Part shown: one piece after another, positions 1-64,000 of the stretch
How positions within the stretch are numbered: the first letter of the stretch is position 1
Layout: each line of letters begins with the position of its first letter
Notes under the pieces: generated by a model
Seen by the model: the letters and a program-made list of their open reading frames with translations, nothing else
Told to the model about the DNA's origin: nothing
The model's database searches: none
Made by a program: the position numbers and the translations under genes
DNA from: Anaerolineae bacterium
GTDB taxonomy: Bacteria > Chloroflexota > Anaerolineae > Aggregatilineales > Phototrophicaceae
Length of the DNA: 64,000 nucleotides
NCBI GenBank assembly: GCA_022841825.1
Contig: JALHQT010000003.1
Span: 310,001-374,000 of the forward strand
Direction of reading: 5' to 3'

Positions 1-581
1 TCGCGCAGTACAATCGGCGTGTAATGCCCGGCGACCAGATGCGCGAACACCACGCTTACGCTGTTGACCATCAGCAGCACCTGCAAGTTCGCCTTGAAGA
101 CCGTCGTCTCCCAGCGCTGGCTGCTGCCGTAGATGACGAACGGCGGACCGCCCGTGTTGTATGCCCCGCCCAGCAAACCCGACGCGAAGCCGAAGACGTA
201 GCCCCAGTTGGCGTTCTTGATCATCGGCAGCGGCGGCGCGAACAGGCTGTACAGCGCGTAGCTGACGAGGATCACGCCGAGTACGAACAGGATCACGTCG
301 CTTTCCAACTGCGAAAGGGCGATCACGCCAATTGGGATGCCGACCAGCGAGCCGACCATCAGCCGCCAGAGCGGGCGCAAGACCAGCGCGCGGCGGTAGC
401 GCAGCAGCATGATGACCTGCGTCGTCACCGCCATCAGCGCGACCAGCGACGCCGCCTCGACCGGCGCGATGATCTCCACCAGCAGCGGCATGGCGATCAG
501 CGCCAGCCCGAAGCCGGAGACCGCCTGCGTGAGGATGGCGAAGAAGACGACGGCGGCGAGGATGAGCAGTTCAGGGGTCAT
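1..581 (-). CDS. TauE/SafE family membrane permease, 3' end outside window
   Basis: This is a partial gene that reads off the left edge; about 193 N-terminal codons are visible. The translation starts MTPELLILAAVVFFAILTQA and shows hydrophobic helices, the early VSGFGLALIAMPLL segment and a later SGLLGGAYNTGGPPFVIY segment. Those two repeated Gly-rich hairpins typify the TauE/SafE (DUF81) sulfite/organosulfonate exporter family. The start codon lies one base after the stop of the GH31 gene, so the two are probably co-transcribed. Many family members have unknown substrates; nothing here fixes one. A plus-strand frame over the same bases is charged and repetitive and is its shadow. Confidence 0.85.
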   Translation of the reverse strand, partial: MTPELLILAAVVFFAILTQAVSGFGLALIAMPLLVEIIAPVEAASLVALMAVTTQVIMLLRYRRALVLRPLWRLMVGSLVGIPIGVIALSQLESDVILFVLGVILVSYALYSLFAPPLPMIKNANWGYVFGFASGLLGGAYNTGGPPFVIYGSSQRWETTVFKANLQVLLMVNSVSVVFAHLVAGHYTPIVLR

Positions 582-582
582 G

Positions 583-2715
583 TCACGACGACACCTTCCG
601 CGCAAATACCCTGATCTCCTGCACCCCGTCCACATCGAGCGGGATCGCGCCGCCATCGCGCACGAAGAGCGGGATGCGGTCGAGCGGTGCAGCGACCTCG
701 ACCGTCTGCCCGCCGTCATGCCATGTGCCCGTGTGCCAATCGCACCACGCTGTCCCTGCTGGGAGATAGACGCGCCACGTCCGCGCACCCGGCTCCAGCA
801 CCGGCGCGACCAGCAGATGCGCGCCGAGCATGAAGGTAAACGACTCGGTCGTGCAGCGCGGATCGTCGGGGAATTCGTAGACCAGCGGGCGCATGATCGG
901 CGCGCCTGTCTCATGTGCCTCGACCATCAGCGCGTGCAGATACGGCAGCAGACGATAGCGCAAGCGGAACGCCTCACGGATGATCGGCAGCACCTCAGGG
1001 TGCATCCAGGGTTCGTTGACCGTGCCGTCGGTGTTCCACGAGTGGATCGTGAAGCGCGGCAGGAAGATGCCACACTGCACCCAGCGCACAAACAACTCCG
1101 CATCCGGCGCGGGACCGAAGAAGCCGCCGACATCATGCCCGACATTCGGGATGCCGGAAAGCGACATGCCCAAGCCCATTGGGATGTTCCAGCGCAGCGT
1201 GTGCCATGACGTTTCGTTATCTCCTGACCACGTTTGCACATAACGCTGTATCCCCGCCGTACCGGAACGCGACAGCACGAACGGAAGCTCGTCCGGGCGA
1301 TGTTCCAGCGCCGCCTCGTAGGATGCGCGCGCCATCAGCAGGGTCTGCAGCGGACGCGCCAACGCCATGCGGATTGGGCTGCCGAAGCCCGCGCAGACCG
1401 CCTCATCATCCCACAGCTCGAATTCGTTATTGTCGTTCCAGGGCGCATCGATGCCGTAGTCAAAGAGCGCCTCTTTGATCTGCGCCTTCCACCAGTTGTA
1501 GCCCGCCGCGCTGGTGAAGTCGATGTACGCGCCCTCGCCGCTCTCGAACGCGCCGCCGCTCCAGAAGCGGCAGAGCGCAGGTTCGCTCGTGTCAGGGTCT
1601 TTGATGAAGCCGCCCGCCGCGCGCACCGCTTCATACTTGGGATGTGTCGTCAGCAGGTAGGGCTTGATGTTGGCGGCGATGCGGATGCCCGCGTCGTGGA
1701 ACGTCTGCGTCATGGCGTGCGGGTCGGGCACGCGCGCGCGGTTCCAGGTGAAGACGTTGCGCCGCCCCTGCGCGTCGGTCGTATAGCCGGACGACAGATG
1801 GAAGCCATCGCACGGGATGTCGTGCTCCTGGCAGAGCGCCACGAAACGCTTGAGCTGTTCCTGGGCGTCTGGCGCTTCGGTATAGCTCATGGTCGATCCG
1901 AGATAGCCGAGCGCCCAGCGCGGCAGCAGCGCCGGTCGCCCCGTCAGCCGAGTGAACTTGTCGATCACCTCACGGATGCTGGGTCCGTAGATCAGATAGT
2001 AGTCGAGGTCACCGTCGCTCGCCTGCATCGTCCGGTAGAAGCCCCAGAAGGCGTCGATCTCGCGCCCCATGTCGAAGACGGTCGTCGCCAGATTGTCGTA
2101 GAACAGCCCGTAGGCGATCTTGAGCGACGGAATCCAGGTGATGTAGAAGGGCACATGCTTGTAGAGGGGGTCGCTCGTCTCGGCGTTGTAGCCCAGCGCG
2201 TCGAGGTTGCGCATCTCCATCCGCATCCCGCGCTTGTCGAGCGCGCCCGCCCGTTCGCCAAAGCCGTAGTAATGCTCGTCGTCGCGCCGCAGCAGGTAGT
2301 GGTAGATGGCGCGCCCCGCGCGGTCATACGTATAGGCGCGGCGGGGCAGGTCGGCGGCGAAATGCTTGCCTGCCCGCGTGTGCCATTCGAGATGCCCGTC
2401 GAGATGGACGTCAATGCGCAGCGCGTCCGTCCCGATCTGCCAAACCCGCTCGCCCTGCATCAGCGTATGCGCAGGCAGCGGGAAGGGCGACAGGTCATCG
2501 CGGCGGCGTCCTTCGCGCGGGGTGTCGCCGTCGGCATCGACGACCAGCCACGTCCGCTCCAGGCGGGGCGCGCCGTCGGGGTGATGCTGCACGCGGATCA
2601 GGTCATGATCGAGGACGGTGACGGCGAATGCCTCGCCGCGCGCTCCGGCGAATCGGTAGTGACTTGCTGTATCGGGGGTTGTCGGGCGCAGGTCGGTGAG
2701 CGTGGTGAGGCGCAT
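583..2715 (-). CDS. Glycoside hydrolase family 31 (alpha-glucosidase-like)
   Basis: A 710-residue protein with the GH31 layout: an N-terminal beta-sandwich containing YGFGERAGALDKRG, a central (beta/alpha)8 barrel and a C-terminal beta domain. The nucleophile region reads APWNDNNEFELWDD (Asp near residue 427). The acid/base region reads WSGDNETSWHTLRWN (Asp near residue 499), followed by SGIPNVGHDVGGF. The WND-x-NE form is closer to alpha-glucosidases than to the KxDFGE form of alpha-xylosidases. No signal peptide is apparent, so it probably acts in the cytoplasm on imported oligosaccharides. It is directly upstream of the TauE-like gene. The exact glycosidic specificity is inferred. Confidence 0.93.
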   Translation of the reverse strand: MRLTTLTDLRPTTPDTASHYRFAGARGEAFAVTVLDHDLIRVQHHPDGAPRLERTWLVVDADGDTPREGRRRDDLSPFPLPAHTLMQGERVWQIGTDALRIDVHLDGHLEWHTRAGKHFAADLPRRAYTYDRAGRAIYHYLLRRDDEHYYGFGERAGALDKRGMRMEMRNLDALGYNAETSDPLYKHVPFYITWIPSLKIAYGLFYDNLATTVFDMGREIDAFWGFYRTMQASDGDLDYYLIYGPSIREVIDKFTRLTGRPALLPRWALGYLGSTMSYTEAPDAQEQLKRFVALCQEHDIPCDGFHLSSGYTTDAQGRRNVFTWNRARVPDPHAMTQTFHDAGIRIAANIKPYLLTTHPKYEAVRAAGGFIKDPDTSEPALCRFWSGGAFESGEGAYIDFTSAAGYNWWKAQIKEALFDYGIDAPWNDNNEFELWDDEAVCAGFGSPIRMALARPLQTLLMARASYEAALEHRPDELPFVLSRSGTAGIQRYVQTWSGDNETSWHTLRWNIPMGLGMSLSGIPNVGHDVGGFFGPAPDAELFVRWVQCGIFLPRFTIHSWNTDGTVNEPWMHPEVLPIIREAFRLRYRLLPYLHALMVEAHETGAPIMRPLVYEFPDDPRCTTESFTFMLGAHLLVAPVLEPGARTWRVYLPAGTAWCDWHTGTWHDGGQTVEVAAPLDRIPLFVRDGGAIPLDVDGVQEIRVFARKVSS

Positions 2716-2726
2716 GGGATTTTACA

Positions 2727-2754
2727 GGGGGCAGTATTCGAATAAGATGCCCCC
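2727..2754. other. Short hairpin between GT2 and GH31 genes
   Basis: GGGGGCA and TGCCCCC form a 7-bp stem with a 14-nt loop in the 73-bp gap between two minus-strand genes. There is no clear T-run on either side, so it is a weak terminator or leader hairpin at best. Confidence 0.3.
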
Positions 2755-2788
2755 GATGATACGTTGCAAGGCGGGAAACGACAAACGG

Positions 2789-4210
2789 TTACGCCACCTG
2801 CCGTTCCTTTTGCACGATGTAGAAGTCTTTCGGCGGCTTGATCAAGCCGTAGATGACGCCGGATGCTTCCATCACCGAGAAGATCGGGATGAGCAGGATT
2901 TGCAGCAGAAGCAGCCAGAAGTAGCGCCCCCAGCCCATCCGCCGATCAAAATTGCTGATGAAGCCGATGATGTAGAGCGCGACGTAATACATGAACGAGA
3001 CGCCGCCAGCGACCGCCAGCCATACCGGGGTGCCCGTCGGTATGAAGATATTCAGGTAGACCAGCCCGATGCACAACGGAGCGACCGTCCACATCGCCAT
3101 GAACGAACCCAGGATCAGGCGGTCACGCGCCGCGATGTACGGAGACAGCACACACAGCCACAAGCCGCCGAACCAGCGCCGCCGCTGCGCCGCGAAGTCC
3201 TTCAGCGAGTAGGGCGATTGCTCGTCCATGAAGGCGTGGATGAAGGCGAAGCGCACGCCGATATGGCGCGCGATCAGCGCGAAGTAAGCGTCTTCGGTGA
3301 TGTTGCCCGCCGGACCATGATCGAAGCCGATTGCCGCCTCCAGCCGATTCTGGACGACGACGAACGAGCCATGCATCCCAAACCAGGCAGCACCATGCTC
3401 GAATTGCAGGCGGAAGCGCCCATAATCATCGCCAATGCGGATCGAGTCCGCCAGGGCGGTCAGCAGATTGACGATGCCACTGCGGTTGTAGCGGATGATG
3501 CCCTGCCCGATGCGCGGCATATAGTCGGACGATTTGAGCATGGCGCGTTCCTCGCGCCGCACAAACGCGGCAATCGCGCGCACCGTATCGGCGGTGAAGC
3601 GCGTCTCTTCATCCAGGTGGATGATCCAGTCTTCCGGCGTGGCGTCGGAGGCGCTGAGGGCATAGTGCAGCGCGCGCGCTTTGTAACGCGCGTCGTTCTC
3701 CGTCGCGTAGTCGGGTGGGACGACGATCACCCGCAGGTATTCGTCTTCGGTCAGCGGCTGCGGAACATCAACCACCACCTCCACGCGCCAGGAGTCCGGC
3801 GGCATCTCCGCCTGGAGCGTGGCATACGCCTCGGCGACGACTTCTGCGACCAGATGCGGATTATGCCCGCGCGAGACATAGCGGAAGATCAGCTTGCCGC
3901 GCGGCCCGAAGGTCACGGGCAGAGGCTCGGCGCGCACGAAGACGGGGTAGCGCAGAAAGCTGTAGAAGTTGAGCAGCGCGTACGGCGCAGGGACCAGCCA
4001 GAAGAGCTTGATTGCGACCAGCAGCCAGGGCGGAGACACCGGGTCCGGAAAGACCAGATCGGAAAAGTACCAGCCGTAGAGCACGCCGATGGTCGTCAGC
4101 AGCACAAGCAGCATGTAGTAGCCCGCGTAGACGCGCTTGCGAGGGCGCGGGGTTTGTGCGATGGCGCGCAGTTCCAGCGTGGACGTGCGCAGGGCGGCGT
4201 TGATGCTCAT
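2789..4210 (-). CDS. Membrane glycosyltransferase family 2 (egghead-like)
   Basis: A 473-residue membrane protein. Two helices near residues 28-90 precede a GT2 catalytic domain with the metal-binding segment IIHLDEETRF (near residue 197), an acidic ITEDAYFAL segment and the acceptor motif QRRRWFGG (near residue 341). Four or five C-terminal membrane helices follow. The HLDEET signature resembles the egghead/BRE-3 beta-mannosyltransferase group. The expected activity is transfer of a hexose from a nucleotide sugar to a membrane acceptor; donor and acceptor are unknown. It is divergent from the esterase gene across an AT-rich gap. Confidence 0.85.
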   Translation of the reverse strand: MSINAALRTSTLELRAIAQTPRPRKRVYAGYYMLLVLLTTIGVLYGWYFSDLVFPDPVSPPWLLVAIKLFWLVPAPYALLNFYSFLRYPVFVRAEPLPVTFGPRGKLIFRYVSRGHNPHLVAEVVAEAYATLQAEMPPDSWRVEVVVDVPQPLTEDEYLRVIVVPPDYATENDARYKARALHYALSASDATPEDWIIHLDEETRFTADTVRAIAAFVRREERAMLKSSDYMPRIGQGIIRYNRSGIVNLLTALADSIRIGDDYGRFRLQFEHGAAWFGMHGSFVVVQNRLEAAIGFDHGPAGNITEDAYFALIARHIGVRFAFIHAFMDEQSPYSLKDFAAQRRRWFGGLWLCVLSPYIAARDRLILGSFMAMWTVAPLCIGLVYLNIFIPTGTPVWLAVAGGVSFMYYVALYIIGFISNFDRRMGWGRYFWLLLLQILLIPIFSVMEASGVIYGLIKPPKDFYIVQKERQVA

Positions 4211-4371
4211 TTCTCGTGGGTCTCACTCGATAAATTTCGGATTTATAAAATTGATAAAGCGTAAAGATGACATGTGATTATTGTAGCATGACAACGTTAC
4301 CAATAGCGTGAGATTGGGTAAAATCGGCGTTTGCGATAAGTTTGCTCAAAGTTGGTAAAGAGGCTGACTTG
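4211..4371. promoter_or_regulatory. AT-rich divergent intergenic region
   Basis: About 160 bp between the divergent GT2 and esterase genes. It is clearly richer in A and T than its surroundings and must hold both promoters. I could not place a convincing -35/-10 pair on either strand. The esterase ribosome-binding site AAAGAGG lies at 4357-4363. Confidence 0.4.
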
Positions 4372-5229
4372 ATGACCGAATGGACACGATACGACGAACG
4401 CCATCCGCAGCACACCGTCGTCGGCGACCTGCGCGTCTACCCCAGGCTGCACAGCCCGCAGCTTGGCAACAAGCGTGATGTGCTGGTTTGGCTCCCTGCG
4501 GGCTATGAGACGAGCACACAACGCTACCCGGTGCTCTACATGCATGATGGGCAGAATGTCTTCGACGCCAAGACGAGTTACGCGGGCGAGTGGTGCGCCG
4601 ATGAGACGATGACGGCGCTGGCGAGCGAGGGCATTGAGGCGATCCTGGTCGGGCTGCCGAACGCAGGCGCGCAGCGGCGAGTCGAGTACAGCCCGTATGA
4701 CTATCAGGCGGGAAAGCAGCAGATCATCGGCAAAGGCGAGCTGTATACCCGCTTCATCGTCGAGACGGTCAAGCCGCTGATCGACACTTCGTTTCGCACG
4801 CGCACAGACGGGGCGGCGACCGGGACGGTCGGCTCCTCGATGGGCGGCTTAATCGCGCTGTACGGCATCCTGACGCGCCCGGAGGTCTTCGGGCTGTGCG
4901 GGGCGTTCAGCACCGCCTACTGGTTTGGTGAGGATGCGCTGCTAAAGGAGATCCACCGCCGCGCCAGCGGCGCAGGGCGTGTCTATCTCGACGTGGGCAC
5001 GCGCGAGGGAGATACCATCGCCAATCTGAAGATCGCCGCTCAAGACTTCAACATGCTCTACCGAGACGGTGTGCGCGACCTGCTCAAGGCGCTGACCGAG
5101 CGGGGGTATGCGCTGGGGCGCAATCTGATGTATGTCGAAGACGAGGGCGCGCTGCATAACGAAGAAGCGTGGGCGCGCCGGCTTCCCGACGCGCTGCGCT
5201 TCCTGCTGGATGATTTACGCCTACGCTAG
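4372..5229 (+). CDS. Alpha/beta-hydrolase esterase (enterochelin-esterase-like)
   Basis: A 285-residue protein of the putative esterase family related to Fes and esterase D. The sequence shows YPVLYMHDGQNVFD near the N-terminus, the nucleophile elbow GSSMGG (Ser near residue 155), an acid in VYLDVGTREGD and a histidine in EGALHNEEAW. These complete a Ser-Asp-His triad. No signal peptide is visible. I chose ATG 4372 over the TTG at 4342 because AAAGAGG sits 8 nt ahead of it. The natural ester substrate cannot be read from the sequence. Confidence 0.88.
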   Translation: MTEWTRYDERHPQHTVVGDLRVYPRLHSPQLGNKRDVLVWLPAGYETSTQRYPVLYMHDGQNVFDAKTSYAGEWCADETMTALASEGIEAILVGLPNAGAQRRVEYSPYDYQAGKQQIIGKGELYTRFIVETVKPLIDTSFRTRTDGAATGTVGSSMGGLIALYGILTRPEVFGLCGAFSTAYWFGEDALLKEIHRRASGAGRVYLDVGTREGDTIANLKIAAQDFNMLYRDGVRDLLKALTERGYALGRNLMYVEDEGALHNEEAWARRLPDALRFLLDDLRLR

Positions 5230-5256
5230 GCTGATGGTCGAAGTAAGTCGTGGCAC

Positions 5257-5316
5257 GGACGCCATAAATGGCGTCCCTACAGGATCGTGGATGTAGGGAC
5301 GGCATTCATGCCGTCC
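5257..5316. repeat. Inverted pair of 24-bp palindromic modules (REPIN-like)
   Basis: Two 24-bp imperfect palindromes face each other across a 12-bp spacer: 5257-5280 ends in CCCTAC and 5293-5316 begins GTAGGG. The palindrome cores are GACGCC/GGCGTC and GACGGC/GCCGTC. The same tail-to-tail layout occurs at 30112-30172, 37118-37183 and 56303-56368. Here it fills the gap between two convergent genes. Confidence 0.85.
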
Positions 5317-5334
5317 GTTGAAACAATACTGGCT

Positions 5335-6501
5335 TTAGGACACCTTGTCCCGTTCCAGCGCCAGCCTGCCAAACAGCGGCAGGGTTGCGTCGTCGGTCGG
5401 CGGATGATACAGCCCGGCGCGGACATCGCGGTAGAAGCGCGCCAACGGCAGCTCTTGCAGCATGGACGTGCCGCCGACCACCCGCATCGCATGATCCACG
5501 ACTTCAAGCGCCTTGTTGGTGGCGACGATCTTGGTCATCGCCAACTGCTCGCCCATGGACTCGCGCTGATCGGGGTAGTGATCCCAGGTGTCGGCAGCGT
5601 GCTGGATGAGCGCGCGCGCGGTTTGCAGCGCCAGCTCCCCCTCGCCCAAGCGCCGCTGGATGCTTTCGAGCGTGGCGATGGGGCGACCGAGCGCGGTTGG
5701 CACCCGCTCGTGGGCATAACGCAGGGCGAAGCGCTGCGCCGCCGCCGCGACACCGACATAGACACTGGAGATATTCAGGAAGAACCAGGCATTGGTACTC
5801 AAACTCCATCCACCGCCGGACGGGGGCGCGGGACTGAGATTGAGGATGTGGTCTTCCTCAACGACCGCATCGTGGAAGACGAGATCGTGGCTGCCCGTGC
5901 TGCGCATCCCCATCGCATCCCAGGTTTCTTCGATTTCGATGGCGGGCTGGCGCGGGATGAGGAAAGTGCCGATCTGCGGCTCGTCGCCCGCGACTGCGGC
6001 GGGCGTCACGTAGTAGTCGAGTGTGGGCGCGAGCGTTGCGAAGCTCTTGCGCCCGCTGACCAGCCAGCCCAAGCCGCTGCGCCGCGCGGTCGTGCGGGGC
6101 AGCCCACCGCGCAGCGGGCTGCCGAGTTCCGGCTCGGTGGCACAGGCGTTGACGAGCACGCCGCGCTCGACGATCTCGGCACACAGGCGGGCATAGGTGC
6201 CCTCGTACCAGGTGCGCGCTGCCGCTTCCGCGCCGATGACCTGGATGTGCATTGCCACTGCCAGTGCCGTGCTGCCATCGCCCTGCGCCAGGATCTCCTG
6301 CGCGCGCACGCTGTCGGACAGGCTCGCACCCCAGCCCCCGAATTCGTGTGGGACGGGCAGCAGCGGATACCCTGCCGCGCGCAGGTCGTCAAAGTTGTCC
6401 GCCGCGAACACCCCCGCCGCGTCGTGCGCGGCGGCGCGTTGCGCGAACGTGTCGGAGAGTGTCTGAGCGATGTGGAGGATGTCGTCGCGCGTCTTCATCA
6501 T
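5335..6501 (-). CDS. Acyl-CoA-dehydrogenase-fold flavoprotein
   Basis: A 388-residue protein with the three-part acyl-CoA dehydrogenase fold: N-terminal helices with EFGGWGASLSD, a middle beta domain with WLVSGRKSFAT and GMRSTGSHDLVF, and a C-terminal helical domain with VVGGTSML. The C-terminal catalytic loop reads RAGLYHPPTDDATL. I see no clear catalytic glutamate where true dehydrogenases carry it. Such loops are found in the flavin-monooxygenase-like branch (DszC/SfnB relatives). It could be an FMN or FAD oxygenase rather than a beta-oxidation enzyme. Neighbours give no pathway context. Confidence 0.8.
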   Translation of the reverse strand: MMKTRDDILHIAQTLSDTFAQRAAAHDAAGVFAADNFDDLRAAGYPLLPVPHEFGGWGASLSDSVRAQEILAQGDGSTALAVAMHIQVIGAEAAARTWYEGTYARLCAEIVERGVLVNACATEPELGSPLRGGLPRTTARRSGLGWLVSGRKSFATLAPTLDYYVTPAAVAGDEPQIGTFLIPRQPAIEIEETWDAMGMRSTGSHDLVFHDAVVEEDHILNLSPAPPSGGGWSLSTNAWFFLNISSVYVGVAAAAQRFALRYAHERVPTALGRPIATLESIQRRLGEGELALQTARALIQHAADTWDHYPDQRESMGEQLAMTKIVATNKALEVVDHAMRVVGGTSMLQELPLARFYRDVRAGLYHPPTDDATLPLFGRLALERDKVS

Positions 6502-6582
6502 GGAACCTCATTTGCGATAAGCGCGATAGTAGACCGAAAAACCGGGGGCGTTTGCAAGTAGAGGACGATCCATCTTTTGCCC

Positions 6583-7197
6583 CTAGCGCACACATTCCTG
6601 CGCGCGCGGGTAAGTCGCCACGATGTAGTTCGGATCGACGGGGCGCACCGCGCCAAAGCGCAGCTCCGCGTTTGCCCGCCACAGATCGTCGCGCCCGAAC
6701 GGGCACGCCAGCGTCACCTGCACCGACATGTCATTGCCGATGGGCTGAATGTAGCGGTAGCTGCGCTCAGAGAGGCGGATGAGGATGCCGGGCGGGGTTC
6801 GCGCGTGCAGCCAGTACCATCCAAACGGAATCTGGGTGGGGAGGCGGATCTCCTCGACGAATCCGCCTTCCACCCACAGGCTGCTGACGAGCTGCGCCGC
6901 GAGGCTGCCGGGTTGCCCGCCGCTCCAGTTGATGAAGATGAAGCCGTTGCCCGTGTTGCGCAGTTCGGCGGAGACGATCACGTCGTCAATCCAGGGATGC
7001 GTCTCAAGACTCGGTATCCCCAGCGTGTAGATCGTTGCGCCGGGGCGCACGCCGAAGATACAGGGCAGCGGGCAAGCCGGGTCGGCGGCAAGCAGCGCGC
7101 TGATACCGGGGTGCATCGCACGTCCATTTGAGACCAATCCGATTGCGCAGACCGCGCAAATCAGCACAATTGTGACGAAACGCAGCGTGGCTGACAT
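6583..7197 (-). CDS. Hypothetical exported or membrane-anchored protein
   Basis: A 204-residue protein of unknown function. ATG 7197 starts a hydrophobic stretch (FVTIVLICAVCAIGLVSNG) that looks like a signal peptide or anchor. The mature part has two close cysteines in ACPLPCIFG, which could form a disulfide outside the cell, and an even beta-rich composition. A longer frame to 7275 would overlap the divergent aldehyde dehydrogenase gene and is unlikely. Only 15 bp separate the two starts, so the promoters must lie inside the opposite gene or be shared. I do not recognise the family. Confidence 0.6.
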   Translation of the reverse strand: MSATLRFVTIVLICAVCAIGLVSNGRAMHPGISALLAADPACPLPCIFGVRPGATIYTLGIPSLETHPWIDDVIVSAELRNTGNGFIFINWSGGQPGSLAAQLVSSLWVEGGFVEEIRLPTQIPFGWYWLHARTPPGILIRLSERSYRYIQPIGNDMSVQVTLACPFGRDDLWRANAELRFGAVRPVDPNYIVATYPRAQECVR

Positions 7198-7212
7198 CTG
7201 GAGCGATTTTTC

Positions 7213-8718
7213 ATGCCTGTTGACCCTTCCGACTATATCTCGCTTTTGCCCACTGTCGAAGCGCACCTGCGCCAACCGCCGCGCCTGTATATCGGCGGCG
7301 AATGGATCGGCGCGAGCGAGTCGTTCACGACCACCAATCCATCGACCGGCGCGCCGCTGGCGCAGATCGCCCAGGCGACCGCTGCCGACGTGGATCGCGC
7401 GGTGGCTGCCGCGCGGCAGGCGTTTGACAGCGGCATCTGGCAGCGCAGGATGCCGCCGAGCGAACGCGCCCGCCTGATCTGGCGGCTGGCGGATCTGATC
7501 GAGGCGCGCGCCGAAGTGCTCGCGCAGCTAGACGCGCTGGACAACGGCAAGCCGTACACCACCGCCTTGAAGTCTGATGTGCCCTTGAGCGCCGAGCATT
7601 TTCGCTATTACGCGGGCTGGGTGACGAAACACGAGGGCGCGACCCTCCCGGTGGATGAGACGGGGATGCTGAACTATACGGTGCGCTCGCCGATTGGCGT
7701 CTGCGGGCTGATCGTGCCCTGGAACTACCCGCTGTTGATGGCGGTATGGAAGATCGCCCCGGCGTTGGCGGCGGGCAACTGCCTCATCCTCAAGCCTGCC
7801 GAGCAAACCTCGTTGAGCGCGCTCTACCTGGCGGAGCTGTTCGAGGAAGCGGGTTTCCCGCCCGGCGTGTTCAATGTCGTCACGGGGGTGGGAGAGATCA
7901 CGGGCGCGGCGCTGGTCGATCATCCGCGCGTTGACAAGATCGGCTTCACGGGCAGCACGGAGGTGGCGCGGCACATCCTGCGCGCCTCGACGGGCAACCT
8001 CAAGCGCGTTTCGCTGGAACTGGGCGGTAAAAGCCCGAACATCGTCTTCGCCGATGCCGACCTCGCCAAAGCGATCCCCGGCGCTGCGTGGGCGATCTTC
8101 GGCAACAACGGGCAGTCCTGTACCGCCGGGTCCCGCTTGTACATCCAACGCGCGGTGTATGACGAAGTGCTGGAGGGCGTGGCGGATGTGGCGGCGGGCA
8201 TCCGCATCGGGCATGGCATGTGGAAGGCGCAGCCACAGCTTGGACCCGTCATCAGCGAGGAGCAGCTCACCCGTGTGCTCGGCTACGTGCAGGCGGGCTA
8301 CCGGGATGGCGGGCAGACGGTGCTGGGCGGCCAGCGCATGGGCGGTGCCTTAGCCGAGGGCTATTTCGTCGAGCCGACGATCTTCACGCGGGTCGCCGAT
8401 GACATGCCGATTGTGCGCGAGGAGATCTTCGGTCCCGTCGTCTGCGCGCTGCCATTTGACGACGAAGACGAGGTGCTGGCGCGCGCCAATGACACGATCT
8501 ATGGTCTAGCGGCGGGGTTGTGGACGCGCGATTTGGGCAAGGCGAATCGTTTCGCGGCGGGGCTGCAAGCGGGCAGTGTCTGGATCAACAACTGGGGCAC
8601 GACCAGCGCGGCATCGCCGTTTGGCGGCTTTAAGCAGAGCGGGCACGGGCGCGAGATGGGCAAAGAAGCGATGGATCTTTACAGCGAAGTCAAGAGCGTG
8701 TGGGTGCAGTATGAATGA
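7213..8718 (+). CDS. NAD(P)-dependent aldehyde dehydrogenase
   Basis: A 501-residue ALDH-superfamily enzyme oxidising an aldehyde to its acid. Landmarks are VPWNYPLLMAVWKIAPAL, KPAEQTSL, GFTGSTEVARHI in the Rossmann part, the general base in LELGGKSPN (Glu near residue 269), the nucleophile in GQSCTAGSR (Cys near residue 303) and EEIFGPVV. It resembles the betaine-aldehyde/phenylacetaldehyde group, but substrate calls in this family are unreliable. A TGGAG ribosome-binding site at 7199-7203 supports the start. The next gene starts inside its last codons, so the two are translationally coupled. Confidence 0.93.
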   Translation: MPVDPSDYISLLPTVEAHLRQPPRLYIGGEWIGASESFTTTNPSTGAPLAQIAQATAADVDRAVAAARQAFDSGIWQRRMPPSERARLIWRLADLIEARAEVLAQLDALDNGKPYTTALKSDVPLSAEHFRYYAGWVTKHEGATLPVDETGMLNYTVRSPIGVCGLIVPWNYPLLMAVWKIAPALAAGNCLILKPAEQTSLSALYLAELFEEAGFPPGVFNVVTGVGEITGAALVDHPRVDKIGFTGSTEVARHILRASTGNLKRVSLELGGKSPNIVFADADLAKAIPGAAWAIFGNNGQSCTAGSRLYIQRAVYDEVLEGVADVAAGIRIGHGMWKAQPQLGPVISEEQLTRVLGYVQAGYRDGGQTVLGGQRMGGALAEGYFVEPTIFTRVADDMPIVREEIFGPVVCALPFDDEDEVLARANDTIYGLAAGLWTRDLGKANRFAAGLQAGSVWINNWGTTSAASPFGGFKQSGHGREMGKEAMDLYSEVKSVWVQYE

Positions 8719-10645
8719 CCAGCACTATCCCGCCGCAATTCATATCCAGCTCGATCAGGTGATCGGAGCGGTGCATCCGCATCTGTACGGCGCGAACCTC
8801 GAACACATCGGGCGCACGATCTACGGCGGCGTATGGGCGGAAATGCTGCGCGAGCGTAAGTTCGCCGGGCATGACCGCATGTACATCGGGCAGAGCGAAG
8901 GGCTGCGCCATCAGAACCCTGGTTATGGCGTGGTCGTGCCCTGGGAGGCATACGCGCCCGACCATGCGCGCGTGCTGTACGTCCACGACAACACGACACT
9001 CTACAGCGGGCAGCAGTCACAGCGCATCACGATCCGCCAGCCGGACGACGCATGGCATGGCATTCAGCAGGGTGCGCTCTCGCTGCACGCGGGGCGTGCC
9101 TATGAGATGCGCCTCGTCCTGCGCGGCGAAGGGCAGACGGTGCAGGTGACATTGGGCGATGCGGTGTGGGAGGTGACGGCGGCGCACGATTGGCAGACGT
9201 ACCATCACACGATCACCGTCGAGCGAGCGCACCCTGATGCGGCGCTGCGCATCGCCGTGCGCGAGGGCAGCCTGTGGATCGGCTGCGCGTCACTGATGCC
9301 TGCGGACAACCTCGATGGCTGGCGGGCGGATGTCGTGGACATGATTCGCCAGCTTGCGCCGACCTTTCTGCGTTGGCCCGGTGGCAACTTCGTATCGGGT
9401 TATGCCTGGGAGGGCGGCATTGGCGACCGCGACCAGCGCCCATCGTATTTTGACCCGGCATGGAAGGTCTGGGAGTCGAATGACGTAGGCACTGACGAGT
9501 TCATGCGGCTGTGCCAGCTTGTCGGCTGCGAACCTGTGCTGACGGTCAACATGGGCGACGGCACAGCGGAGGAAGCCGCGTCATGGGTCGAATACTGCAA
9601 TGCGCCTGCCGACACGCCCTGGGGTTCATGGCGCGCCAAACAGGGGCATCCTGAGCCGTACAACGTCAGGACATGGTTCGTGGGCAATGAACAGTTCGGC
9701 AACTGGCAGGTTGGACATTGCGACGCCGAAACGTATGCCAGCAGCTATCACGATTACGCCGACCTGATGCGCGCGGTCGATCCCGATCTCTTTTTGATTG
9801 GCGTGGGCGTACCGACCGATCTCTACGGACACTGGAACGAGCTGGTGCTGCGCGGGGCGGGCGCGGCGATGGATGCGCTGAGTGTGCATTACTACTCGAT
9901 CCGCACCGAATCGTGGGCGACACCCCCGCCCGCCCAGACGCTCTATGTGCCGAAGGTCGCCGCCGCGCACGAAGTGGCGCAGATGCTCGACCGCACGCTC
10001 GATCTGATCGCACAGCATTCCGACCCGCCCGTGCCGCTGGCGTTCGACGAGTGGAACACGTATGTGGCGGGCAAAGCGCCGGACTTCTTCGAGGATTACA
10101 CCGTCGCCGACGCGCTCTACCTGGGCGGCGTGATGAACCACTGCCTGCGCCGTTCCGACCGCGTCGTCATGTCCGCCATTTACAACTTCGTCAACGTGAT
10201 GGGCAATATCCGCGTGACGCCGGACGCGCTGTGGGTGACGCCGAGCGCGCTGGTCTTGCAGATCATGACGCGCTATCGCGGGGGGCAGGCTGTGCGCGTG
10301 AAGGTGGAAGCGCCGACCTTCGACAGCCCGGAGACGGGCAACCAGCCCGCCATGCACGAGATTCCGCTGCTGGATGCGGCGGCAACCTACGACGCGGCGC
10401 AGCGTGTGCTCTACCTGTCGCTCGTCAATCGCGATCCGCGCCGCGCCGCGCATCTGCAAATCAGCGGCATCGCGCGCGTGGGCGAGGCGGCGCTGCACAT
10501 CGTGGCGGGCGATGACCCGCTGGCGCTGAACACGGAGGCAGACCCCCACAGCGTCGTCGTCGAGTCGGCGGCGTGGGCAGCGGCTGCGGAAAGCCTGACG
10601 CTGCGCCCCCACAGCTTCACGCTGGCGGTGGTTCAACTTTCTTGA
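8711..10645 (+). CDS. Alpha-L-arabinofuranosidase, GH51 family
   Basis: A 644-residue protein. The start ATG 8711 overlaps the aldehyde dehydrogenase stop by 8 bp. The N-terminus reads GAVHPHLYGANLEHIGR, as in GH51 enzymes, followed by a carbohydrate-binding-like insert and the catalytic barrel from FLRWPGGNFVSGYAWE. The acid/base is in VGNEQFGNW (Glu near 325) and the nucleophile in FDEWNTYV (Glu near 446). A C-terminal beta domain completes the fold. There is no signal peptide, so it should release L-arabinose from short imported arabino-oligosaccharides in the cytoplasm. Confidence 0.93.
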   Translation: MNDQHYPAAIHIQLDQVIGAVHPHLYGANLEHIGRTIYGGVWAEMLRERKFAGHDRMYIGQSEGLRHQNPGYGVVVPWEAYAPDHARVLYVHDNTTLYSGQQSQRITIRQPDDAWHGIQQGALSLHAGRAYEMRLVLRGEGQTVQVTLGDAVWEVTAAHDWQTYHHTITVERAHPDAALRIAVREGSLWIGCASLMPADNLDGWRADVVDMIRQLAPTFLRWPGGNFVSGYAWEGGIGDRDQRPSYFDPAWKVWESNDVGTDEFMRLCQLVGCEPVLTVNMGDGTAEEAASWVEYCNAPADTPWGSWRAKQGHPEPYNVRTWFVGNEQFGNWQVGHCDAETYASSYHDYADLMRAVDPDLFLIGVGVPTDLYGHWNELVLRGAGAAMDALSVHYYSIRTESWATPPPAQTLYVPKVAAAHEVAQMLDRTLDLIAQHSDPPVPLAFDEWNTYVAGKAPDFFEDYTVADALYLGGVMNHCLRRSDRVVMSAIYNFVNVMGNIRVTPDALWVTPSALVLQIMTRYRGGQAVRVKVEAPTFDSPETGNQPAMHEIPLLDAAATYDAAQRVLYLSLVNRDPRRAAHLQISGIARVGEAALHIVAGDDPLALNTEADPHSVVVESAAWAAAAESLTLRPHSFTLAVVQLS

Positions 10646-10670
10646 CAACACCATTGCCTCGCGTTACAGT
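10642..10670 (+). promoter_or_regulatory. Sigma-70-type promoter for the GntR-led cluster
   Basis: TTGACA (10642-10647) is a perfect -35 box, followed by exactly 17 bp and TACAGT (10665-10670; 4/6 to TATAAT). It lies at the end of the GH51 gene. Transcription should begin inside the palindrome at 10672-10699, which fits repression by a protein bound there. Confidence 0.65.
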
Positions 10671-10671
10671 C

Positions 10672-10699
10672 CTGCATATCTGAAATTTCAGATATGCAG
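10672..10699. promoter_or_regulatory. Perfect 28-bp palindrome, probable GntR operator
   Basis: The half-site CTGCATATCTGAAA is followed without spacer by its exact reverse complement, giving 14+14 bp with no mismatch. It covers the expected start site of the promoter just upstream and ends 20 bp before the GntR start codon. A dimeric GntR protein is the natural ligand, which would make the regulator control its own operon. No second copy was noticed elsewhere in the window. Confidence 0.7.
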
Positions 10700-10719
10700 A
10701 ATTTTGATAGTTGTTGTTT

Positions 10720-11421
10720 ATGCTGCACGCCAATAGTCTTACACCCATCCAACTGCCGAATGTCGCCACCGTCGTCTATGAGCAGCTTCGCCGCCAGATC
10801 CTCGGCGGCGCACTTCGCCCTGGGCAGCAGTTGAATATCCGCCAGATCGAAGCACAGCTTGGCGTCAGCCGGACGCCGCTCAAGCTGGCGCTCGAACGGT
10901 TGCAGGTCGAAGGTCTGGTCAGCATCCACCCACGCAAAGGAACGTTCGTCACGATCTTCTCGCCGCACGACCTGCGCGAATGCTTCGAGGTGCGCATCGC
11001 ACTGGAAGCGCAGGCGCTGCGCTCGGCCTTCGATGTCCAAAATCGCGCCCTGTTGGCGGAGCTGACCGACCTGTTCGCGCGCATGGACAGTTACTTCCGC
11101 AATGAGGCGACCTGGCTGGACGAACTGGTCGAATTCATGGACTGCGACCGCGTGGCGCATGTGCGGATGATTGAGATGAGCGGCAACGCCCGCATGAAAG
11201 AGATCTACGAGCACGCCAATGTCCAGGGCTATATCGCCGTTTTCGGGATGCGCTTTTCGTATTCCGATACGCTGCAAACTCAGGCGGAACATCGCGCCAT
11301 CGCCGCCGCGCTGCATGCGCATGACCGCGATGCGCTGCTGGTGTCCGCGCGGACGCATCTCGAACGCGCCGGGCTGCGTGCAGTACAGCGGCTTTCGCAG
11401 CACAATGGCGGTGAGCTGTGA
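10720..11421 (+). CDS. GntR-family transcriptional regulator (FCD type)
   Basis: A 233-residue regulator. The N-terminal winged helix-turn-helix reads VYEQLRRQILGGALRPGQQL and VSRTPLKLALERLQVEGLV. The C-terminal part is an all-helical FCD effector domain (ECFEVRIALEAQALR, then HRAIAAALHAHDRDAL). FCD regulators bind organic acids or sugar acids. I prefer ATG 10720 to the TTG at 10711. The stop overlaps the GTG start of the thiolase-fold gene, so it is the first gene of the catabolic operon and probably its local repressor. Confidence 0.92.
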   Translation: MLHANSLTPIQLPNVATVVYEQLRRQILGGALRPGQQLNIRQIEAQLGVSRTPLKLALERLQVEGLVSIHPRKGTFVTIFSPHDLRECFEVRIALEAQALRSAFDVQNRALLAELTDLFARMDSYFRNEATWLDELVEFMDCDRVAHVRMIEMSGNARMKEIYEHANVQGYIAVFGMRFSYSDTLQTQAEHRAIAAALHAHDRDALLVSARTHLERAGLRAVQRLSQHNGGEL

Positions 11422-12617
11422 CGCGCGTGCCGGTCGTCGTCGGCGTGGGGCTGACGCCGTTCGCCGCCAACCGCGTCGATGCCAGCATCCGCGATCTGGT
11501 CGCCGAAGCCGTCCTCGCGTGCATGGAAGACGCCGGACTGCTCGACCTGAAGGCGGTGCAGCACGGGCTTGCCAGCTACGAGAGCGACCACTTTAACCGC
11601 CAGATGACGCTTGGCGCGATCCTGCATGATGCGCTCGGCTTGACGCCGCTGCCGAACGTGCGCGTCGAGGGCGGCGGAGCGACAGGCGCGCTGGCGCTGC
11701 GTACCGCCTGGGCGTATGTACAGAGCGGGCTGTGCGAGTCGATCCTGGTCTACGGCGGCGAGATGAACGGGCGCAGCGTGTCGTCGGCGACCGCCAATGG
11801 CTTATTCGCGCTGTCCGCCGATGCCGATTGGGAGATGATGGTCGGTGGGACGTACACGGCATTTTACGCGGCGATGATGCGCGCGCACATGCAGCGTTAC
11901 GGGACGACCGAGGCGCAGTGCGCGCATGTGGCGGTGCGCAACCGGCGGAACGCCCGGCTCAATTCCTTTGCACAAAAGCCGATGGATCTGACGATTGACG
12001 ACGTGCTCCGCAGCAAGCCGGTCGCGGAGCCGTACAAGCTGCTCGATTGCAGCCTGTTGAGCGATGGCGCGGCGGCAGTCCTGCTGGCGACTGAAGACTG
12101 GGCGCGCGCGCACGGAACGCGCTTTCGAGAACGTCCGCCCGTTTACTACTGCGCGACGGGCTGCGGCACGGATACGATGCGCCTGGGCGACCGCTACCCG
12201 GAAATCACGAACTTTCGTGGCAAGCGGGCAGCGGCGCAGGCGGCATACGCGATGGCGGGCATCGGCGAGCCGCTGCTCGAGATCGACGTGGCGGAACTCT
12301 ACGACAGCTACAGCGGGGTCGAAATTCAGGCGGTCGAAGACCTGGGCTTTGTCCCTGCGGGGCAGGGTGGCGCGGCGGTCGCAAGCGGCATATTCGATGC
12401 CGATGGCTACCTGCCCGTCAACACCAGCGGCGGGCTGCTCGGTCGCGGTGCCCCCGTCGGCGCGACAGGAATTGCGCAGGCGGTCGAAATCGTCCAACAG
12501 TTGTGGGGCGAACTGCCCGCTGGGCGGCAGGTGGCGAACGCGCGGCGCGGGCTGACCGACACCCACGCGGGCATCGGCACCATCTGCGTCGTCAATATCT
12601 TCGAGAGGCGGGACTGA
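11418..12617 (+). CDS. Thiolase-fold protein lacking the usual catalytic Cys and His
   Basis: A 399-residue thiolase-superfamily protein starting with GTG in a 4-bp overlap with the GntR gene. The segment VEGGGATGALALR aligns with the VExACASG loop but has Gly where the nucleophilic Cys should be. The C-terminal motif is GRGAPVGATG where thiolases have GHPxGxTG, so the catalytic His is also gone. Losing these residues while being paired with a DUF35 OB-fold protein is typical of SCP2-thiolase-like retro-aldolases (Ltp2-type) and of acyl-CoA binding scaffolds. Normal acetyl-CoA acetyltransferase activity is therefore unlikely. Confidence 0.82.
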   Translation: MTRVPVVVGVGLTPFAANRVDASIRDLVAEAVLACMEDAGLLDLKAVQHGLASYESDHFNRQMTLGAILHDALGLTPLPNVRVEGGGATGALALRTAWAYVQSGLCESILVYGGEMNGRSVSSATANGLFALSADADWEMMVGGTYTAFYAAMMRAHMQRYGTTEAQCAHVAVRNRRNARLNSFAQKPMDLTIDDVLRSKPVAEPYKLLDCSLLSDGAAAVLLATEDWARAHGTRFRERPPVYYCATGCGTDTMRLGDRYPEITNFRGKRAAAQAAYAMAGIGEPLLEIDVAELYDSYSGVEIQAVEDLGFVPAGQGGAAVASGIFDADGYLPVNTSGGLLGRGAPVGATGIAQAVEIVQQLWGELPAGRQVANARRGLTDTHAGIGTICVVNIFERRD

Positions 12618-12620
12618 CTC

Positions 12621-13142
12621 ATGACGACCGTCCTCAGCAAGCGCGATGTGCTGACCGTCAGCGCCCCGCTCCAGCGCACACCCGACCCGTGGGCGGACTT
12701 TCGCCAGATCGAGATTGTCACGCTGGAACTGACACAGCAGTATGCGCACAGCCTCGGCAAGACATCACGCTTCTTCCTGGAGCTGGAAGCCAGGCGCTTT
12801 TTCGCCACACGCTGCGACGGCTGTGGCAGGACGTACAGCCCGCCGCGCTCGCTCTGCCCGGACTGCCTGAAGATCACGCAGTGGGTCGAACTGGCGGGGA
12901 CAGGGACAGTCGAGGCCTACTCCATCATGCACTTCGCGTCTGGCATCAACGACGACGTGAAGCAGGTCGAACTGCCGGGCGTCTTCGCCTATGTGCTGAT
13001 GGATGGCGCATCGACCCTTTTTCCGCACTGGCTGCGCTGTGAACCCGCGCGCGCCCACATCGGGATGCGCGTGCGCGTCGCCTACACTCAGGCAGAACAC
13101 GTCCAGCATCCCATTCACCTGATGTACTTTGAGGAGGCGTAG
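12621..13142 (+). CDS. Zn-ribbon/OB-fold protein (DUF35) partner of the thiolase-fold protein
   Basis: A 173-residue protein with a rubredoxin-like zinc ribbon, CDGCGRTYSPPRSLCPDC, near residues 55-72. A C-terminal OB-fold follows (VELAGTGTVEAYSIMHF and on to AYTQAEHVQHPIHLMY). DUF35 proteins form tight complexes with thiolase-fold enzymes, channel acyl-CoA substrates, or act as obligate partners of SCP2-type aldolases. It starts 3 bp after the thiolase-fold gene, as expected for a co-translated complex. It has a roughly 50-residue N-terminal extension before the zinc ribbon. Confidence 0.87.
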   Translation: MTTVLSKRDVLTVSAPLQRTPDPWADFRQIEIVTLELTQQYAHSLGKTSRFFLELEARRFFATRCDGCGRTYSPPRSLCPDCLKITQWVELAGTGTVEAYSIMHFASGINDDVKQVELPGVFAYVLMDGASTLFPHWLRCEPARAHIGMRVRVAYTQAEHVQHPIHLMYFEEA

Positions 13143-13145
13143 ACG

Positions 13146-14156
13146 ATGTCCGCACGGGCAAAGAAGCTCATCAATACGCCACACACGATCCTGCACGAAA
13201 TGCTGGAGGGATTCGCTGCGGCGTATCCTCAATTCGTGACGCTGACGCCGGACGGACTGATCACGCGCGCCGTGCCCAAGGCGGCGGGCAAAGTTGGGCT
13301 GGTGATCGGCAACGGCAGCGGGCACGAACCCGCCATGATCGGCTTTGTGGGCGAGGGGTTGTTCGACGTGAATGTGCCGGGCGATATCTTCGCCGCGCCC
13401 GGCGCGGAGCATATTGTCCGGGGCATCAAGGCGGCGGAGCGCGGGGCGGGCGTGCTGCTGTGCGTTTCGCACCACGCGGGCGACCTGCTCAACGCCGAGC
13501 TTGCGCTGGCGCGCTGCGCTGCCCTGGGCATCGGCGATGTCGAGATGGTCGTGCTGTACGACGACATCTCCAGCGCGCCGAAAGGACAGGAAGAAGAACG
13601 GCGCGGGACTGCCGGGCTGTTCTTTACCTGGAAGCTGCTCGGCGCGTATGCCGAAATGGGCGCGTCGCTGGAAGAATGCAAGGCGATGGCGGAGCGCATC
13701 CGCGATCACACGCGAACGCTCGCGGTCGCGCTGACGCCGGGCACGAACCCGCTCAACGGGCAGGTGATGTTTACGCTGCCGGAGGACGAGATCGAGATCG
13801 GCATGGGGGTGCACGGTGAGGTGGGGCAGGGACGGCGCAAGTTCACGACCGCCGACGCGACCATCGACATGATGCTGCCGCCGATCCTCGACGATCTGCC
13901 ATTTGTGGCGGGCGACGAGGTGCTGGTGCTGCTCAACAACAGCGGCAGCATGACGCAGATGGAACTGTTCATCCTCCACCGCCGCGTGGCGCAGATCCTG
14001 AGCGAGCGCGGCATCTCGGTCTACGGCACGTATATCGGCGCATATGCGACGACGCAAGAGATGGCAGGTTTCGCACTGTCGCTCTGCAAGGTGGATGAGA
14101 CGATGTCCGCGCTGTGGGATGCGCCCGCGCGGGGAGCGATGTTCCGATGGGGATGA
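13146..14156 (+). CDS. dhaK: Dihydroxyacetone kinase subunit DhaK
   Basis: A 336-residue DhaK-family protein, the substrate-binding half of dihydroxyacetone kinases. The signatures GNGSGHEPAMIGFVGEGLFD and AGDLLNAELA are intact. The histidine that covalently binds the ketone is present in GVHGEVGQG (near residue 223; E. coli His218). No DhaL nucleotide-binding subunit or phosphotransferase DhaM follows, so the partner must be elsewhere or the protein works differently. Related kinases act on erythrulose and other short ketoses. The next gene encodes a sugar-isomerase-like protein, which suggests that kind of substrate. Confidence 0.9.
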   Translation: MSARAKKLINTPHTILHEMLEGFAAAYPQFVTLTPDGLITRAVPKAAGKVGLVIGNGSGHEPAMIGFVGEGLFDVNVPGDIFAAPGAEHIVRGIKAAERGAGVLLCVSHHAGDLLNAELALARCAALGIGDVEMVVLYDDISSAPKGQEEERRGTAGLFFTWKLLGAYAEMGASLEECKAMAERIRDHTRTLAVALTPGTNPLNGQVMFTLPEDEIEIGMGVHGEVGQGRRKFTTADATIDMMLPPILDDLPFVAGDEVLVLLNNSGSMTQMELFILHRRVAQILSERGISVYGTYIGAYATTQEMAGFALSLCKVDETMSALWDAPARGAMFRWG

Positions 14157-14180
14157 GGGCTGGGGACCAGAAGGATTTGC

Positions 14181-15638
14181 ATGATGCCGAAACATAAGGT
14201 GCGCGTCGGGTTCGTCGGCTTGTCGATCAAGCCCTACTATTCGGTCGAGTTTCGCCAGCGCGAGCGTGCCATCGCCGGGCTGACGATGCTAGCCGACTCG
14301 CTCGGCTTCGAGCTTGTTGCCATGCCCGATGTGATCATGAGCGAAGAGGAGTCGATCCGCGCGGCGAACTTCCTGCGCGATCAGCATCTCGACTTCCTGC
14401 TGATCCAGACCAGCTCATGCAGCATGGGCGAACAGCTCCTGCCGCTGGTCGATTGCGCGCCGCGCCTGGGCTTGTGGGCGACGCCCGACCCGAACCTGCA
14501 AGGCGAAATCCAGATCCACTCGCTGGTCTCGATGAACCATTTTGCGGCGATTCTCAAGCGTTATCTGCGTCATGAGGAGCACCCGTTCAAGTGGTTCTAC
14601 GGGCATGTCGAGACGGAAGATTTTCAGCGTCGCTTCGTGGTGACGGTGCGCGCGCTGACCGCCGTCAAAAACATCGAGCGCGGGCGCATCGGCTGGATCG
14701 GCGGCTTGTCGCCCGGCTTCCACGACATGATCTTTGACGAGCCGGCGCTGCGTTCGCGCCTGGGCGTGCAGGTCGGGCAGCACGAGATGGGCGAACTGGT
14801 CGCGCGGGCAAAGGCGTATGATGCCGCCCCGGTCGCGGCGCAGGCGGCGGAGATACGCGGCGCAGCGTCCGCCGTGACGGTCAGCAGCGAAGAGTCATTC
14901 AACCGCGTCACGCGGCTCTATCTGGCGCTCAAGGACATCGCATCCGAACATGGCTATGACGCGCTTGCTGTGCAGTGCTGGACGAAGGCGCAGGAAATCT
15001 ACAACGTCGTGCCGTGCATGGCGTACTCATGGATGGGCAGCGAGGACGGCGTGGCGGTCTCGTGCGAGGGCGATGTGCTGGGCGCTGCCAGCATGTACCT
15101 GCTCAACCTGCTGACCGGCAAGCACGGCTCCTCGACGCTGCTCGACATGACGGCGCTCGACCTGCAAACGCAGACGATGCTGATGTGGCACTGTGGCGTT
15201 TCGCCCCGGCATTTCGCCAACGACGAGGGGATCAAGTGGGTCGATCACACCACGCTCGGTCGAAAGGCGGACGATGGACCGTACGGCGTATCGGGCGACC
15301 AGCTCTTCGCGCCCAACCCGGATACCAGCATCACCTACATCGGCGACGATGGGCGCAGCCTGCTGGTGCTGCGGTCGAGCATCATCGAACACCCGAACGG
15401 GCAGCGCGGTTTTGACGGCACGCGCGGTTGGTTCAACCAGTTTGAACTCAACAAGCAGCCGATCAACCTCTGGGATCTTGTCAACACCCTCACGGTTCGC
15501 GGGCACGAACATCACTTCGCCGTTGGGCAGGGCGATGTGACGAGCGAACTGCTGGAATTTGCCGCATGGAAGAAGATGCGTTTAGTAGAAAGGGTTCCCT
15601 ATGCAGATTACTTGCAGTTAGAGGGGGTGAATGTGTGA
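14181..15638 (+). CDS. L-fucose/L-arabinose isomerase-like protein
   Basis: A 485-residue protein of the FucI/AraA fold: N-terminal Rossmann-like domains (KVRVGFVGLSIKPYYSVEF), then a catalytic region with QCWTKAQEIYNVVPC and SCEGDVLGAASMYLL, and a C-terminal barrel with HEHHFAVGQGDVTSEL. The acidic CEGD and the distal His fit the metal-dependent aldose-ketose isomerase site. AAGGAT ahead of ATG 14181 supports the start. The family also holds sulfoquinovose and other isomerases, so the substrate is open. Position directly after dhaK suggests isomerisation before ketose phosphorylation. Confidence 0.8.
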   Translation: MMPKHKVRVGFVGLSIKPYYSVEFRQRERAIAGLTMLADSLGFELVAMPDVIMSEEESIRAANFLRDQHLDFLLIQTSSCSMGEQLLPLVDCAPRLGLWATPDPNLQGEIQIHSLVSMNHFAAILKRYLRHEEHPFKWFYGHVETEDFQRRFVVTVRALTAVKNIERGRIGWIGGLSPGFHDMIFDEPALRSRLGVQVGQHEMGELVARAKAYDAAPVAAQAAEIRGAASAVTVSSEESFNRVTRLYLALKDIASEHGYDALAVQCWTKAQEIYNVVPCMAYSWMGSEDGVAVSCEGDVLGAASMYLLNLLTGKHGSSTLLDMTALDLQTQTMLMWHCGVSPRHFANDEGIKWVDHTTLGRKADDGPYGVSGDQLFAPNPDTSITYIGDDGRSLLVLRSSIIEHPNGQRGFDGTRGWFNQFELNKQPINLWDLVNTLTVRGHEHHFAVGQGDVTSELLEFAAWKKMRLVERVPYADYLQLEGVNV

Positions 15639-15655
15639 GGAGTAACAAGAATAGT

Positions 15656-15680
15656 GTAGGGACGAGGCACGCCTCGTCCG
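15656..15680. repeat. Single palindromic module, CCTCG-type
   Basis: GTAGGGACGAGGC continues into its near mirror GCCTCGTCC, a single copy of the 24-bp module seen elsewhere as facing pairs. It lies in the 100-bp gap between the isomerase-like gene and the ABC importer. A smaller GACGA/TCGTC hairpin follows at about 15688-15705. Confidence 0.8.
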
Positions 15681-15739
15681 CATAGGCGACGATCTGTTTG
15701 TCGTCCCGATGAATACGAACGAAGGCATAGAGGAGAAAG

Positions 15740-17011
15740 ATGGTCATGGCACGGAAATGGTTCTTGCTGATCAGTTTGCTGGCACTATTGGTCGTCCCGA
15801 TGATGGCATCCGCGCAGGATGACGCGATGGAACCGCCACCCGGGTTTGAGAGCTGGGACGCGGTTGTCGAAGCCGCGCGCGGGCAGACGGTCAACTGGTA
15901 CATGTGGGGCGGGTCGGACTCGATCAACGGCTTCGTCGATACCTTCTATGGCGAAGTCCTCGCCGAAGAATACGGCATCACGCTCAACCGCGTGCCGCTG
16001 ACGGACACCGTCGATGCGGTCAACCAGGTCTTGAGCGAATCGGAAGCGGGCGTCGCGGAAGACGGCGGCACCATCGACATGATCTGGATCAATGGCGAAA
16101 ACTTCTTCACACTGCGCCAGGCAGACCTGCTCTACGGACCCTGGGCGCAGAACATCCCCAACAGCGCGCTGGTGGCTTGGGACAACCCGGCGGTCAACCT
16201 CGATTTCGGTCGCCCGGTCGATAACTACGAAAGCCCCTGGTCGAGCGCGCAGTTCCACTTCATCTATGACACCGCGCGGATGGGCGAAGACGACCTGCCG
16301 CGCAGCTATGCCGAGCTGACCGCGTGGATCGAGGCAAATCCTGGTCGCTTCTCGTATGTCGCGCCTGGTCCGGGTGCGTTCATCGGCACGCGCTTCGTCA
16401 AGCAGATCTTCTTTGAGGTCAGCGGCGGGCAGGAGCAGTGGGTCGGCGAGTTCAACCAGGATCTTTACGACGAATGGGCACCCGTCGTCTGGGATCTGCT
16501 CAACTCGTGGGAGCCGAACCTGTGGCGCGCGGGCGAAACTTACCCGGCAGGTGAAGCCGAGCACCTCGAACTCTTCGCCAACGGCGAGGTGGATTTCGCC
16601 TTCACGCAGTCGCCATCCGGCGCGGCACCCTGGATCGGCTCTGGTCAGATCCCGCCGACCTCCAAGGGCTTCGCGTTCACCGAAAATATGATCGGCGATT
16701 TCAACTACGTGGCGATCCCGTACAACGCCCCCAACAAGGCAGCGGCGCTGGTGCTGGCAAACCTGATTCTGCGCCCGGATCGTCAGGCAGCGCAGGTGCA
16801 GCCGGATAACGGCTTCTGCTGCGGCTGGGGCATCGACGTTTCGCGCGTGACGGATGAGGCGGGCTTGGCTGCTATCGAAGAAGCCTTCGAGAACCTGGGC
16901 GCGGCAGCGGAAGACCCGAACATCCTGGCAGCGGCGCTGGTCTCGGACATCGCGGCGGAATACCAGGCGCTGATCGAAGCGGACTGGGAAGCGAACGTCC
17001 TGCGGCGGTAA
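15740..17011 (+). CDS. ABC importer substrate-binding protein, YnjB-like
   Basis: A 423-residue exported solute-binding protein with a signal peptide (KWFLLISLLALLVVPMMASAQ). The mature part begins with an acidic PPPGFESWD stretch. WYMWGGSDSINGFVD and DMIWINGENFF match the YnjB (COG4134) group within the iron/spermidine/thiamine-type binding proteins. Either ATG 15740 or ATG 15746 could be the start; AGGAG at 15731-15735 sits 4 or 10 nt ahead. The two permeases and the ATPase follow after a repeat-filled gap. The transported compound is unknown in this group. Confidence 0.88.
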   Translation: MVMARKWFLLISLLALLVVPMMASAQDDAMEPPPGFESWDAVVEAARGQTVNWYMWGGSDSINGFVDTFYGEVLAEEYGITLNRVPLTDTVDAVNQVLSESEAGVAEDGGTIDMIWINGENFFTLRQADLLYGPWAQNIPNSALVAWDNPAVNLDFGRPVDNYESPWSSAQFHFIYDTARMGEDDLPRSYAELTAWIEANPGRFSYVAPGPGAFIGTRFVKQIFFEVSGGQEQWVGEFNQDLYDEWAPVVWDLLNSWEPNLWRAGETYPAGEAEHLELFANGEVDFAFTQSPSGAAPWIGSGQIPPTSKGFAFTENMIGDFNYVAIPYNAPNKAAALVLANLILRPDRQAAQVQPDNGFCCGWGIDVSRVTDEAGLAAIEEAFENLGAAAEDPNILAAALVSDIAAEYQALIEADWEANVLRR

Positions 17012-17020
17012 TCGACAACA

Positions 17021-17352
17021 AACCCTCACCCCAAACCCCTCTCCCTCAGGGAGTTCAGGGGCGGACAGTTTAGTAAAGGGTACAGCATGTCTAGAGTTTC
17101 GCTTTAGCCCTCACCCTAAATCCCTCTCCCGAACGGCGAGTACGCCTGGGAGAGGGACTTCCAAACCGGACGAGGCATGCCTCGTCCCTACATCTGGCTC
17201 CCCTCTCCCAGCGGTACTCCGCGTTCGGGACGCTGGATGCAGAGCCGAAGCGGGCTGGGTGTAAGGGCTGATGCGAATATTGAGACATCTTGTACTCTAT
17301 GTGAGACTGTCCGCCCATGAACCGTACACGGAGAGGGGACGGGGGTGAGGTT
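17021..17352. repeat. Four-level nested inverted repeat filling the gap inside the ABC operon
   Basis: The 429-bp gap between binding protein and permease holds no gene. It is a set of inverted repeats nested inside each other. Level 1: CCCTCACCCCAAACCCCTCTC at the left against GAGAGGGGACGGGGGTGAGG at the right (17021-17352). Level 2: 17053-17069 against 17306-17322, sharing GGGCGGACAGT with similarity continuing inward. Level 3: 17106-17269, AGCCCTCACCC to GGGTGTAAGGGCT. Level 4: the palindrome 17168-17191. Levels 1 and 3 belong to the family seen in pyrD and at 32099 and 41547. Short frames here are not genes. Confidence 0.85.
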
Positions 17353-17440
17353 CTGATGGGGCATTGCCCTGTTATTCACCACGCCACACAGTCCGTTAAG
17401 CAACGTTCATGTTCTGATCTATCATAGTCTGAGGTTCTCC

Positions 17441-18313
17441 ATGATCGGCGAACGCTGGCGCATCCCTTTGATGCTTGCGCCGACCCTCATCATCATCGTC
17501 GTCCTGTTCTTTGGCAGTCTCGGCTATGGCTTCCTGCAAAGCCTGGGCTGGCAGCCGAACATCGGCAATACGACTTTCAGTCTGGATGCCTACGCGACCG
17601 TGCTGTTCTCTCCGGAATACCGCGAGCAGTTCTGGTCGGGCTTGTGGCTGACGATTTGGGTGAGCCTCGCCAGCACATTCATTTCGGCGGCGCTGGCGCT
17701 GATGAGCGCGCTGCTGCTGCGCCAGACGTTCATCGGCAAAAAGATCGCTACGTTCTTATTTCAGCTCAACCTGCCGGTGCCGCATCTCGTCATCGCCATC
17801 GGCATGATCTTTCTCTTCTCTCAGAGCGGACTGGCGGCGCGCGCGGCGGCGCAGTTGGGCATGATCAGCACGCCCAACGAGTTTCCGGTCATGCTCCGCG
17901 ATGCCGGCGGCGTCGGCATCATCCTGGCATACCTGTGGAAGGAAGTGCCGTTCTTCGGCATCGTCCTGCTGGCGATCCTGCAATCGGTCGGCGAGGATTA
18001 CGAAGACCTGGCGCGCAGCCTGGGTGCGAACCGCTGGCAGCGCTTCCGCCATGTCATCCTGCCGCTGGTCATGCCGGGTTTGCTGTCGTCGTCGATCATC
18101 GTCTTCGCCTTCACCTTTGGCACTTATGAAGTCCCCAAACTGCTGGGCGTGCGCTTTCCGGAAATGCTGCCCGTCATGGCGCTTGAATTCTTTCTCAATC
18201 CCGACCTGAACGCGCGCGCGGAAGGCATGGCATTGAGCATGATCATCGCGGCGATCACGCTGCTGATCGTGGTGGCGTATATGTGGGCGGGCAACCGCGC
18301 CGTGCAGCGTTAG
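17441..18313 (+). CDS. ABC importer permease 1
   Basis: A 290-residue membrane protein with about six helices, starting MIGERWRIPLMLAPTLIIIV. The ATPase-contact loop reads EDYEDLARSLGANRWQRFRHVILPLVMPG, the EAA motif of importer permeases. It corresponds to the first half of E. coli YnjC, which is a single fused permease. Its stop lies 10 bp before the second permease. The preceding gap with nested repeats may separate its transcript from that of the binding protein. Confidence 0.92.
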   Translation: MIGERWRIPLMLAPTLIIIVVLFFGSLGYGFLQSLGWQPNIGNTTFSLDAYATVLFSPEYREQFWSGLWLTIWVSLASTFISAALALMSALLLRQTFIGKKIATFLFQLNLPVPHLVIAIGMIFLFSQSGLAARAAAQLGMISTPNEFPVMLRDAGGVGIILAYLWKEVPFFGIVLLAILQSVGEDYEDLARSLGANRWQRFRHVILPLVMPGLLSSSIIVFAFTFGTYEVPKLLGVRFPEMLPVMALEFFLNPDLNARAEGMALSMIIAAITLLIVVAYMWAGNRAVQR

Positions 18314-18323
18314 GAGCCAGACC

Positions 18324-19187
18324 ATGACAGTCCGCAACCGCCGCCCTTTCTTCTACCTCGCCGTCGCAGTGATCTGCATCCTGCTGGTCCTACCGGTCAT
18401 CACGTTCATGATCAACGCCTTCGCCTTCCGCTGGTTCTACCCGCAGTTCATCCCGGCGGAGTGGAGCCTTCAGGCGTGGGAACGCTTGCAGCTCATCCCG
18501 CCGGAGGGTGAGCGCACGCTGACGAACTGGCTCGCGCTGCTGGGCAGCTCGGATGTCATCGACGCGCTCGTCGTCAGCCTGGTCATCGGCGTGGGGGTCA
18601 CGCTGTTCTCGGTCGTGATTGGCTTGCCCGCCGCCCGCGCGCTGGGCATGCATAAGTTTCGTGGCAAGCGGATCGTCGAGTTCATGATCCTGGCGCCGAC
18701 GATTGTCCCGTCGATTGCCTTCGTGCTGGGTCTGAACATCAACTTCATTCGCTGGGAGCTGTCCGGATCGCTGTTCGGCGTAGCGCTGGTGCATCTGGTG
18801 CCGGTCATGCCGTATGTTGTGCTGACGCTCTCCGGGGTCTTCGCCAACTACAACCCTGACTTTGAAGATCAGGCGCGCACGCTCGGCGCGGGACCCCTGC
18901 GCACCTTCTGGTATGTTACGCTGCCCGCCATCTTCCCCGGCATCGTCGTGGCAGCGCTGTTCGCCTTTCTGGTCTCGTGGAGCCAGTACCTGCTGACGTT
19001 CCTGATCGGCGCGGGGCGTGTCATCACGCTGCCGATTTTGCTGTTTGCATCGGCAAGCGGCGGTAATAACGCTGTGATCGCGGTGATGTCGCTCATCTTT
19101 ATCGCGCCTGCCATCCTCACGCTGCTGGTGACCTCGCGTTATCTGTCCGGCGAGTCGGGCGCTGTCGGAGGCTTTGGACGTATATGA
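18324..19187 (+). CDS. ABC importer permease 2
   Basis: A 287-residue membrane protein with six predicted helices. The EAA motif is DFEDQARTLGAGPLRTFWYV followed by TLPAIFPGIV. It pairs with permease 1 to form the membrane channel. Its stop overlaps the ATPase start by 4 bp. Splitting the permease into two genes, rather than the YnjC fusion, is the more common layout in importers of this type. Confidence 0.92.
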   Translation: MTVRNRRPFFYLAVAVICILLVLPVITFMINAFAFRWFYPQFIPAEWSLQAWERLQLIPPEGERTLTNWLALLGSSDVIDALVVSLVIGVGVTLFSVVIGLPAARALGMHKFRGKRIVEFMILAPTIVPSIAFVLGLNINFIRWELSGSLFGVALVHLVPVMPYVVLTLSGVFANYNPDFEDQARTLGAGPLRTFWYVTLPAIFPGIVVAALFAFLVSWSQYLLTFLIGAGRVITLPILLFASASGGNNAVIAVMSLIFIAPAILTLLVTSRYLSGESGAVGGFGRI

Positions 19188-20239
19188 CCCATGTCATCCT
19201 CTCAAACCTGACCAAGAGCTTCCCCGGCAACCCGGTGGCGGCGGTCAACACCATGAATCTCGATATTCCGTCGGGGCAGTTGGTCGCCTTTCTCGGACCC
19301 TCGGGCTGCGGCAAGACGACCACGCTCAAGATGATCGCCGGGTTGATCACGCCGACGGTGGGCGACATCACTTTTGATGGCGCGAGTGTGCTCGCCGTGC
19401 CGCCGGAGAAGCGCGGCGCGGTCATGGTATTTCAGAACTATCTGCTCTTTCCGTACATGAGCGTCGGGCAGAATGTCGGCTTCGGCTTGAAGATGCGCGG
19501 AGTCGAGCCGAAAGTGATCGACCGCAAGGTGATCGAGATGCTCGACCTGGTCAAGCTGCCGAACATCGCCAACCGCCGCCCGCGCCAGCTTTCCGGCGGG
19601 CAGCAGCAGCGTGTCGCGCTGGCGCGTGCGCTGATCACTGAGCCGAAGGTGCTGCTGCTGGACGAGCCGTTGAGCAACCTGGACGCCCACCTGCGCGATG
19701 AAATGCGCGAGTTGATCCTCTCGATCCAGCGCAACCTGGGTGTGACGATGATCTTCGTCACCCACGACCAGGAAGAAGCGGTGCTGCTCGCCAACCAGAT
19801 CGCGCTGATCTTCGACGGCGTATTGCAGCAGTACGCGGCACCGGATGTCTTCTATCGGCAGCCGATCAGCGAGCGGGCGGCGCGCTTCTTTGGCGGGATC
19901 AACTTCGTCCCAGCGACGCGGCGCGGCGAACGGCTGGAGACCGCGTTCGGCGCGTTCCATGTGCGCACGCCCGGCGTCGAAAACGCGCCGGAGGGCGAAG
20001 TGACGCTGACGATCCGCCCGGAGCAGGTGGTGCTCAATCCAGCGGATGACGAAAACTGCACGAGCGGGCGCATTCGCTCGCGCATCTACGTCGGCACGTA
20101 CACGCGCTACAAAATCATGATCGGCGATATCGAGATCGAGGCGACGCGCTCCGGCGACATCGACCATGCCCTGAACGAAGGTGACGCGGTGCGCGTCGGC
20201 TTTCCGGCAGACAGGATATGGGTCGTTGGGCGCAGCTAA
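19184..20239 (+). CDS. ABC importer ATPase
   Basis: A 351-residue nucleotide-binding subunit. Walker A is GPSGCGKTT (near residue 38), the Q-loop MVFQNYLLFPYMSVGQNV, the signature LSGGQQQR and Walker B VLLLDEPLSNLDAHLRDEMR, followed by the switch His in FVTHDQEEA. A C-terminal TOBE-type regulatory domain follows (LTIRPEQVVLNPAD). This architecture is that of the MalK/PotA class. It energises the import system of the three genes upstream. Confidence 0.95.
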   Translation: MTHVILSNLTKSFPGNPVAAVNTMNLDIPSGQLVAFLGPSGCGKTTTLKMIAGLITPTVGDITFDGASVLAVPPEKRGAVMVFQNYLLFPYMSVGQNVGFGLKMRGVEPKVIDRKVIEMLDLVKLPNIANRRPRQLSGGQQQRVALARALITEPKVLLLDEPLSNLDAHLRDEMRELILSIQRNLGVTMIFVTHDQEEAVLLANQIALIFDGVLQQYAAPDVFYRQPISERAARFFGGINFVPATRRGERLETAFGAFHVRTPGVENAPEGEVTLTIRPEQVVLNPADDENCTSGRIRSRIYVGTYTRYKIMIGDIEIEATRSGDIDHALNEGDAVRVGFPADRIWVVGRS

Positions 20240-21410
20240 TCTGACGAGCGAACAGCGGCGGGTTGTGCTGACTGCCTGGGGAACGTATGCCTGCTTTTAC
20301 CTGGGACGGCTGAACCTAAGCATTGCGCTGCCCGCCATGACGACCGCGTTGAGCGCCAACCGCGCGGAGATCGGCGCGCTCGGCACGGTTTTCTTCTGGA
20401 CGTACGGCATCGGCACGCTGGTGAATGGCGAACTGGGCAACATCGTGCGCCCGCGCCTGCTGGTCGCCGCCGGGCTGCTGGCGATCATCCTCGTCAACGT
20501 CATTTTTTCGCTGCAAACGTCGCTGTTGATCATGGCGATTCTGTGGGGCATCAACGGCGTGGCGCAATCGGCGGGCTGGTCGCCACTGCTGCGCGTGATC
20601 ACGGATCATGTGAGCGCTCAGCAGCGCGGGCAGATTTCGACACTCTTTCCGATCAGCTTTCAGATCGGCGCGGCGGTGACCTGGGTGCTGACCGGCGCGC
20701 TGGTCGCTGCCTGGGGCTGGCAGGCGGCGTTTCTGGTGCCGGGGCTGCTGCTCCTGCTGCCGCTGGTGCACTGGTGGCGGTCGGGGATCGACGGACGGGC
20801 AGGGCAGCCCGCGCGCTTCAGCCTCGCCACCTCGCTCGGCGACCTGCGTGGGTTCGCGCCGCTGCTGCTCGCCAACGCCCTGGGCGGCTTTGCCCTGGTT
20901 GGCACGATCTTCTGGACGCCGACGTATGTCGTCGATACGGGCTATGTGTCCGCTTCGGCGACGGGAGTCGTCTCGGCAATGCTGCCGTTGGTGGGCATCG
21001 TCGGCATGGTCGGGTCGAGCAGGCTGATGCAGCACAGTGGGCGCGCGGAGGTGACGGCGATGCAGCTTCTCGCCGTCGGCGCGGCATTGATGGGCGGCGC
21101 GCTCTTGCTGCCTCTGGCGGGGCAGGCGCTCGTCCTGCTGCTGGCGCTGACCGCGCTCGGCGGCTTGGGCGGCATGATGACGAGCGCCATCCCGGTGCAG
21201 TTCGCGGGGGCGGGGCGCACGTCGTCCACGACGGGCATCTTCAACGGCGCGTTCAATCTGGGCGGCGGCTTCGCAGGGGTCGCCAGCGGCGCGCTGCTGG
21301 AGAGCAGCGGTTGGAACGCGGTGCTGCTGATGTGGGCGACGGCGCTGGTGCTGGCGCTGGCACTGATCGCCTGGTTTCGCTGGCAAAGATCGACGGCGTA
21401 TGAGATGTGA
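20226..21410 (+). CDS. Major facilitator superfamily transporter
   Basis: A roughly 394-residue carrier with 12 predicted helices. The first helix begins VVLTAWGTYACFYLGRLNLS and the 2-3 loop is GTLVNGELGN. The gene overlaps the end of the ATPase. I favour the TTG at 20226 (14-bp overlap, AGGA about 10 nt upstream), but a GTG at 20181 in the same frame is possible. The FYLGRLNLSIALP segment recalls anion or organophosphate carriers. The substrate is unknown; context suggests an acid or sugar handled by the same cluster. Confidence 0.85.
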   Translation: MGAANLTSEQRRVVLTAWGTYACFYLGRLNLSIALPAMTTALSANRAEIGALGTVFFWTYGIGTLVNGELGNIVRPRLLVAAGLLAIILVNVIFSLQTSLLIMAILWGINGVAQSAGWSPLLRVITDHVSAQQRGQISTLFPISFQIGAAVTWVLTGALVAAWGWQAAFLVPGLLLLLPLVHWWRSGIDGRAGQPARFSLATSLGDLRGFAPLLLANALGGFALVGTIFWTPTYVVDTGYVSASATGVVSAMLPLVGIVGMVGSSRLMQHSGRAEVTAMQLLAVGAALMGGALLLPLAGQALVLLLALTALGGLGGMMTSAIPVQFAGAGRTSSTTGIFNGAFNLGGGFAGVASGALLESSGWNAVLLMWATALVLALALIAWFRWQRSTAYEM

Positions 21411-21417
21411 GTGGCAC

Positions 21418-21443
21418 GGGCGATGACCTGGCATCGCCCCTAC
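21418..21443. repeat. Single palindromic module, variant with GGGCGATG arms
   Basis: GGGCGATG and CATCGCCC flank a 6-bp centre and the unit ends in CCCTAC, like the other 24-bp modules. It occupies most of the 52-bp gap between the MFS and CoA-transferase genes. Confidence 0.65.
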
Positions 21444-21462
21444 GACGGGGGATGGACGCGAT

Positions 21463-22662
21463 ATGACGAATGCACCGCTGGCAGGGATCAAGGTCATCGA
21501 CCAGACGCAGGCGCTGGCGGGACCCTACTGCGCGATGATGCTCGGCGACCTGGGCGCGGAGGTCATCAAGATTGAGCGTCCGGGTACGGGCGATCAATCG
21601 CGCCAGTGGGCACCGCCCTTCATCGGTGACCAGAGCTGCTACTACCTGGCGTGCAACCGCAACAAGCGCGGCATCGCGCTGAATGTCGCGTCCGCCGAGG
21701 GGCAGGCGATCCTCCATGAGCTGATCGCCGATGCCGATATCTTCATGACCAACCTGCCGACGGTCGAGTCGCTTCGTAAATACCGGATCGACTACGAGAC
21801 GCTGGCGGCGAAGCACCCGCGCCTGATCTACGCTTCGATCAGCGGTTACGGGCGCACGGGTTCGCGTGCCGGGCAGCCGGGCTATGACCTGGTCGCGCAG
21901 GCGGAGAGCGGCACGATGGCGCTGACGGGCGAGGTCGAGGGCGCGCCGATGCGCTTCCCGACGCCGATGGCGGACCTGTCGTGCGGGCTGTTCACGCTGA
22001 TCGGCATCCTGTCGGCGCTGTACGCGCGTGAGAAGACCGGGCGCGGGCAGTTCATCGACCAGTCGCTGCAAGAGGGTCAGTTGACATGGCTGGATAATTA
22101 CGCGGGCGAATACTTTGCCAGCGGCGAGAACCCGGCGCGGCGCGGCAATCGCCACCCGCAGGTGGTGCCGTATGAGGCGGTGCGCGGTTCGGATGGTGAG
22201 TGGTTTATCCTGGGCGTCGGCTCGGATAACGTCTGGCAGGCGTTTTGCAGCTACGTGGGGCGGGAAGACCTGGCGACGGATGCGCGCTTCCGCGAGAACG
22301 TCCAGCGGATCGCCCATTACGACGCGCTGATGCCGACGGTGCGCGCCATCATCGCGGAACGCCCGACGCACGAATGGCTGGATGCGCTGCGTCAGGTCGG
22401 CGTCCCGGTCGGGCGCATCAATACCGTCCACGATGCCTTGAGCGATCCGCACCTGCTTGAGCGTGGGATGATCGTCCAGTTGGAGCACCCGGCGCTGGGC
22501 ATGATCAAATCGATTGCCACGCCTGTGCATCTTGCCCTTACGCCGCTGGTGTACCGCCGCCATCCGCCGCGCCTGGGCGAGCATACCGACGCCGTGATGG
22601 CGGAGCTGGGGATGGATGCGGGCAGGATTGCAGAGCTGCGTGCGCGCGGCGTGATAGCGTGA
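21463..22662 (+). CDS. Class III CoA-transferase (CaiB/BaiF family)
   Basis: A 399-residue CoA-transferase that moves CoA between carboxylic acids. Landmarks are VIDQTQALAGPYCAMMLGDLGAEVIKIERP at the N-terminus, NRNKRGIALN, and the catalytic aspartate in PGYDLVAQAESG (near residue 142). GRGQFIDQSL and the C-terminal HTDAVMAELGM complete the family pattern. In this cluster it would activate or release an acid product. The Asp is in place, so activity is expected; the acid itself cannot be named. Confidence 0.93.
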   Translation: MTNAPLAGIKVIDQTQALAGPYCAMMLGDLGAEVIKIERPGTGDQSRQWAPPFIGDQSCYYLACNRNKRGIALNVASAEGQAILHELIADADIFMTNLPTVESLRKYRIDYETLAAKHPRLIYASISGYGRTGSRAGQPGYDLVAQAESGTMALTGEVEGAPMRFPTPMADLSCGLFTLIGILSALYAREKTGRGQFIDQSLQEGQLTWLDNYAGEYFASGENPARRGNRHPQVVPYEAVRGSDGEWFILGVGSDNVWQAFCSYVGREDLATDARFRENVQRIAHYDALMPTVRAIIAERPTHEWLDALRQVGVPVGRINTVHDALSDPHLLERGMIVQLEHPALGMIKSIATPVHLALTPLVYRRHPPRLGEHTDAVMAELGMDAGRIAELRARGVIA

Positions 22663-22668
22663 AACCGT

Positions 22669-22826
22669 GTGCGAAGTGCGGAGTGCGTGGTGCGAAAAGA
22701 CTTGGCGTTCGTGGCGTCATGGCGGTTAGATCGGTTGAGCCGCCCCTACGGGACTCCCTCGCTATGACGCCAAGTCGCCATGGAGAGCGTTTGGCTTGTT
22801 CGCACCACGCACGCCGCACTTCGCAC
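22669..22826. repeat. 158-bp inverted repeat with 28-bp arms
   Basis: The left arm 22669-22696 (GTGCGAAGTGCGGAGTGCGT and on) and right arm 22799-22826 are reverse complements with one mismatch in 28. Inside lies a second pairing, CTTGGCGT near 22701 with GACGCCAAG near 22766, and an isolated GCCCCTAC. It fills the 188-bp gap before the nucleoside hydrolase. The coding frame can be extended through it, but the real start is downstream. Confidence 0.8.
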
Positions 22827-22850
22827 CCGATAGTACAGATTAGGATAATG

Positions 22851-23945
22851 ATGACCAATTTTCCATATCTCTCCGAGTCCTTCATGCGCCGCAGGCTGGC
22901 GCTGCCACCGCATTCACCGCGCGTGGTGATCGACACCGACACCGCCAACGAGATTGACGATCAGTTCGCGCTGGCGTGGGCGCTGCGCTCGCAGGATCGC
23001 CTGCACATCGAAGGTGTTTACGCCGAACCCTTCTCGTTCCGGCATCGCCTGGGCGAGATGAAGCGCGCGCGCATCGCCCGCGATACGCCTGAACTCGCCA
23101 CGCCGCTCGACCACGAGATGCTGGAGGGCTACGCCGGGATGCTGGCGCATTACGAGGCGCGCGGCTACGACCTCGACACGGTCGATCTGCCGCCTTTCAA
23201 CCCACCGGGCGTGGGCATGGAACGCAGCTACGCCGAGATTCTGCGTGTCTTCGAGCTGATGAACGAACCGGTGAATGGGCGCGTGCTGCGCGGTGTGCCG
23301 GGTTATCTGGAAGCGGAGGACAAGCCCGTGCGCTGCGACGCCGTCGAGGATCTAATCGAACGTGCGCTGGCATCGCCGGACGACGACCCGCTCTACGTCG
23401 CCGCCATCGGCTGCCTGACCAATATCGGCAGCGCGCTCCTGCTGGCACCGGAGATCATCCGCAAGATCGTCGTCATCTGGACGGCGGGCTATCCTTCGAC
23501 GGTCGCGCGCACCAATTTTTCGCTCAACATGGAGCAGGACATGGTCGCCTCGAAGGTGCTGTTCGAGAGCGGGGTGCCGCTGGTCTATCAACCGGGCTTT
23601 CATGTTGGCGCGCAGCTCAGGCTCTCGCTGCCAGAGATGGAGGCGTTTGTGAAGGGGCGGGGCGCGATTGGCGATTATCTGTATCATCTGTATACGCATA
23701 ACCCGCTGTGGGAGATGCTTGGCATCACCGGCACTTACGCCTCGACCTGGGTGATCTGGGATCTTATCACGATTGCCTGGCTGCTCAACCCGCGCTGGGT
23801 GCCGAGCGAACTCGTGCCCGCGCCTAAACTGGGCGACGACCGCCGCTGGTATCATAATGCGAAGCGGCATCTGATGCGGGAAGCGTATGACATCCAGCGC
23901 GACGCGATCTTCGCGGATTTCTTCCGCAAGCTGGAGAACGCGTGA
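22851..23945 (+). CDS. Inosine/uridine-preferring nucleoside hydrolase
   Basis: A 364-residue protein. The N-terminal calcium-binding signature DTDTANEIDDQFALAWAL is intact, and the middle holds VAAIGCLTNIGSALL. Family members hydrolyse the N-glycosidic bond of ribonucleosides to base and ribose. A strongly similar fold is also used on other N- or O-ribosides. I chose ATG 22851 because TTAGGAT lies just upstream; the longer frame from 22659 translates repeat DNA. It is longer than typical hydrolases of about 310 residues, with an extended C-terminus. Confidence 0.88.
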   Translation: MTNFPYLSESFMRRRLALPPHSPRVVIDTDTANEIDDQFALAWALRSQDRLHIEGVYAEPFSFRHRLGEMKRARIARDTPELATPLDHEMLEGYAGMLAHYEARGYDLDTVDLPPFNPPGVGMERSYAEILRVFELMNEPVNGRVLRGVPGYLEAEDKPVRCDAVEDLIERALASPDDDPLYVAAIGCLTNIGSALLLAPEIIRKIVVIWTAGYPSTVARTNFSLNMEQDMVASKVLFESGVPLVYQPGFHVGAQLRLSLPEMEAFVKGRGAIGDYLYHLYTHNPLWEMLGITGTYASTWVIWDLITIAWLLNPRWVPSELVPAPKLGDDRRWYHNAKRHLMREAYDIQRDAIFADFFRKLENA

Positions 23946-23986
23946 TGCGGCGATGAGGCGGCAGGATAGCGATATGGGAGAAGTGA

Positions 23987-24844
23987 ATGGCTGATTTGGA
24001 CCAATTCTCAAGCGGGCTTGTCGAGACGGCGTGGCTGCAAGAGCATCTCGACGACCCCGATCTGCGCATCCTCGATGCGACCGTCTTCTATCGTACAGAT
24101 CCGCTGACGGGCGCGCCGATTGTCGAGAGCGGGCGCGCCGAGTGGGCGAAGGGGCATATCCCCAACAGCACGTTCGCCGATCTCGTCCGCGAGCTGTCCG
24201 ACGCATCCTCGCCGCTCCGCTTCGCCATGCCGTCGCCCACGCAGTTCGCGGACGCGATGGGGAGGTACGGCGTCGGCGCGGGGACGCGCGTGGTCGTCTA
24301 CGATGGCAACAACGCCATGTGGGCGACGCGCGTGTGGTGGCTGCTGCGCGCCTTCGGTTTTGAGCAGGTCGCGCTGCTCAATGGCGGTTGGAAGAAGTGG
24401 TCGTTGGAAGGACGCCCTACCTCGACCGAGATCATCGCTCGCCCTCCGGCGCATTTCGAGGCGAAGCTTGACCCGGCGTGGCTGGCGACGAAGGCTGATG
24501 TAGAGCGCGAGATGGCGAATGGCAGCACCTGCGTCATCAACTCGCTGGGGCGCGATGCCCACCGCGACGCGCATATCCCGAACAGCATCAACTTGCCCGC
24601 TGTCGAAATGCTTGACGCGGCGACGGGCGCGTATCTGCCGCTCGACGTGCTGCGCGAACGCTTTAGCGCCGGGGATGCTCTCGACCGCGAGCGGGTGGTC
24701 GTCTACTGCGGCGCGGGGATTGCGGCGACCAGCACCGCGTTTATCCTGGCGCTGCTGGGCAAGCGGCATGTCGCGGTCTATGACGGCTCGATGCAGGAGT
24801 GGACGACGGATTCATCACTGCCAGTGGAGAAGGGGCGAACTTAG
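23987..24844 (+). CDS. Thiosulfate/3-mercaptopyruvate sulfurtransferase (two rhodanese domains)
   Basis: A 285-residue tandem rhodanese. The N-terminal domain (WLQEHLDDPDLRILDATV to GWKKWSLEG) is inactive. The C-terminal domain carries the catalytic loop YCGAGIAAT with Cys near residue 241. CGAG departs from the CRxGxT loop of many rhodaneses, so substrate preference is uncertain. GGGAGAAG ahead of the ATG supports the start. It ends 4 bp into the convergent CDP-alcohol transferase gene. It may relate to the sulfur locus at 35-41 kb, but it is not linked to it. Confidence 0.9.
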   Translation: MADLDQFSSGLVETAWLQEHLDDPDLRILDATVFYRTDPLTGAPIVESGRAEWAKGHIPNSTFADLVRELSDASSPLRFAMPSPTQFADAMGRYGVGAGTRVVVYDGNNAMWATRVWWLLRAFGFEQVALLNGGWKKWSLEGRPTSTEIIARPPAHFEAKLDPAWLATKADVEREMANGSTCVINSLGRDAHRDAHIPNSINLPAVEMLDAATGAYLPLDVLRERFSAGDALDRERVVVYCGAGIAATSTAFILALLGKRHVAVYDGSMQEWTTDSSLPVEKGRT

Positions 24845-25449
24845 AGGTTTCGCCCCGCCCAGATAAGATGCCGCGCGGCGGTCGCCAGCACGAGCGATGC
24901 TAGCAGCGCGAACAGGAACACCAGCGCGTCCGGGAAAAGGAAGAACAGGCTGAAGAAGATGATCGCCTCCGCGCCCTCGATGATGCCGCGCGGCATGTGG
25001 ATGGTCGTCAGTTCGCCGCGCTGCTTCGCCCCCGTGTTGCGCCGTTCGAGGATGGCGGACAGGTAGAGAAACGCGCCCGCGTTGATGTAGCACGCGCCGA
25101 GAAAGTAGATCAGCGCGAACAGGATCGGCAGGTCGGGCTGGCGCAGGGCTAGCCCAATCGGGATGATCGTGTAGAGCGTGAAATCGACCAGCGTATCCAG
25201 GAAGCCGCCGAAATCCGACTGCCGCCCGGTCGCGCGTGCGACCGCGCCATCCAGCCCGTCGAGCGCACGGTTGAGCAGCCAGAGCAGCAGTCCCAGCGTG
25301 TACTGCCCCTGCCAGCCTGCCAGTGCCGCGCACACCCCAACCGCCCCTGCTGCCAGGGTGATGCTCATTGGGCTGAAGGCTTTGCCCACCTCGCGGGCAA
25401 TCGGCAGATACACATCGTCTTTCACTTTGCGCAGTGCATGATCCATCAT
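24841..25449 (-). CDS. CDP-alcohol phosphatidyltransferase
   Basis: A 202-residue membrane enzyme with six predicted helices. The signature D-G-x2-A-R-x8-G-x3-D-x3-D is complete in DGAVARATGRQSDFGGFLD followed by TLVD. These residues bind two metal ions and the CDP-linked lipid. The reaction displaces CMP from a CDP-diacylglycerol-type donor by an alcohol such as glycerol phosphate or inositol phosphate. It starts within the end of the flavoprotein gene (4-bp overlap), so it is the last gene of a three-gene operon. Confidence 0.9.
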   Translation of the reverse strand: MMDHALRKVKDDVYLPIAREVGKAFSPMSITLAAGAVGVCAALAGWQGQYTLGLLLWLLNRALDGLDGAVARATGRQSDFGGFLDTLVDFTLYTIIPIGLALRQPDLPILFALIYFLGACYINAGAFLYLSAILERRNTGAKQRGELTTIHMPRGIIEGAEAIIFFSLFFLFPDALVFLFALLASLVLATAARHLIWAGRNL

Positions 25450-26855
25450 GGCAAGATTTTCACCAACCTTTTGAAAACTCGTCCGGCGACGCTGCCCAGC
25501 AGTTCCTCTACCAGCATCTTCGAGAGGGCATTCTTGGCGACATCGGAGTAGGTTGGGTAGGGATGGATGACGCCGATCAGCGCGCGGGCGCTGATCTTCT
25601 TTTCGATCACCAACGCATACTCAATGATCATCTCTCCGGCACGTTCGGCGACCACCGTCGCCCCCAGCAGCTCGCCGCTGCCGCGATAGACCAGCTTGAT
25701 GAAGCCTTCGGTGTCGTTTTCGACCACGCTGCGGTCACCCTTGAGAGTCGCGTAGGTGTAAGTCTTGACCGCGTCGCCATATTTCGCCCGCGCCTCGCGC
25801 TCAGTCAGCCCGGCATGGGCGATTTCGGGATCGGTGAATGTCACCCAGGGCACCTGCGCAGGCAGCCCGTTCGCTTTGATGGGCAGCACCACGTTGCGAC
25901 CCGCAATCGCCCCCTGGAAGCCCGCGTAATGGGTGAACTTCGCGCCGGTCGTCACATCGCCGATGGCGTAGATGTGCGGGATGTTGGTCTGGAGCGCTGC
26001 GTTGACAGGGATGCCCGCCTTTTCGACCTGCACGCCCGTCTTCTCCAAGCCCAGCCCTTCGACATTCGGCGTGCGTCCGGCGGCGACCAGCAGCATATCG
26101 CCCTCGACCGTTTGCCCATCCTTGAGCGTGAGAGAGATGCACTCGCCGTCTTGTTTCGCGGTCGCCACCAGCGACTCGATGATCGTGATGCCTTCTGCCG
26201 CGAAGACGCGCTTGAGGACATCCGCCGCTTCCGGTTCATCGCGCGGCAGGACCTGGTCGCCGATGATCGTCACCTGCGCGCCGAGGCGTGCGTATGCCTG
26301 CCCCAGTTCCAAGCCGATGGGACCTGCTCCCATAACGAGCAGGTGGCGCGGCAGGCGGTCGTTGTTGAAGATTGTGGCGTTGGTGTGGTAGCGCACGTCC
26401 GCTAGTCCGGGGACGGGCGGGACGAGCGCGCGTCCGCCGGTGGCGACGATGAAACGTTTGGCGTGCAGAGTCTTGCCATCGACCTCGATCCGGTGCGGGT
26501 CGAGGAAGCGCGCATCGCCCAGTATGACGTGGATGCCGCGTTCTGCGGTGGCTTCCGGCGTTTCGTGCTGATACAGCTCCTGGATGGCGTGCTGGATGTA
26601 GGCTCGCACGGTCGGCATGTCCGTCGTGGGCGGTTGCGTATGGACGCCGTAGTGCTGCGCCGTGCGCACCGTGTGGGCGATCTTGCCGACTTTGAGCAGC
26701 GCTTTGCTCGGCACACAGCCCGTCCAGGTGCAGTCGCCGCCGATGTTTTCGCGCTCGACCAGGGCGACGCGCTTGCCCAGCCCGCCGACCACCGTCGCGG
26801 CAGTCAGCCCCGCCGAGCCGCCGCCAATCACAATCACGTCGTAGATTTCAGACAT
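25446..26855 (-). CDS. Mercuric-reductase-like FAD/NAD(P) disulfide oxidoreductase
   Basis: A 469-residue flavoprotein. The N-terminal FAD motif is VIVIGGGSAGLTAATVVGGL and the redox disulfide GGDCTWTGCVPSKALLK (Cys near residues 41 and 46). The NAD(P) motif is VMGAGPIGLELGQAYARLG and the second FAD motif IYAIGDVTTG. The C-terminal dimer domain holds VIHPYPTYSD. There is no N-terminal heavy-metal domain and no C-terminal vicinal cysteine pair, so mercury reduction is unlikely. Similar genes next to TVP38 proteins are common, and their substrate is unknown. Confidence 0.9.
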   Translation of the reverse strand: MSEIYDVIVIGGGSAGLTAATVVGGLGKRVALVERENIGGDCTWTGCVPSKALLKVGKIAHTVRTAQHYGVHTQPPTTDMPTVRAYIQHAIQELYQHETPEATAERGIHVILGDARFLDPHRIEVDGKTLHAKRFIVATGGRALVPPVPGLADVRYHTNATIFNNDRLPRHLLVMGAGPIGLELGQAYARLGAQVTIIGDQVLPRDEPEAADVLKRVFAAEGITIIESLVATAKQDGECISLTLKDGQTVEGDMLLVAAGRTPNVEGLGLEKTGVQVEKAGIPVNAALQTNIPHIYAIGDVTTGAKFTHYAGFQGAIAGRNVVLPIKANGLPAQVPWVTFTDPEIAHAGLTEREARAKYGDAVKTYTYATLKGDRSVVENDTEGFIKLVYRGSGELLGATVVAERAGEMIIEYALVIEKKISARALIGVIHPYPTYSDVAKNALSKMLVEELLGSVAGRVFKRLVKILP

Positions 26856-27567
26856 TCTTGTTCCCCCGACGATTGAGCATACGCGAGAGAATGATGCTGA
26901 AGATGAGGATCAGCCCTGAAAACAATAAGATTGTCGGGTTGAGCGAGAGATCCCCCGACGCCAGGTCGCCTTCGATGGAAGCGCCGATGCCGACGAACGA
27001 AAGCGTGCCCGCCAGATTGCCTGCCGCGGTGGCGGCGATGAATGCCAGGAAACCGATGCGCAGGCTGCCTGCCAGCAGACTGACCGCGTCATAGGGCAGG
27101 TAGATCAGGCGCATGATCAGCACTGCCTGGAAGGGGTTTCTGCGCAGCAGGTCGATGAAGCCCTGGATGCGCGGATGCAGCGCGGCTTGCGACGGATCGC
27201 CGGAAAACCAGCGCCCGGCGGCATACGGGATGACCGCCGAGAGCGTCCCCGCGACCAGCACGATGACGAAACCCCAGCCCAGCCCGAAGATGCTGCCGCC
27301 GAGGATCGTCAGCAGCGACGCCGGGAAGAGGATGAGCGGGCGCAGAAGGTAGATCAGGATGTAGAGCAGCGGACCGTACCAGGTGCCGGTCAGCAGCGTT
27401 TGAAGCTGGCGCGTCAGGTCGGCGAAGGTCAGCCCGCTGCTGGTCATGTACTGGCGCACGGCGACCAGCAGGACAACCCAGCCCAGAATGATGGCGATCT
27501 TGCCGCGCTGCTGGATGATCCAATCGCGCAGGCGCTGTGGGAAGGGAAGCGGCGGGGATTGCGTCAT
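26848..27567 (-). CDS. TVP38/TMEM64 (DedA-like, VTT domain) membrane protein
   Basis: A 239-residue membrane protein. I set the start at ATG 27567 (MTQSPPLPFPQ) because the longer frame adds an untypical N-terminus into intergenic DNA. The VTT domain spans FPASLLTILGGSIFGLGWGF and GRWFSGDPSQAAL to FIDLLRRNPFQAVLIMRL. Relatives act as lipid scramblases or are linked to membrane homeostasis. The stop overlaps the downstream flavoprotein by 8 bp, and the two are a frequent pair in bacteria. Confidence 0.88.
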   Translation of the reverse strand: MTQSPPLPFPQRLRDWIIQQRGKIAIILGWVVLLVAVRQYMTSSGLTFADLTRQLQTLLTGTWYGPLLYILIYLLRPLILFPASLLTILGGSIFGLGWGFVIVLVAGTLSAVIPYAAGRWFSGDPSQAALHPRIQGFIDLLRRNPFQAVLIMRLIYLPYDAVSLLAGSLRIGFLAFIAATAAGNLAGTLSFVGIGASIEGDLASGDLSLNPTILLFSGLILIFSIILSRMLNRRGNKNV

Positions 27568-27736
27568 TAGGGAGTCCTCAATTTGCGCGATGGTCGGTAG
27601 GGCGTGTGCCAAATGCGCCGACCAACGAATACCACATATGCCCGCGACAATCTGTTGGCTGGACAACACTTGTGCCGTGCATGACAACATGAAGGATGAT
27701 ACGGACGCATGATTACAGGCGGATTACCGAGCGCGC

Positions 27737-27742
27737 TATAAT
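27737..27742 (+). promoter_or_regulatory. Probable -10 box of the pyr operon
   Basis: A perfect TATAAT lies 26 bp before the pyrB start codon, in a gap shared with the divergent TVP38 gene. No good TTGACA was found at the right distance. No PyrR-type attenuator or long leader is present, since the expected start site leaves only about 20 nt of leader. Confidence 0.5.
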
Positions 27743-27768
27743 CAGGGTATAGACTGCGAGAAACCACG

Positions 27769-28824
27769 ATGCCAGACACGCACCATGCCAATCCGTACCT
27801 CATGCGCTACCAACCCCCGCGCATCGACGGGGATTTCGTCGGCAAGCACATCCTCTCGGTTGAGCAGTTCGCCCGCAGGGACATGCAAACGCTGTTTGAC
27901 GCGGCATCGTCGCTGCGCAAGCGCGTCCGCCAGTCCGACCGAGGCTTAAAGGAACTGTGCGCGACCCATGTGATGGCGTCGCTCTTCTTCGAGGCGTCCA
28001 CGCGCACCGATCTCTCGTTCCAGGCGGCGATGCGGCGGTTGGGCGGGCAGATCATCTCCGCCAGCAACGGCGTGCAGTTCTCGTCGGTCTACAAGGGCGA
28101 AGACCTGGCGGACACTGTGCGCGCGGCGGGCTGCTACGCCGATGTCGTCGTGCTGCGCCACCCGGAGATCGGCTCGTCCTACGAGGCGGCGTACTACCTC
28201 GATAAGCTCAATCAGCAGATCGATAACCCCAGCGTCATCATCAGCGGCGGCGACGGCATCGGCGAGCATCCGACGCAGGCGCTGCTGGATATGTTCACGA
28301 TCTACGACAAGAAAACGCATTTCGACGGGCTGACGATCACGATGGTCGGCGACCTGCTGCATGGGCGCACCGTGCACTCGCTCGCCAAGCTGCTCGCCAT
28401 CTACGGCGCGGCGGGGATGCGGCTGTGCTTTGTCGCGCCGCCCTCGCTGGCGATGCCGCACACCATCACATCGGTGCTGCACGCGGGCGGGGTGACGCTT
28501 TATGAGACGAGCGACCTGAATGAGGTGCTGGGCGAGAGCGACGTGATCTACTGGACGCGCGTGCAGGAGGAACGCTTCGCCGATAATATGGCGGAGTTTG
28601 AGGCGATCAAGGACGCCTTCATCATGACGCCGCCCGTGCTGGCGCGCGCCAAAGGCGATGCCATCCTGATGCATCCGTTGCCGCGTAAACACGAAATGGG
28701 CACGCGCAGCGACCACGACATCCTGGATGAAGACCCGCGCGCCGTCTATTTTGAGCAGATGGAGAACGGCATGTACATCCGCATGGCGCTGCTGGCGAAG
28801 GTGTTGCGCGGAGTCCACGTCTGA
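27769..28824 (+). CDS. pyrB: Aspartate carbamoyltransferase, catalytic chain
   Basis: A 351-residue enzyme making N-carbamoyl-L-aspartate from carbamoyl phosphate and aspartate, the committed step of UMP synthesis. The carbamoyl-phosphate motif is FFEASTRTDLSF and the substrate loop GEHPTQALLDMFTIYDKKT. LMHPLPRKHEM near the C-terminus is typical. It is about 40 residues longer than E. coli PyrB, with extra residues ahead of the first helix. No regulatory chain (PyrI) is nearby. It shares one base with the pyrC start. Confidence 0.95.
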   Translation: MPDTHHANPYLMRYQPPRIDGDFVGKHILSVEQFARRDMQTLFDAASSLRKRVRQSDRGLKELCATHVMASLFFEASTRTDLSFQAAMRRLGGQIISASNGVQFSSVYKGEDLADTVRAAGCYADVVVLRHPEIGSSYEAAYYLDKLNQQIDNPSVIISGGDGIGEHPTQALLDMFTIYDKKTHFDGLTITMVGDLLHGRTVHSLAKLLAIYGAAGMRLCFVAPPSLAMPHTITSVLHAGGVTLYETSDLNEVLGESDVIYWTRVQEERFADNMAEFEAIKDAFIMTPPVLARAKGDAILMHPLPRKHEMGTRSDHDILDEDPRAVYFEQMENGMYIRMALLAKVLRGVHV

Positions 28825-29888
28825 TGACGACCGTCCGCATCCCGGCGATGGTCGATCCGCATACGCACCTGCGGGATCTCGACTGGGCGCATAAGGCGAC
28901 CTTCGCCAGCGAGACGGCGGCGGCGGTCGCCGGGGGGTACTGGGCGGTCTTCGATATGCCCAACACGCCGCCCACCACGACCAGCCGTGCGGCGCTCGAT
29001 CTCAAGCTGGCGCGCATGGGCGAGACCGCCGTCTGCGATTGGGGCGTCTATTTCGGTGCGTCGCAGGCGGATAACACGGCGGAGTATGCGCATGTCGCCG
29101 GGACGTGCGGGCTGAAGATCTTCAACAACTCGACGACGGGCGACCTGCTGATCGCCGATCAGTCGCAGCGTGAACAGCACTACGCCGCCTGGGATGCCGC
29201 GCGGATCATCGCCGTACATGCCGAGGACGAGACGGTGCTCGATGTCCTGGCGCTCGTGCGGCAGTTCCGCAAGCGCACGCACTTCCTGCATATCTCGACT
29301 GCGCAGGAGATCGCCTGGCTGCGCGCGGCGAAGGAGGAAGGGCTGCCGATCACCATCGGCGTCTGCCCGCATCACCTGTGGCTGACGCAGGATGACCTGC
29401 CCGCGCTCGGCGCGTTCGGCATCATGAAGCCGGGGCTGAAGACGGCGCGCGACCGCGATGCGCTGTGGGATGCGCTGCAAACGGGTGTCGTCGATGTCGT
29501 GGAGAGCGATCATGCGCCGCACACGCTGGCGGAGAAGGCGAGCGAGCGCCCGCCCTACGGCGTGCCGGGCTTGGAGACGACGCTGCCGCTCCTCCTGACC
29601 GCCGTCCACGAGGGGCGGCTGGCGCTGGAGCGTGTCATCGATCTGGTGGCGCACAACCCGCGCCGCATCTGGTGGCTGGACGCGCCGCCGGACACCTATG
29701 CGCGGGTCGATCTGGACGCCGAGTATGTGATCGACCGCGCGCGGCTGCACAGCGCCTGCGGCTGGTCGCCCTTCGAGGGGCTGCGCGTGCGCGGGCGGGT
29801 GATCGAGACGTGGATACGCGGCGTGCAGGTCTACGATGGCGAGCGTGTGCTTGCCCAGCCCGGCTTCGGGCGGAATCTGTTCGCATGA
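28824..29888 (+). CDS. pyrC: Dihydroorotase
   Basis: A 354-residue amidohydrolase closing carbamoyl-aspartate to dihydroorotate. The metal ligands are in MVDPHTHLRD, KIFNNSTTGD (bridging lysine), IAVHAEDE, HFLHISTAQE, CPHHLWL and VESDHAPHT. A protein of 354 residues is short for class I enzymes, which run to about 420. It starts in the last base of the pyrB stop and its own stop overlaps pyrD by 4 bp, so the operon is tightly coupled to this point. Confidence 0.93.
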   Translation: MTTVRIPAMVDPHTHLRDLDWAHKATFASETAAAVAGGYWAVFDMPNTPPTTTSRAALDLKLARMGETAVCDWGVYFGASQADNTAEYAHVAGTCGLKIFNNSTTGDLLIADQSQREQHYAAWDAARIIAVHAEDETVLDVLALVRQFRKRTHFLHISTAQEIAWLRAAKEEGLPITIGVCPHHLWLTQDDLPALGAFGIMKPGLKTARDRDALWDALQTGVVDVVESDHAPHTLAEKASERPPYGVPGLETTLPLLLTAVHEGRLALERVIDLVAHNPRRIWWLDAPPDTYARVDLDAEYVIDRARLHSACGWSPFEGLRVRGRVIETWIRGVQVYDGERVLAQPGFGRNLFA

Positions 29889-32095
29889 ACGCGCGCCACT
29901 TGTTGCTCGACCTCTACCGCCTGGGCTACGAACGCCTGCTGCGCCCGCTGATCTTCACACGCTCGCCCGAAGCCGCGCACCGCGACGCCATGCGACTGCT
30001 GGCGGCGTTGGATGGGTCGAAGGTGATGTGCGATCTGATGCGAGGGGGACTGAACCGCGGAGGCGCAGAGGACGCGAAGATTATTAAAACGGATGTGAAG
30101 GACAATATGACGGACGCCATTTATGGCGTCCCTATAGAGTCGCCTGGCGTAGGGACGCCATTCATGGCGTCCGCTTCCCACCCTTCCCATCCCCGCTCTC
30201 CCGCTCCGCTCCCTTTGCGTCCTTGCGGTTCAACACATCTTTCTCCGCTAACCCTGGCGGCGGGGTTCGTTAAAGGTAGGGGGTTTGCGGATGAGGACGA
30301 GGCGCTGCGGGCAGTCGAAGCGGGCGAGAACATTATCCCCGGCTGGCGCGCCATGCCCGCGCTGGTCGGCGCGGTTGAGTTCGGCTCGTTCACGCGCTAC
30401 CCGCGCCTGGGCAACTCCGGCGCGATCCTCTGGCGCGACCCGGCGACGCGCTCGACGCAGAACCGCATCGGCTTGCGCAACCCCGGCGCACGCGCCGCCG
30501 CGCGTTTCCTGGCGCGACACAGGGCAGATTTCCCCTGGTATATTCGCTATGGGATCAACATCGCCGTCTCGCCGGGCGTGAGCGACGAAGCGCAGGAGAT
30601 CGCGGAGGTCTACGAGAGCATGAGTCTGTTTCTCGACGCGGGACTGCGTCCGGGCTGGTTCACGCTCAATCTGAGCTGCCCCAACACCGAGGACGATCCC
30701 GAAGGCAACCAGACGGCGGCGCATGCCCGCGCGCTATGCAGCGCCCTGCTGGCGCATCCGGGGTTATCGCGCCATGAACCTCATCCCCCAACCCCCTCTC
30801 CGTATACAGCGAGGGGGAGCGAAGAGATGAGGTCAGATCCCATCCCGCTATGGATCAAGATCGGCCCCGACCTGGGCGCGGAGCAATACGCAGCGCTGAT
30901 GGCGGTCGGCGCGGAGGTCGGCATAGGGGCGATCATCGCCACCAACACGCTGGCGCGGGCAGTGCCTCAAGCCCTCACCCCAAACCCGCTTCCGCTCTGC
31001 ATCCAGCGTCCCGAACGCGGAGTACCGCTGGGAGAGGGACTTCACACGACTCCTCTGGCTCCCCTCTCCCAGGTGTACTCACCGTTTGGGAGAGGGGTTG
31101 GGGGTGAGGGCGTCCCCATCGCAGGCGTCGGCGGCGGTTCTCTCCACATCCACGCGCTGGACGCGGTGCGGCATCTGGCGGCGGCGCGCGAACGCCTGGG
31201 CGCGCAGGTGTGTATCGTCGGCTGCGGCGGCGTGCTGGATGGCGAGTCGGCGCGGGCGCTGCTTGCGGCGGGGGCGGATGCGCTGCAATACTGGTCGGCG
31301 TTGATCTATCGCGGACCGCTCGCCGCCGCCGTTATTCAACGGGAGCTGGATACGATACAAGATGAAGATAACCGCGAAGGCGCAAAGGACGCGAAGAGCG
31401 ATTCATCTCTTCGCGTCCTTCGCGCCTTCGCGGTTAAATTGAAGTGTTCTCAAGGGAGATCGCGGATGGATGACTCGTTAAAGGTCGCGCGGGCGCTGCT
31501 GGAGATCGGCGCGGTCGGCTTTTCGCTCATGCAGCCGATTAAGTTCAAGTCCGGCATCCTCTCGCCGATGTATGTCGATAACCGCCGCCTGCCGTATCAT
31601 CCGGCGCAGTGGCGCGTGGTCATCGAGGCGTTCGCCGCGCTCGTGCGGGATGGCGCATTCGCCTGTGACGTGATTGCGGGGGTGGCGGTTGGCGGCGTGC
31701 CGCACAGCGCGGCGCTCGGCTACCTGACCGGCATCCCCTCGGTCTTCGTGCGCAAGGAGGCGAAGGAGCACGGCACAGGCAGCCGGGTCGAGGGCGGCGC
31801 GGTCGACGGCAAGCGCGTGGTGCTGATCGAGGACATGGTGACGACGGGCGGCAGCAGCCTGGCGGCGGTGGCTGCGCTGCGCGAAGAGGGCGCAATCGTG
31901 ACCGACCTGCTGGCGATCATCAGCTATGATTTCCGCGAGGCGGCGGCGGCGATGTTTGGCGCGGGCATCCTGCTGAATACGCTGACGCGCGTGCCGGTGG
32001 TGCTGGAGGAGGCGCGGGCGAGTGGGCGGCTGAACGAGGCGACCTTCCAGCGGGTGCAGGACTGGTATGCCGATCCGTATGGGTGGAGTGGGTAA
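29885..32095 (+). CDS. pyrD: Dihydroorotate dehydrogenase with in-frame repeat insertions, frame continuing into PyrE
   Basis: One open frame of 736 codons codes for PyrD (to about residue 500) and then, without a stop, for PyrE. PyrD begins with a class-2-like helical segment (LLLDLYRLGYERLLRPLIF). The flavin/orotate parts are LTLAAGFVKGRGF, STQNRIGLRNPGA, LNLSCPNTEDDPEGN, PLWIKIGPDL, IIATNTLA and IVGCGGVLDGESARALL. The catalytic position holds Cys (LSCPN), as in class 1 enzymes. Four repeat elements interrupt it: 30051-30232, 30778-30833, 30971-31111 and 31369-31436. None brings a stop. Without them PyrD would be about 370-380 residues, the normal size. It may yield a long chimera, a processed protein, or PyrD plus separately started PyrE. 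Confidence 0.85.
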   Translation: MNARHLLLDLYRLGYERLLRPLIFTRSPEAAHRDAMRLLAALDGSKVMCDLMRGGLNRGGAEDAKIIKTDVKDNMTDAIYGVPIESPGVGTPFMASASHPSHPRSPAPLPLRPCGSTHLSPLTLAAGFVKGRGFADEDEALRAVEAGENIIPGWRAMPALVGAVEFGSFTRYPRLGNSGAILWRDPATRSTQNRIGLRNPGARAAARFLARHRADFPWYIRYGINIAVSPGVSDEAQEIAEVYESMSLFLDAGLRPGWFTLNLSCPNTEDDPEGNQTAAHARALCSALLAHPGLSRHEPHPPTPSPYTARGSEEMRSDPIPLWIKIGPDLGAEQYAALMAVGAEVGIGAIIATNTLARAVPQALTPNPLPLCIQRPERGVPLGEGLHTTPLAPLSQVYSPFGRGVGGEGVPIAGVGGGSLHIHALDAVRHLAAARERLGAQVCIVGCGGVLDGESARALLAAGADALQYWSALIYRGPLAAAVIQRELDTIQDEDNREGAKDAKSDSSLRVLRAFAVKLKCSQGRSRMDDSLKVARALLEIGAVGFSLMQPIKFKSGILSPMYVDNRRLPYHPAQWRVVIEAFAALVRDGAFACDVIAGVAVGGVPHSAALGYLTGIPSVFVRKEAKEHGTGSRVEGGAVDGKRVVLIEDMVTTGGSSLAAVAALREEGAIVTDLLAIISYDFREAAAAMFGAGILLNTLTRVPVVLEEARASGRLNEATFQRVQDWYADPYGWSG
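30051..30232. repeat. Nested repeat inserted in frame in pyrD (insert 1)
   Basis: The outer arms are TGAACCGCGGAGGCGC at 30051 and GCGTCCTTGCGGTTCA ending at 30232. Inside them sits a facing pair of 24-bp modules, 30112-30135 and 30149-30172. The stretch codes for about 60 residues between PyrD residues near 56 and 116 that have no counterpart in the family. The outer arm family is the same as at 31369-31436. Confidence 0.85.
30778..30833. repeat. 56-bp inverted repeat inserted in frame in pyrD (insert 2)
   Basis: ACCTCATC and GATGAGGT form the ends, with CCCCTC/GAGGGG inside. The CCCCTCTCCGTATAC core matches the level-1 arm at 17321-17352 (reverse strand). It codes for about 19 Pro- and charge-rich residues between ALLAHPGLS and PIPLWIKIG. 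Confidence 0.8.
30971..31111. repeat. 141-bp inverted repeat inserted in frame in pyrD (insert 3)
   Basis: GCCCTCACCCCAA at the left mirrors TTGGGGGTGAGGGC at the right. The left half contains the same sequence, reversed, as 17195-17269 (CTGCATCCAGCGTCCCGAAC). At exactly 47 codons it keeps the frame between IIATNTLARAVPQ and VPIAGVGGG. Confidence 0.85.
31369..31436. repeat. 68-bp near-perfect hairpin at the pyrD-pyrE junction (insert 4)
   Basis: The arms 31369-31398 and 31407-31436 (TAACCGCGAAGGCGC and mirror) match at 29 of 30 positions around an 8-nt loop. It codes the linker between PyrD and PyrE. This is the empty form of the element whose filled form is insert 1. Confidence 0.88.
31466..32095 (+). 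CDS. pyrE: Orotate phosphoribosyltransferase
   Basis: A 209-residue enzyme joining orotate to PRPP to give OMP. The N-terminal substrate part is FKSGILSPMYVDNRRLPY, the flexible catalytic loop VFVRKEAKEHGTG and the PRPP-binding motif VVLIEDMVTTGGSS. ATG 31466 has its own ribosome-binding site, AAGGGAGAT, 7 nt ahead, so PyrE can be made alone. The reading frame is nevertheless open backwards into PyrD, and a PyrD-PyrE fusion is equally readable. The length from this start is normal for the family. Confidence 0.93.
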   Translation: MDDSLKVARALLEIGAVGFSLMQPIKFKSGILSPMYVDNRRLPYHPAQWRVVIEAFAALVRDGAFACDVIAGVAVGGVPHSAALGYLTGIPSVFVRKEAKEHGTGSRVEGGAVDGKRVVLIEDMVTTGGSSLAAVAALREEGAIVTDLLAIISYDFREAAAAMFGAGILLNTLTRVPVVLEEARASGRLNEATFQRVQDWYADPYGWSG

Positions 32096-32098
32096 GCG

Positions 32099-32207
32099 AC
32101 CCCTCCCTAAATCCCTCCCCACTCCGCAAGCTGCGTGGAGAGGGACTTTATGAGCCGTTTAGTTCCCCCTCTCTACGCCAGTGGGGAGGGGGTTAGGGGG
32201 AGGGGTT
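32099..32207. repeat. 109-bp CCCTCCC/GGGAGGG inverted repeat between pyrE and pyrF
   Basis: ACCCCTCCCTAAATCCCTCC at the left mirrors the right end GGGGGTTAGGGGGAGGGGTT. It is a close copy of 41547-41653, sharing ACTCCGCAAGCT and CGCCAGTGGGGAGGGG. It fills the whole gap. Its right end supplies the purine-rich ribosome-binding site directly ahead of the pyrF start at 32210. Confidence 0.88.
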
Positions 32208-32209
32208 AG

Positions 32210-33016
32210 ATGAGCGTAATCGACAAATACAACGCGCGTTCCCGCGCTGCCCATTCGCTGCTCTGCATCGGGCTGGACAGCGATATGGCGCTCGTGCCGG
32301 AACGCTTCCACGCCGATGCAATGCCGCAGTTTGCCTTCAACCGCTGGATGATCGACCAGACCCACGCCAGCGCGGCGGCATACAAGATCAACACCGCTTT
32401 TTACGAGGCGCGCGGTGCGGCGGGCTGGGCGGAACTGGAGGCGACCATCGCCTATCTGCGCGCGGCGCTGCCGGATGTCCTGACGATCTGCGATGCCAAA
32501 CGCGGCGACATCGGCAGCACGAGCGCGGCGTATGCGCGCGCGATCTTCGATCATCTCGGCTTTGACTGCATCACGCTCAACCCCTACCTGGGGCGCGACG
32601 CCCTTGAACCCTTCCTCGAACGGGCGGACAAAGGCTGCATCCTGCTCTGCCGCACCTCCAACCCCGGCTCCGGCGAGCTGCAAAACCTCATGATCGACGG
32701 CACCCCGCTCTGGCAGCATGTGGCACAGCTCGTCGATGGCGAGTGGAACCAGCGACGCAACTGTATGCTGGTCGTCGGCGCGACCTACCCGCGTGAGCTG
32801 CGCGGGCTGCGCGCGCTCCTGCCGGAGATGCCGTTCCTCATCCCCGGCGTCGGGACGCAGGGCGGCGATGTCGAGACGACCGTCCGCGCGGGCATTGACC
32901 AGCAGGGCGGCGGCATCCTCGTCAACGCCTCTCGCAGCATCCTGACGGCACCCGACCCGGCAGCGGTCGCGGAAGCGCTGCGCGCCGAAATCGCGGCAGC
33001 GGCAGGTACACTATGA
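32210..33016 (+). CDS. pyrF: Orotidine-5'-phosphate decarboxylase, type 2
   Basis: A 268-residue enzyme converting OMP to UMP, completing the pathway encoded by the four genes before it. The catalytic Asp-Lys-Asp set is in CDAKRGDIGSTSAAYA (near residues 94-101). LCIGLDSDM and YKINTAFYEARG are typical of type 2 (archaeal/mycobacterial-like) enzymes, as is LVNASRSIL near the end. The start codon follows directly on GGGGGAGGGG from the repeat. The stop overlaps the next gene by 4 bp. Confidence 0.95.
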   Translation: MSVIDKYNARSRAAHSLLCIGLDSDMALVPERFHADAMPQFAFNRWMIDQTHASAAAYKINTAFYEARGAAGWAELEATIAYLRAALPDVLTICDAKRGDIGSTSAAYARAIFDHLGFDCITLNPYLGRDALEPFLERADKGCILLCRTSNPGSGELQNLMIDGTPLWQHVAQLVDGEWNQRRNCMLVVGATYPRELRGLRALLPEMPFLIPGVGTQGGDVETTVRAGIDQQGGGILVNASRSILTAPDPAAVAEALRAEIAAAAGTL

Positions 33017-35145
33017 CCCTGCCTGCGGATTACCTGGAACGCACGTACGCGGGCGTGCTCGGCAAGATGATCGGCGTCTATCTCGGTCGTCCGTTCGAGC
33101 AGTGGTCGTATGAGCGCATCGCGGCGGAGCTGGGCGACATCACCTATTACGTCAACGAGCGCATGGGCGTGCCGCTGATCGTGACGGATGATGATCTGTC
33201 CGGCACTTTCACGTTCATTCGCGCGCTGTCGGACTATGGCTGCTCGCGCGACATCACCCCGCAGCAGATCGGGCAGACATGGTTGAACTACATCGTCGAA
33301 AACCGCAGCATTCTGTGGTGGGGCGGGATGGGCAATTCGACCGAGCACACCGCCTACCTGCGCCTGAAGGCAGGCATCCCCGCGCCTGACAGCGGTTCGG
33401 CACGGCGCAATACCCGCACAGTCGCCGAGCAGATCGGATCGCAGATCTTCATCGATAGCTGGGCGATGGTCGCGCCGGGTGACCCGGAACTCGCGGCGAG
33501 CCTGGCGGGTCACGCGGCGAGCGTCAGCCACGACGGCGAGGCGATCTACGCGGCGCAGGTGATGGCGGCGATGGAGGCGCTGGCGTATGTCGAAGGCGAT
33601 CTGGGCACGCTGATCGACAGCGCGCTGACGCTCATCCCGCCCGACTGTCTGATCCGCCGCCTGATCGACGACGTGCGCGCGTGGCACGCCGCGTATCCTG
33701 ACTGGCGAGTGGCGCGCGAGAAGATCGCCGAGCGTTACGGCTATCAGCGCTACGGGGGCAACTGTCATATCGTGCCGAACCACGCGCTGATCCATCTCAG
33801 CCTGCTGTATGGCGGCGATGACTTCGGGCGCGCGCTGATGATCGCCAACACCGCTGGCTGGGATACCGACTGCAATTCCGGCAATGTCGGCTGCCTGCTC
33901 GGCATCCGGGACGGGCTGGCGGCAATCGACCGGGGTGCCGATTGGCGGTCACCGGTCGCCGACCGCCTGTACGTGCCTTCGGCGGCGGGCGACAGCGCCA
34001 TCACGGACGCCGCGAGCGAGGCGTGCCGCCTGGTCGAGATCGGCTGCGCGCTGGCGGGCGAGGCGTTCGTCGCGCCGAAAGGCGGCAGTCGCTTTCACTT
34101 CGATCTGCCCGGCTGCGTGCAGGGTTTCGCGCCGACGAACGACGGGGGCGCTGCTGCCTTCACGCTCGAAAATGTCGCCGGACACAGCGCGCTGGGTCGC
34201 CGCAGCCTGGCGCTGCGCTACCGCGATCTGCCGCCAGGGGGCAGCCTGTGCGCCGCCACACCGACCTTCATCCCGCCGGATTACGATGACCGCTTCGGCT
34301 ATGGCTTGGATGCGTCGCCCAGCCTGTATCCGGGGCAGACGGTGCGCGCGCGCCTGTCCGCCGATGCCACCAACGCGGTTGCGCTGGAGGTCGCGCTGTT
34401 TGTCGATGTCTACGGCGCGGCGGATCGCCTTGAACGTATCGAGTCACAGGCGGTTCTCCTGCGCCCCGGCGAAGAGGCGGCGCTGGCGTGGCGTGTGGAT
34501 GAGACGGGCGGCGCGCCAATTGCCCGCGTTGGCATTCGGCTGAAAGGGGGCGACGCCGTCAGCAGCGGCGCGGTCTATCTCGACATGCTGACCTGGGATG
34601 GCGAACCGGAGGTCGTCTTCCAGCGCCCGGCGGCAGGTGGAACGCTGTGGAAGCGCGCCTGGGTCAAGGCGACCGATCCCGCCGAGCCTGTTGGCGAGGA
34701 GGCGTTTCGCGTCGTGCACAACCGGGGGACAGGCATGTGGCTGATCGGCGGGCGCGGCTGGGCGGACTACTGCGTGAGCGCGGACATCACGCCGCATCTG
34801 GCGCAGGCGGCGGGCATCGCGGCGCGCGTGCAGGGGCTGGCGCGTTACTACGCCTTTCTCTTGTGCGAGGGTGGCAGGCTGCGTCTGGTCAAAGCGCTCG
34901 ACGGCGAGCACATCCTGGCGGAAAGCGTATTTGAATGGCAGCCGGAGACGGCATACGCGCTGGCGATCTCGGTATCCGGCGCGCGCATCACCTGTACGCT
35001 GGATGGAGAGCCGGTCTTAGTCGTCGAGGACGCGGAGCGCCCGCTGCTCAACGGCGGCATCGCGCTCGTCTGCGCCGAGGGGCGGATGGCGACCGAGCGC
35101 GTACACCTGACAAAGATCACCCCGCCGCCTGCGGAATGTCACTAA
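33013..35145 (+). CDS. ADP-ribosylglycohydrolase-family protein with C-terminal beta domains
   Basis: A 710-residue protein coupled to pyrF by a 4-bp overlap. Residues 1-320 form the helical ADP-ribosylglycohydrolase fold. The metal motifs are TDDDLSGTFTFI near residue 59 and GWDTDCNSGNVG near residue 283, with HTAYLRLKAG between. From residue 350 on the sequence is beta-rich (FHFDLPGCVQGFAPTNDGG, then two sandwich-like segments ending with TCTLDGEPVLVVED), resembling carbohydrate-binding or laminin-G-like modules. Such fusions are usually found with sugar catabolism. The substrate may be a glycoside or ADP-ribosyl compound; its link with pyrimidine synthesis is unexplained. Confidence 0.87.
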   Translation: MTLPADYLERTYAGVLGKMIGVYLGRPFEQWSYERIAAELGDITYYVNERMGVPLIVTDDDLSGTFTFIRALSDYGCSRDITPQQIGQTWLNYIVENRSILWWGGMGNSTEHTAYLRLKAGIPAPDSGSARRNTRTVAEQIGSQIFIDSWAMVAPGDPELAASLAGHAASVSHDGEAIYAAQVMAAMEALAYVEGDLGTLIDSALTLIPPDCLIRRLIDDVRAWHAAYPDWRVAREKIAERYGYQRYGGNCHIVPNHALIHLSLLYGGDDFGRALMIANTAGWDTDCNSGNVGCLLGIRDGLAAIDRGADWRSPVADRLYVPSAAGDSAITDAASEACRLVEIGCALAGEAFVAPKGGSRFHFDLPGCVQGFAPTNDGGAAAFTLENVAGHSALGRRSLALRYRDLPPGGSLCAATPTFIPPDYDDRFGYGLDASPSLYPGQTVRARLSADATNAVALEVALFVDVYGAADRLERIESQAVLLRPGEEAALAWRVDETGGAPIARVGIRLKGGDAVSSGAVYLDMLTWDGEPEVVFQRPAAGGTLWKRAWVKATDPAEPVGEEAFRVVHNRGTGMWLIGGRGWADYCVSADITPHLAQAAGIAARVQGLARYYAFLLCEGGRLRLVKALDGEHILAESVFEWQPETAYALAISVSGARITCTLDGEPVLVVEDAERPLLNGGIALVCAEGRMATERVHLTKITPPPAECH

Positions 35146-35213
35146 GCCGAAAGGCAGCATCGTGGGACACTCTAGATGTATACAGATATGCGAATAGGTG
35201 GAGGTTCTGCCGC

Positions 35214-35537
35214 ATGGCTATTCCTGGCACAGACGAACTGCAACTGCTGCATGAACAGATCTGTCAGGCGGTTGGCGATGTCAAACGCATCCAGATTCTG
35301 TACGCGCTGCACGACCAGCCGCGCCATGTGTCGGCGCTGGCAGACCTGCTGGAGATGTCTCAACCGACTGTCTCCCGGCATCTGGCAGTGCTGCGCGAAC
35401 GCGCATTGGTCGTGGCGGAGCGAAACGGCGCGGCGGTGGTCTACCGCCTTGCCGACTCACGCCTGATCGACGTGCTTAATCTGATGCGACAGCTCCTGCG
35501 CGATACTTTGGAACGCCGCGCCAATATGATGAGTTAG
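35214..35537 (+). CDS. ArsR/SmtB-family regulator of the cytochrome/sulfur locus
   Basis: A 107-residue winged-helix protein. The recognition helices lie in VSALADLLEMSQPTVSRHLA, followed by the wing ALVVAERNGAAVVYRLAD. The start ATG 35214 has GGAGG upstream. The only cysteine visible is in EQICQAV, with no CxC metal site, which fits a thiol/persulfide or single-Cys sensor better than an arsenic sensor. The gap before it contains an AT-rich stretch (GTATACAGATATGCGAATAG) that could hold promoter and operator. It is the first gene of the 35-41 kb locus and probably regulates it. Confidence 0.88.
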   Translation: MAIPGTDELQLLHEQICQAVGDVKRIQILYALHDQPRHVSALADLLEMSQPTVSRHLAVLRERALVVAERNGAAVVYRLADSRLIDVLNLMRQLLRDTLERRANMMS

Positions 35538-35590
35538 CAGCTCACCTTCGGCGCGCCACAACTTCGCATTCCTGATGTGGAGTTGTTCTT

Positions 35591-37030
35591 ATGCTGCGAT
35601 CGTTCAAATATATCTGGCTGCTGGGATTGATCGGCACGATCCTGGTGGTGGCGGGCGTGATCGCGCTCGCGCTTTCCCCGCTGCGGGGGGTCGCGCCCGA
35701 TCCCTGGGCAAACGTTCCCCCCGAACGCACGCATGTCGATCATTCCGACTTGATGACGGAGCCTTTCGAGACGGGACCGGAAGTCACCGCCGCCTGCCTC
35801 TCGTGCCACGAAGACGCGGCGCACGAGGTTTCGCGGACGACGCACTGGACATGGCAGAGCGAACCGGTCACGGTCGCCTGGCGCGATGAACCCGTCTCGA
35901 CCGGCAAAGCAAACGTCATCAATAACTTCTGTATCGGCATCCAAAGCAACGAGCCGGACTGCACGCGCTGCCACGCGGGCTACGGCTGGGGTGCGGAAGA
36001 ACCCTTCGATTTCGAGGATCTCTCCAACGTGGACTGCCTGGTCTGCCACGACCAATCGGGCGGCTACGTGAAAGCTGAAGAAGGCTTGCCCGCCGAAGAG
36101 GTCGATCTGCTGGCGGCGGCGCAGAGCGTCGGCTCACCCACGCGCGCCAACTGCGGCGGCTGCCACTTCAACGGCGGCGGCGGCAACGGCGTCAAGCATG
36201 GTGATCTCGACTCCAGCCTGTACTTCCCGTCGGAAAACCTCGACGTGCATATGGGCGGGCTGGACTTCCAGTGCATCGACTGCCACCAGACGCAGGATCA
36301 CCAGATCGCCGGGCGCTCGATCTCGGTCAGCCTTGACGATGCCAATCAGGTCTACTGCACCGACTGCCACGAGACGACGCTGCACAGCGACGAACGGATC
36401 ACCTCGCATGTCGATACGGTCGCCTGCCAGACCTGTCACATCCCAACGGTCGCCGTGCGCGACCGGACGCGCATTCTGTGGGATTGGTCGGCGGCGGGCG
36501 ACCTGGCGCGTGAGAATGTGCCGGGGCAGTATCTTCAGACGCGCGGCGAGTTCATGACCACGCTCGACTATCAGCCGGACTACACCTGGTACAACGGCAC
36601 GGCGCAGCGCTATCTGCTGGGCGACACGATGGACCCGGCGACCCTGACAGTGCTCGATCCGCCGCTGGGCGACCTGGACGACCCGACAGCGTTGATCTTC
36701 CCCTTCAAAATCCACTACGCGCGCCAGCCTTATGACGCCGAGTACAACATCCTGCTCCAGCCGACGACGGCGGGCGAGGGTGGCTACTGGACGACCTTCG
36801 ACTGGAACTCAGCGCTGGCGAGCGGCGCGGAAGCGGCGGGCATCCCGTACAGCGGCAGCTACGGTTTTGCCGAGACAGCGATGTACTGGCCCCTGACGCA
36901 CATGGTGCAGCCTGCGTCGAACGCGCTGACGTGCGCCGACTGCCACAGCGACAACGGGCGAATGGACTGGGAAGCGCTCGGTTACTTCGGCGACCCGCTG
37001 GTCTGGGGCGGACGGGAGGTGGGGCGATGA
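35591..37030 (+). CDS. Octaheme c-type cytochrome (tetrathionate-reductase-like family)
   Basis: A 479-residue exported protein anchored by one N-terminal helix (WLLGLIGTILVVAGVIALAL). It contains exactly eight CxxCH haem sites: CLSCH, CTRCH, CLVCH, CGGCH, CIDCH, CTDCH, CQTCH and CADCH. The size, haem count and spacing fit the octaheme tetrathionate reductase (OTR) family, whose members also reduce nitrite or hydroxylamine in vitro and may have other sulfur roles. It is coupled by a 4-bp overlap to a cytochrome c/b fusion, so electrons probably pass to or from the quinone pool. Confidence 0.9.
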   Translation: MLRSFKYIWLLGLIGTILVVAGVIALALSPLRGVAPDPWANVPPERTHVDHSDLMTEPFETGPEVTAACLSCHEDAAHEVSRTTHWTWQSEPVTVAWRDEPVSTGKANVINNFCIGIQSNEPDCTRCHAGYGWGAEEPFDFEDLSNVDCLVCHDQSGGYVKAEEGLPAEEVDLLAAAQSVGSPTRANCGGCHFNGGGGNGVKHGDLDSSLYFPSENLDVHMGGLDFQCIDCHQTQDHQIAGRSISVSLDDANQVYCTDCHETTLHSDERITSHVDTVACQTCHIPTVAVRDRTRILWDWSAAGDLARENVPGQYLQTRGEFMTTLDYQPDYTWYNGTAQRYLLGDTMDPATLTVLDPPLGDLDDPTALIFPFKIHYARQPYDAEYNILLQPTTAGEGGYWTTFDWNSALASGAEAAGIPYSGSYGFAETAMYWPLTHMVQPASNALTCADCHSDNGRMDWEALGYFGDPLVWGGREVGR

Positions 37031-39669
37031 ACAGGCGCTATACATCTATGCAATTGAACCGCGAAGACACGAAGGACGCGGAGATCAGAAACCATTTTCA
37101 ACACGAAGGCGCGGAGAGGACGACGCATGCGTCGTCCCTACCGCCACGATGGCTGTTCCGTAGGGGCGAGGCGCGCCTCGTCCGCCGTATCGCCATCTCG
37201 ATCCTCACAGGGGGCGGCGTCCTCTCGCTGATGGTCGGCATCCTCCTGCTGGGCGCGGGCGTCACATTCGCCCAGACCAACCCGTCATTCCATCCGCCGA
37301 TTGTGCTGCGCGACGCGGACGGTGCGCTTGTGCAGGAAAGCGGCGCGCCCGCCTCCGCCATGATGACCTGTGGCGACTGCCACGATACCGCCTTCATCAG
37401 CGCCAACAGCAGCCATGCCGATGGCGCGCTGCGTTCGGTGCGCCAGGACGCCGCGCCGTTCGCCGCTTCATCCGGCGGCAGCGTCGAGACGAACTGCTTC
37501 ATGTGCCACATCGCGCAGCCGGACAACGCCGCCCGCCTGGGCGCGCTCGACGCCGGGCAGCCCGAATGGGCGAGCAGCGCCACGCTGCGCGCGACGGGCA
37601 TCGTGACGGATGCCGACGGAAGCTGGTCGTGGAACGCGGCGGCGTTCGCGCCGGATGGCACGGTCGATACGGCGCTGCTCGCGATTGGCGATCCGACCGA
37701 TGCCAACTGTGGGCAGTGTCACGGCACGGTCCACAGTGACGGGCAGATGCCGCTCGTACTCACGGACGGCGAAAGCGGCTGGGAGACGCTGCTGCGTGGG
37801 CAGGTCTTCTCGCCGCAGCGCATCAGCAGCAGCGGGTTGAGCCTGGAAGACAAGAGTACGCTGACGCGCCCCTGGGATGTCCACGCCGAGCGGCTGGTCG
37901 GCTGTACCGACTGCCACTACGCGCTCAACAACCCGGTCTTTGATACGCAGCCGGATCGGACGGGTCCCGATCATCTGCAATTCGACCCGCGTCGGATGGA
38001 CTTCGGCGAATACCTGCACCGCCCGCTGCATCAGTTCGCCAATTCACAAGGTGCGCTGAACTCCGATTTCGGGGGCGCGGCGCGCTCGTGCAGTTCGTGC
38101 CACGAGTCGGTGGCAGCTCACAGTTGGCTGCCGTATGCCGAGCGCCACTTTAGCGCCACGACCTGCGAGACCTGTCATGTGCCGACGCTCTATGCCCCGG
38201 CGCTGGAAAGCGTCGATTGGACGGTCGTCCATCCTGACGGATCGCCACGCATGACGTATCGCGGGACGGACGATGGGGCGACAACTGGATCGCCGGACGG
38301 GACAACAGACGGGTCGTCCCCGACGGGGCTGATCACGGGGTTTACGCCGGTCGTGCTGCCGCGCGTCGGGACGGACGGCGCGACACGCCTGGCACCCTAC
38401 AACGTCATCAGCCGCTGGTACTGGGTGGCTGGCGACGGCACGCCGGTGAGCGAGGAGGTGCTGCGCGCTGGGTGGCTGGTCGATGGTGCTTATGCGCCGG
38501 AGGTGCTGGCAGCATTCGACGCGAACGGCGATGGCGCGTTGAGCGACGCCGAACTGCTCCTCGATACGCCGGAAATGACCGCGGTGATCGCGGACAGACT
38601 GAGCGCGCTCGGCGTCGCCGACCCGCGCGTCATGGGCGATGTGCAGTCCTACGCCATCCATCACAACGTGATCGGCGGCGAGTGGGCGGTGCGCGAATGC
38701 ACGACCTGTCACGCCGACGATTCGCGGATGGCGGCGGCGCTCCCGCTCGGCACGGGGACGCTCGGCGGCGGCGAACTGACGCTGACCGCGAGCGGGCTGC
38801 CGCTCAACGGCGCGCTGGAGCCCGATGGCGATGGGGGCGTTTCGTACCGTCCTCTGCTGGTCGCCGCGCCGCCGCTGACCGCGCCGGTCGATCTCTACAT
38901 CCTCGGTCACAACAGTGTTGATTGGATCAACTGGCTGGGCGCGCTGATGTTCCTGGGTGTCGCTTTCGGGGCGGGCGGGCATGGCTTGCTGCGCATCCTG
39001 GCGAGCCGCCGGCAGCGCGTACATCAGCCGCACGCCGTGACCGAGAAAGTCTATATGTACAGCATCTATGAGCGCGCCTGGCACTGGATGCAAACCGTGA
39101 TGATCTTTGGGCTGCTCTTCACCGGGCTGGTCATCCACAATCCGGAAGCCTTCAGCATGTTCGACTTCCAGGGCGTGGTGCTGGTGCATAACGCGCTGGC
39201 GCTGGTGCTCGTCATCAACGCGGCGTTCGCGCTCGTCTATCACCTGGTCAGCGGCGAAATTCGCCAGTTCCTGCCGCGACCGTATGGCTTCTTCGACCAG
39301 ATGGTGATGCAGGCGAAGTACTACCTGCAAGGCATCTTCCGGGGGGATGCGCATCCGTTCGAGAAGACGCCGGAACGCAAGATGAACCCGCTCCAGCAGG
39401 TGACCTACCTCGCCATTCTGAATGTGCTGCTGCCCTTGCAGATCCTCACGGGCGCGCTGATGTGGGGCGCGCAGCGGCTGCCAGAAGTGACGGCGCAGTT
39501 GGGCGGGCTGGGCTTCCTCGCGCCGTTCCATACGCTGATCGCCTGGGCATTCGCCACGTTCATCGTCCTGCATGTCTATCTGACGACGACCGGTCACACG
39601 CCCGTCGCCAACATTAAGGCGATGATGATGGGCTGGGAAGATACTGAACCGAAGGAGATCACCTCATGA
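37027..39669 (+). CDS. Heptaheme cytochrome c fused to membrane cytochrome b
   Basis: An 880-residue protein. Seven CxxCH sites follow a signal-anchor helix (SLMVGILLLGAGVTFAQ): CGDCH, CFMCH, CGQCH, CTDCH, CSSCH, CETCH and CTTCH. An EF-hand-like loop DANGDGALSDAE lies near residue 497. From about residue 625 a helix (WINWLGALMFLGVAFGAG) and a cytochrome b561-like unit follow, with haem-b histidine candidates in AWHWMQ, LVHNAL, VYHLVSG, FHTLIAW and VLHVYL. Residues 9-53 are coded by repeat DNA. It likely links the quinol pool to the octaheme protein outside the membrane. The fusion is unusual. Confidence 0.88.
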   Translation: MNRRYTSMQLNREDTKDAEIRNHFQHEGAERTTHASSLPPRWLFRRGEARLVRRIAISILTGGGVLSLMVGILLLGAGVTFAQTNPSFHPPIVLRDADGALVQESGAPASAMMTCGDCHDTAFISANSSHADGALRSVRQDAAPFAASSGGSVETNCFMCHIAQPDNAARLGALDAGQPEWASSATLRATGIVTDADGSWSWNAAAFAPDGTVDTALLAIGDPTDANCGQCHGTVHSDGQMPLVLTDGESGWETLLRGQVFSPQRISSSGLSLEDKSTLTRPWDVHAERLVGCTDCHYALNNPVFDTQPDRTGPDHLQFDPRRMDFGEYLHRPLHQFANSQGALNSDFGGAARSCSSCHESVAAHSWLPYAERHFSATTCETCHVPTLYAPALESVDWTVVHPDGSPRMTYRGTDDGATTGSPDGTTDGSSPTGLITGFTPVVLPRVGTDGATRLAPYNVISRWYWVAGDGTPVSEEVLRAGWLVDGAYAPEVLAAFDANGDGALSDAELLLDTPEMTAVIADRLSALGVADPRVMGDVQSYAIHHNVIGGEWAVRECTTCHADDSRMAAALPLGTGTLGGGELTLTASGLPLNGALEPDGDGGVSYRPLLVAAPPLTAPVDLYILGHNSVDWINWLGALMFLGVAFGAGGHGLLRILASRRQRVHQPHAVTEKVYMYSIYERAWHWMQTVMIFGLLFTGLVIHNPEAFSMFDFQGVVLVHNALALVLVINAAFALVYHLVSGEIRQFLPRPYGFFDQMVMQAKYYLQGIFRGDAHPFEKTPERKMNPLQQVTYLAILNVLLPLQILTGALMWGAQRLPEVTAQLGGLGFLAPFHTLIAWAFATFIVLHVYLTTTGHTPVANIKAMMMGWEDTEPKEITS
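37055..37183. repeat. Repeat block forming the coding N-terminus of the heptaheme cytochrome
   Basis: It consists of a left arm of the AACCGCGAAG family (37055-37083), a second fragment ACACGAAGGCGCGGAG (37101-37116) and a facing pair of 24-bp modules at 37118-37141 and 37160-37183 with an 18-bp spacer. All are translated between the start codon and the signal-anchor helix. Confidence 0.85.
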
Positions 39670-40232
39670 CCACGATGACACGAAACCTGCCGCGCGCAGG
39701 TGCCGGAACCCGCGTCGCGCGGGCGGAAAAACCGTATGTTCACCCTTATGCTGCGGGCATCCTGCTCGGAATCGTCCTCTTCCTGGCGTTTTTCATCACG
39801 GGCAACGGCTTGGGCGCGTCGGGCGGCATGAACCGCCTGCTGGTCGCGGCGCAGGATGTGCTGATGCCCACCCACATTGATCGCGTGCCGTACCTGCTCG
39901 ACATGGCGGGCGGCGACCGCAACCCCCTCGATAGCTGGGTCGTCTTCATCAGCATCGGCACGGTGCTGGGCGGCGCAGTCAGCGGCTGGCAGCACGGGCG
40001 CACGAAGCTTGAGATCAACAAAGGACCCCAGATTTCTAACCGCACACGCCTGTTGATGGCGTTCGTCGGCGGCGGGCTGATGGGCTATGGCGCGCGGCTG
40101 GCGCGCGGCTGCACAAGCGGGCAGGCACTCAGCGGCGGGGCGACGCTCTCGGTCGGTTCGTGGGTGTTCATGTTCGCCGTCTTCGCGGGCGGTTATCTGG
40201 TGGCGTACTTCGTGCGCCGCCTGTGGAATTAG
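39666..40232 (+). CDS. YeeE/YedE-family sulfur transport protein, half-size
   Basis: A 188-residue membrane protein with about five helices. The conserved cysteine segment is ARGCTSGQALSGGA (near residue 148), as in YeeE/YedE transporters that pass thiosulfate by contact with reactive cysteines. It has one such segment, so it is half of a full-length YeeE and probably pairs with the next gene product. It overlaps the cytochrome fusion stop by 4 bp, which ties transport to the electron-transfer proteins. Confidence 0.9.
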   Translation: MTTMTRNLPRAGAGTRVARAEKPYVHPYAAGILLGIVLFLAFFITGNGLGASGGMNRLLVAAQDVLMPTHIDRVPYLLDMAGGDRNPLDSWVVFISIGTVLGGAVSGWQHGRTKLEINKGPQISNRTRLLMAFVGGGLMGYGARLARGCTSGQALSGGATLSVGSWVFMFAVFAGGYLVAYFVRRLWN

Positions 40233-40242
40233 GAGGGCGATC

Positions 40243-41478
40243 ATGTCCCCATTCCCACTTCCGATTGACACGCTGCTCGGTCACTGGCAGTCGTACATCG
40301 TCTACGTGATCATCGGCTTCGGCTTCGGTTACGTGCTGGAGATCGCGGGCTTTGGCAAATCGACCAAACTGGCGGCACAGTTCTATCTCAAAGAGATGAC
40401 CGTGCTGAAGGTCATGTTCACCGCCATCATCGTGGCAGCGGTGCTGATCTTCCTGGCATCGGCGCTCGGCTTGCTCGATTACAGCCTGATTTGGGTCAAC
40501 CCGACCTATCTGTGGCCCGGCATCGTCGGCGGGCTGGTGATGGGCGTTGGCTTCATCGTGGGCGGCTTCTGCCCTGGTACCTCGCTCGTCTCCGCCGCGA
40601 CGCTCAAGATCGACGGTTTCGTTTTCGTCCTGGGCGCGTTCTTTGGCATCTTCGCCTTCGGCGAGACGGTCAGCCTGTTTGAAGACTGGTGGTACTCGTC
40701 CTACATGGGGCGCTTCACGCTTCAGCAGTTCTTCGGCGTGGACGCGGGTGTGGTCGTGCTGGGCGTCGTGCTGATGGCGCTGGCGGCGTTCGCCTTCGCC
40801 GAATGGAGCGAACGGACGTTTGGCAAAGGCGCGGTGGGTAAGCAGCCGCGCTGGCGGTTGGGCGCGGCGCTAGTGCTGGTCGCGCTGGCAGTCGTCACGA
40901 TCATCCTCGGTCAGCCGACCAATGCCGACCGGATGGCACGCCTGGAGAGCATGCAGAACGACATCCTGAACGCGCGCGCGGTGCAGATTCACCCCGCCGA
41001 GCTGTTGTCCTATCTGAATAATCGACAGGTGGTGCCGTACGTGATCGACGTGCGCGGCGAAGCGGATTACAACGCCTTTCATCTGCCGGGGGCACATTAC
41101 GTGCCGCTCGACGAGGTGCTGACTCATGCCGAGGTGCTGCAATTGCAGCCGCGCAACACGCTGTTTGTCGTCATGAGCAACGACGAGGCAGCGGCAACGC
41201 AGGCATGGCGTATTCTGAACGCCGAGGGCATCGCTAACCTCTACCTGTTGGAGGGCGGCGTCAACCGCTGGCTCGACACCTTCGCGGATGCGGAGTTCCA
41301 GGCGGCATACCGCGTGCGGGCGGGCGGCGATGACCAACTGGCGTATGCTTTCCCGGCGGCGCTGGGCGCGCGCTACGACGCGGCAGACCCGAACCCGGCG
41401 GCGTTTGCCGGGCTGGAGTACACGCCGAAGGTGACTTTGAGTGTCGGGCGTGGCGCAACCGGCGGCGGCTGTGGGTGA
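40243..41478 (+). CDS. YeeE/YedE transporter fused to a Cys-less rhodanese domain with C-terminal GGGCG
   Basis: A 411-residue protein starting at ATG 40243 after a full AGGAGG site. Residues 1-220 are YeeE-like helices with the reactive segment GGFCPGTSLVSAAT. Residues 245-345 form a rhodanese fold (VVPYVIDVRGEADYNAFHLPGA to LYLLEGGVNRWLD). The expected catalytic loop reads VMSNDEAAAT, with no cysteine. The chain ends GRGATGGGCG, with Cys one residue from the end, resembling the sulfur-carrying GGCGG arm of SoxY. This suggests a tethered sulfur carrier rather than a sulfurtransferase. The arm function is inference. Confidence 0.88.
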   Translation: MSPFPLPIDTLLGHWQSYIVYVIIGFGFGYVLEIAGFGKSTKLAAQFYLKEMTVLKVMFTAIIVAAVLIFLASALGLLDYSLIWVNPTYLWPGIVGGLVMGVGFIVGGFCPGTSLVSAATLKIDGFVFVLGAFFGIFAFGETVSLFEDWWYSSYMGRFTLQQFFGVDAGVVVLGVVLMALAAFAFAEWSERTFGKGAVGKQPRWRLGAALVLVALAVVTIILGQPTNADRMARLESMQNDILNARAVQIHPAELLSYLNNRQVVPYVIDVRGEADYNAFHLPGAHYVPLDEVLTHAEVLQLQPRNTLFVVMSNDEAAATQAWRILNAEGIANLYLLEGGVNRWLDTFADAEFQAAYRVRAGGDDQLAYAFPAALGARYDAADPNPAAFAGLEYTPKVTLSVGRGATGGGCG

Positions 41479-41485
41479 TGACTCA

Positions 41486-41711
41486 CCCTGGCACGTTTCC
41501 ACCAGGGGAATCGCTTCAAAACCGAATCGCTAGAAAGTAGCTGCATAACCCCTCCCTAAATCCCTCCCCACTCCGCAAGCTCCGTAGAGAGGGACTTCCA
41601 GAGTCGTCTGGCTCCCCTCTCCACGCCAGTGGGGAGGGGCTGGGGGAGGGGTTCAGAGGGCGGAAATGCTTGGAGGCGATTTGAAGCGATTGCCCTGGCA
41701 CACTTTCCACC
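41486..41711. repeat. Composite repeat: direct copies flanking a CCCTCCC/GGGAGGG element
   Basis: The 278-bp gap has no gene. CCCTGGCAC-GTTTCCACC at 41486 recurs as CCCTGGCACACTTTCCACC at 41693. Just inside, GAATCGCTTCAAAAC (41508) pairs with GATTTGAAGCGATTG (41679). At the centre, 41547-41653 is a close copy of the element at 32099-32207. Confidence 0.8.
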
Positions 41712-41756
41712 GTGTAGATTTTAGGAGAGTTGGGTAACATGGCGTAAATCGAAGAT

Positions 41757-42731
41757 GTGAGAAAGCGAACGTTCGTGGCAACACTTATTACCGGGGGCGC
41801 AGGATTTATCGGCAGTCATCTGGCGAACCGGCTCGCTTCTGGCGCGGACTCGGTGATCGTCCTGGACAACTTCGACGCCTACTACGACCCCCGCTTAAAG
41901 CGCGCCAATGTCGCTGCTTTCGACCCCAGCATCCTGGTTGTGGAAGGCGATGTCCGGGATGAACTCCTGATCGAGCGCCTGTTCAGGCAACATGAGATCA
42001 CGCGCGTTGCGCACCTTGCGGCGATGTCTGGGGTGCGCAATTCTGTTCAGGAAGGGCGGCTGTACGCCGATGTGAACACCAGCGGCAGCGTAACGCTGAT
42101 GGATGCCGCCCGTCGTCACAACGTCCAGATGTTTGTTCAGGCATCCACCTCATCCGTCTACGGCAATGCCAATCAGATTCCGTTTCAGGAGTCCTATCCA
42201 TCCGATTACCCACTCGCGCCGTATCCCGCGAGCAAACGCGCGGTGGAGATGTTCGCACACAGCTACCATCACCTGTTCGGACTGAACATCACGGTGCTCC
42301 GCTTCTTCAATGTCTACGGTCCAAAAGGACGACCGGACATGATGCCGCTCAAGGCAATTGACGCAATTCTGCATGACAAACCGATCACCCTCTACGATGG
42401 TGGCGATTTGAAGCGTGACTGGACGTATGTGGACGATACAGTGCAGGGTGTGATTGCCGCGTTGGATCGCCCGATGGGGTTCCGGATCATCAATCTCGGT
42501 TACGGCGCGCCTGCTTCGCTGTTGGAATTCATGCAGATCTACGAAAACCTGATCGGCAAGAAGGCAATCATCCGCTCGGAGCCTGCGCCGTTGACCGAGC
42601 CACGCATCACCTACTGCGACAATACCCTGGCGCGGACGCTCCTGGGCTTCGACCCGCAGGTCACCCTGGCGCAGGGCTTGGCGCATACCTGGAACTGGTA
42701 TCGCAGCGAATATGGGATCGATCTCCGCTAG
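41757..42731 (+). CDS. NAD-dependent sugar-nucleotide epimerase (SDR family)
   Basis: A 324-residue extended short-chain dehydrogenase. The NAD motif is ITGGAGFIGSHLANRL, the catalytic Ser/Thr in ASTSSVYGN and the YxxxK pair in YPASKRAVE. RFFNVYGPKGRPDMMPLKAI recalls UDP-glucuronate 4-epimerases. The start is uncertain: GTG 41757 or GTG 41775 both keep the NAD motif. It converges on glmS across 7 bp. It probably supplies a uronic-acid or galactose-type nucleotide sugar for surface polysaccharides. Confidence 0.88.
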   Translation: MRKRTFVATLITGGAGFIGSHLANRLASGADSVIVLDNFDAYYDPRLKRANVAAFDPSILVVEGDVRDELLIERLFRQHEITRVAHLAAMSGVRNSVQEGRLYADVNTSGSVTLMDAARRHNVQMFVQASTSSVYGNANQIPFQESYPSDYPLAPYPASKRAVEMFAHSYHHLFGLNITVLRFFNVYGPKGRPDMMPLKAIDAILHDKPITLYDGGDLKRDWTYVDDTVQGVIAALDRPMGFRIINLGYGAPASLLEFMQIYENLIGKKAIIRSEPAPLTEPRITYCDNTLARTLLGFDPQVTLAQGLAHTWNWYRSEYGIDLR

Positions 42732-42738
42732 ATAATCC

Positions 42739-44586
<1,848 letters not shown>

Positions 44587-44611
44587 AAGTTGTTCTCTGT
44601 CCTTTGCTCGA

Positions 44612-45553
44612 TCAGGGCAGATTCGCCCGGTACCATGCAACCGTTCGTCGCAAGCCCTCGTCGAAATCCACCTCTGGCTCCCAGGCGAGCAGGTGCCGCG
44701 CCAGCGAGCCATCGGCGCGCGAATGCTTGATGTCGCCCGTGCGCGCAGGCAAGTGCTGCGGCGCGATGTTCGTCCCCAGAATGGCGTTGATCTTGGCGAC
44801 CAGCTCCAGCAGGGTGATGCGCTGACCGAGCGCCAGGTTCATCGCCTGTCCGTTGGCGGCGGGGGCAGTTGCCGCAAGCAGGTTGCCCTGGAGGATGTTG
44901 TCGATATAGGTGAAATCGCGCGATTGTTCGCCGTCGCCGAAGATGGTCGGCGCTTCGCCGCGCAGCATCGTCGTCACGAAGCGCGGGATGACCGCCGCGT
45001 ATTCGGACTTGGGGTCCTGGCGCGCGCCGAAGACATTGAAGTAGCGCAGCGCCGCCGTCTCCAAGCCATACGATGCGGTGAAGGCGCGGCAGTAGTATTC
45101 GCCCGCCAGTTTGGAGACGCCGTACGGCGAAAGCGGCGCGGGTGCCATGCTCTCGACCTTGGCATCGCCTTCGATATCGCCATATGCCGACGACGACGCC
45201 GCATAGACGACGCGGCGCACGCCTGTATCGCGCGCCGCCATCAGCACATTCAGCGTACCCGTGATGTTGATCTCGTGGGAGAGGAGCGGGTCGGCGACGC
45301 TGCGCGGCACGGACGGCAGTGCCGCCTGATGAAAGACGACCTCCGCGCCCGCAAACGCCTTGTCGAGCGCGGGTTTGTCGGTGATGCTGATCTCGCAGAC
45401 TTCGAGATCACCCGTGACCTCGTGCAGGTTCTCGCGTTTGCCCGTCATGAAATTATCGACCACGCGCACATGCCTGCCGTCGGCGAGGAGCCTTCTGACG
45501 AGATGACTGCCGATAAAGCCCGCCCCGCCCGTGACCACCACTGTTGCTGCCAT
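44612..45553 (-). CDS. UDP-glucose 4-epimerase-like SDR enzyme
   Basis: A 313-residue extended SDR with VVVTGGAGFIGSHLVRRLL, the catalytic AASSSAYGD and YGVSKLAGEYY motifs and RYFNVFGARQDPKSEYA. The last segment is characteristic of the WbpP/Gne-like UDP-GlcNAc/UDP-Glc epimerase branch. It is followed by glmS after 26 bp, and both fit supply of amino sugars for envelope glycans. The exact sugar is uncertain. Confidence 0.9.
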   Translation of the reverse strand: MAATVVVTGGAGFIGSHLVRRLLADGRHVRVVDNFMTGKRENLHEVTGDLEVCEISITDKPALDKAFAGAEVVFHQAALPSVPRSVADPLLSHEINITGTLNVLMAARDTGVRRVVYAASSSAYGDIEGDAKVESMAPAPLSPYGVSKLAGEYYCRAFTASYGLETAALRYFNVFGARQDPKSEYAAVIPRFVTTMLRGEAPTIFGDGEQSRDFTYIDNILQGNLLAATAPAANGQAMNLALGQRITLLELVAKINAILGTNIAPQHLPARTGDIKHSRADGSLARHLLAWEPEVDFDEGLRRTVAWYRANLP

Positions 45554-45588
45554 GCCGCTGCACCCTCAATGTCTGGAAATAGTGAGGG

Positions 45589-46113
45589 TTATTCTACCAC
45601 AACGAGGGTGGTGTTCTCCTTGCCTGTCCACACCCAGACGACGACTGCCAGCACGGCGGGCAGCAGCCACAGCACGAGCCGCCCACCGAACATGAATGCG
45701 AACGTGCACACGACCAGCCCGACGATGAAACCGTTGTTCTCCCAGAAGAACAGCATCCGTGCCGACAGGCGCGCACCCATCCGGGCGAAGAAGACGCCGG
45801 GGTAGACGCCCGCCGCGCCGATTAGCACAGCATAGAGCGGCACAAGCTGGGTATTGAACGGGAAGGCGAGCACCCCCAGCCCGCACAGCGCATACGCCGC
45901 CAGCATGATGACCTGAAGCAGGTACAGCGTCAGCGGGATGCGCGCGGCAAAGGCGCTGCCGAGCGCGCCGCCGGACAGCCAGCACAGCGTGATCAGCAGG
46001 TAGGTGCCAAAGCCGGACGAGAGCGTGAAGGTGAGCTGAAAGAACAGCCCGGTTTGCAGCACGCCGAGCAGCAGCCCGACGGCGAAAGGCAGGTGTCGTT
46101 TTTCGATCATCAT
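45589..46113 (-). CDS. Small polytopic membrane protein, spermidine-synthase-associated
   Basis: A 174-residue protein with five or six predicted helices and no recognised catalytic motif. ATG 46113 overlaps the stop of the spermidine-synthase-like gene by 4 bp. The helices (LPFAVGLLLGVLQTGLFF, then LVPLYAVLIGAAGVYPGVFF) resemble the second membrane half found in larger spermine/spermidine synthase-like membrane proteins, so the two genes may be a split version of one protein. Confidence 0.65.
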   Translation of the reverse strand: MMIEKRHLPFAVGLLLGVLQTGLFFQLTFTLSSGFGTYLLITLCWLSGGALGSAFAARIPLTLYLLQVIMLAAYALCGLGVLAFPFNTQLVPLYAVLIGAAGVYPGVFFARMGARLSARMLFFWENNGFIVGLVVCTFAFMFGGRLVLWLLPAVLAVVVWVWTGKENTTLVVVE

Positions 46114-47603
46114 CCGTCCAGCCGCCCGGCGATCCATGACGCGCTGATACTGAGCACAAGATCCATCGAGTCGAGCGTGATCGGTGGCGCATCGCCCACC
46201 AACGCTTCGACCGCCGGGCGGCTGTAGATCGTGTAGGACTGCTCGCCATTGGCATCCAGCGCCGCGTGCAGCGCGGTCAGGTCGAAAGGCAGCGCATCGC
46301 CGGCGAAGGCGAAGCTGAGACGCGCATCATGGGAGGTGACGACGTAGATCTCGTCGAAGACTTCCAGCAGCGAGCGGGTGATGCGGCGGGCGGTCAGGCT
46401 GTTCTCGGTCAGGCGCGTCGTCAGGTTGACGACCAGCACGCCTTCCGGTGTCAGCCGTTCGGCGATCTGCTCATAAAAGGGCTGCGCGTAGAGCGTCGCC
46501 GTCTGGATCGAGAATGCGGCAGGGACGTCGGTCGCGATCAGGTCATAACGCGCGTCGGTGTTGGCGATGTAGTGCTTGGCGTCGTTGATGATGACCGCGC
46601 GATTCGCCAGCCTGCTCATGTGGTTCGCGTCGTCCAGGTAGGTCGTGCTGGCAGCGACCACTGCCGGATCAAGTTCGACGGTCGTCACGCTGCCGCCCCG
46701 TTCGGCGATGAAGCGTTCCATTTCCATCGAGCCAGCGCCGATGACCAGGCTCGCTTCCGGCTGGAACAGGTCGGCGGGAACCGACCCCATGATGACGTTC
46801 AGGCGGCTCCAGCGGTTCGTCCCGTAATGCAGCAGCCCGTCGAGGTAGAGGTAGCGCCCGCCGTCCGGGGCTTGCAGCACATCGACCTTCTGATAGGCGC
46901 TGTAGCCCGTCGTCAGCGTCTCCAAGCCTGCGGGCAGGTCGTGGATTGCTTCGTACCAGCGCGCGTTGCTCCAGCGGTTGAGCGCCGGGAAGACCGCCAG
47001 CCACGCCGCGCACAGGGCTGCTATCGCCAGCAGCCTGAGCCTGCCGACGCCGAGCAGCGCCAGGATGACCAGCAGCGCGGCGGCGTACAGGACGTAAACG
47101 GCGGGCAGCCCGATGCCACCCAGCGCGACCAGGACCAGCACGCCGAGCGCGGAGCCTGCCAGCTCGACGGCGTAGAGCGTCGAGAGGGGAACCGCCTGCT
47201 GGTCGGCGTAACGGGGCAGAAAGATGCTGTAAAACGCCGAGACGAGGAACGGCGTCGCCAACGGCAGCAGCAGGAAGACCGCCCAGTATGCCTGGAGCGC
47301 TGCCAGTCCTGCCGCCGCCAATCGAAACCAGATCGGCAGGCTGAGGTGGAGCGCCAGCGTGATGACGCCGAACGCTCCCAACGCGCGCGCCGGGATGCGG
47401 CTCGACACGAGATAGCCCAGGGACAGCCCCAGGAAATACATCACTGTGACGAGCAGTACCACCAGCTCCGTGCCCATCAGGAGGGCGGTCAGTTCTCGAA
47501 CCAGCACCCACTGTACCAGGATGAGATTCAGACCGCCCAGGAAGACGATGGCGAGCGGTTTAGCCCATGCCGCTGTTGTCGTCGCCGCCGTCGTCGTCGC
47601 CAC
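46110..47603 (-). CDS. Membrane-embedded spermidine-synthase-like methyltransferase-fold protein
   Basis: An approximately 497-residue protein. Residues 1-210 hold about seven helices (LAIVFLGGLNLILVQWVLV and on). Residues 215-470 form an aminopropyltransferase-like Rossmann domain with VIGAGSMEMERFIAERG, TTVELDPAVVAAS and ATDVPAAFSIQTATLYAQ. The nucleotide-binding motif is GAGSMEME. A role in polyamine synthesis is not assured in such membrane fusions. The start is uncertain: the helix needs codons overlapping the Asp/Asn-rich tail of the upstream gene in another frame. GTG 47603 or ATG 47639 are candidates. Confidence 0.75.
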   Translation of the reverse strand: MATTTAATTTAAWAKPLAIVFLGGLNLILVQWVLVRELTALLMGTELVVLLVTVMYFLGLSLGYLVSSRIPARALGAFGVITLALHLSLPIWFRLAAAGLAALQAYWAVFLLLPLATPFLVSAFYSIFLPRYADQQAVPLSTLYAVELAGSALGVLVLVALGGIGLPAVYVLYAAALLVILALLGVGRLRLLAIAALCAAWLAVFPALNRWSNARWYEAIHDLPAGLETLTTGYSAYQKVDVLQAPDGGRYLYLDGLLHYGTNRWSRLNVIMGSVPADLFQPEASLVIGAGSMEMERFIAERGGSVTTVELDPAVVAASTTYLDDANHMSRLANRAVIINDAKHYIANTDARYDLIATDVPAAFSIQTATLYAQPFYEQIAERLTPEGVLVVNLTTRLTENSLTARRITRSLLEVFDEIYVVTSHDARLSFAFAGDALPFDLTALHAALDANGEQSYTIYSRPAVEALVGDAPPITLDSMDLVLSISASWIAGRLDG

Positions 47604-48768
47604 CCATGCCGTCGTCGCCGCTGTTGGAGTTGTCGTCATTGCTGTTGCCATTGCCGTTGCTGCCATCGTCGTTCGAGTTGTCGTCGTTGCTGTTACCATT
47701 GTCGTTCCCGTTGCCATTGTCATCATCGCCGCTGCCGGGCTGGTCGATCACGAGGATCGTGCCGGTCTGCGCGTCGATGATCAACTCGATCCGACCCGCG
47801 ATCTGAATCTCCCAGACTAGCGTGCCGCCAAAGCGCGTGGTCAGTTCGATGCTGCGGATTTGCGCGTTGGGATACACACGCAGGACTTCGGCAATCGCCT
47901 GCTCGACGGTGAAGGCAACGTTGGCGTTGCTATTGGCGTTACCGTTGGCATTCGTGTTGGCGTTCGTGTTGCCATTGCTGTTGGCGTTGCTGTTGCTGTT
48001 GGCATTCAGGTTGGCGTTCGCGTTCGCGTTGCCGTTGGCATTGTCGTCGCCGTCGTCATCGTCGCCGAATGCCAGCTCGATTTCGCGCGCGACCAGGACG
48101 CCGTTGACATTGCTGACATGCGCTTTGACGAGCGCCCCGACGACCAGTGGACTCTTCAGCTCCGCGTTGACGAAGCTGATGGTTTGACCGGCGATGGTCA
48201 GCGTGCCGCCGCTGATGCTTTCCAGCGTCCCGACGATCTCGAACTCGCCCATGACCGGCGGCTGCGTGCCTGCCGCGCCTGCCTGGACGGCTTCGACTTC
48301 GCGGGCGCGCCAGGTGTTGAGACCCGTCGCGTTGGCATGGATGCGCACCTGCTGCCCGACCGCCAGCGTGCCAGTGACTTGCGCGCCTGTCACGTCGATG
48401 GTCTGTCCGTTGATGACCAGGATCGTGCCGTTGATGCTTTCGAGGATGCCGCTCAGTTCGCCTTCGCCGGGCTGCTCGCCGGGCGCTGCGGGGTTGACCT
48501 GGCGTGCGGTGATGCTGCCATCTTCGTTCAGTGACCCTTCGACCCTGACCAGCGCGCCGATGACGAGCTGCGCATTCAACTGCGCCTGGCTGGTATTGAT
48601 CTCCTGCTGATTCACGGTGATGGTGTTGACGCTCATCGCTTCGATCATGCCGACAAGCTCGACCGACTGCGCGACCTGGGCGGAGACGCCCGGCAGCATC
48701 GTCAGCAGCGCCAGGGTGAAGACCACGAGGATGAGGCTGGAAAGGCGGGACAATCGTTGGTTGAACAT
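47560..48768 (-). CDS. Secreted DUF5666/PepSY-like protein with Asn- and Asp-rich segments
   Basis: A 402-residue exported protein with a signal peptide (SLILVVFTLALLTMLPGVSA). Three DUF5666-like beta repeats span about residues 35-100, 104-170 and 174-233 (each with ITVNQQEI, LVINGQTIDV or LTIAGQTISF, then VVGALVKAHV-type strands). Residues 239-284 are almost only Asn alternating with Ala, Ser, Gly or Thr. A PepSY-like module follows (VYPNAQIRSIELTTRFGG to GTILVID), then a 60-residue Asp/Asn/Gly tail. It is preceded by a probable ECF promoter at 48826-48861. Metal or surface binding is plausible but unproven. Confidence 0.8.
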   Translation of the reverse strand: MFNQRLSRLSSLILVVFTLALLTMLPGVSAQVAQSVELVGMIEAMSVNTITVNQQEINTSQAQLNAQLVIGALVRVEGSLNEDGSITARQVNPAAPGEQPGEGELSGILESINGTILVINGQTIDVTGAQVTGTLAVGQQVRIHANATGLNTWRAREVEAVQAGAAGTQPPVMGEFEIVGTLESISGGTLTIAGQTISFVNAELKSPLVVGALVKAHVSNVNGVLVAREIELAFGDDDDGDDNANGNANANANLNANSNSNANSNGNTNANTNANGNANSNANVAFTVEQAIAEVLRVYPNAQIRSIELTTRFGGTLVWEIQIAGRIELIIDAQTGTILVIDQPGSGDDDNGNGNDNGNSNDDNSNDDGSNGNGNSNDDNSNSGDDGMGGDDDGGDDNSGMG

Positions 48769-48825
48769 CTTGCTCTACTCCGTACGTATTTGCCTGACAG
48801 GCACTCAATTGCCTGTGATGTCCTA

Positions 48826-48861
48826 ACAGTCCTGGGACGCGCGCAAAAGTTTCGCAGGTGG
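48826..48861 (-). promoter_or_regulatory. Probable ECF-sigma promoter for the DUF5666/PepSY gene
   Basis: On the minus strand, CTGCGAAACTTTT is followed by GACTGT at a 17-nt distance from GAAAC. The 36-nt block is identical at 29 positions with 52025-52060. The last base lies 58 nt ahead of the gene. The GAAAC-N17 layout is that of ECF-type promoters. Confidence 0.65.
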
Positions 48862-48879
48862 ATGAGTTCTCATCTTTCG

Positions 48880-49848
48880 TTAATCACCTGACCCCATGCC
48901 GCTGTTGTCGTCATTGCCGTTGTCATCGTTACTGTTGCCGTTGTCGTTTGAGTTCTGGTTTTCGTTCTCGTTGCTATTGCCGCTGCTGCCCGAGCTGCCG
49001 CTGTCTCCGCTGCCTGCTGTGTTTTCGTTTGCGTTGGCGTCGCCGCTCGTTTCTGCGCCCGTCCCGCCACGGTCAATCGTCAGGATGGTGCCGCACGCCA
49101 CATCGACGTTGACCGTGATTTGCCCGGAGATGCGCACCTCCCACACCAGCGTGCCTCCGAATTTCGTCGTCTGGAGGATGCTGAGGATGGTCGCGTTGGG
49201 GAAGACCTCCAGCACCTTCGTGACTGCCTGCGCGGCGGTCAGAGGCGCGCCGCAGCCCGGCGCGAAGGTCGCGCTTGGGGTCGGCGTGATCGACGAAGTC
49301 GGGCTGGCGGTGGGCGAGGGCGTCGGACTGGCGGTTTGGGTCGCCGTCGGCGTCAGCGTTGCGCTGGGTGAAGGCGTCTGGCTGGCGGTCATGGTGAGCG
49401 AGGGGATGACGGTTGTGGTCGGGCTGCTGGTCGACGTAAGCGATGCGGTGGCGGTGGGCGGGGGAGTAGGCGACGGCGTTTCGGTCGATGCAATCGGCGT
49501 GATCGCATCGACCTGCGGCGGCAGCTCCGGGCGCGTCAGGGCGAACCACGCCGCCGAAAGCATGAGCATCAGAATGACGACGGCGGCGAGGAGCTGGGTG
49601 CCGGGCGCGATGCGGCGGCGCGGTCGGGTGGCAATGCGGCGCTGTACCGCTTCCCAGACGAGCGCCTGATCCTGGTAGATTTCGCGCGGCGGCACTTGCA
49701 GGTCGCGGAACGTGGTGACCGTCTCCAGCATCGGCTGGAGCTGGTCGGCATACGCCGGGTACAGCAGCAGGCAGCGTTCGATAGTGTCGCCTGCCGCCAG
49801 ACGCTGGACGCAGTCTTCGAAGATCTCGATGAGGGATAATTGTGCCAT
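48880..49848 (-). CDS. Probable anti-sigma/sensor membrane protein with PepSY-like module
   Basis: A 322-residue single-pass protein. The N-terminal 80 residues are cytoplasmic and helical (SLIEIFEDCVQRLAAGDTIE), followed by a helix near 85-105 (LLAAVVILMLMLSAAWFAL). A Ser/Thr/Pro-rich stalk follows, then a PepSY-like module from about residue 204 (VFPNATILSILQTTKFGG) and an Asn/Asp/Ser tail ending NDDNSGMGSGD. ATG 49848 follows the sigma stop by 1 bp behind GAGGTGGG. Position and topology suggest an anti-sigma factor, though no zinc HxxxCxxC motif is present. Confidence 0.72.
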   Translation of the reverse strand: MAQLSLIEIFEDCVQRLAAGDTIERCLLLYPAYADQLQPMLETVTTFRDLQVPPREIYQDQALVWEAVQRRIATRPRRRIAPGTQLLAAVVILMLMLSAAWFALTRPELPPQVDAITPIASTETPSPTPPPTATASLTSTSSPTTTVIPSLTMTASQTPSPSATLTPTATQTASPTPSPTASPTSSITPTPSATFAPGCGAPLTAAQAVTKVLEVFPNATILSILQTTKFGGTLVWEVRISGQITVNVDVACGTILTIDRGGTGAETSGDANANENTAGSGDSGSSGSSGNSNENENQNSNDNGNSNDDNGNDDNSGMGSGD

Positions 49849-49849
49849 G

Positions 49850-50422
49850 TTATTCGCCCACCTCACCCATATCCAGGATCGTCCGCAGCGCTTCGACCGC
49901 TCGGAACTGAAGCGATTTGATCGCGCTGGTACTCTTGTTCATCAGATCGGCGGTTTCCTGCAAGTTGAGGTTCTGTCCAAAGCGTAGGATGAGGACTTCC
50001 TGCTGTTCGGCAGAGAGCAGCCGCAGCGCGCCGCGCAGCTTTTCCAGCCGGAAGGTTCTGAAGACTGCGAGTTCCGGATCGTCGTCCATTGATCCCGGCA
50101 GCCATTCTTCCAGTGTCGTCGTCGGGAACTGTCTCGTCTTTCCGTAGTGGTCGTAGATCTTGTTGCGCGCCACGCGGAACAGCCACGCGCGCAGGCTGGT
50201 ATGGGGGGCATGCCTGCCGCGCGCTGCCGCGAAGAAATCGACGAAGACATCTGCCGCGATGTCGCGCGCCTGCTCGCGGTCGTTGACGCGCAGGCGGATG
50301 AACGCATAAATCGGCGGGAAGTACTGCTCGTAGATCGTGCGCAGTGCATCCGGCTGATTGCGATTGGCGTCCGCGAGCAGCATCTGCTCGGCGGCGGGTT
50401 CTGGAAGGACGATGACGATCAA
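49850..50422 (-). CDS. ECF-type RNA polymerase sigma factor
   Basis: A 190-residue sigma-70 family protein. Region 2 spans LRTIYEQYFPPIYAFIRLRV to ARDIAADVFVDFFAAARG and SLRAWLFRVARNKIYDH. Region 4 spans LLSAEQQEVLILRFGQNLNL and ETADLMNKSTSAIKSLQFRA, with the helix-turn-helix. It is short, as expected for group 4 factors. It is encoded between a GT-C transferase gene (3-bp gap) and the putative anti-sigma gene. Probable targets are the two matching sites at 48826 and 52025, the second upstream of its own operon. Confidence 0.93.
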   Translation of the reverse strand: MIVIVLPEPAAEQMLLADANRNQPDALRTIYEQYFPPIYAFIRLRVNDREQARDIAADVFVDFFAAARGRHAPHTSLRAWLFRVARNKIYDHYGKTRQFPTTTLEEWLPGSMDDDPELAVFRTFRLEKLRGALRLLSAEQQEVLILRFGQNLNLQETADLMNKSTSAIKSLQFRAVEALRTILDMGEVGE

Positions 50423-50425
50423 CGT

Positions 50426-51982
50426 TCAGCGCTCCGTTTGCAATGCCCTGATCTGCCAGACCAGACTGTTCGCATCCCGATAGACCAGCTCCATAGAGGG
50501 GTCGCCTTCGGCGCGGTTGGCGAAGGCATCGTGGCGCGTATCGCTCACGACGTAGGATGCGTCGAAGGTCTCCCGGATCAGGACGGAAGGACGTTCGACG
50601 ATCCCCTGGGTGATCGACACCCACAGGTTCCAAAGATTGGGATCGGCAACTTGCAGATAGGTGGGGTCGAGACCGACCAGATAGGTGTTGCGTGTATTGT
50701 AGAAGTAAAGATACGGGAAGTCATCCCAATCAGTCTGGAAGACCATCGCGCCCGGTTCCGTGTTCTCGCGCAGCCATGCTGCCGCGCCCGCCATGTAGTC
50801 GGATGGCGCGCCCTGCGCCTCGGAATAGACCTCGCGTGTGGTCGCCCAGACGAGCGCCAGAACGGGCAGCGCGAGGATGACGGGCGCGAAGCGCAGGATG
50901 AGCCGCCGCTGTAGAGCGCCGGGCAGCAGACCCCGCCAGTCGATGCCGCCTCTGCCGAGCGCCGCCGCGCCGAACAGCAGCGCGAAGATCGGCGCATACT
51001 CGATGAAGCGACGCGACTCGAATGTCATGTAGAGCGTGATGAGGGCGGCGAACAGCAGCATCGTCTCGACGCGGTCGCGCCCGGTCTTGCGCAGGCTGGG
51101 CGCGACGATGCCGCCCACCAGCGCCAACAGCGCGCCGAGCGAGTTGTTGAGCAGCGCTTCGGTGGTGTAGGGGTACCACTCGCTACCGACACGCACACTG
51201 GCGGCGACATCGACTTTCTCGCCGAGGTGTTCGAGGATGAAGGCGATGTTCTGCGGGAAGTACGGATTGACGATCAACCCGGCGGCAGTGCCGATGAGCG
51301 CGAACAGCAGCGGCTGCGGGACGAAGCGCCGCTCTGTCAGCCAGGTGGCGGCGACGTATAAGCCGCAGAAGACGGGCAGCAGGATGAAGCCGTTGTAGAG
51401 CCATGTGAAGGCGAAGGCGACCGCCATCATCCAGCGATAGCGCCCTTTGAAGAGCAGATAGAGCGCGATCAGCAGTGCCAGGACTGCCGCGCCCTGCGTG
51501 CGCACCATCAGTATCCGATAGAGAAACGGCGTCGAGATGCCGAGCAGCGCGACCAGCCACAACCAGGCGGGGCGAATCTGGAGCGTGCGCAGTAGCAGCC
51601 AGAACGCGGCGAAGATGCCGCCAACGACCAGCGCCTGCGCGAACTTGGCACCGTCAATGCCGCCCCAATAGGCGAAGGGCGCGACGTACAGGTGATAGAG
51701 CAGATGGTGATCGACGAATTTGTCAGCGCTGAGGATGGTCATCGGCAGGACGGGGAAGGCGACGCGCAGGCTGCCCTGTTCAATGATTTCGGCGGACAGG
51801 CGGGCATGGTAGTAGTCGTCATTGCTGACGAAACCGGGCGTCGCCGCCAGCAGGAGCGCCGCCGCCAGCGCGCCGACGAGGAATGCCAGCGCTGCGCCTC
51901 CCCAGTTCGTCCAGCGACTGAACGCGCGGATCTGCGCGTCGCCTTGTGTCTGTTCGTTCATCGTGACTACTGCTTGTGCCAT
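50426..51982 (-). CDS. GT-C membrane glycosyltransferase (STT3/PMT-like)
   Basis: A 518-residue protein with about 11 predicted helices. The first external loop begins GFVSNDDYYHARLSAEIIEQG, the acidic Asp-Asp motif (residues 55-56) of GT-C enzymes that use lipid-linked sugars. The C-terminal soluble part contains FQTDWDDFPYLYFYNTRNTY. ATG 51982 has GGAGG 7 nt ahead; a longer frame to 52012 is less likely. Joint transcription with an ECF sigma factor suggests envelope glycosylation under stress control. Donor and acceptor are unknown. Confidence 0.82.
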   Translation of the reverse strand: MAQAVVTMNEQTQGDAQIRAFSRWTNWGGAALAFLVGALAAALLLAATPGFVSNDDYYHARLSAEIIEQGSLRVAFPVLPMTILSADKFVDHHLLYHLYVAPFAYWGGIDGAKFAQALVVGGIFAAFWLLLRTLQIRPAWLWLVALLGISTPFLYRILMVRTQGAAVLALLIALYLLFKGRYRWMMAVAFAFTWLYNGFILLPVFCGLYVAATWLTERRFVPQPLLFALIGTAAGLIVNPYFPQNIAFILEHLGEKVDVAASVRVGSEWYPYTTEALLNNSLGALLALVGGIVAPSLRKTGRDRVETMLLFAALITLYMTFESRRFIEYAPIFALLFGAAALGRGGIDWRGLLPGALQRRLILRFAPVILALPVLALVWATTREVYSEAQGAPSDYMAGAAAWLRENTEPGAMVFQTDWDDFPYLYFYNTRNTYLVGLDPTYLQVADPNLWNLWVSITQGIVERPSVLIRETFDASYVVSDTRHDAFANRAEGDPSMELVYRDANSLVWQIRALQTER

Positions 51983-52024
51983 GCTGCCGCCTCCGTGATC
52001 GCCAGTCTGCATCCGAATTACGAT

Positions 52025-52060
52025 ACAGTCTGGCGACAGGCGAAAAAGTTTCGCAGATGG
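52025..52060 (-). promoter_or_regulatory. Probable ECF-sigma promoter of the GT-C/sigma/anti-sigma operon
   Basis: The minus-strand reading is CTGCGAAACTTTT, then GACTGT with 17 nt between GAAAC and GACTGT. The end of the block is 43 nt ahead of ATG 51982. Its near copy at 48826-48861 has the same length and spacing. The site would make the sigma factor activate its own operon. Confidence 0.65.
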
Positions 52061-52281
52061 CAGCGCTTACCTTCCATTGTACTCCTCGTCCGTGACCGGG
52101 CGTATTTCAGGCTGCAAGCTGGGGCGTAAACCGAAGAAGAAGACGGACGACGTAAGAACGTCTTTTCGTCTTATCATTTACTCATCTTTTCTCATTCCTG
52201 GGCTGTCGATCCTGACGACTTCCATTCGTTGTATAGGTAGAGTTGCGCAAAAGGCGCACGCTAATCTGAGGAGAGCTGAAG

Positions 52282-52635
52282 ATGAAGTACTTGCTGATGA
52301 TCTACGGGGATGAAGCGGGATACGCCGCACTGACCGAAGCTGAAAATGCTGCTCTGATGGCGGAACATAACGTGTTCACACAAGAGGTGGTGCGTCGTGG
52401 GGTTATGCTCGGCGGCGAGGCGTTGGAACCGACTCACACCGCGACCACGGTTCGCGTCCGCGATGGCAAGACTTTCACGATTGACGGTCCCTTTGCCGAA
52501 ACCAAGGAACAGCTCGGCGGCTTCTACATCCTCGACTGCAAGGATCTCGATGAGGCACTGCTGATGGCATCGAAGATCCCCGACGCACGCACGGGATCTA
52601 TCGAAGTTCGCCCGATCATGAATCTGGGCGGCTAA
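52282..52635 (+). CDS. YCII/DGPF-domain protein
   Basis: A 117-residue protein with the YciI-like ferredoxin fold. It begins MKYLLMIYGDEAGYAAL and holds the name-giving DGPF motif in FTIDGPFAETKEQLGGFYIL. GAGGAGAG lies ahead of the start. DGPF proteins are known neighbours and functional partners of ECF42 sigma factors, and one follows 87 bp downstream. The molecular role of DGPF proteins is not firmly known. Confidence 0.92.
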   Translation: MKYLLMIYGDEAGYAALTEAENAALMAEHNVFTQEVVRRGVMLGGEALEPTHTATTVRVRDGKTFTIDGPFAETKEQLGGFYILDCKDLDEALLMASKIPDARTGSIEVRPIMNLGG

Positions 52636-52722
52636 TCACGCGCGCTGCGATGTGCTCGACAAGGCGACCTGGGGACAGCACGGACTCGTGTTGCCCCTGG
52701 TTGCGAGATGGGGGAAGCCAGG

Positions 52723-53958
52723 ATGACGGACACTGCTCAAATGGTTGCCGAGACTTTCCGGCAGGAATCCGGTCGTGTGCTGGCTGCGTTGGTGAGTGTG
52801 CTGCGGGACATCGAGCTTGCGCAGGACGCGCTTCAGGATGCGTTGATCGTTGCGCTCGAACGCTGGCAGAAAGATGGCATTCCTCCCAATCCTGGCGCAT
52901 GGATCACCGTCACGGCGAGACGAAAAGCGCTCGATAAACTGCGACGTGAGGGCAACTTTCGACACAAAATCGCCATGATGGGCGATTTGCAGTCGCTCAA
53001 TGTGGATGATGAAGCGGACGAGGTGGATGAAATGGAAATCCCGGATGAACGCCTGAAGCTGATGTTCACCTGCTGCCATCCCTCGCTTGGAGAGGAAGCG
53101 CAAATCGCCCTGACGCTCAATGCGCTGGGCGGCATGTCTACCGCAGAGGTCGCCAGCGCATTTCTCGTTTCTGAAGCGACCATGGCGCAGCGCCTGGTGC
53201 GGGCGAAACGCAAGATCCGCGATGCAGGCATTCCCTATCGCATTCCGCCGCTCGACCTGCTTCCCGAACGGCTCGACGCGCTGCTGACCGTCATCTACCT
53301 GATCTTCAACGAAGGCTACGCTGCGGCAAGTGGTGATTCCCTGATCCGTGTGCATTTGTGCGCGGAAGCCATCCACCTTGCCCGCATTCTCGCCGATCTC
53401 CTGCCAGATGCGGAGGCGCTGGGCTTGCTGGCGCTGCTGCTGCTGCAAGACTCGCGCAAGTCAGCGCGTGTGAACCGACAAGGCGAACTTGTCTTGCTGG
53501 AAGCGCAGGATCGGACGCTGTGGGATCATGCCAGCATCGCCGAAGGGACAGCCATCCTGGAGCGCGCGCTGTCACTGCGAGAGCCAGGCTTCTACCAGTT
53601 GCAAGCGGCGATTGCGGCGATTCATGCCGGTGCTGCGCGCGCTGAAGATACGGACTGGCGACAGATCTCGGCGCTTTACGGCAAGCTGGAGGAGATATCG
53701 CCCTCCCCTGTGATCAAGCTCAACCGCGCAGTGGCAGTCGCTATGGCAGAAGGTCCGGTCGCCGGACTTCGCCTGCTCGATCAGTTGGACGATGACGGCA
53801 GCCTGAAGCACTACTATCTCTTTCACGCGGCGCGCGGTCACTTGCTGGAGCGCACCCAATGGCTGGACGAAGCGAGGGGTGCTTATGAAGCGGCGCTTGC
53901 CCTGTGCGGCAATGCCGTCGAGCAGGCATTCCTGCGCCGCCGCCTCGCCGAATTGTGA
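52723..53958 (+). CDS. ECF42-type RNA polymerase sigma factor
   Basis: A 411-residue protein, twice the size of ordinary ECF factors. Sigma region 2 is [20 protein letters not shown] and [19 protein letters not shown]. Region 4 is [20 protein letters not shown] followed by [18 protein letters not shown]. The C-terminal DUF6596/TPR-like extension ([12 protein letters not shown], then [18 protein letters not shown]) replaces an anti-sigma factor in this group. ATG 52723 is favoured over 52708 on spacing to the AG-rich upstream bases. It pairs with the DGPF gene. Confidence 0.93.
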
Positions 53959-53981
53959 CTCGCAGTCCCCCGCCGAATTCG

Positions 53982-54010
53982 TTGACAGCCCGCCTATTCA
54001 ATGTTACCGT
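53982..54010 (+). promoter_or_regulatory. Promoter for the second ABC importer cluster
   Basis: A perfect TTGACA at 53982-53987, 17 bp, then TACCGT at 54005-54010 preceded by TG one base upstream (extended -10). It is similar in form to the promoter at 10642-10670 (TTGACA-N17-TACAGT). It lies about 60 bp before the permease start. Confidence 0.55.
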
Positions 54011-54068
54011 CTCGCCCTGAATGTGCGATCATTCGTTTCTTTATCGACAAAACATCTGCTGCCTATTT

Positions 54069-55043
54069 ATGACTTCTTTCACCCCAACGACGAACGGTAT
54101 CCTCGACCTCTACCGACGCAGCCCGCTGCGCCATGTCCAGCCGGTGGTCTTCGCGCTGGTGGGCATGGTGATTGTGCTCGCCCTCGTCTCGCCGCGCTCC
54201 GCCGAACCCGCCAATCTGATTAACCTCGTGCGCCAGGGCGGACCGCTGGCGTTGGTCGCCATCGGGCAGACCATCGTCATGATCAGCGGCGGGTTGGATC
54301 TCTCGGTCGGGTCGGTCGTCATCCTGGCGGACGTGATGGCTGCGCAGATGATCTCCGGGCAGGAAGAGCGGGTCATCCCGGTGGTGCTGCTGGTGCTGGG
54401 CATCGGCGCGCTGATCGGGCTTGCCAACGGCGTGCTGGTCGTGCTGCTGCGCGTGACGCCGTTCATCGCCACGCTCGGCATGAACTTCGTCGTCTTTGGC
54501 GCGGCGCTGCTCTATTCGGGCGGTGCGCCGCGTGGCGATATCCCGCCGAACATGCGCTTCTGGGGCAATGGCTTCATCGCAGAGGTCATCCCGGCGGCGG
54601 CAGTCGTGCTGCTGCTGGTGGCGCTGGTGGCGTGGTTCCTCCTCAGCCGGACGACGTTTGGGCGGCGGCTGACGGCAATCGGCGCGAACCGCCGCGTCGC
54701 TTATCTCTCCGGCGTCAGTGTGCGCCGCGTCACGCTGCTCGCGTATGGGCTGAGCGGGCTGCTGGCGTCGGCAGGCGGCTTGCTGCTGGTGGCGTTCGTC
54801 GGCGTCGGCACGTTGGAGGTCGGCACCGACTTCCTGCTGGGGTCGATTGCTGCCAGCGTGATCGGCGGTACGCCGTTTGAAGGCGGCAAAGGCACGGTCG
54901 GCGGGACGATTGCCGGCGTGCTGTTCCTGATGGTGTTGTACAGCATCCTGACCGCGCTGGCGCTGCCCGTGAGCGGGCGGCGGATCGCGGAAGGGCTGAT
55001 CATCCTGGCGGCGGTGGCGCTCTATGCGCGCGCACGAACATGA
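54069..55043 (+). CDS. Ribose-type ABC importer permease A
   Basis: A 324-residue membrane protein of the RbsC/AraH family. The family signature ALVAIGQTIVMISGGLDLSVGSVVILADV is complete, and GANRRVAYLSGVSVRRVTLL is the ATPase contact. ATG 54069 (MTSFTPTTNG) is chosen over the longer frame. It leads an importer with the unusual order permease, binding protein, ATPase, second permease. Substrates of this family are pentoses, hexoses or polyols. Confidence 0.92.
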   Translation: MTSFTPTTNGILDLYRRSPLRHVQPVVFALVGMVIVLALVSPRSAEPANLINLVRQGGPLALVAIGQTIVMISGGLDLSVGSVVILADVMAAQMISGQEERVIPVVLLVLGIGALIGLANGVLVVLLRVTPFIATLGMNFVVFGAALLYSGGAPRGDIPPNMRFWGNGFIAEVIPAAAVVLLLVALVAWFLLSRTTFGRRLTAIGANRRVAYLSGVSVRRVTLLAYGLSGLLASAGGLLLVAFVGVGTLEVGTDFLLGSIAASVIGGTPFEGGKGTVGGTIAGVLFLMVLYSILTALALPVSGRRIAEGLIILAAVALYARART

Positions 55044-55156
55044 CCGCCCAACGAAATGTGCCGGACGAGAACTTAAGGAGGGGAATGGCTTTCATACAGG
55101 CTCGGTCTACAACTCGGAATGGTAACTTTATTCGTACGGCAGGGAGAACAGGAACT

Positions 55157-56278
55157 ATGCGCACGAAAGCAATTCTCGTTTTGATGGCGCTGCTGCTGAC
55201 CGTCGGCATGGTCGCCGCGCAGGATGCAGTCGAAGACATCGTCACCGAATACTCGACCGATTACCTCAATGACGAAACACTCGCCGTTCAGGAGGGCGAA
55301 GAGGTTGATACCAGCGCCTTCGCCAAAGAAGGTCCGTACACCATCGGTTTCATCAACTGGTCTACCGCCAACTCTTGGACGGTGCAGATTGACGAAGAGA
55401 TCAAGCACGAAGCCAGCCTGTACCCGGACATCGAAGAACTGATCACCGTCAGCTCTGACGGCGATGTCAACAAGCAGATCACGCAGATCGAAGACATGAT
55501 CTCGCTGGGCGTCGATGTGCTGCTGGTCATCCCGGTCGCCACCGAACCGATCCTCCCGGCGCTGGAGCTGGCTGCTGAGCAGGGCATCCCGGTCGTCGTC
55601 TTCGCCTCGGCGCCGCCTGCCGAAGATTCGCAGGTGACGACGCTGTGGGCGGACCAGGTGCAGTTTGGTCGCCTCCAGGGCGACTTCCTGATGGAAGAAC
55701 TGGGCTGCGAAGGCAACATCATCGTCCTGAATGGCTTGGCGGGCATCGCCACCAGCGACCTGCGTCGTCAGGGCTTGCAGGAAGCCATTGAAGCCTGCCC
55801 GGATGGTGGGGCAAACGTGACCGTCCTGGCGGAAGAAGATGCGCTGTGGGCGTATGACCAGGGTAAGCTGGCGGTCGAGCGTATGCTGGCGGCGTTCCCG
55901 GAAATTGACGGCGTCTGGTCGCAGGGCGGCGCGATGACTCAGGGCGCGATTGACGCATTCGAGGCGGCAGGACGTGACCTGGTGCCGATGACGGGCGAGG
56001 ACAACAACGGCTTCATGCTGGCGTGGCAGGAACGCATGGACGACGGCTTCACGGCGATTGCTGCCTCCGAACCGACCTGGCAGAGCCGCGTCGCGCTCCA
56101 GGCAGGGCTGCGCATCCTCCAGGGTATCCCGGTCAACTCGTTCTATCGCCTCCAGGTGCCGACGATCACCGGCGAGACGCTGGAAGACTACGTGCGTCCG
56201 GAATACTCGGACGCCTACTGGACGAACTCACTGCTGCCCGCCGAAGTCGCGGATGAGATTTACGGGCAGGAGAGCTAG
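55157..56278 (+). CDS. Ribose-type substrate-binding protein
   Basis: A 373-residue exported protein with a signal peptide (TKAILVLMALLLTVGMVAAQ) from ATG 55157, behind AGGAA. The mature protein matches periplasmic binding proteins of the RbsB type (YTIGFINWSTANSWTVQI, ISLGVDVLLVIPVATEP, VVFASAPP, GVWSQGGAMTQGAIDAFEAAG). A 50-residue acidic N-terminal stretch precedes the fold. No lipobox Cys is visible, although many relatives in monoderms are lipoproteins. The sugar or polyol is not determined. Confidence 0.92.
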   Translation: MRTKAILVLMALLLTVGMVAAQDAVEDIVTEYSTDYLNDETLAVQEGEEVDTSAFAKEGPYTIGFINWSTANSWTVQIDEEIKHEASLYPDIEELITVSSDGDVNKQITQIEDMISLGVDVLLVIPVATEPILPALELAAEQGIPVVVFASAPPAEDSQVTTLWADQVQFGRLQGDFLMEELGCEGNIIVLNGLAGIATSDLRRQGLQEAIEACPDGGANVTVLAEEDALWAYDQGKLAVERMLAAFPEIDGVWSQGGAMTQGAIDAFEAAGRDLVPMTGEDNNGFMLAWQERMDDGFTAIAASEPTWQSRVALQAGLRILQGIPVNSFYRLQVPTITGETLEDYVRPEYSDAYWTNSLLPAEVADEIYGQES

Positions 56279-56302
56279 TGTAGGTTCTCGTATCTTTACG
56301 AC

Positions 56303-56368
56303 GGACAAGGCACGCCTTGTCCCTACAGACGCAGCGATGCTCCTGTAGGGGCGGGGTGTGCCTCGTCC
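56303..56368. repeat. Inverted pair of 24-bp palindromic modules
   Basis: 56303-56326 (GGACAAGGC core, ending CCCTAC) faces 56345-56368 (GTAGGGGC start, CCTCGTCC end) across an 18-bp spacer. It fills most of the gap between binding-protein and ATPase genes. Confidence 0.85.
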
Positions 56369-56393
56369 GCGAATGCTGAAAACTGGATTTTTT

Positions 56394-57893
56394 ATGACCT
56401 CCGCGCCGCTGCTTTCAATTGAACATATCAGCAAGTCGTTTCCCGGCGTGCGCGCGCTGGCGGATGTATCGTTTGAGGTGCGCACGGGTGAAGTCCATGC
56501 GCTGGTGGGCGAAAACGGCGCGGGCAAATCGACTCTGATGAAAATCCTCGCGGGTGTTTACCACCCGGACAGCGGCGGCATCCGCTGGCAGGGGCAGCCT
56601 GTCGCGCTGCGCAGCCCCGCCGAGGCACAGCGCCTGGGCATCAGCATCATCTACCAGGAATTTAACCTGCTGCCGGATTTGACGGTGGCGGAAAACGTGC
56701 TGCTCAACCGTGAGCCGCGCACGCGCTGGGGCATGATCGACTGGCGGGCGCTGAATGAGCGCACGCGCCAACTACTGGGCGATCTCGACACCCATATCGA
56801 CCCGCGCGCGCCGCTCCACGACCTGAGTGTCGCCCAACAGCAGATCGTCGAGATCGTCAAGGCGCTGGCTTTTGATGCCAGGCTGCTGATCATGGATGAG
56901 CCGACGGCGGCGCTCAATCCGACCGAGGTGGGTCATCTTTACACCATGATCGAACGGCTGAAGCAGCGCGGCAGCAGTGTCATCTTTATCTCGCACCGAC
57001 TGGACGAAGTCTTTCACATCAGCGATACGATCACCGTGCTGAAAGACGGGCAGCATGTCGGCAGCGCGCCCGCCAGCAGTCTGACGCGCGAAGAAGTCGT
57101 GCGGCGGATGGTCGGGCGGCAGCTTCAGGACATCTTCCCCGCGCGCCTGCCGCCGGGAAGCGGCGAGCCGCTGATGGAAGTGCGCGGCTTGCAGGGTCCC
57201 CGTCTGCGTGACATCGATCTGCGCCTGCACGCGGGCGAAATCCTGGGCTTGGCGGGGTTGGAGGGGCATGGTCAGCGTGAGCTGGCGCGCACCCTCTTCG
57301 GCATCGAGCCGATCCAGCGCGGCGAGGTGCGCATCCGGGGTCAGGCGATCCACCTGCGCCACCCTGCCGATGCGATGACGCACGGGGTCGCCTTTCTGAG
57401 CGACGACCGCAAGGTCGAAGGCGTGGCGCTGACGCTTGGCGTGCGGGAGAACATCGGATTGCCCAACCTCGACCGCTTCAGCCGGATGACGGTTGTGCAG
57501 GACACGCTGGAGCGCGCCGCCTGCCGCCAGATCGTCGAGACGCTCTCGGTCAAGACGCCCGGCATCGAGCAGCCTGTGCGTCTGTTAAGCGGCGGCAATC
57601 AGCAGAAGACCGTGCTCTCCAAGTGGCTGATCTCCGAGCCGCGTGTGCTGATCTTCGTCGAACCGACGCGCGGCATTGACGTAGGCGCGAAGGTCGAAAT
57701 CTATAGGTTGATCCACCAATTGGCGAGCCAGGGCGCGGGCGTCCTGATGGTCTCCAGCGACCTGCTGGAGCTGCTCGGTCTGAGCAGTCGTGTCCTCGTC
57801 CTGCGCGACGGTGCGATCACAGCGGAACTGCCCGGCGCGACCGCCAGCGAAGAATCGATCATGCTCGCCGCGACCGGCGTGCACACAGGATAG
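56394..57893 (+). CDS. Ribose-type ABC importer ATPase (two ABC modules)
   Basis: A 499-residue tandem ATPase of the RbsA/XylG type. In the first module Walker A is GENGAGKST (near residue 40), the signature-like segment LSVAQQQIVEIVKAL and Walker B LLIMDEPTAAL. The second module has the degenerate P-loop LAGLEGHGQREL and an intact LSGGNQQK signature. One degenerate P-loop is normal in this family. ATG 56394 follows the repeat pair; the frame from 56358 would begin in repeat DNA. Confidence 0.95.
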   Translation: MTSAPLLSIEHISKSFPGVRALADVSFEVRTGEVHALVGENGAGKSTLMKILAGVYHPDSGGIRWQGQPVALRSPAEAQRLGISIIYQEFNLLPDLTVAENVLLNREPRTRWGMIDWRALNERTRQLLGDLDTHIDPRAPLHDLSVAQQQIVEIVKALAFDARLLIMDEPTAALNPTEVGHLYTMIERLKQRGSSVIFISHRLDEVFHISDTITVLKDGQHVGSAPASSLTREEVVRRMVGRQLQDIFPARLPPGSGEPLMEVRGLQGPRLRDIDLRLHAGEILGLAGLEGHGQRELARTLFGIEPIQRGEVRIRGQAIHLRHPADAMTHGVAFLSDDRKVEGVALTLGVRENIGLPNLDRFSRMTVVQDTLERAACRQIVETLSVKTPGIEQPVRLLSGGNQQKTVLSKWLISEPRVLIFVEPTRGIDVGAKVEIYRLIHQLASQGAGVLMVSSDLLELLGLSSRVLVLRDGAITAELPGATASEESIMLAATGVHTG

Positions 57894-57896
57894 ACC

Positions 57897-58886
57897 ATGA
57901 CCAGCACGCCGCTTTCACATTCCCCCACGACGAGCCGCAGTCGCTGGCTGAAAGGGCAGCGCGATGTGCTGCTGATCTGGGCGATCCTGGTCGTGCTGGT
58001 CATCATCGCCAGCCTGGCATCCGACCGCTTCCTGACGCCTTTCAACCTGGAGCGCGTGACGGCGCAGTTGACAGCGCTGACGCTCGTCGCCATCGGTCAG
58101 ACCTTCGTTCTGCTGACTGCCGGGATCGATCTGTCGGTCGGGTCGGTCGTCTCGCTGGTCGGCACACTGATGGTCGGGATCATCACCGATGCGCCGGAAA
58201 GCTGGCTGCTGGGGGCGGTTGTGGCGCTGGGAGTGGGCGCGCTGGTCGGCTTGGTCAACGGGCTGGCGGTGACGCGCCTGCGTGTTTCGCCCTTCATGGT
58301 GACTCTTGCGACGCTCTCGGTCGTGCAGGGCTTGGCGCTGCTGGTCTTCGACCTCCAGCGAGACAGCGCCTCCGGCAGCATCACGCGCGCTTTTGGCGAG
58401 GTCTTCACGGGCAGCCTGGGTCCGGTGCCGATTCCGCTGCTGCTGATCGTCGTGCCGCTGTTCCTCAGCGCGCTCGTCCTGCGCCAGACGCCGTTCGGGC
58501 GGCACGTCTACGCGCTCGGCAGCAACGAGAACGCGACGCGCCTCTCCGGCATGGCGACTGACCGCGTGAAGCTGATGGTCTACGTGATTTCGGGCGTGAT
58601 GGCGGGCTTCGCGGGTTTGTATACGGCAGCGCGCACACTCTCCGGTAATCCGCTGATCGGGGAGAGCATCGCTTTTGAGTCGATCACCGCCGTCGTGTTG
58701 GGCGGTGTCAGCCTGATGGGCGGACGCGGCTCGATCCTGGGCACGCTGGCGGGCGTGCTGATCATTGGCGTCCTCAGCAACATGCTCAATCTGCTGCGCG
58801 TGCCGAGCGATTATCAGTATGTGCTGCGCGGCGTGCTGCTGGTGGTGGCGGTCATGCTCTACGCGCGGCGGGGACGCCTGGCATGA
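57897..58886 (+). CDS. Ribose-type ABC importer permease B
   Basis: A 329-residue membrane protein of the same family as permease A (ALTLVAIGQTFVLLTAGIDL then SVGSVVSLVGTLMV; ATPase-contact loop GSNENATRLSGMATDRVKLM). Two non-identical permeases imply a heterodimeric channel. It starts 3 bp after the ATPase stop and overlaps the kinase by 4 bp. Confidence 0.93.
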   Translation: MTSTPLSHSPTTSRSRWLKGQRDVLLIWAILVVLVIIASLASDRFLTPFNLERVTAQLTALTLVAIGQTFVLLTAGIDLSVGSVVSLVGTLMVGIITDAPESWLLGAVVALGVGALVGLVNGLAVTRLRVSPFMVTLATLSVVQGLALLVFDLQRDSASGSITRAFGEVFTGSLGPVPIPLLLIVVPLFLSALVLRQTPFGRHVYALGSNENATRLSGMATDRVKLMVYVISGVMAGFAGLYTAARTLSGNPLIGESIAFESITAVVLGGVSLMGGRGSILGTLAGVLIIGVLSNMLNLLRVPSDYQYVLRGVLLVVAVMLYARRGRLA

Positions 58887-60412
58887 GCGCGGACCTGCTG
58901 CTCGGCATCGACTCCGGCACGTCAGTCGTCAAGAGCGTCGTCTTCGACCCATCTGGCGTCGAGATAGCCGTCGCACGGCGTGAGACGCCCGTCCTGACGC
59001 CACAGCCCGGCTGGTCGGAGGTCGATATGGTCGCCCTCTGGCGCGCAGCCGCCGAGACGATCCGCGAAGTGGTCGCCGTCGTCGGCGCGGAACGCATCGC
59101 GGCGGTCGGCATCAGCGGCACCGCCTGCGGCGTGTGGGCACTCGACGCGGACGGCGCGCCTGTGCGCAATGCCATCCTGTGGAACGACGGCAGGGCGGCG
59201 GAGATCATCGCGGCGTGGCAGGCGGACGGCACCTATCGCCGCATCTTCGAGATTTCCGGCAATGCGCCATTTCCCGGCTACCCTCTTTCGACGCTGCGCT
59301 GGCTGCACCTGCACGATCCTCAGACGCTTCAGCGGGCGCGCTGGCTGCTTTTCCACAAGGACTGGCTGCGCTGGAACCTGACGGGCGATATTCACACCGA
59401 CGAGTCAGATGTCTCGTACTTTCCCGGCGACATCCGCGCGCGGTCACACAGCGATGCGCTGCTGGAGCTGGCGGGGCTGAGCACCTACCGCGACCGCCTG
59501 CCGCCGCTGCTGCCCTCGCAGGCGGTCGCCGGACATGTCACAGCGGAAGCAGCGGCGCTGACCGGGCTGCGCGCCGGGACGCCGGTCGTGGCGGGCGCGG
59601 TCGATGTGGTGGCGTCGGCGCTGGGCGGCGGCGCGCAGGCGGCGGGGCAGGCGGTCGCCATCCTGGGGACGAGCTTCCTCAACAGCCTCGTCACGGCGGA
59701 ACCCGCCTTCGTGCCTGTCGAGAGTGGGGTGCAGGCGGTCATGCCCGGCGGCGGTTGGCTGCGCTCGGTCGTCAACACCTCCGGCACGATCAACATCGAT
59801 TGGCTGGTCGAACAGCTGGCGACGGACGAACGCCGCGCGGCGGAAGTGGCGGGCGACAGCGTGTATGCCCGCATCGAGGCGGTCATCGGGGCAGTCCCGC
59901 CGGGCGCGAACGGCGTTGTCTATCTGCCGTATCTGAACACGGCGGGCATCGTCTCGCCATTTGCCGAGCCGAACGCGCGCGGGCAGTTCTTTGGGCTGGC
60001 GATGACGACGACGCGCGCCGACCTGATGCGCGCAGTGTATGAGGGGACGGCGCTGGCGATGCGCGACTGCTTCGACGCCATCGGGCAGCCGGTCGCGGAG
60101 GTGGTGCTTGTCGGCGGTGGGGCGCGCTCCGCCTTCTGGGCGCAGATGTTCGCCGACGCGACCAACCGCCGCATCGTCATCACCGAGGGCAGCGAATTTG
60201 GCGCGCGCGGCGCGGCAATCCTGGCGGGTGTGGGGACGGGCGTCTTCCCCTCATTCGCCGAGGCGGTCGCGCGGACGGTGCGCCCGGCGCGCGTCTTCAC
60301 GCCGGATGCCGACGCGGCGCGCATGTACGCGGCAGTCTATCCGCTCTATCAGCACCTTTACCGCACAGCGCGCGAGGCGTGGGCGATGCGGCACGGGATT
60401 TTCGGGTATTAG
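58883..60412 (+). CDS. FGGY-family carbohydrate kinase
   Basis: A 509-residue sugar/polyol kinase. The N-terminal phosphate motif is LLGIDSGTSVVKSVVFD. The FGGY signatures are FHKDWLRWNLTGDIHTDESD (substrate side) and AEVVLVGGGARSAFWAQMFAD (adenosine side). The sequence is xylulokinase-like but could act on ribulose, erythritol or another polyol. It is co-translated with the importer permease, so the transported sugar is probably its substrate, directly or after oxidation by the next gene product. Confidence 0.93.
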   Translation: MSADLLLGIDSGTSVVKSVVFDPSGVEIAVARRETPVLTPQPGWSEVDMVALWRAAAETIREVVAVVGAERIAAVGISGTACGVWALDADGAPVRNAILWNDGRAAEIIAAWQADGTYRRIFEISGNAPFPGYPLSTLRWLHLHDPQTLQRARWLLFHKDWLRWNLTGDIHTDESDVSYFPGDIRARSHSDALLELAGLSTYRDRLPPLLPSQAVAGHVTAEAAALTGLRAGTPVVAGAVDVVASALGGGAQAAGQAVAILGTSFLNSLVTAEPAFVPVESGVQAVMPGGGWLRSVVNTSGTINIDWLVEQLATDERRAAEVAGDSVYARIEAVIGAVPPGANGVVYLPYLNTAGIVSPFAEPNARGQFFGLAMTTTRADLMRAVYEGTALAMRDCFDAIGQPVAEVVLVGGGARSAFWAQMFADATNRRIVITEGSEFGARGAAILAGVGTGVFPSFAEAVARTVRPARVFTPDADAARMYAAVYPLYQHLYRTAREAWAMRHGIFGY

Positions 60413-60422
60413 GAAGTGTCTT

Positions 60423-61544
60423 ATGCCAAATGATGTCAAGGTCGCTTTTGTCGGCTGCACACACCCGCATATCTTCGCGCGCTTGCAGCTTCTGCGCGAA
60501 TGGGGAATCGAGGCGGTCGGTGCGTATGACCCGGATGCCGCGCTGACCTCCGCGCTGGAGCGTGACTACGGTCTTAAGGCGTATCCTTCGCCGGAGGCGG
60601 TGCTGGATCAGCCAGGCGTGAACTGGGCGATCATCGAAGGCTGGGACCCGGATAACGCGCACTACGTGGCGGCGGCGCTGGCGCGCGGGCAGGCGATCCT
60701 GCTGGAAAAGCCCGGCGCGCCCAACCTGCCCGCCATGCATGCTCTGGTCGATGCCGTGAAAGCGGCGCGGGCGGTGCCGTTCCAGGTCGGCTACATGCTG
60801 CCCTACGGCGCTGGGATGGCGCACGCACGGCGCATTTTAGACGAAGGCGTGCTGGGTCCCGTGACGCTGGCGCGCTTTCACGGCGCGACTCCGGTCGGCG
60901 GTTCGCGCGAAATCTGGCAGAGTATCCCGGGCAACCTGGGTGGCTTGATGTACACCGACGCCTGCCATGTCGTCCACCTGATTGTGCGGCTGCTGGGGAT
61001 GCCGCACGAGGTGCGCGGCAAGATCCTGCGCCTGCCCGCAGGCGAGACAGTGATCGCGCACGGCTTCAAGCAGGATACGCTTTCGGGGCTGGGCGCGACG
61101 GTCGAGATGCCGATCGGCGGGCTGGTCTACGAGGACGTGGGCGCGGCAGTCTTCGATTATGGCGACAAGCTCGTCACGATGGATCTGACGGGCTGGGAGG
61201 CGCATCCCTGGGTCGAGGCGTGGCGCATCGAATTGTACGGCGCGAACGGTACGCTGCATGTCGGATTGCAGCCGCCCTGGTACAAGCTGTATGTGCGCAA
61301 CCCGAAGGCGGGCTACGAACCCGGCTGGCACGAATGGTCGAGCCTGGAAGGGAGCAGCGTGGGTAATTCGCTGCTGGTGGATGAGAATTACACCAACGAG
61401 ATGCGCCACATGCTGGAGCGGGTGCGTGCCTGGGACACCAACAACGCGCGCTCGCTGATGGAGGCGGAGGCGGTCATCACGCTTCTGAGCGCGATTTACG
61501 ACTCCGACCGCGACGGGTCGGCGGTGCGGGTGGGGCTGCGCTAA
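60423..61544 (+). CDS. Gfo/Idh/MocA-family oxidoreductase
   Basis: A 373-residue NAD(P)-dependent oxidoreductase. The Rossmann start KVAFVGCTHPHIFARLQLL departs from the usual GxGxxG (here GCTHPH). The catalytic lysine is in LLEKPGAPNLPAM (near residue 98) and the second motif GGLMYTDACHVVHLIVRLLG carries the conserved Asp and His. Family members oxidise inositol, sugars or sugar acids. It follows the kinase by 10 bp, so it probably works on the imported polyol. Confidence 0.9.
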   Translation: MPNDVKVAFVGCTHPHIFARLQLLREWGIEAVGAYDPDAALTSALERDYGLKAYPSPEAVLDQPGVNWAIIEGWDPDNAHYVAAALARGQAILLEKPGAPNLPAMHALVDAVKAARAVPFQVGYMLPYGAGMAHARRILDEGVLGPVTLARFHGATPVGGSREIWQSIPGNLGGLMYTDACHVVHLIVRLLGMPHEVRGKILRLPAGETVIAHGFKQDTLSGLGATVEMPIGGLVYEDVGAAVFDYGDKLVTMDLTGWEAHPWVEAWRIELYGANGTLHVGLQPPWYKLYVRNPKAGYEPGWHEWSSLEGSSVGNSLLVDENYTNEMRHMLERVRAWDTNNARSLMEAEAVITLLSAIYDSDRDGSAVRVGLR

Positions 61545-61556
61545 ACAGGGCACGCC

Positions 61557-61594
61557 GGGCAGACACGCCGGGTAGACACATGGGTCTGCCCCTA
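61557..61594. repeat. Degenerate palindromic module with GGGCAGAC arms
   Basis: GGGCAGAC near 61557 mirrors GTCTGCCC near 61584, ending CCCTA. It looks like a longer-centred relative of the 24-bp modules, in the gap before the M24 peptidase gene. Confidence 0.45.
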
Positions 61595-61656
61595 TGGAGG
61601 ACGCCTGATATTGGGGTGATGCCGCGACATTTCCCGTATGGATGAGAGGACATGCC

Positions 61657-62781
61657 ATGCTTCAACTGACGCCGGAAGGCTGCCGCGCACGTCGCGAATC
61701 GCTGATCGCGGCTGCCGAGGTCGATTTGATCGTCATCAACAATCCGCGCCACATCTTCTACCTGACGGGGATGTTCAGCACGCAGCTTCTGTTGAGCGCG
61801 TGGGGTCCGCTGACGCTGCTGATCGACGCGCGCAGCGGGCGGACGACGCTGGTCGCTCACGATGCGATTGCGGGACAGGCAGCGACCGCCTACGTCGATG
61901 AGCGGCGTATCTGGGGTTGGTATAACTCCGGCAAGGCGGCGGGTCCCGGCGGCGACTTGTTTGGCGGCGGGCTGAAGGCGCTGAATGACGCGCTGCCGAC
62001 GCTCGACGGGCTGCGCGTGGGCGTCGAAAACGGCTGGCTGCCGCACGGCACGCCGATCCGCGAGGCACGCGATCTGAACGCGATCCTGGCGGGGCTGCGG
62101 CGGCGCAAGCATCCCGACGAGCTGGCGCTGATCCGCGAGGCGATCCGGGTGACCGAAGCCGGACATCGCGCGGCGCGCGCGGCTATCCGCCCTGGCGCGA
62201 CGGAGCTGCAGGTCTTCAACGCCATCCAGGACGCGCTGACCGATGCCTGCGGTCATGCCGTGCACCTGATCGGCGACTTCGTCAGCGGGGAGCGCGCGCG
62301 TGGCATCGGCGGCTTCGCCAGCACGCGTGTCATTCAGGCGGGCGAGGTGATGATCGCCGATCTGTTCCCGATTGTGAACGGCTACCGCGCGGACTTCACC
62401 GCGACGATCCCCGCCAGCGACAGCGTAACCCCCGAACAGATGCAGCTCGATGCCGCGCTCAACGCGGCGCTGCGCGCGGCGGAGACGCTGCTCAAGCCCG
62501 GCGTCGTGGGCGGCGATGTCTATCGCATCGTCCAGCAGACGCTGGATGCGCACGGCTTCGCGGCACACTTCCCGCATCATGCCGGGCATGGTCTGGGGCT
62601 GGATCATCCGGAAGCGCCATACTTTGTGCCGTTGAGCGATGAGGCGCTGGTGGAGGGTGACGTGGTGACGGTCGAGCCGGGGGCATATGGCGCGGCGTTC
62701 GCTGGGCGCATCGAGAACAACTATCTGATTACAGCGGATGGCTTTGAACGCCTGACGAATCACCAGACGACTTTGTACTGA
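61657..62781 (+). CDS. M24-family metallopeptidase (Xaa-Pro aminopeptidase-like)
   Basis: A 374-residue pita-bread peptidase. The N-terminal domain (RRESLIAAAEVDLIVINNPR) is creatinase-like. All metal ligands of the C-terminal domain are present: two Asp in DLFPIVNGYRADFTATI, His in HHAGHGLGLDHPEAP, Glu in VEPGAYG and Glu in RIENNYLIT. It should therefore be active. GAGAGGA ahead of ATG 61657 fixes the start. Relatives cleave Xaa-Pro bonds or act as creatinase-type amidinohydrolases; the sugar context does not explain it. Confidence 0.92.
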   Translation: MLQLTPEGCRARRESLIAAAEVDLIVINNPRHIFYLTGMFSTQLLLSAWGPLTLLIDARSGRTTLVAHDAIAGQAATAYVDERRIWGWYNSGKAAGPGGDLFGGGLKALNDALPTLDGLRVGVENGWLPHGTPIREARDLNAILAGLRRRKHPDELALIREAIRVTEAGHRAARAAIRPGATELQVFNAIQDALTDACGHAVHLIGDFVSGERARGIGGFASTRVIQAGEVMIADLFPIVNGYRADFTATIPASDSVTPEQMQLDAALNAALRAAETLLKPGVVGGDVYRIVQQTLDAHGFAAHFPHHAGHGLGLDHPEAPYFVPLSDEALVEGDVVTVEPGAYGAAFAGRIENNYLITADGFERLTNHQTTLY

Positions 62782-62791
62782 AGGGGAAACA

Positions 62792-62824
62792 CAAAGGCGG
62801 GAGGCAGCACGCCTCCCGCCTTTG
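62792..62824. terminator. Bidirectional terminator hairpin
   Basis: A perfect 14-bp stem, CAAAGGCGGGAGGC with its complement, around a 5-nt loop (AGCAC), lies between the convergent M24 peptidase and multicopper oxidase genes. The stem is A-rich on one side and T-rich on the other, so it can end transcription from both directions. Confidence 0.8.
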
Positions 62825-62834
62825 CGTTTGAATG

Positions 62835-63860
62835 CTATTCCTGGATAACCAGCGCGGTGACCATGCCGAACATGCCATTGCGCGATTCGGCGTGTGTCAG
62901 AATGTGACAGTGGAATGCCCAGGCACCCGGCTCGGTGCAGTCCACGATGACGTCATAACGTTCGCCCGGCGCGATGTTGAGCGTATCGCACAGATACGGC
63001 ACGGGGAGGGGCCAGCCATCCTTGGTGATGACCAACTGCGGCAGACCGTGCAGGTGCATCGGGTGGATCATCAGACCTTCGTTCATATAGCGCACGCGGA
63101 TGCGGTCGCCCAGCTTGGCGATGATCGGCTGTGTGTAGGGAAACCCGCGACCATTGATGGTGAAGCCGAGCGTCGAATCGTTGAGGACAAACGTGTAGTC
63201 GCCGGCGACTTCCGGCTCGCGGCTCTTATCACGGGGTTCGATGATGAACGCGCCGAGCAGCCCGCTGGTGACCTGTTCCGCAGCGTTGTGATGCGAGTGA
63301 TACATGTGGGAGCCGGTATTCCGCGCGGTGAATTCGTAGACAAATGTCTCGCCCGGCTTGATCGGCGGCTGGGTGATGAAGGGCACGCCATCCATTGAGT
63401 TGGGCAGCAGGACGCCGTGAAAGTGGACGGCGGTCGATTGCACCATCTCGTTGGTCACGTTCACGCGCACCTTGTCGCCTTCGGTGACGCGGATTTCCGG
63501 ACCGGGGATGATGCCATTGTACGCCATCGCCGTGTATGCCTGCCCTGGCATCACTTCCCAGGTGATGTCCTGGCAGGTGATGTTGAAGACCTTAACATCG
63601 CCGTCCATTTCTGGTTCCAGGCGCGTACCCCAGAATGCGGGATCTTGCCCGATGCGATCCAGGTAAATCTGCACACCTTCCTGGTGATGCGCATCCATCG
63701 CATCAGCATCCATCGTGCTGCTTTGCATATTCATTTCACTATGAGGCGTGGCGGAAGGGTCCTGGGCGCGCGCGAACTTCGTTCCGGCGACCGCGATCCC
63801 CGTTACCCCCGCAGCCCCGGCAACCTTCAGGAATTCGCGGCGTCCAAGCTGATTACTCAT
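62835..63860 (-). CDS. Tat-exported multicopper oxidase (small, laccase-like)
   Basis: A 341-residue copper oxidase. The N-terminus has a twin-arginine signal (GRREFLKVAGAAGVTGIA). A Met/His-rich stretch follows (HSEMNMQSSTMDADAMDAHH). All four copper motifs are present in order: TAVHFHGVLLP, HMYHSHHN, HPMHLHG and FHCHILTHAESRNGM, giving T1, T2 and T3 ligands. At 341 residues it is much shorter than three-domain laccases of about 500 and may be of the two-domain type. GAGGAG 8 nt upstream supports the start. The substrate may be Cu(I), a phenol or another metal. Confidence 0.92.
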   Translation of the reverse strand: MSNQLGRREFLKVAGAAGVTGIAVAGTKFARAQDPSATPHSEMNMQSSTMDADAMDAHHQEGVQIYLDRIGQDPAFWGTRLEPEMDGDVKVFNITCQDITWEVMPGQAYTAMAYNGIIPGPEIRVTEGDKVRVNVTNEMVQSTAVHFHGVLLPNSMDGVPFITQPPIKPGETFVYEFTARNTGSHMYHSHHNAAEQVTSGLLGAFIIEPRDKSREPEVAGDYTFVLNDSTLGFTINGRGFPYTQPIIAKLGDRIRVRYMNEGLMIHPMHLHGLPQLVITKDGWPLPVPYLCDTLNIAPGERYDVIVDCTEPGAWAFHCHILTHAESRNGMFGMVTALVIQE

Positions 63861-64000
63861 CAGAGCATCTCCTCAATACAATGGCAAGAATTGCACATGG
63901 CGATAAGCTTATGTAAGCTTGTCACTCTTCGTAATGTACAAGCGTCACAAATTGGATATGACGAATGGCACTGGTCATCTCGACTCAAAGCGGCTTAACT
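63861..64000. promoter_or_regulatory. Upstream region of the multicopper oxidase
   Basis: No gene is visible in the last 140 bp. It is AT-richer than coding DNA and contains the inverted pair AAGCTTATGTAAGCTT at about 63904-63919, a plausible regulator site for the divergent or following gene. No certain -35/-10 pair was found. Confidence 0.35.

Follow-up and report, generated by a model that had tools for sequence, protein, structure and literature searches.

A five-gene locus linking an octaheme cytochrome and a cytochrome b fusion to a split YeeE transporter with a cysteine tail in Anaerolineae

For the octaheme cytochrome OTR a crystal structure exists, and to our knowledge, from the available portions of the literature, its natural substrate is not settled. 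In vitro, the Shewanella enzyme can also reduce nitrite and hydroxylamine (available part of PMC4484225), and a pairing of OTR with cytochrome b is known from Ignavibacteriae Ch128a (available part of PMC7509429). In our data, the same kind of cytochrome b adjoined OTR in a Photobacterium locus (L060). On the transport side, bigR operons combine a BigR-type ArsR regulator with PmpA and PmpB. The latter represent the C- and N-terminal halves of YeeE, respectively, encoded as separate genes, with one conserved cysteine each (PMC11582611, in the part available).

The window analyzed here, a stretch of 64,000 nucleotides from an Anaerolineae bacterium, contains five genes in one tight string on the plus strand (35214–41478). 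An ArsR/SmtB-type regulator (35214–35537; 107 aa, one cysteine, HTH_5 family match) is followed after a 53-bp gap by an octaheme cytochrome c of OTR family type A (35591–37030; 479 aa, N-terminal hydrophobic anchor; TIGR04315), which shares a 4-bp ATGA overlap with a heptaheme cytochrome c fused to cytochrome b (37027–39669; 880 aa; assigned by PF01292 and heme motif count). Another 4-bp ATGA overlap, preceded by GGAG, leads into a half-size, PmpA-like YeeE gene for the C-terminal half (39666–40232; 188 aa; PF04143), and a 10-bp gap with AGGAGG precedes the last gene, here called YeeE-rhodanese, which encodes a PmpB-like N-terminal half of YeeE, a degenerate rhodanese and a Gly-Gly-Cys-Gly tail (40243–41478; 411 aa; PF04143, PF00581). 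A sequence-only reading had already described this string; its positions, families and junctions were all found again, as were its counts of eight and seven CXXCH motifs, whereas its rhodanese label held for the domain but not for the catalytic cysteine, which is absent. This absence and the conserved GGCG end of the protein are points beyond that reading.

Comparison with the described systems revealed both shared and distinct features. Unlike the known OTR–cytochrome b pair, the module has a cytochrome b that carries a heptaheme domain, and it is closely linked to a split YeeE that bears rhodanese and tail. As in PmpA/PmpB, there are two half-YeeE genes with one conserved cysteine each and often an ArsR gene nearby, but both halves are longer and the N-terminal half is fused to a degenerate rhodanese and a Cys/Sec tail (relative to the available part of PMC11582611). 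The module differs from the bigR operon in having cytochromes, and its ArsR conserves Cys17 and misses the BigR cut-off. SoxT1A/SoxT1B with SoxR/sHdrR likewise combine a YeeE-type importer, sulfur chemistry outside the cell and a repressor of the ArsR family; however, as described in the same part of PMC11582611, their YeeE is full-length, the enzymes are Sox proteins rather than OTR, and the SoxY carrier is separate. A literature text search found no description of an OTR–cytochrome b pair coupled to a split YeeE with a Cys/Sec tail. The suggestion that the exact combination is undescribed can be kept for this coupling, but not for OTR or the OTR–cytochrome b pair, which were already known.

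Genomes were searched in a phylum sample (400) and a class sample (396), the counts of which overlap because the genomes of 15 module loci also sit in the class sample. With type A delimited by how well a sequence scored against a profile made from copies of the module, type A OTR was present in 76 of the 396 sampled genomes of the window's class. In this class sample, 69 of the 70 genomes with YeeE-rhodanese also had type A OTR, and YeeE-rhodanese was present in all fetched type A loci having at least 4.4 kb after OTR (62/62; two YeeE-rhodanese places, G501:C73 and G503:C354, were left out of the fetched loci). Strand and order were unchanged in 61/61 loci holding all four structural genes, and in the phylum sample the YeeE genes and the cytochromes occurred in the same 16 of 400 genomes. 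The gene set is thus not accidental, and its linkage goes beyond chance. A finding that YeeE genes and cytochromes rarely occur together would have spoken against a linked unit; they were nearly always together, and this near-constant co-occurrence, with the OTR type of the octaheme, supports the proposed sulfur redox and transport unit. The co-occurrence expected for all five genes was confirmed for the structural genes, whereas ArsR was a frequent but not constant partner, found in 54 of 75 type A loci with no ArsR match in the other 21. No sixth conserved gene was found, the commonest flanking family, which resembles an ABC ATPase, occurring in 13 of 78 loci. The module is patchy; both sampled genus mates were without OTR. 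Among 72,556 plasmid records, OTR was found in five (four Paracoccus, one Photobacterium) and YeeE-rhodanese over 80% of its length in none, with three partial matches.

Residues were counted in alignments with minimum scores of 400 bits for YeeE-rhodanese, 200 for half YeeE, 900 for heptaheme–cytochrome b, 340 or 580 for OTR and 100 for ArsR. Among the copies left out by these scores was the decayed locus L058, in which fragments of three module genes still lie side by side. Locus L095 is without the heptaheme–cytochrome b gene and has a different gene order.

In the family profile scan, the window octaheme matched TIGR04315 (octaheme_Shew) with 553.7 bits (cut-off 375; profile 2–440), and it matched 1SP3, the OTR of Shewanella oneidensis, with an E value of 6.9e-144. 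The likeness to 1SP3 comprises the whole-chain family, the eight hemes and the aligned lysine and cysteine. Eight CXXCH motifs and no CXXCK were found in 18/18 aligned rows (L049, from genome G106, with OTR below the cut-off, was left out), and eight CXXCH in 74 of 76 type A rows, the remaining two being most likely L133 and L134, which are cut by contig ends. Cys114 (codon 35930–35932), aligned with chain position 64 of 1SP3, is cysteine in all 75 type A copies reaching the position, and Lys202 (codon 36194–36196), aligned with position 153, is lysine in 76/76. We take K153 of 1SP3 to be the distal lysine ligand of the active-site heme. Of 76 type A copies, 54 have Asn at position 150, as does the window, in place of the Asp of 1SP3. 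Reading the octaheme as a nitrite reductase is weakened by Lys202 and Cys114, by the absent CXXCK and by a separate NrfA-family gene in the window genome; the protein is of OTR type and not clearly of nitrite-reductase type, in line with the original proposal.

The fusion protein had seven CXXCH motifs in 62 of 67 aligned copies. Its cytochrome b561/PhsC-like membrane domain (39058–39627; PF01292 at residues 678–867) matched the thiosulfate reductase cytochrome b PRK15006 in the window copy with 131 bits, below the cut-off of 204. His686, His721, His835 and His849 of this domain are conserved and, as judged from the family, are candidates for the b-heme ligands. An EF-hand-like loop was recognized by eye in the heptaheme domain (38518–38553), with D498 and E509 kept in 67/67 copies. 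AlphaFold models of this protein (4 rows; mean pLDDT 36.9) and of YeeE-rhodanese (4 rows; mean pLDDT 49.4) were not used for fold searches; in the latter, block means of 52–83 were confined to the rhodanese (residues 241–350).

The two YeeE genes follow the split pattern of PmpA/PmpB. Half YeeE matched PF04143 with 84 bits over profile positions 174–309, the C-terminal half, and its Cys149 (40110–40112) was found in 69/69 rows; YeeE-rhodanese covered profile positions 10–201, the N-terminal half, together with PF00581. Cys110 of the latter (40570–40572; cysteine in 65 and U in 3 of 68 rows) would be the counterpart of TsuA Cys91, judged from the available part of PMC11582611. The rhodanese domain (40993–41274) has an S/G-N-D-E type loop and no cysteine at the catalytic position in any of 67 copies (S 57, G 9, D 1). 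The protein ends in a GGGCG tail (41461–41475; Cys410 codon 41470–41472), and all 66 complete copies ended in GG[C/U]G (61 Cys, 5 TGA). The rhodanese can be called degenerate; the working group is probably the C-terminal Cys/Sec tail. In form, this tail is like the mobile C-terminal Gly-Gly-Cys arm of SoxY, but it sits on a transporter, is without a SoxY domain and can have TGA as its codon (compared with the available part of PMC11237559); the SoxY family was absent from the Pfam scan of YeeE-rhodanese, the arm-like end alone being common to both. YeeE-rhodanese has six hydrophobic segments, and Lys/Arg counts of 9.1 in odd and 6.6 in even loops, with the C-terminal part contributing 5.0 of the 6.6, form a weak positive-inside signal that would place rhodanese and tail probably outside the cell. 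By eye, a rhodanese with a signal-like N-terminus adjoins a full-length YeeE in the window genome. TusA was considered as a cytoplasmic acceptor and gave no match in this genome, against 11 of 14 in the control.

The tail codon was TGA in five genomes of one clade, and three of these copies also had TGA at pore cysteine 110; among 68 YeeE-rhodanese rows, in-frame TGA occurred solely at residues 110 and 410, where homologues have cysteine, and the tail TGA represents one change on the tree. A SECIS-like hairpin followed codon 410 in 5/5 TGA but 1/60 Cys copies, and codon 110 in 3/3 TGA but 2/64 Cys copies; the Fisher values (7e-7 and 2e-4) overstate the evidence, because the hairpin definition was chosen after the TGA copies had been seen and the five copies belong to one clade. 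Four of the five genomes had a tRNA-Sec match of at least 59 bits and three had SelB over the cut-off: both were present in G540, G682 and G608, and tRNA-Sec only in G571, while G502 had no SelB over the cut-off and an 88-nt tRNA-Sec match of 47.1 bits, at the Rfam cut-off of 47. In type B OTR paralogues, TGA stood at the Cys114 position in L068 and L070 (two genomes of one genus), indicating thiol chemistry in OTR; a hairpin followed there as well, the Cys controls being two (L064 and L065). A TGA in L077, in contrast, was rejected as selenocysteine and read as error or decay, because the residue concerned is a heme cysteine and because G650, the genome it comes from, shows no SelB over the cut-off and only an 87-nt tRNA-Sec match of 50.6 bits, such short matches also occurring beside a true one elsewhere. 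Known selenoproteins include YeeE with GUxSG, rhodanese forms 1–5 and OTR (available part of PMC13188914). The YeeE motif fits, by eye, the GCTSG site at Cys149 of half YeeE, where TGA was found in 0/69 rows; the module sites, GG[F/Y]U-P and C-terminal GGUG, were not found in that part of the source, in which the OTR entry is without a motif. YeeE-rhodanese appears to form a selenoprotein family not yet described, with a thiol or selenol on a mobile tail.

The window ArsR scored 54 bits to HTH_5 and 77.7 bits to NF033788, and reached neither the TsoR (69 bits; cut-off 115) nor the BigR (36.6 bits; cut-off 155) equivalog cut-off. Rather than the two-cysteine pattern of BigR/SoxR, only Cys17 (codon 35262–35264) was invariant (55/55 aligned copies), and it was the single cysteine in 45 of 55.

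The best explanation, which we hold with moderate confidence, is a respiratory sulfur reduction-and-import module. Electrons from menaquinol would enter at the cytochrome b domain of the fusion, and the extracellular heptaheme domain would pass them to OTR, which would use its Lys-ligated heme and the Cys114 thiol to split an S–S bond in an external sulfur compound, a polythionate of the tetrathionate type being the most likely one. The thiosulfate or sulfane sulfur set free in this way may then be taken over, in protein-bound form, by the mobile GG-Cys/Sec-G tail and carried to the cysteines of the pore, Cys110 of YeeE-rhodanese and Cys149 of half YeeE, the two halves jointly forming one YeeE-type importer; ArsR, where encoded, would sense the imported sulfur via Cys17. 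The sequences themselves establish the gene set, its conservation, the cysteines and the exchange of Cys with TGA, whereas substrate, direction, tail location, the selenocysteine reading and the transfer of sulfur to the importer are inferred. More tentatively, heme enzyme and importer could be one machine, in which the swinging tail of the transporter would collect sulfur extracellularly, at the OTR active site or close to it, and hand it to the pore, coupling quinol-driven S–S cleavage to uptake; YeeE-rhodanese would then be a new selenoprotein family and the OTR Cys/Sec position (1SP3 64) the catalytic thiol.

It is unlikely, in our view, that OTR instead couples thiosulfate or sulfane sulfur oxidatively to the Cys/Sec tail in a SoxAX-like manner, with electrons leaving via the heptaheme to quinone or an external acceptor while the importer is fed by the loaded tail. 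The tetrathionate/thiosulfate couple lies far above menaquinone, so thiosulfate oxidation with quinone as acceptor would be uphill; moreover, the cytochrome b comes closest to a thiosulfate reductase subunit, albeit with a score under the cut-off, and YeeE-rhodanese has no SoxY domain. Such loading would nevertheless agree with the Cys/TGA exchange in type B paralogues and with the resemblance of the tail to the SoxY carrier arm (GGC motif, swinging arm; available part of PMC11237559).

A tail acting as reductant, as in thioredoxin reductase, is distinctly unlikely; heme electrons would keep its Cys/Sec reduced for disulfides or sulfur species at the importer mouth, making the module an extracellular thiol-reducing, sulfur-scavenging system that is not energy-conserving. 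Thioredoxin reductase ends in GCUG, and the presence of Cys/TGA as the last residue but one of a Gly-rich end in 66/66 copies is consistent with this; however, a second cysteine beside the tail cysteine is absent from the tail sequences, and we know of no heme-to-selenol electron step of this type. It is also improbable that the cytochrome pair is a nitrite or hydroxylamine reductase or detoxifier, sharing a regulon with YeeE proteins that handle sulfur for another use such as protection or assimilation. OTR reduces both compounds in vitro (PMC4484225, available part), but the separate NrfA-family gene, the near-absolute linkage of type A OTR to YeeE and tail, and type B OTR of the same class, without YeeE in 10 loci of which only three have more than 4 kb downstream, argue against it. 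Handling of selenium oxyanions or another chalcogen, raised because YeeE kin include YedE selenium transporters, is very improbable: half YeeE does match YedE/FdhT (38 bits, far below the cut-off of 350) and the window's own genome has SelB and tRNA-Sec, but module genomes such as G708, G683 and G487 have neither SelB over the cut-off nor a tRNA-Sec match of at least 59 bits, and the OTR and cytochrome b kin indicate sulfur.

The five-gene unit is found in dozens of little-studied bacteria, and with type A OTR in about a fifth of the sampled class genomes it bears on the use of sulfur intermediates by mostly uncultured bacteria. A conserved operon in which a single OTR clade is tied to a sulfur importer, together with the Cys/TGA exchange at one thiol of OTR, makes the role of OTR directly testable. 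The GG[C/U]G tail would place a carrier of sulfur or selenol within a transporter, and a further selenoprotein family would be gained. If the reading of heme enzyme and importer as one machine is true, the Cys/Sec position as catalytic thiol would settle OTR as an S–S enzyme at heart.

The window belongs to a genome of 5.91 Mb assembled in 21 contigs. Positions 35214–41478 of the window contain five + strand genes, which family scans identified as an ArsR-type regulator (35214–35537), an octaheme cytochrome (35591–37030; TIGR04315, 553.7 bits against a curated cut-off of 375), a CXXCH-rich heptaheme domain fused to cytochrome b (37027–39669; PF01292), a half YeeE matching the C-half of PF04143 (39666–40232), and YeeE-rhodanese (40243–41478), in which the N-half of PF04143 is joined to a rhodanese domain (PF00581). 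The tight gene string described in the sequence-only reading was borne out: the heptaheme-cytochrome b gene overlaps both the octaheme gene and the half YeeE gene by 4 bp, and YeeE-rhodanese starts 10 bp past the half YeeE, with AGGAGG ahead of its start. The module seems to stop at its own borders, since the commonest non-module family in the flanks of 78 loci was found in at most 13 of them.

Two further features were observed around the third gene. A short dispersed repeat occurs at 37057–37079 (+), 31370–31392 (+) and 31413–31435 (−) with 0–3 mismatches, where chance would give none. The first copy lies in the heptaheme gene, where the N-terminus is encoded, and L002, another Anaerolineae locus, has no such insert in its heptaheme gene; the other two lie within an 876-aa ORF (29465–32095) that appears by eye to be PyrD-like and then PyrE-like, with the repeat in between, and that is followed by a gene named PyrF-like by eye (32210–33016). 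An EF-hand-like loop within the heptaheme domain (38518–38553), with Asp498 and Glu509 in 67/67 aligned rows, is a possible calcium site.

When contigs of named genomes were searched at the protein level, three Anaerolineae loci came up: L002 and L003 carry the five genes complete and in order, and L004 begins within the heptaheme gene and carries both YeeE genes. This search, a peptide-word scan that reaches close relatives only, was the one that extended to other phyla. We then analyzed a phylum sample (400 genomes) and a class sample (396 genomes, containing the 16 phylum genomes with an octaheme tetrathionate reductase, OTR); class searches scored at most four candidates per genome with limits of E 1e-60 for OTR and 1e-30 for YeeE-rhodanese, and phylum YeeE-rhodanese matches had E <1e-40. 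All listed OTR places over the cut-off plus five below it (four class, one phylum) were taken as loci and scored with profiles made from the first module copies. OTRs were divided at 580 bits to the module profile, a line set once the scores had been seen, into type A, the module type (586–959 bits; 76 genomes including the window's own), and type B (409–488 bits; 10 loci); one OTR over the cut-off, in L132, fits neither.

The phylum sample contained OTR in 16/400 genomes and YeeE-rhodanese in the identical 16, all of which hold the five genes together (the window and 15 fetched loci); in one the ArsR gene lies on the opposite side and strand, and in another the last gene is truncated by the contig end. 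The class sample contained OTR over the cut-off in 80 genomes and YeeE-rhodanese in 70, and type A OTR was present in 69 of these 70; in the sole exception, which seems to be the source genome of L004, the contig starts within the heptaheme gene. The association of the YeeE genes with the cytochromes, whose rarity would have refuted the sequence-only reading by its own criterion, held in both samples. Leaving aside the window's own, there are 75 type A loci; heptaheme-cytochrome b was found in 72 of them, half YeeE in 65, YeeE-rhodanese in 62, and an ArsR match somewhere in the stretch in 54, a few of these on the other strand. YeeE-rhodanese was present in 62/62 loci with at least 4.4 kb past OTR, and the 13 loci without it all end within 3.7 kb. 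Strand and order were identical in 61/61 loci holding all four structural genes; L095 has the order half YeeE, YeeE-rhodanese, OTR, and lacks the heptaheme gene. The distribution of the module is patchy: OTR was absent from two sampled genus mates of the window's genome. In genome G096 the module has decayed, leaving pieces of three genes, with the tail end intact.

The octaheme protein is a true member of the OTR family, as had been proposed. It aligned near full-length with the Shewanella reference structure 1SP3 (E 6.9e-144) and contains eight CXXCH and no CXXCK motifs. Cys114 and Lys202, which align with 1SP3 chain positions 64 and 153, two positions with a role in Shewanella OTR, are both kept; 1SP3 position 150 is Asp, the window copy has Asn, and the 76 type A copies have Asn (54) or Asp (22). 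In two type B genes from genomes of one genus (L068 and L070), the Cys114 position is TGA, with a SECIS-like hairpin of 7 bp 13 nt past it, and both genomes contain SelB and tRNA-Sec. An OTR-family selenoprotein, tabulated without a motif, is already known (PMC13188914); the passages of that paper on selenoprotein OTR did not yield the position of the selenocysteine. The Cys/Sec exchange would be a sign of a reactive thiol, which suits S–S chemistry better than nitrite reduction.

A short cytochrome b adjoins OTR in 7/10 type B loci, and no YeeE was found near the 10 type B OTRs, of which three have more than 4 kb of downstream sequence. In place of cytochrome b, the type B OTR of one locus (L071:9510–11518) has downstream of it what look by eye like a ferredoxin and an NrfD/PsrC protein. 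In another type B gene, L077 (G650:C257), TGA takes the place of a heme motif's first Cys, and the genome has no SelB over the cut-off; this TGA is likely an error or decay. The L132 OTR region (5142–9551) is a 1469-aa ORF with 22 CXXCH and two OTR-like stretches, adjoined by a 10-CXXCH ORF.

YeeE-rhodanese lacks a cysteine at the rhodanese catalytic position (Ser 57, Gly 9, Asp 1, Cys 0 among the 67 of 68 rows reaching it), and ends in GG-C-G or GG-U-G in 66/66 complete copies. The tail codon, position 410, is TGA in five copies (L072, L083, L086, L087, L093), where a Gly codon and then a stop come after it; three of them also have TGA at the YeeE pore cysteine, Cys110. These genes contain no other in-frame TGA; one TGA in L089 precedes the start. 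A hairpin with a 6–7 bp stem and G-first loop lies 12–14 nt past TGA at 8/8 sites, against 1/60 and 2/64, under the same definition, after Cys codons at 410 and 110, respectively; stem changes at 410 are partly compensated (C-G to A-T). In a quick tree the five copies form one clade, with one change at each position. Their genomes contain tRNA-Sec of at least 59 bits (all about 95 nt) in 4/5 and SelB over the cut-off in 3/5; G502 (87% complete, 690 contigs) has no SelB over the cut-off and an 88-nt tRNA-Sec match of 47.1 bits, just at the Rfam cut-off. Across the 40 genomes searched, SelB exceeded its cut-off in 33 and some tRNA-Sec match exceeded the Rfam cut-off in 38. These patterns are good, though not final, evidence that YeeE-rhodanese is a selenoprotein family. 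The window copy itself has a Cys tail codon (TGT), in a genome with SelB (327.5 bits) and tRNA-Sec (74.7 bits); this genome also contains an NrfA-family gene and gave no TusA match. Stand-alone genes for the N-half of YeeE (PmpB-like; L144–L148) carry TGA in place of the pore Cys (G-Y/F-U-P-G-T-C), and 4/5 minimum-energy folds show a hairpin past it. A PmpA-like half of the Cys type lies on the same stretch, and the TGA genes apparently encode additional half-YeeE selenoproteins.

Hydrophobicity and positive charges served to predict topology. By this prediction the heptaheme domain is outside (Lys/Arg 20.4 in even vs 4.3 in odd loops). YeeE-rhodanese has six hydrophobic segments, and its rhodanese and tail are predicted outside by a small margin (9.1 vs 6.6 Lys/Arg), because the Lys/Arg-rich loop 182–203 would be inside. 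Two comparable arrangements exist. In L003 the rhodanese is a protein of its own that looks by eye to be anchored at its N-terminus (27% identity). In the window's genome (L151, G000:C6 around 225644), a rhodanese-like protein whose N-terminus resembles a signal (by eye) stops 3 bp ahead of a full-length YeeE. The latter protein has an apparent catalytic Cys (by eye), and a tRNA-Cys adjoins.

Parts of the module and related systems are already known from published passages: an OTR and cytochrome b pair in Ignavibacteriae Ch128a (PMC7509429), OTR in a few Anaerolineae bins (PMC7887784), YeeE in split form, and SoxT1A/B together with their ArsR repressors (PMC11582611). The OTR and cytochrome b pair is also seen in Photobacterium L060, which has a 207-aa cytochrome b 3 bp past OTR and no heptaheme or YeeE profile match within about 8 kb. 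On a Paracoccus ferrooxidans plasmid (L059), OTR lies right behind a suf gene cluster; within about 8 kb neither cytochrome b nor YeeE gave a profile match. Text searches of open-licence PMC papers gave no report of OTR joined to YeeE-rhodanese or of a GGUG tail, which is no proof of absence.

The nearest match of the module cytochrome b is PhsC, a subunit of thiosulfate reductase (131 bits, under its cut-off of 204). Menaquinol can drive tetrathionate reduction, and menaquinone can hardly drive tetrathionate formation. Because of the PhsC likeness and these energetics, we favor quinol-driven reduction; an oxidative, SoxAX-like reading of the module is a less likely alternative. Under quinol-driven reduction, the YeeE-rhodanese tail would capture the sulfur product and hand it to the pore cysteines, Cys110 of YeeE-rhodanese and Cys149 of the half YeeE.
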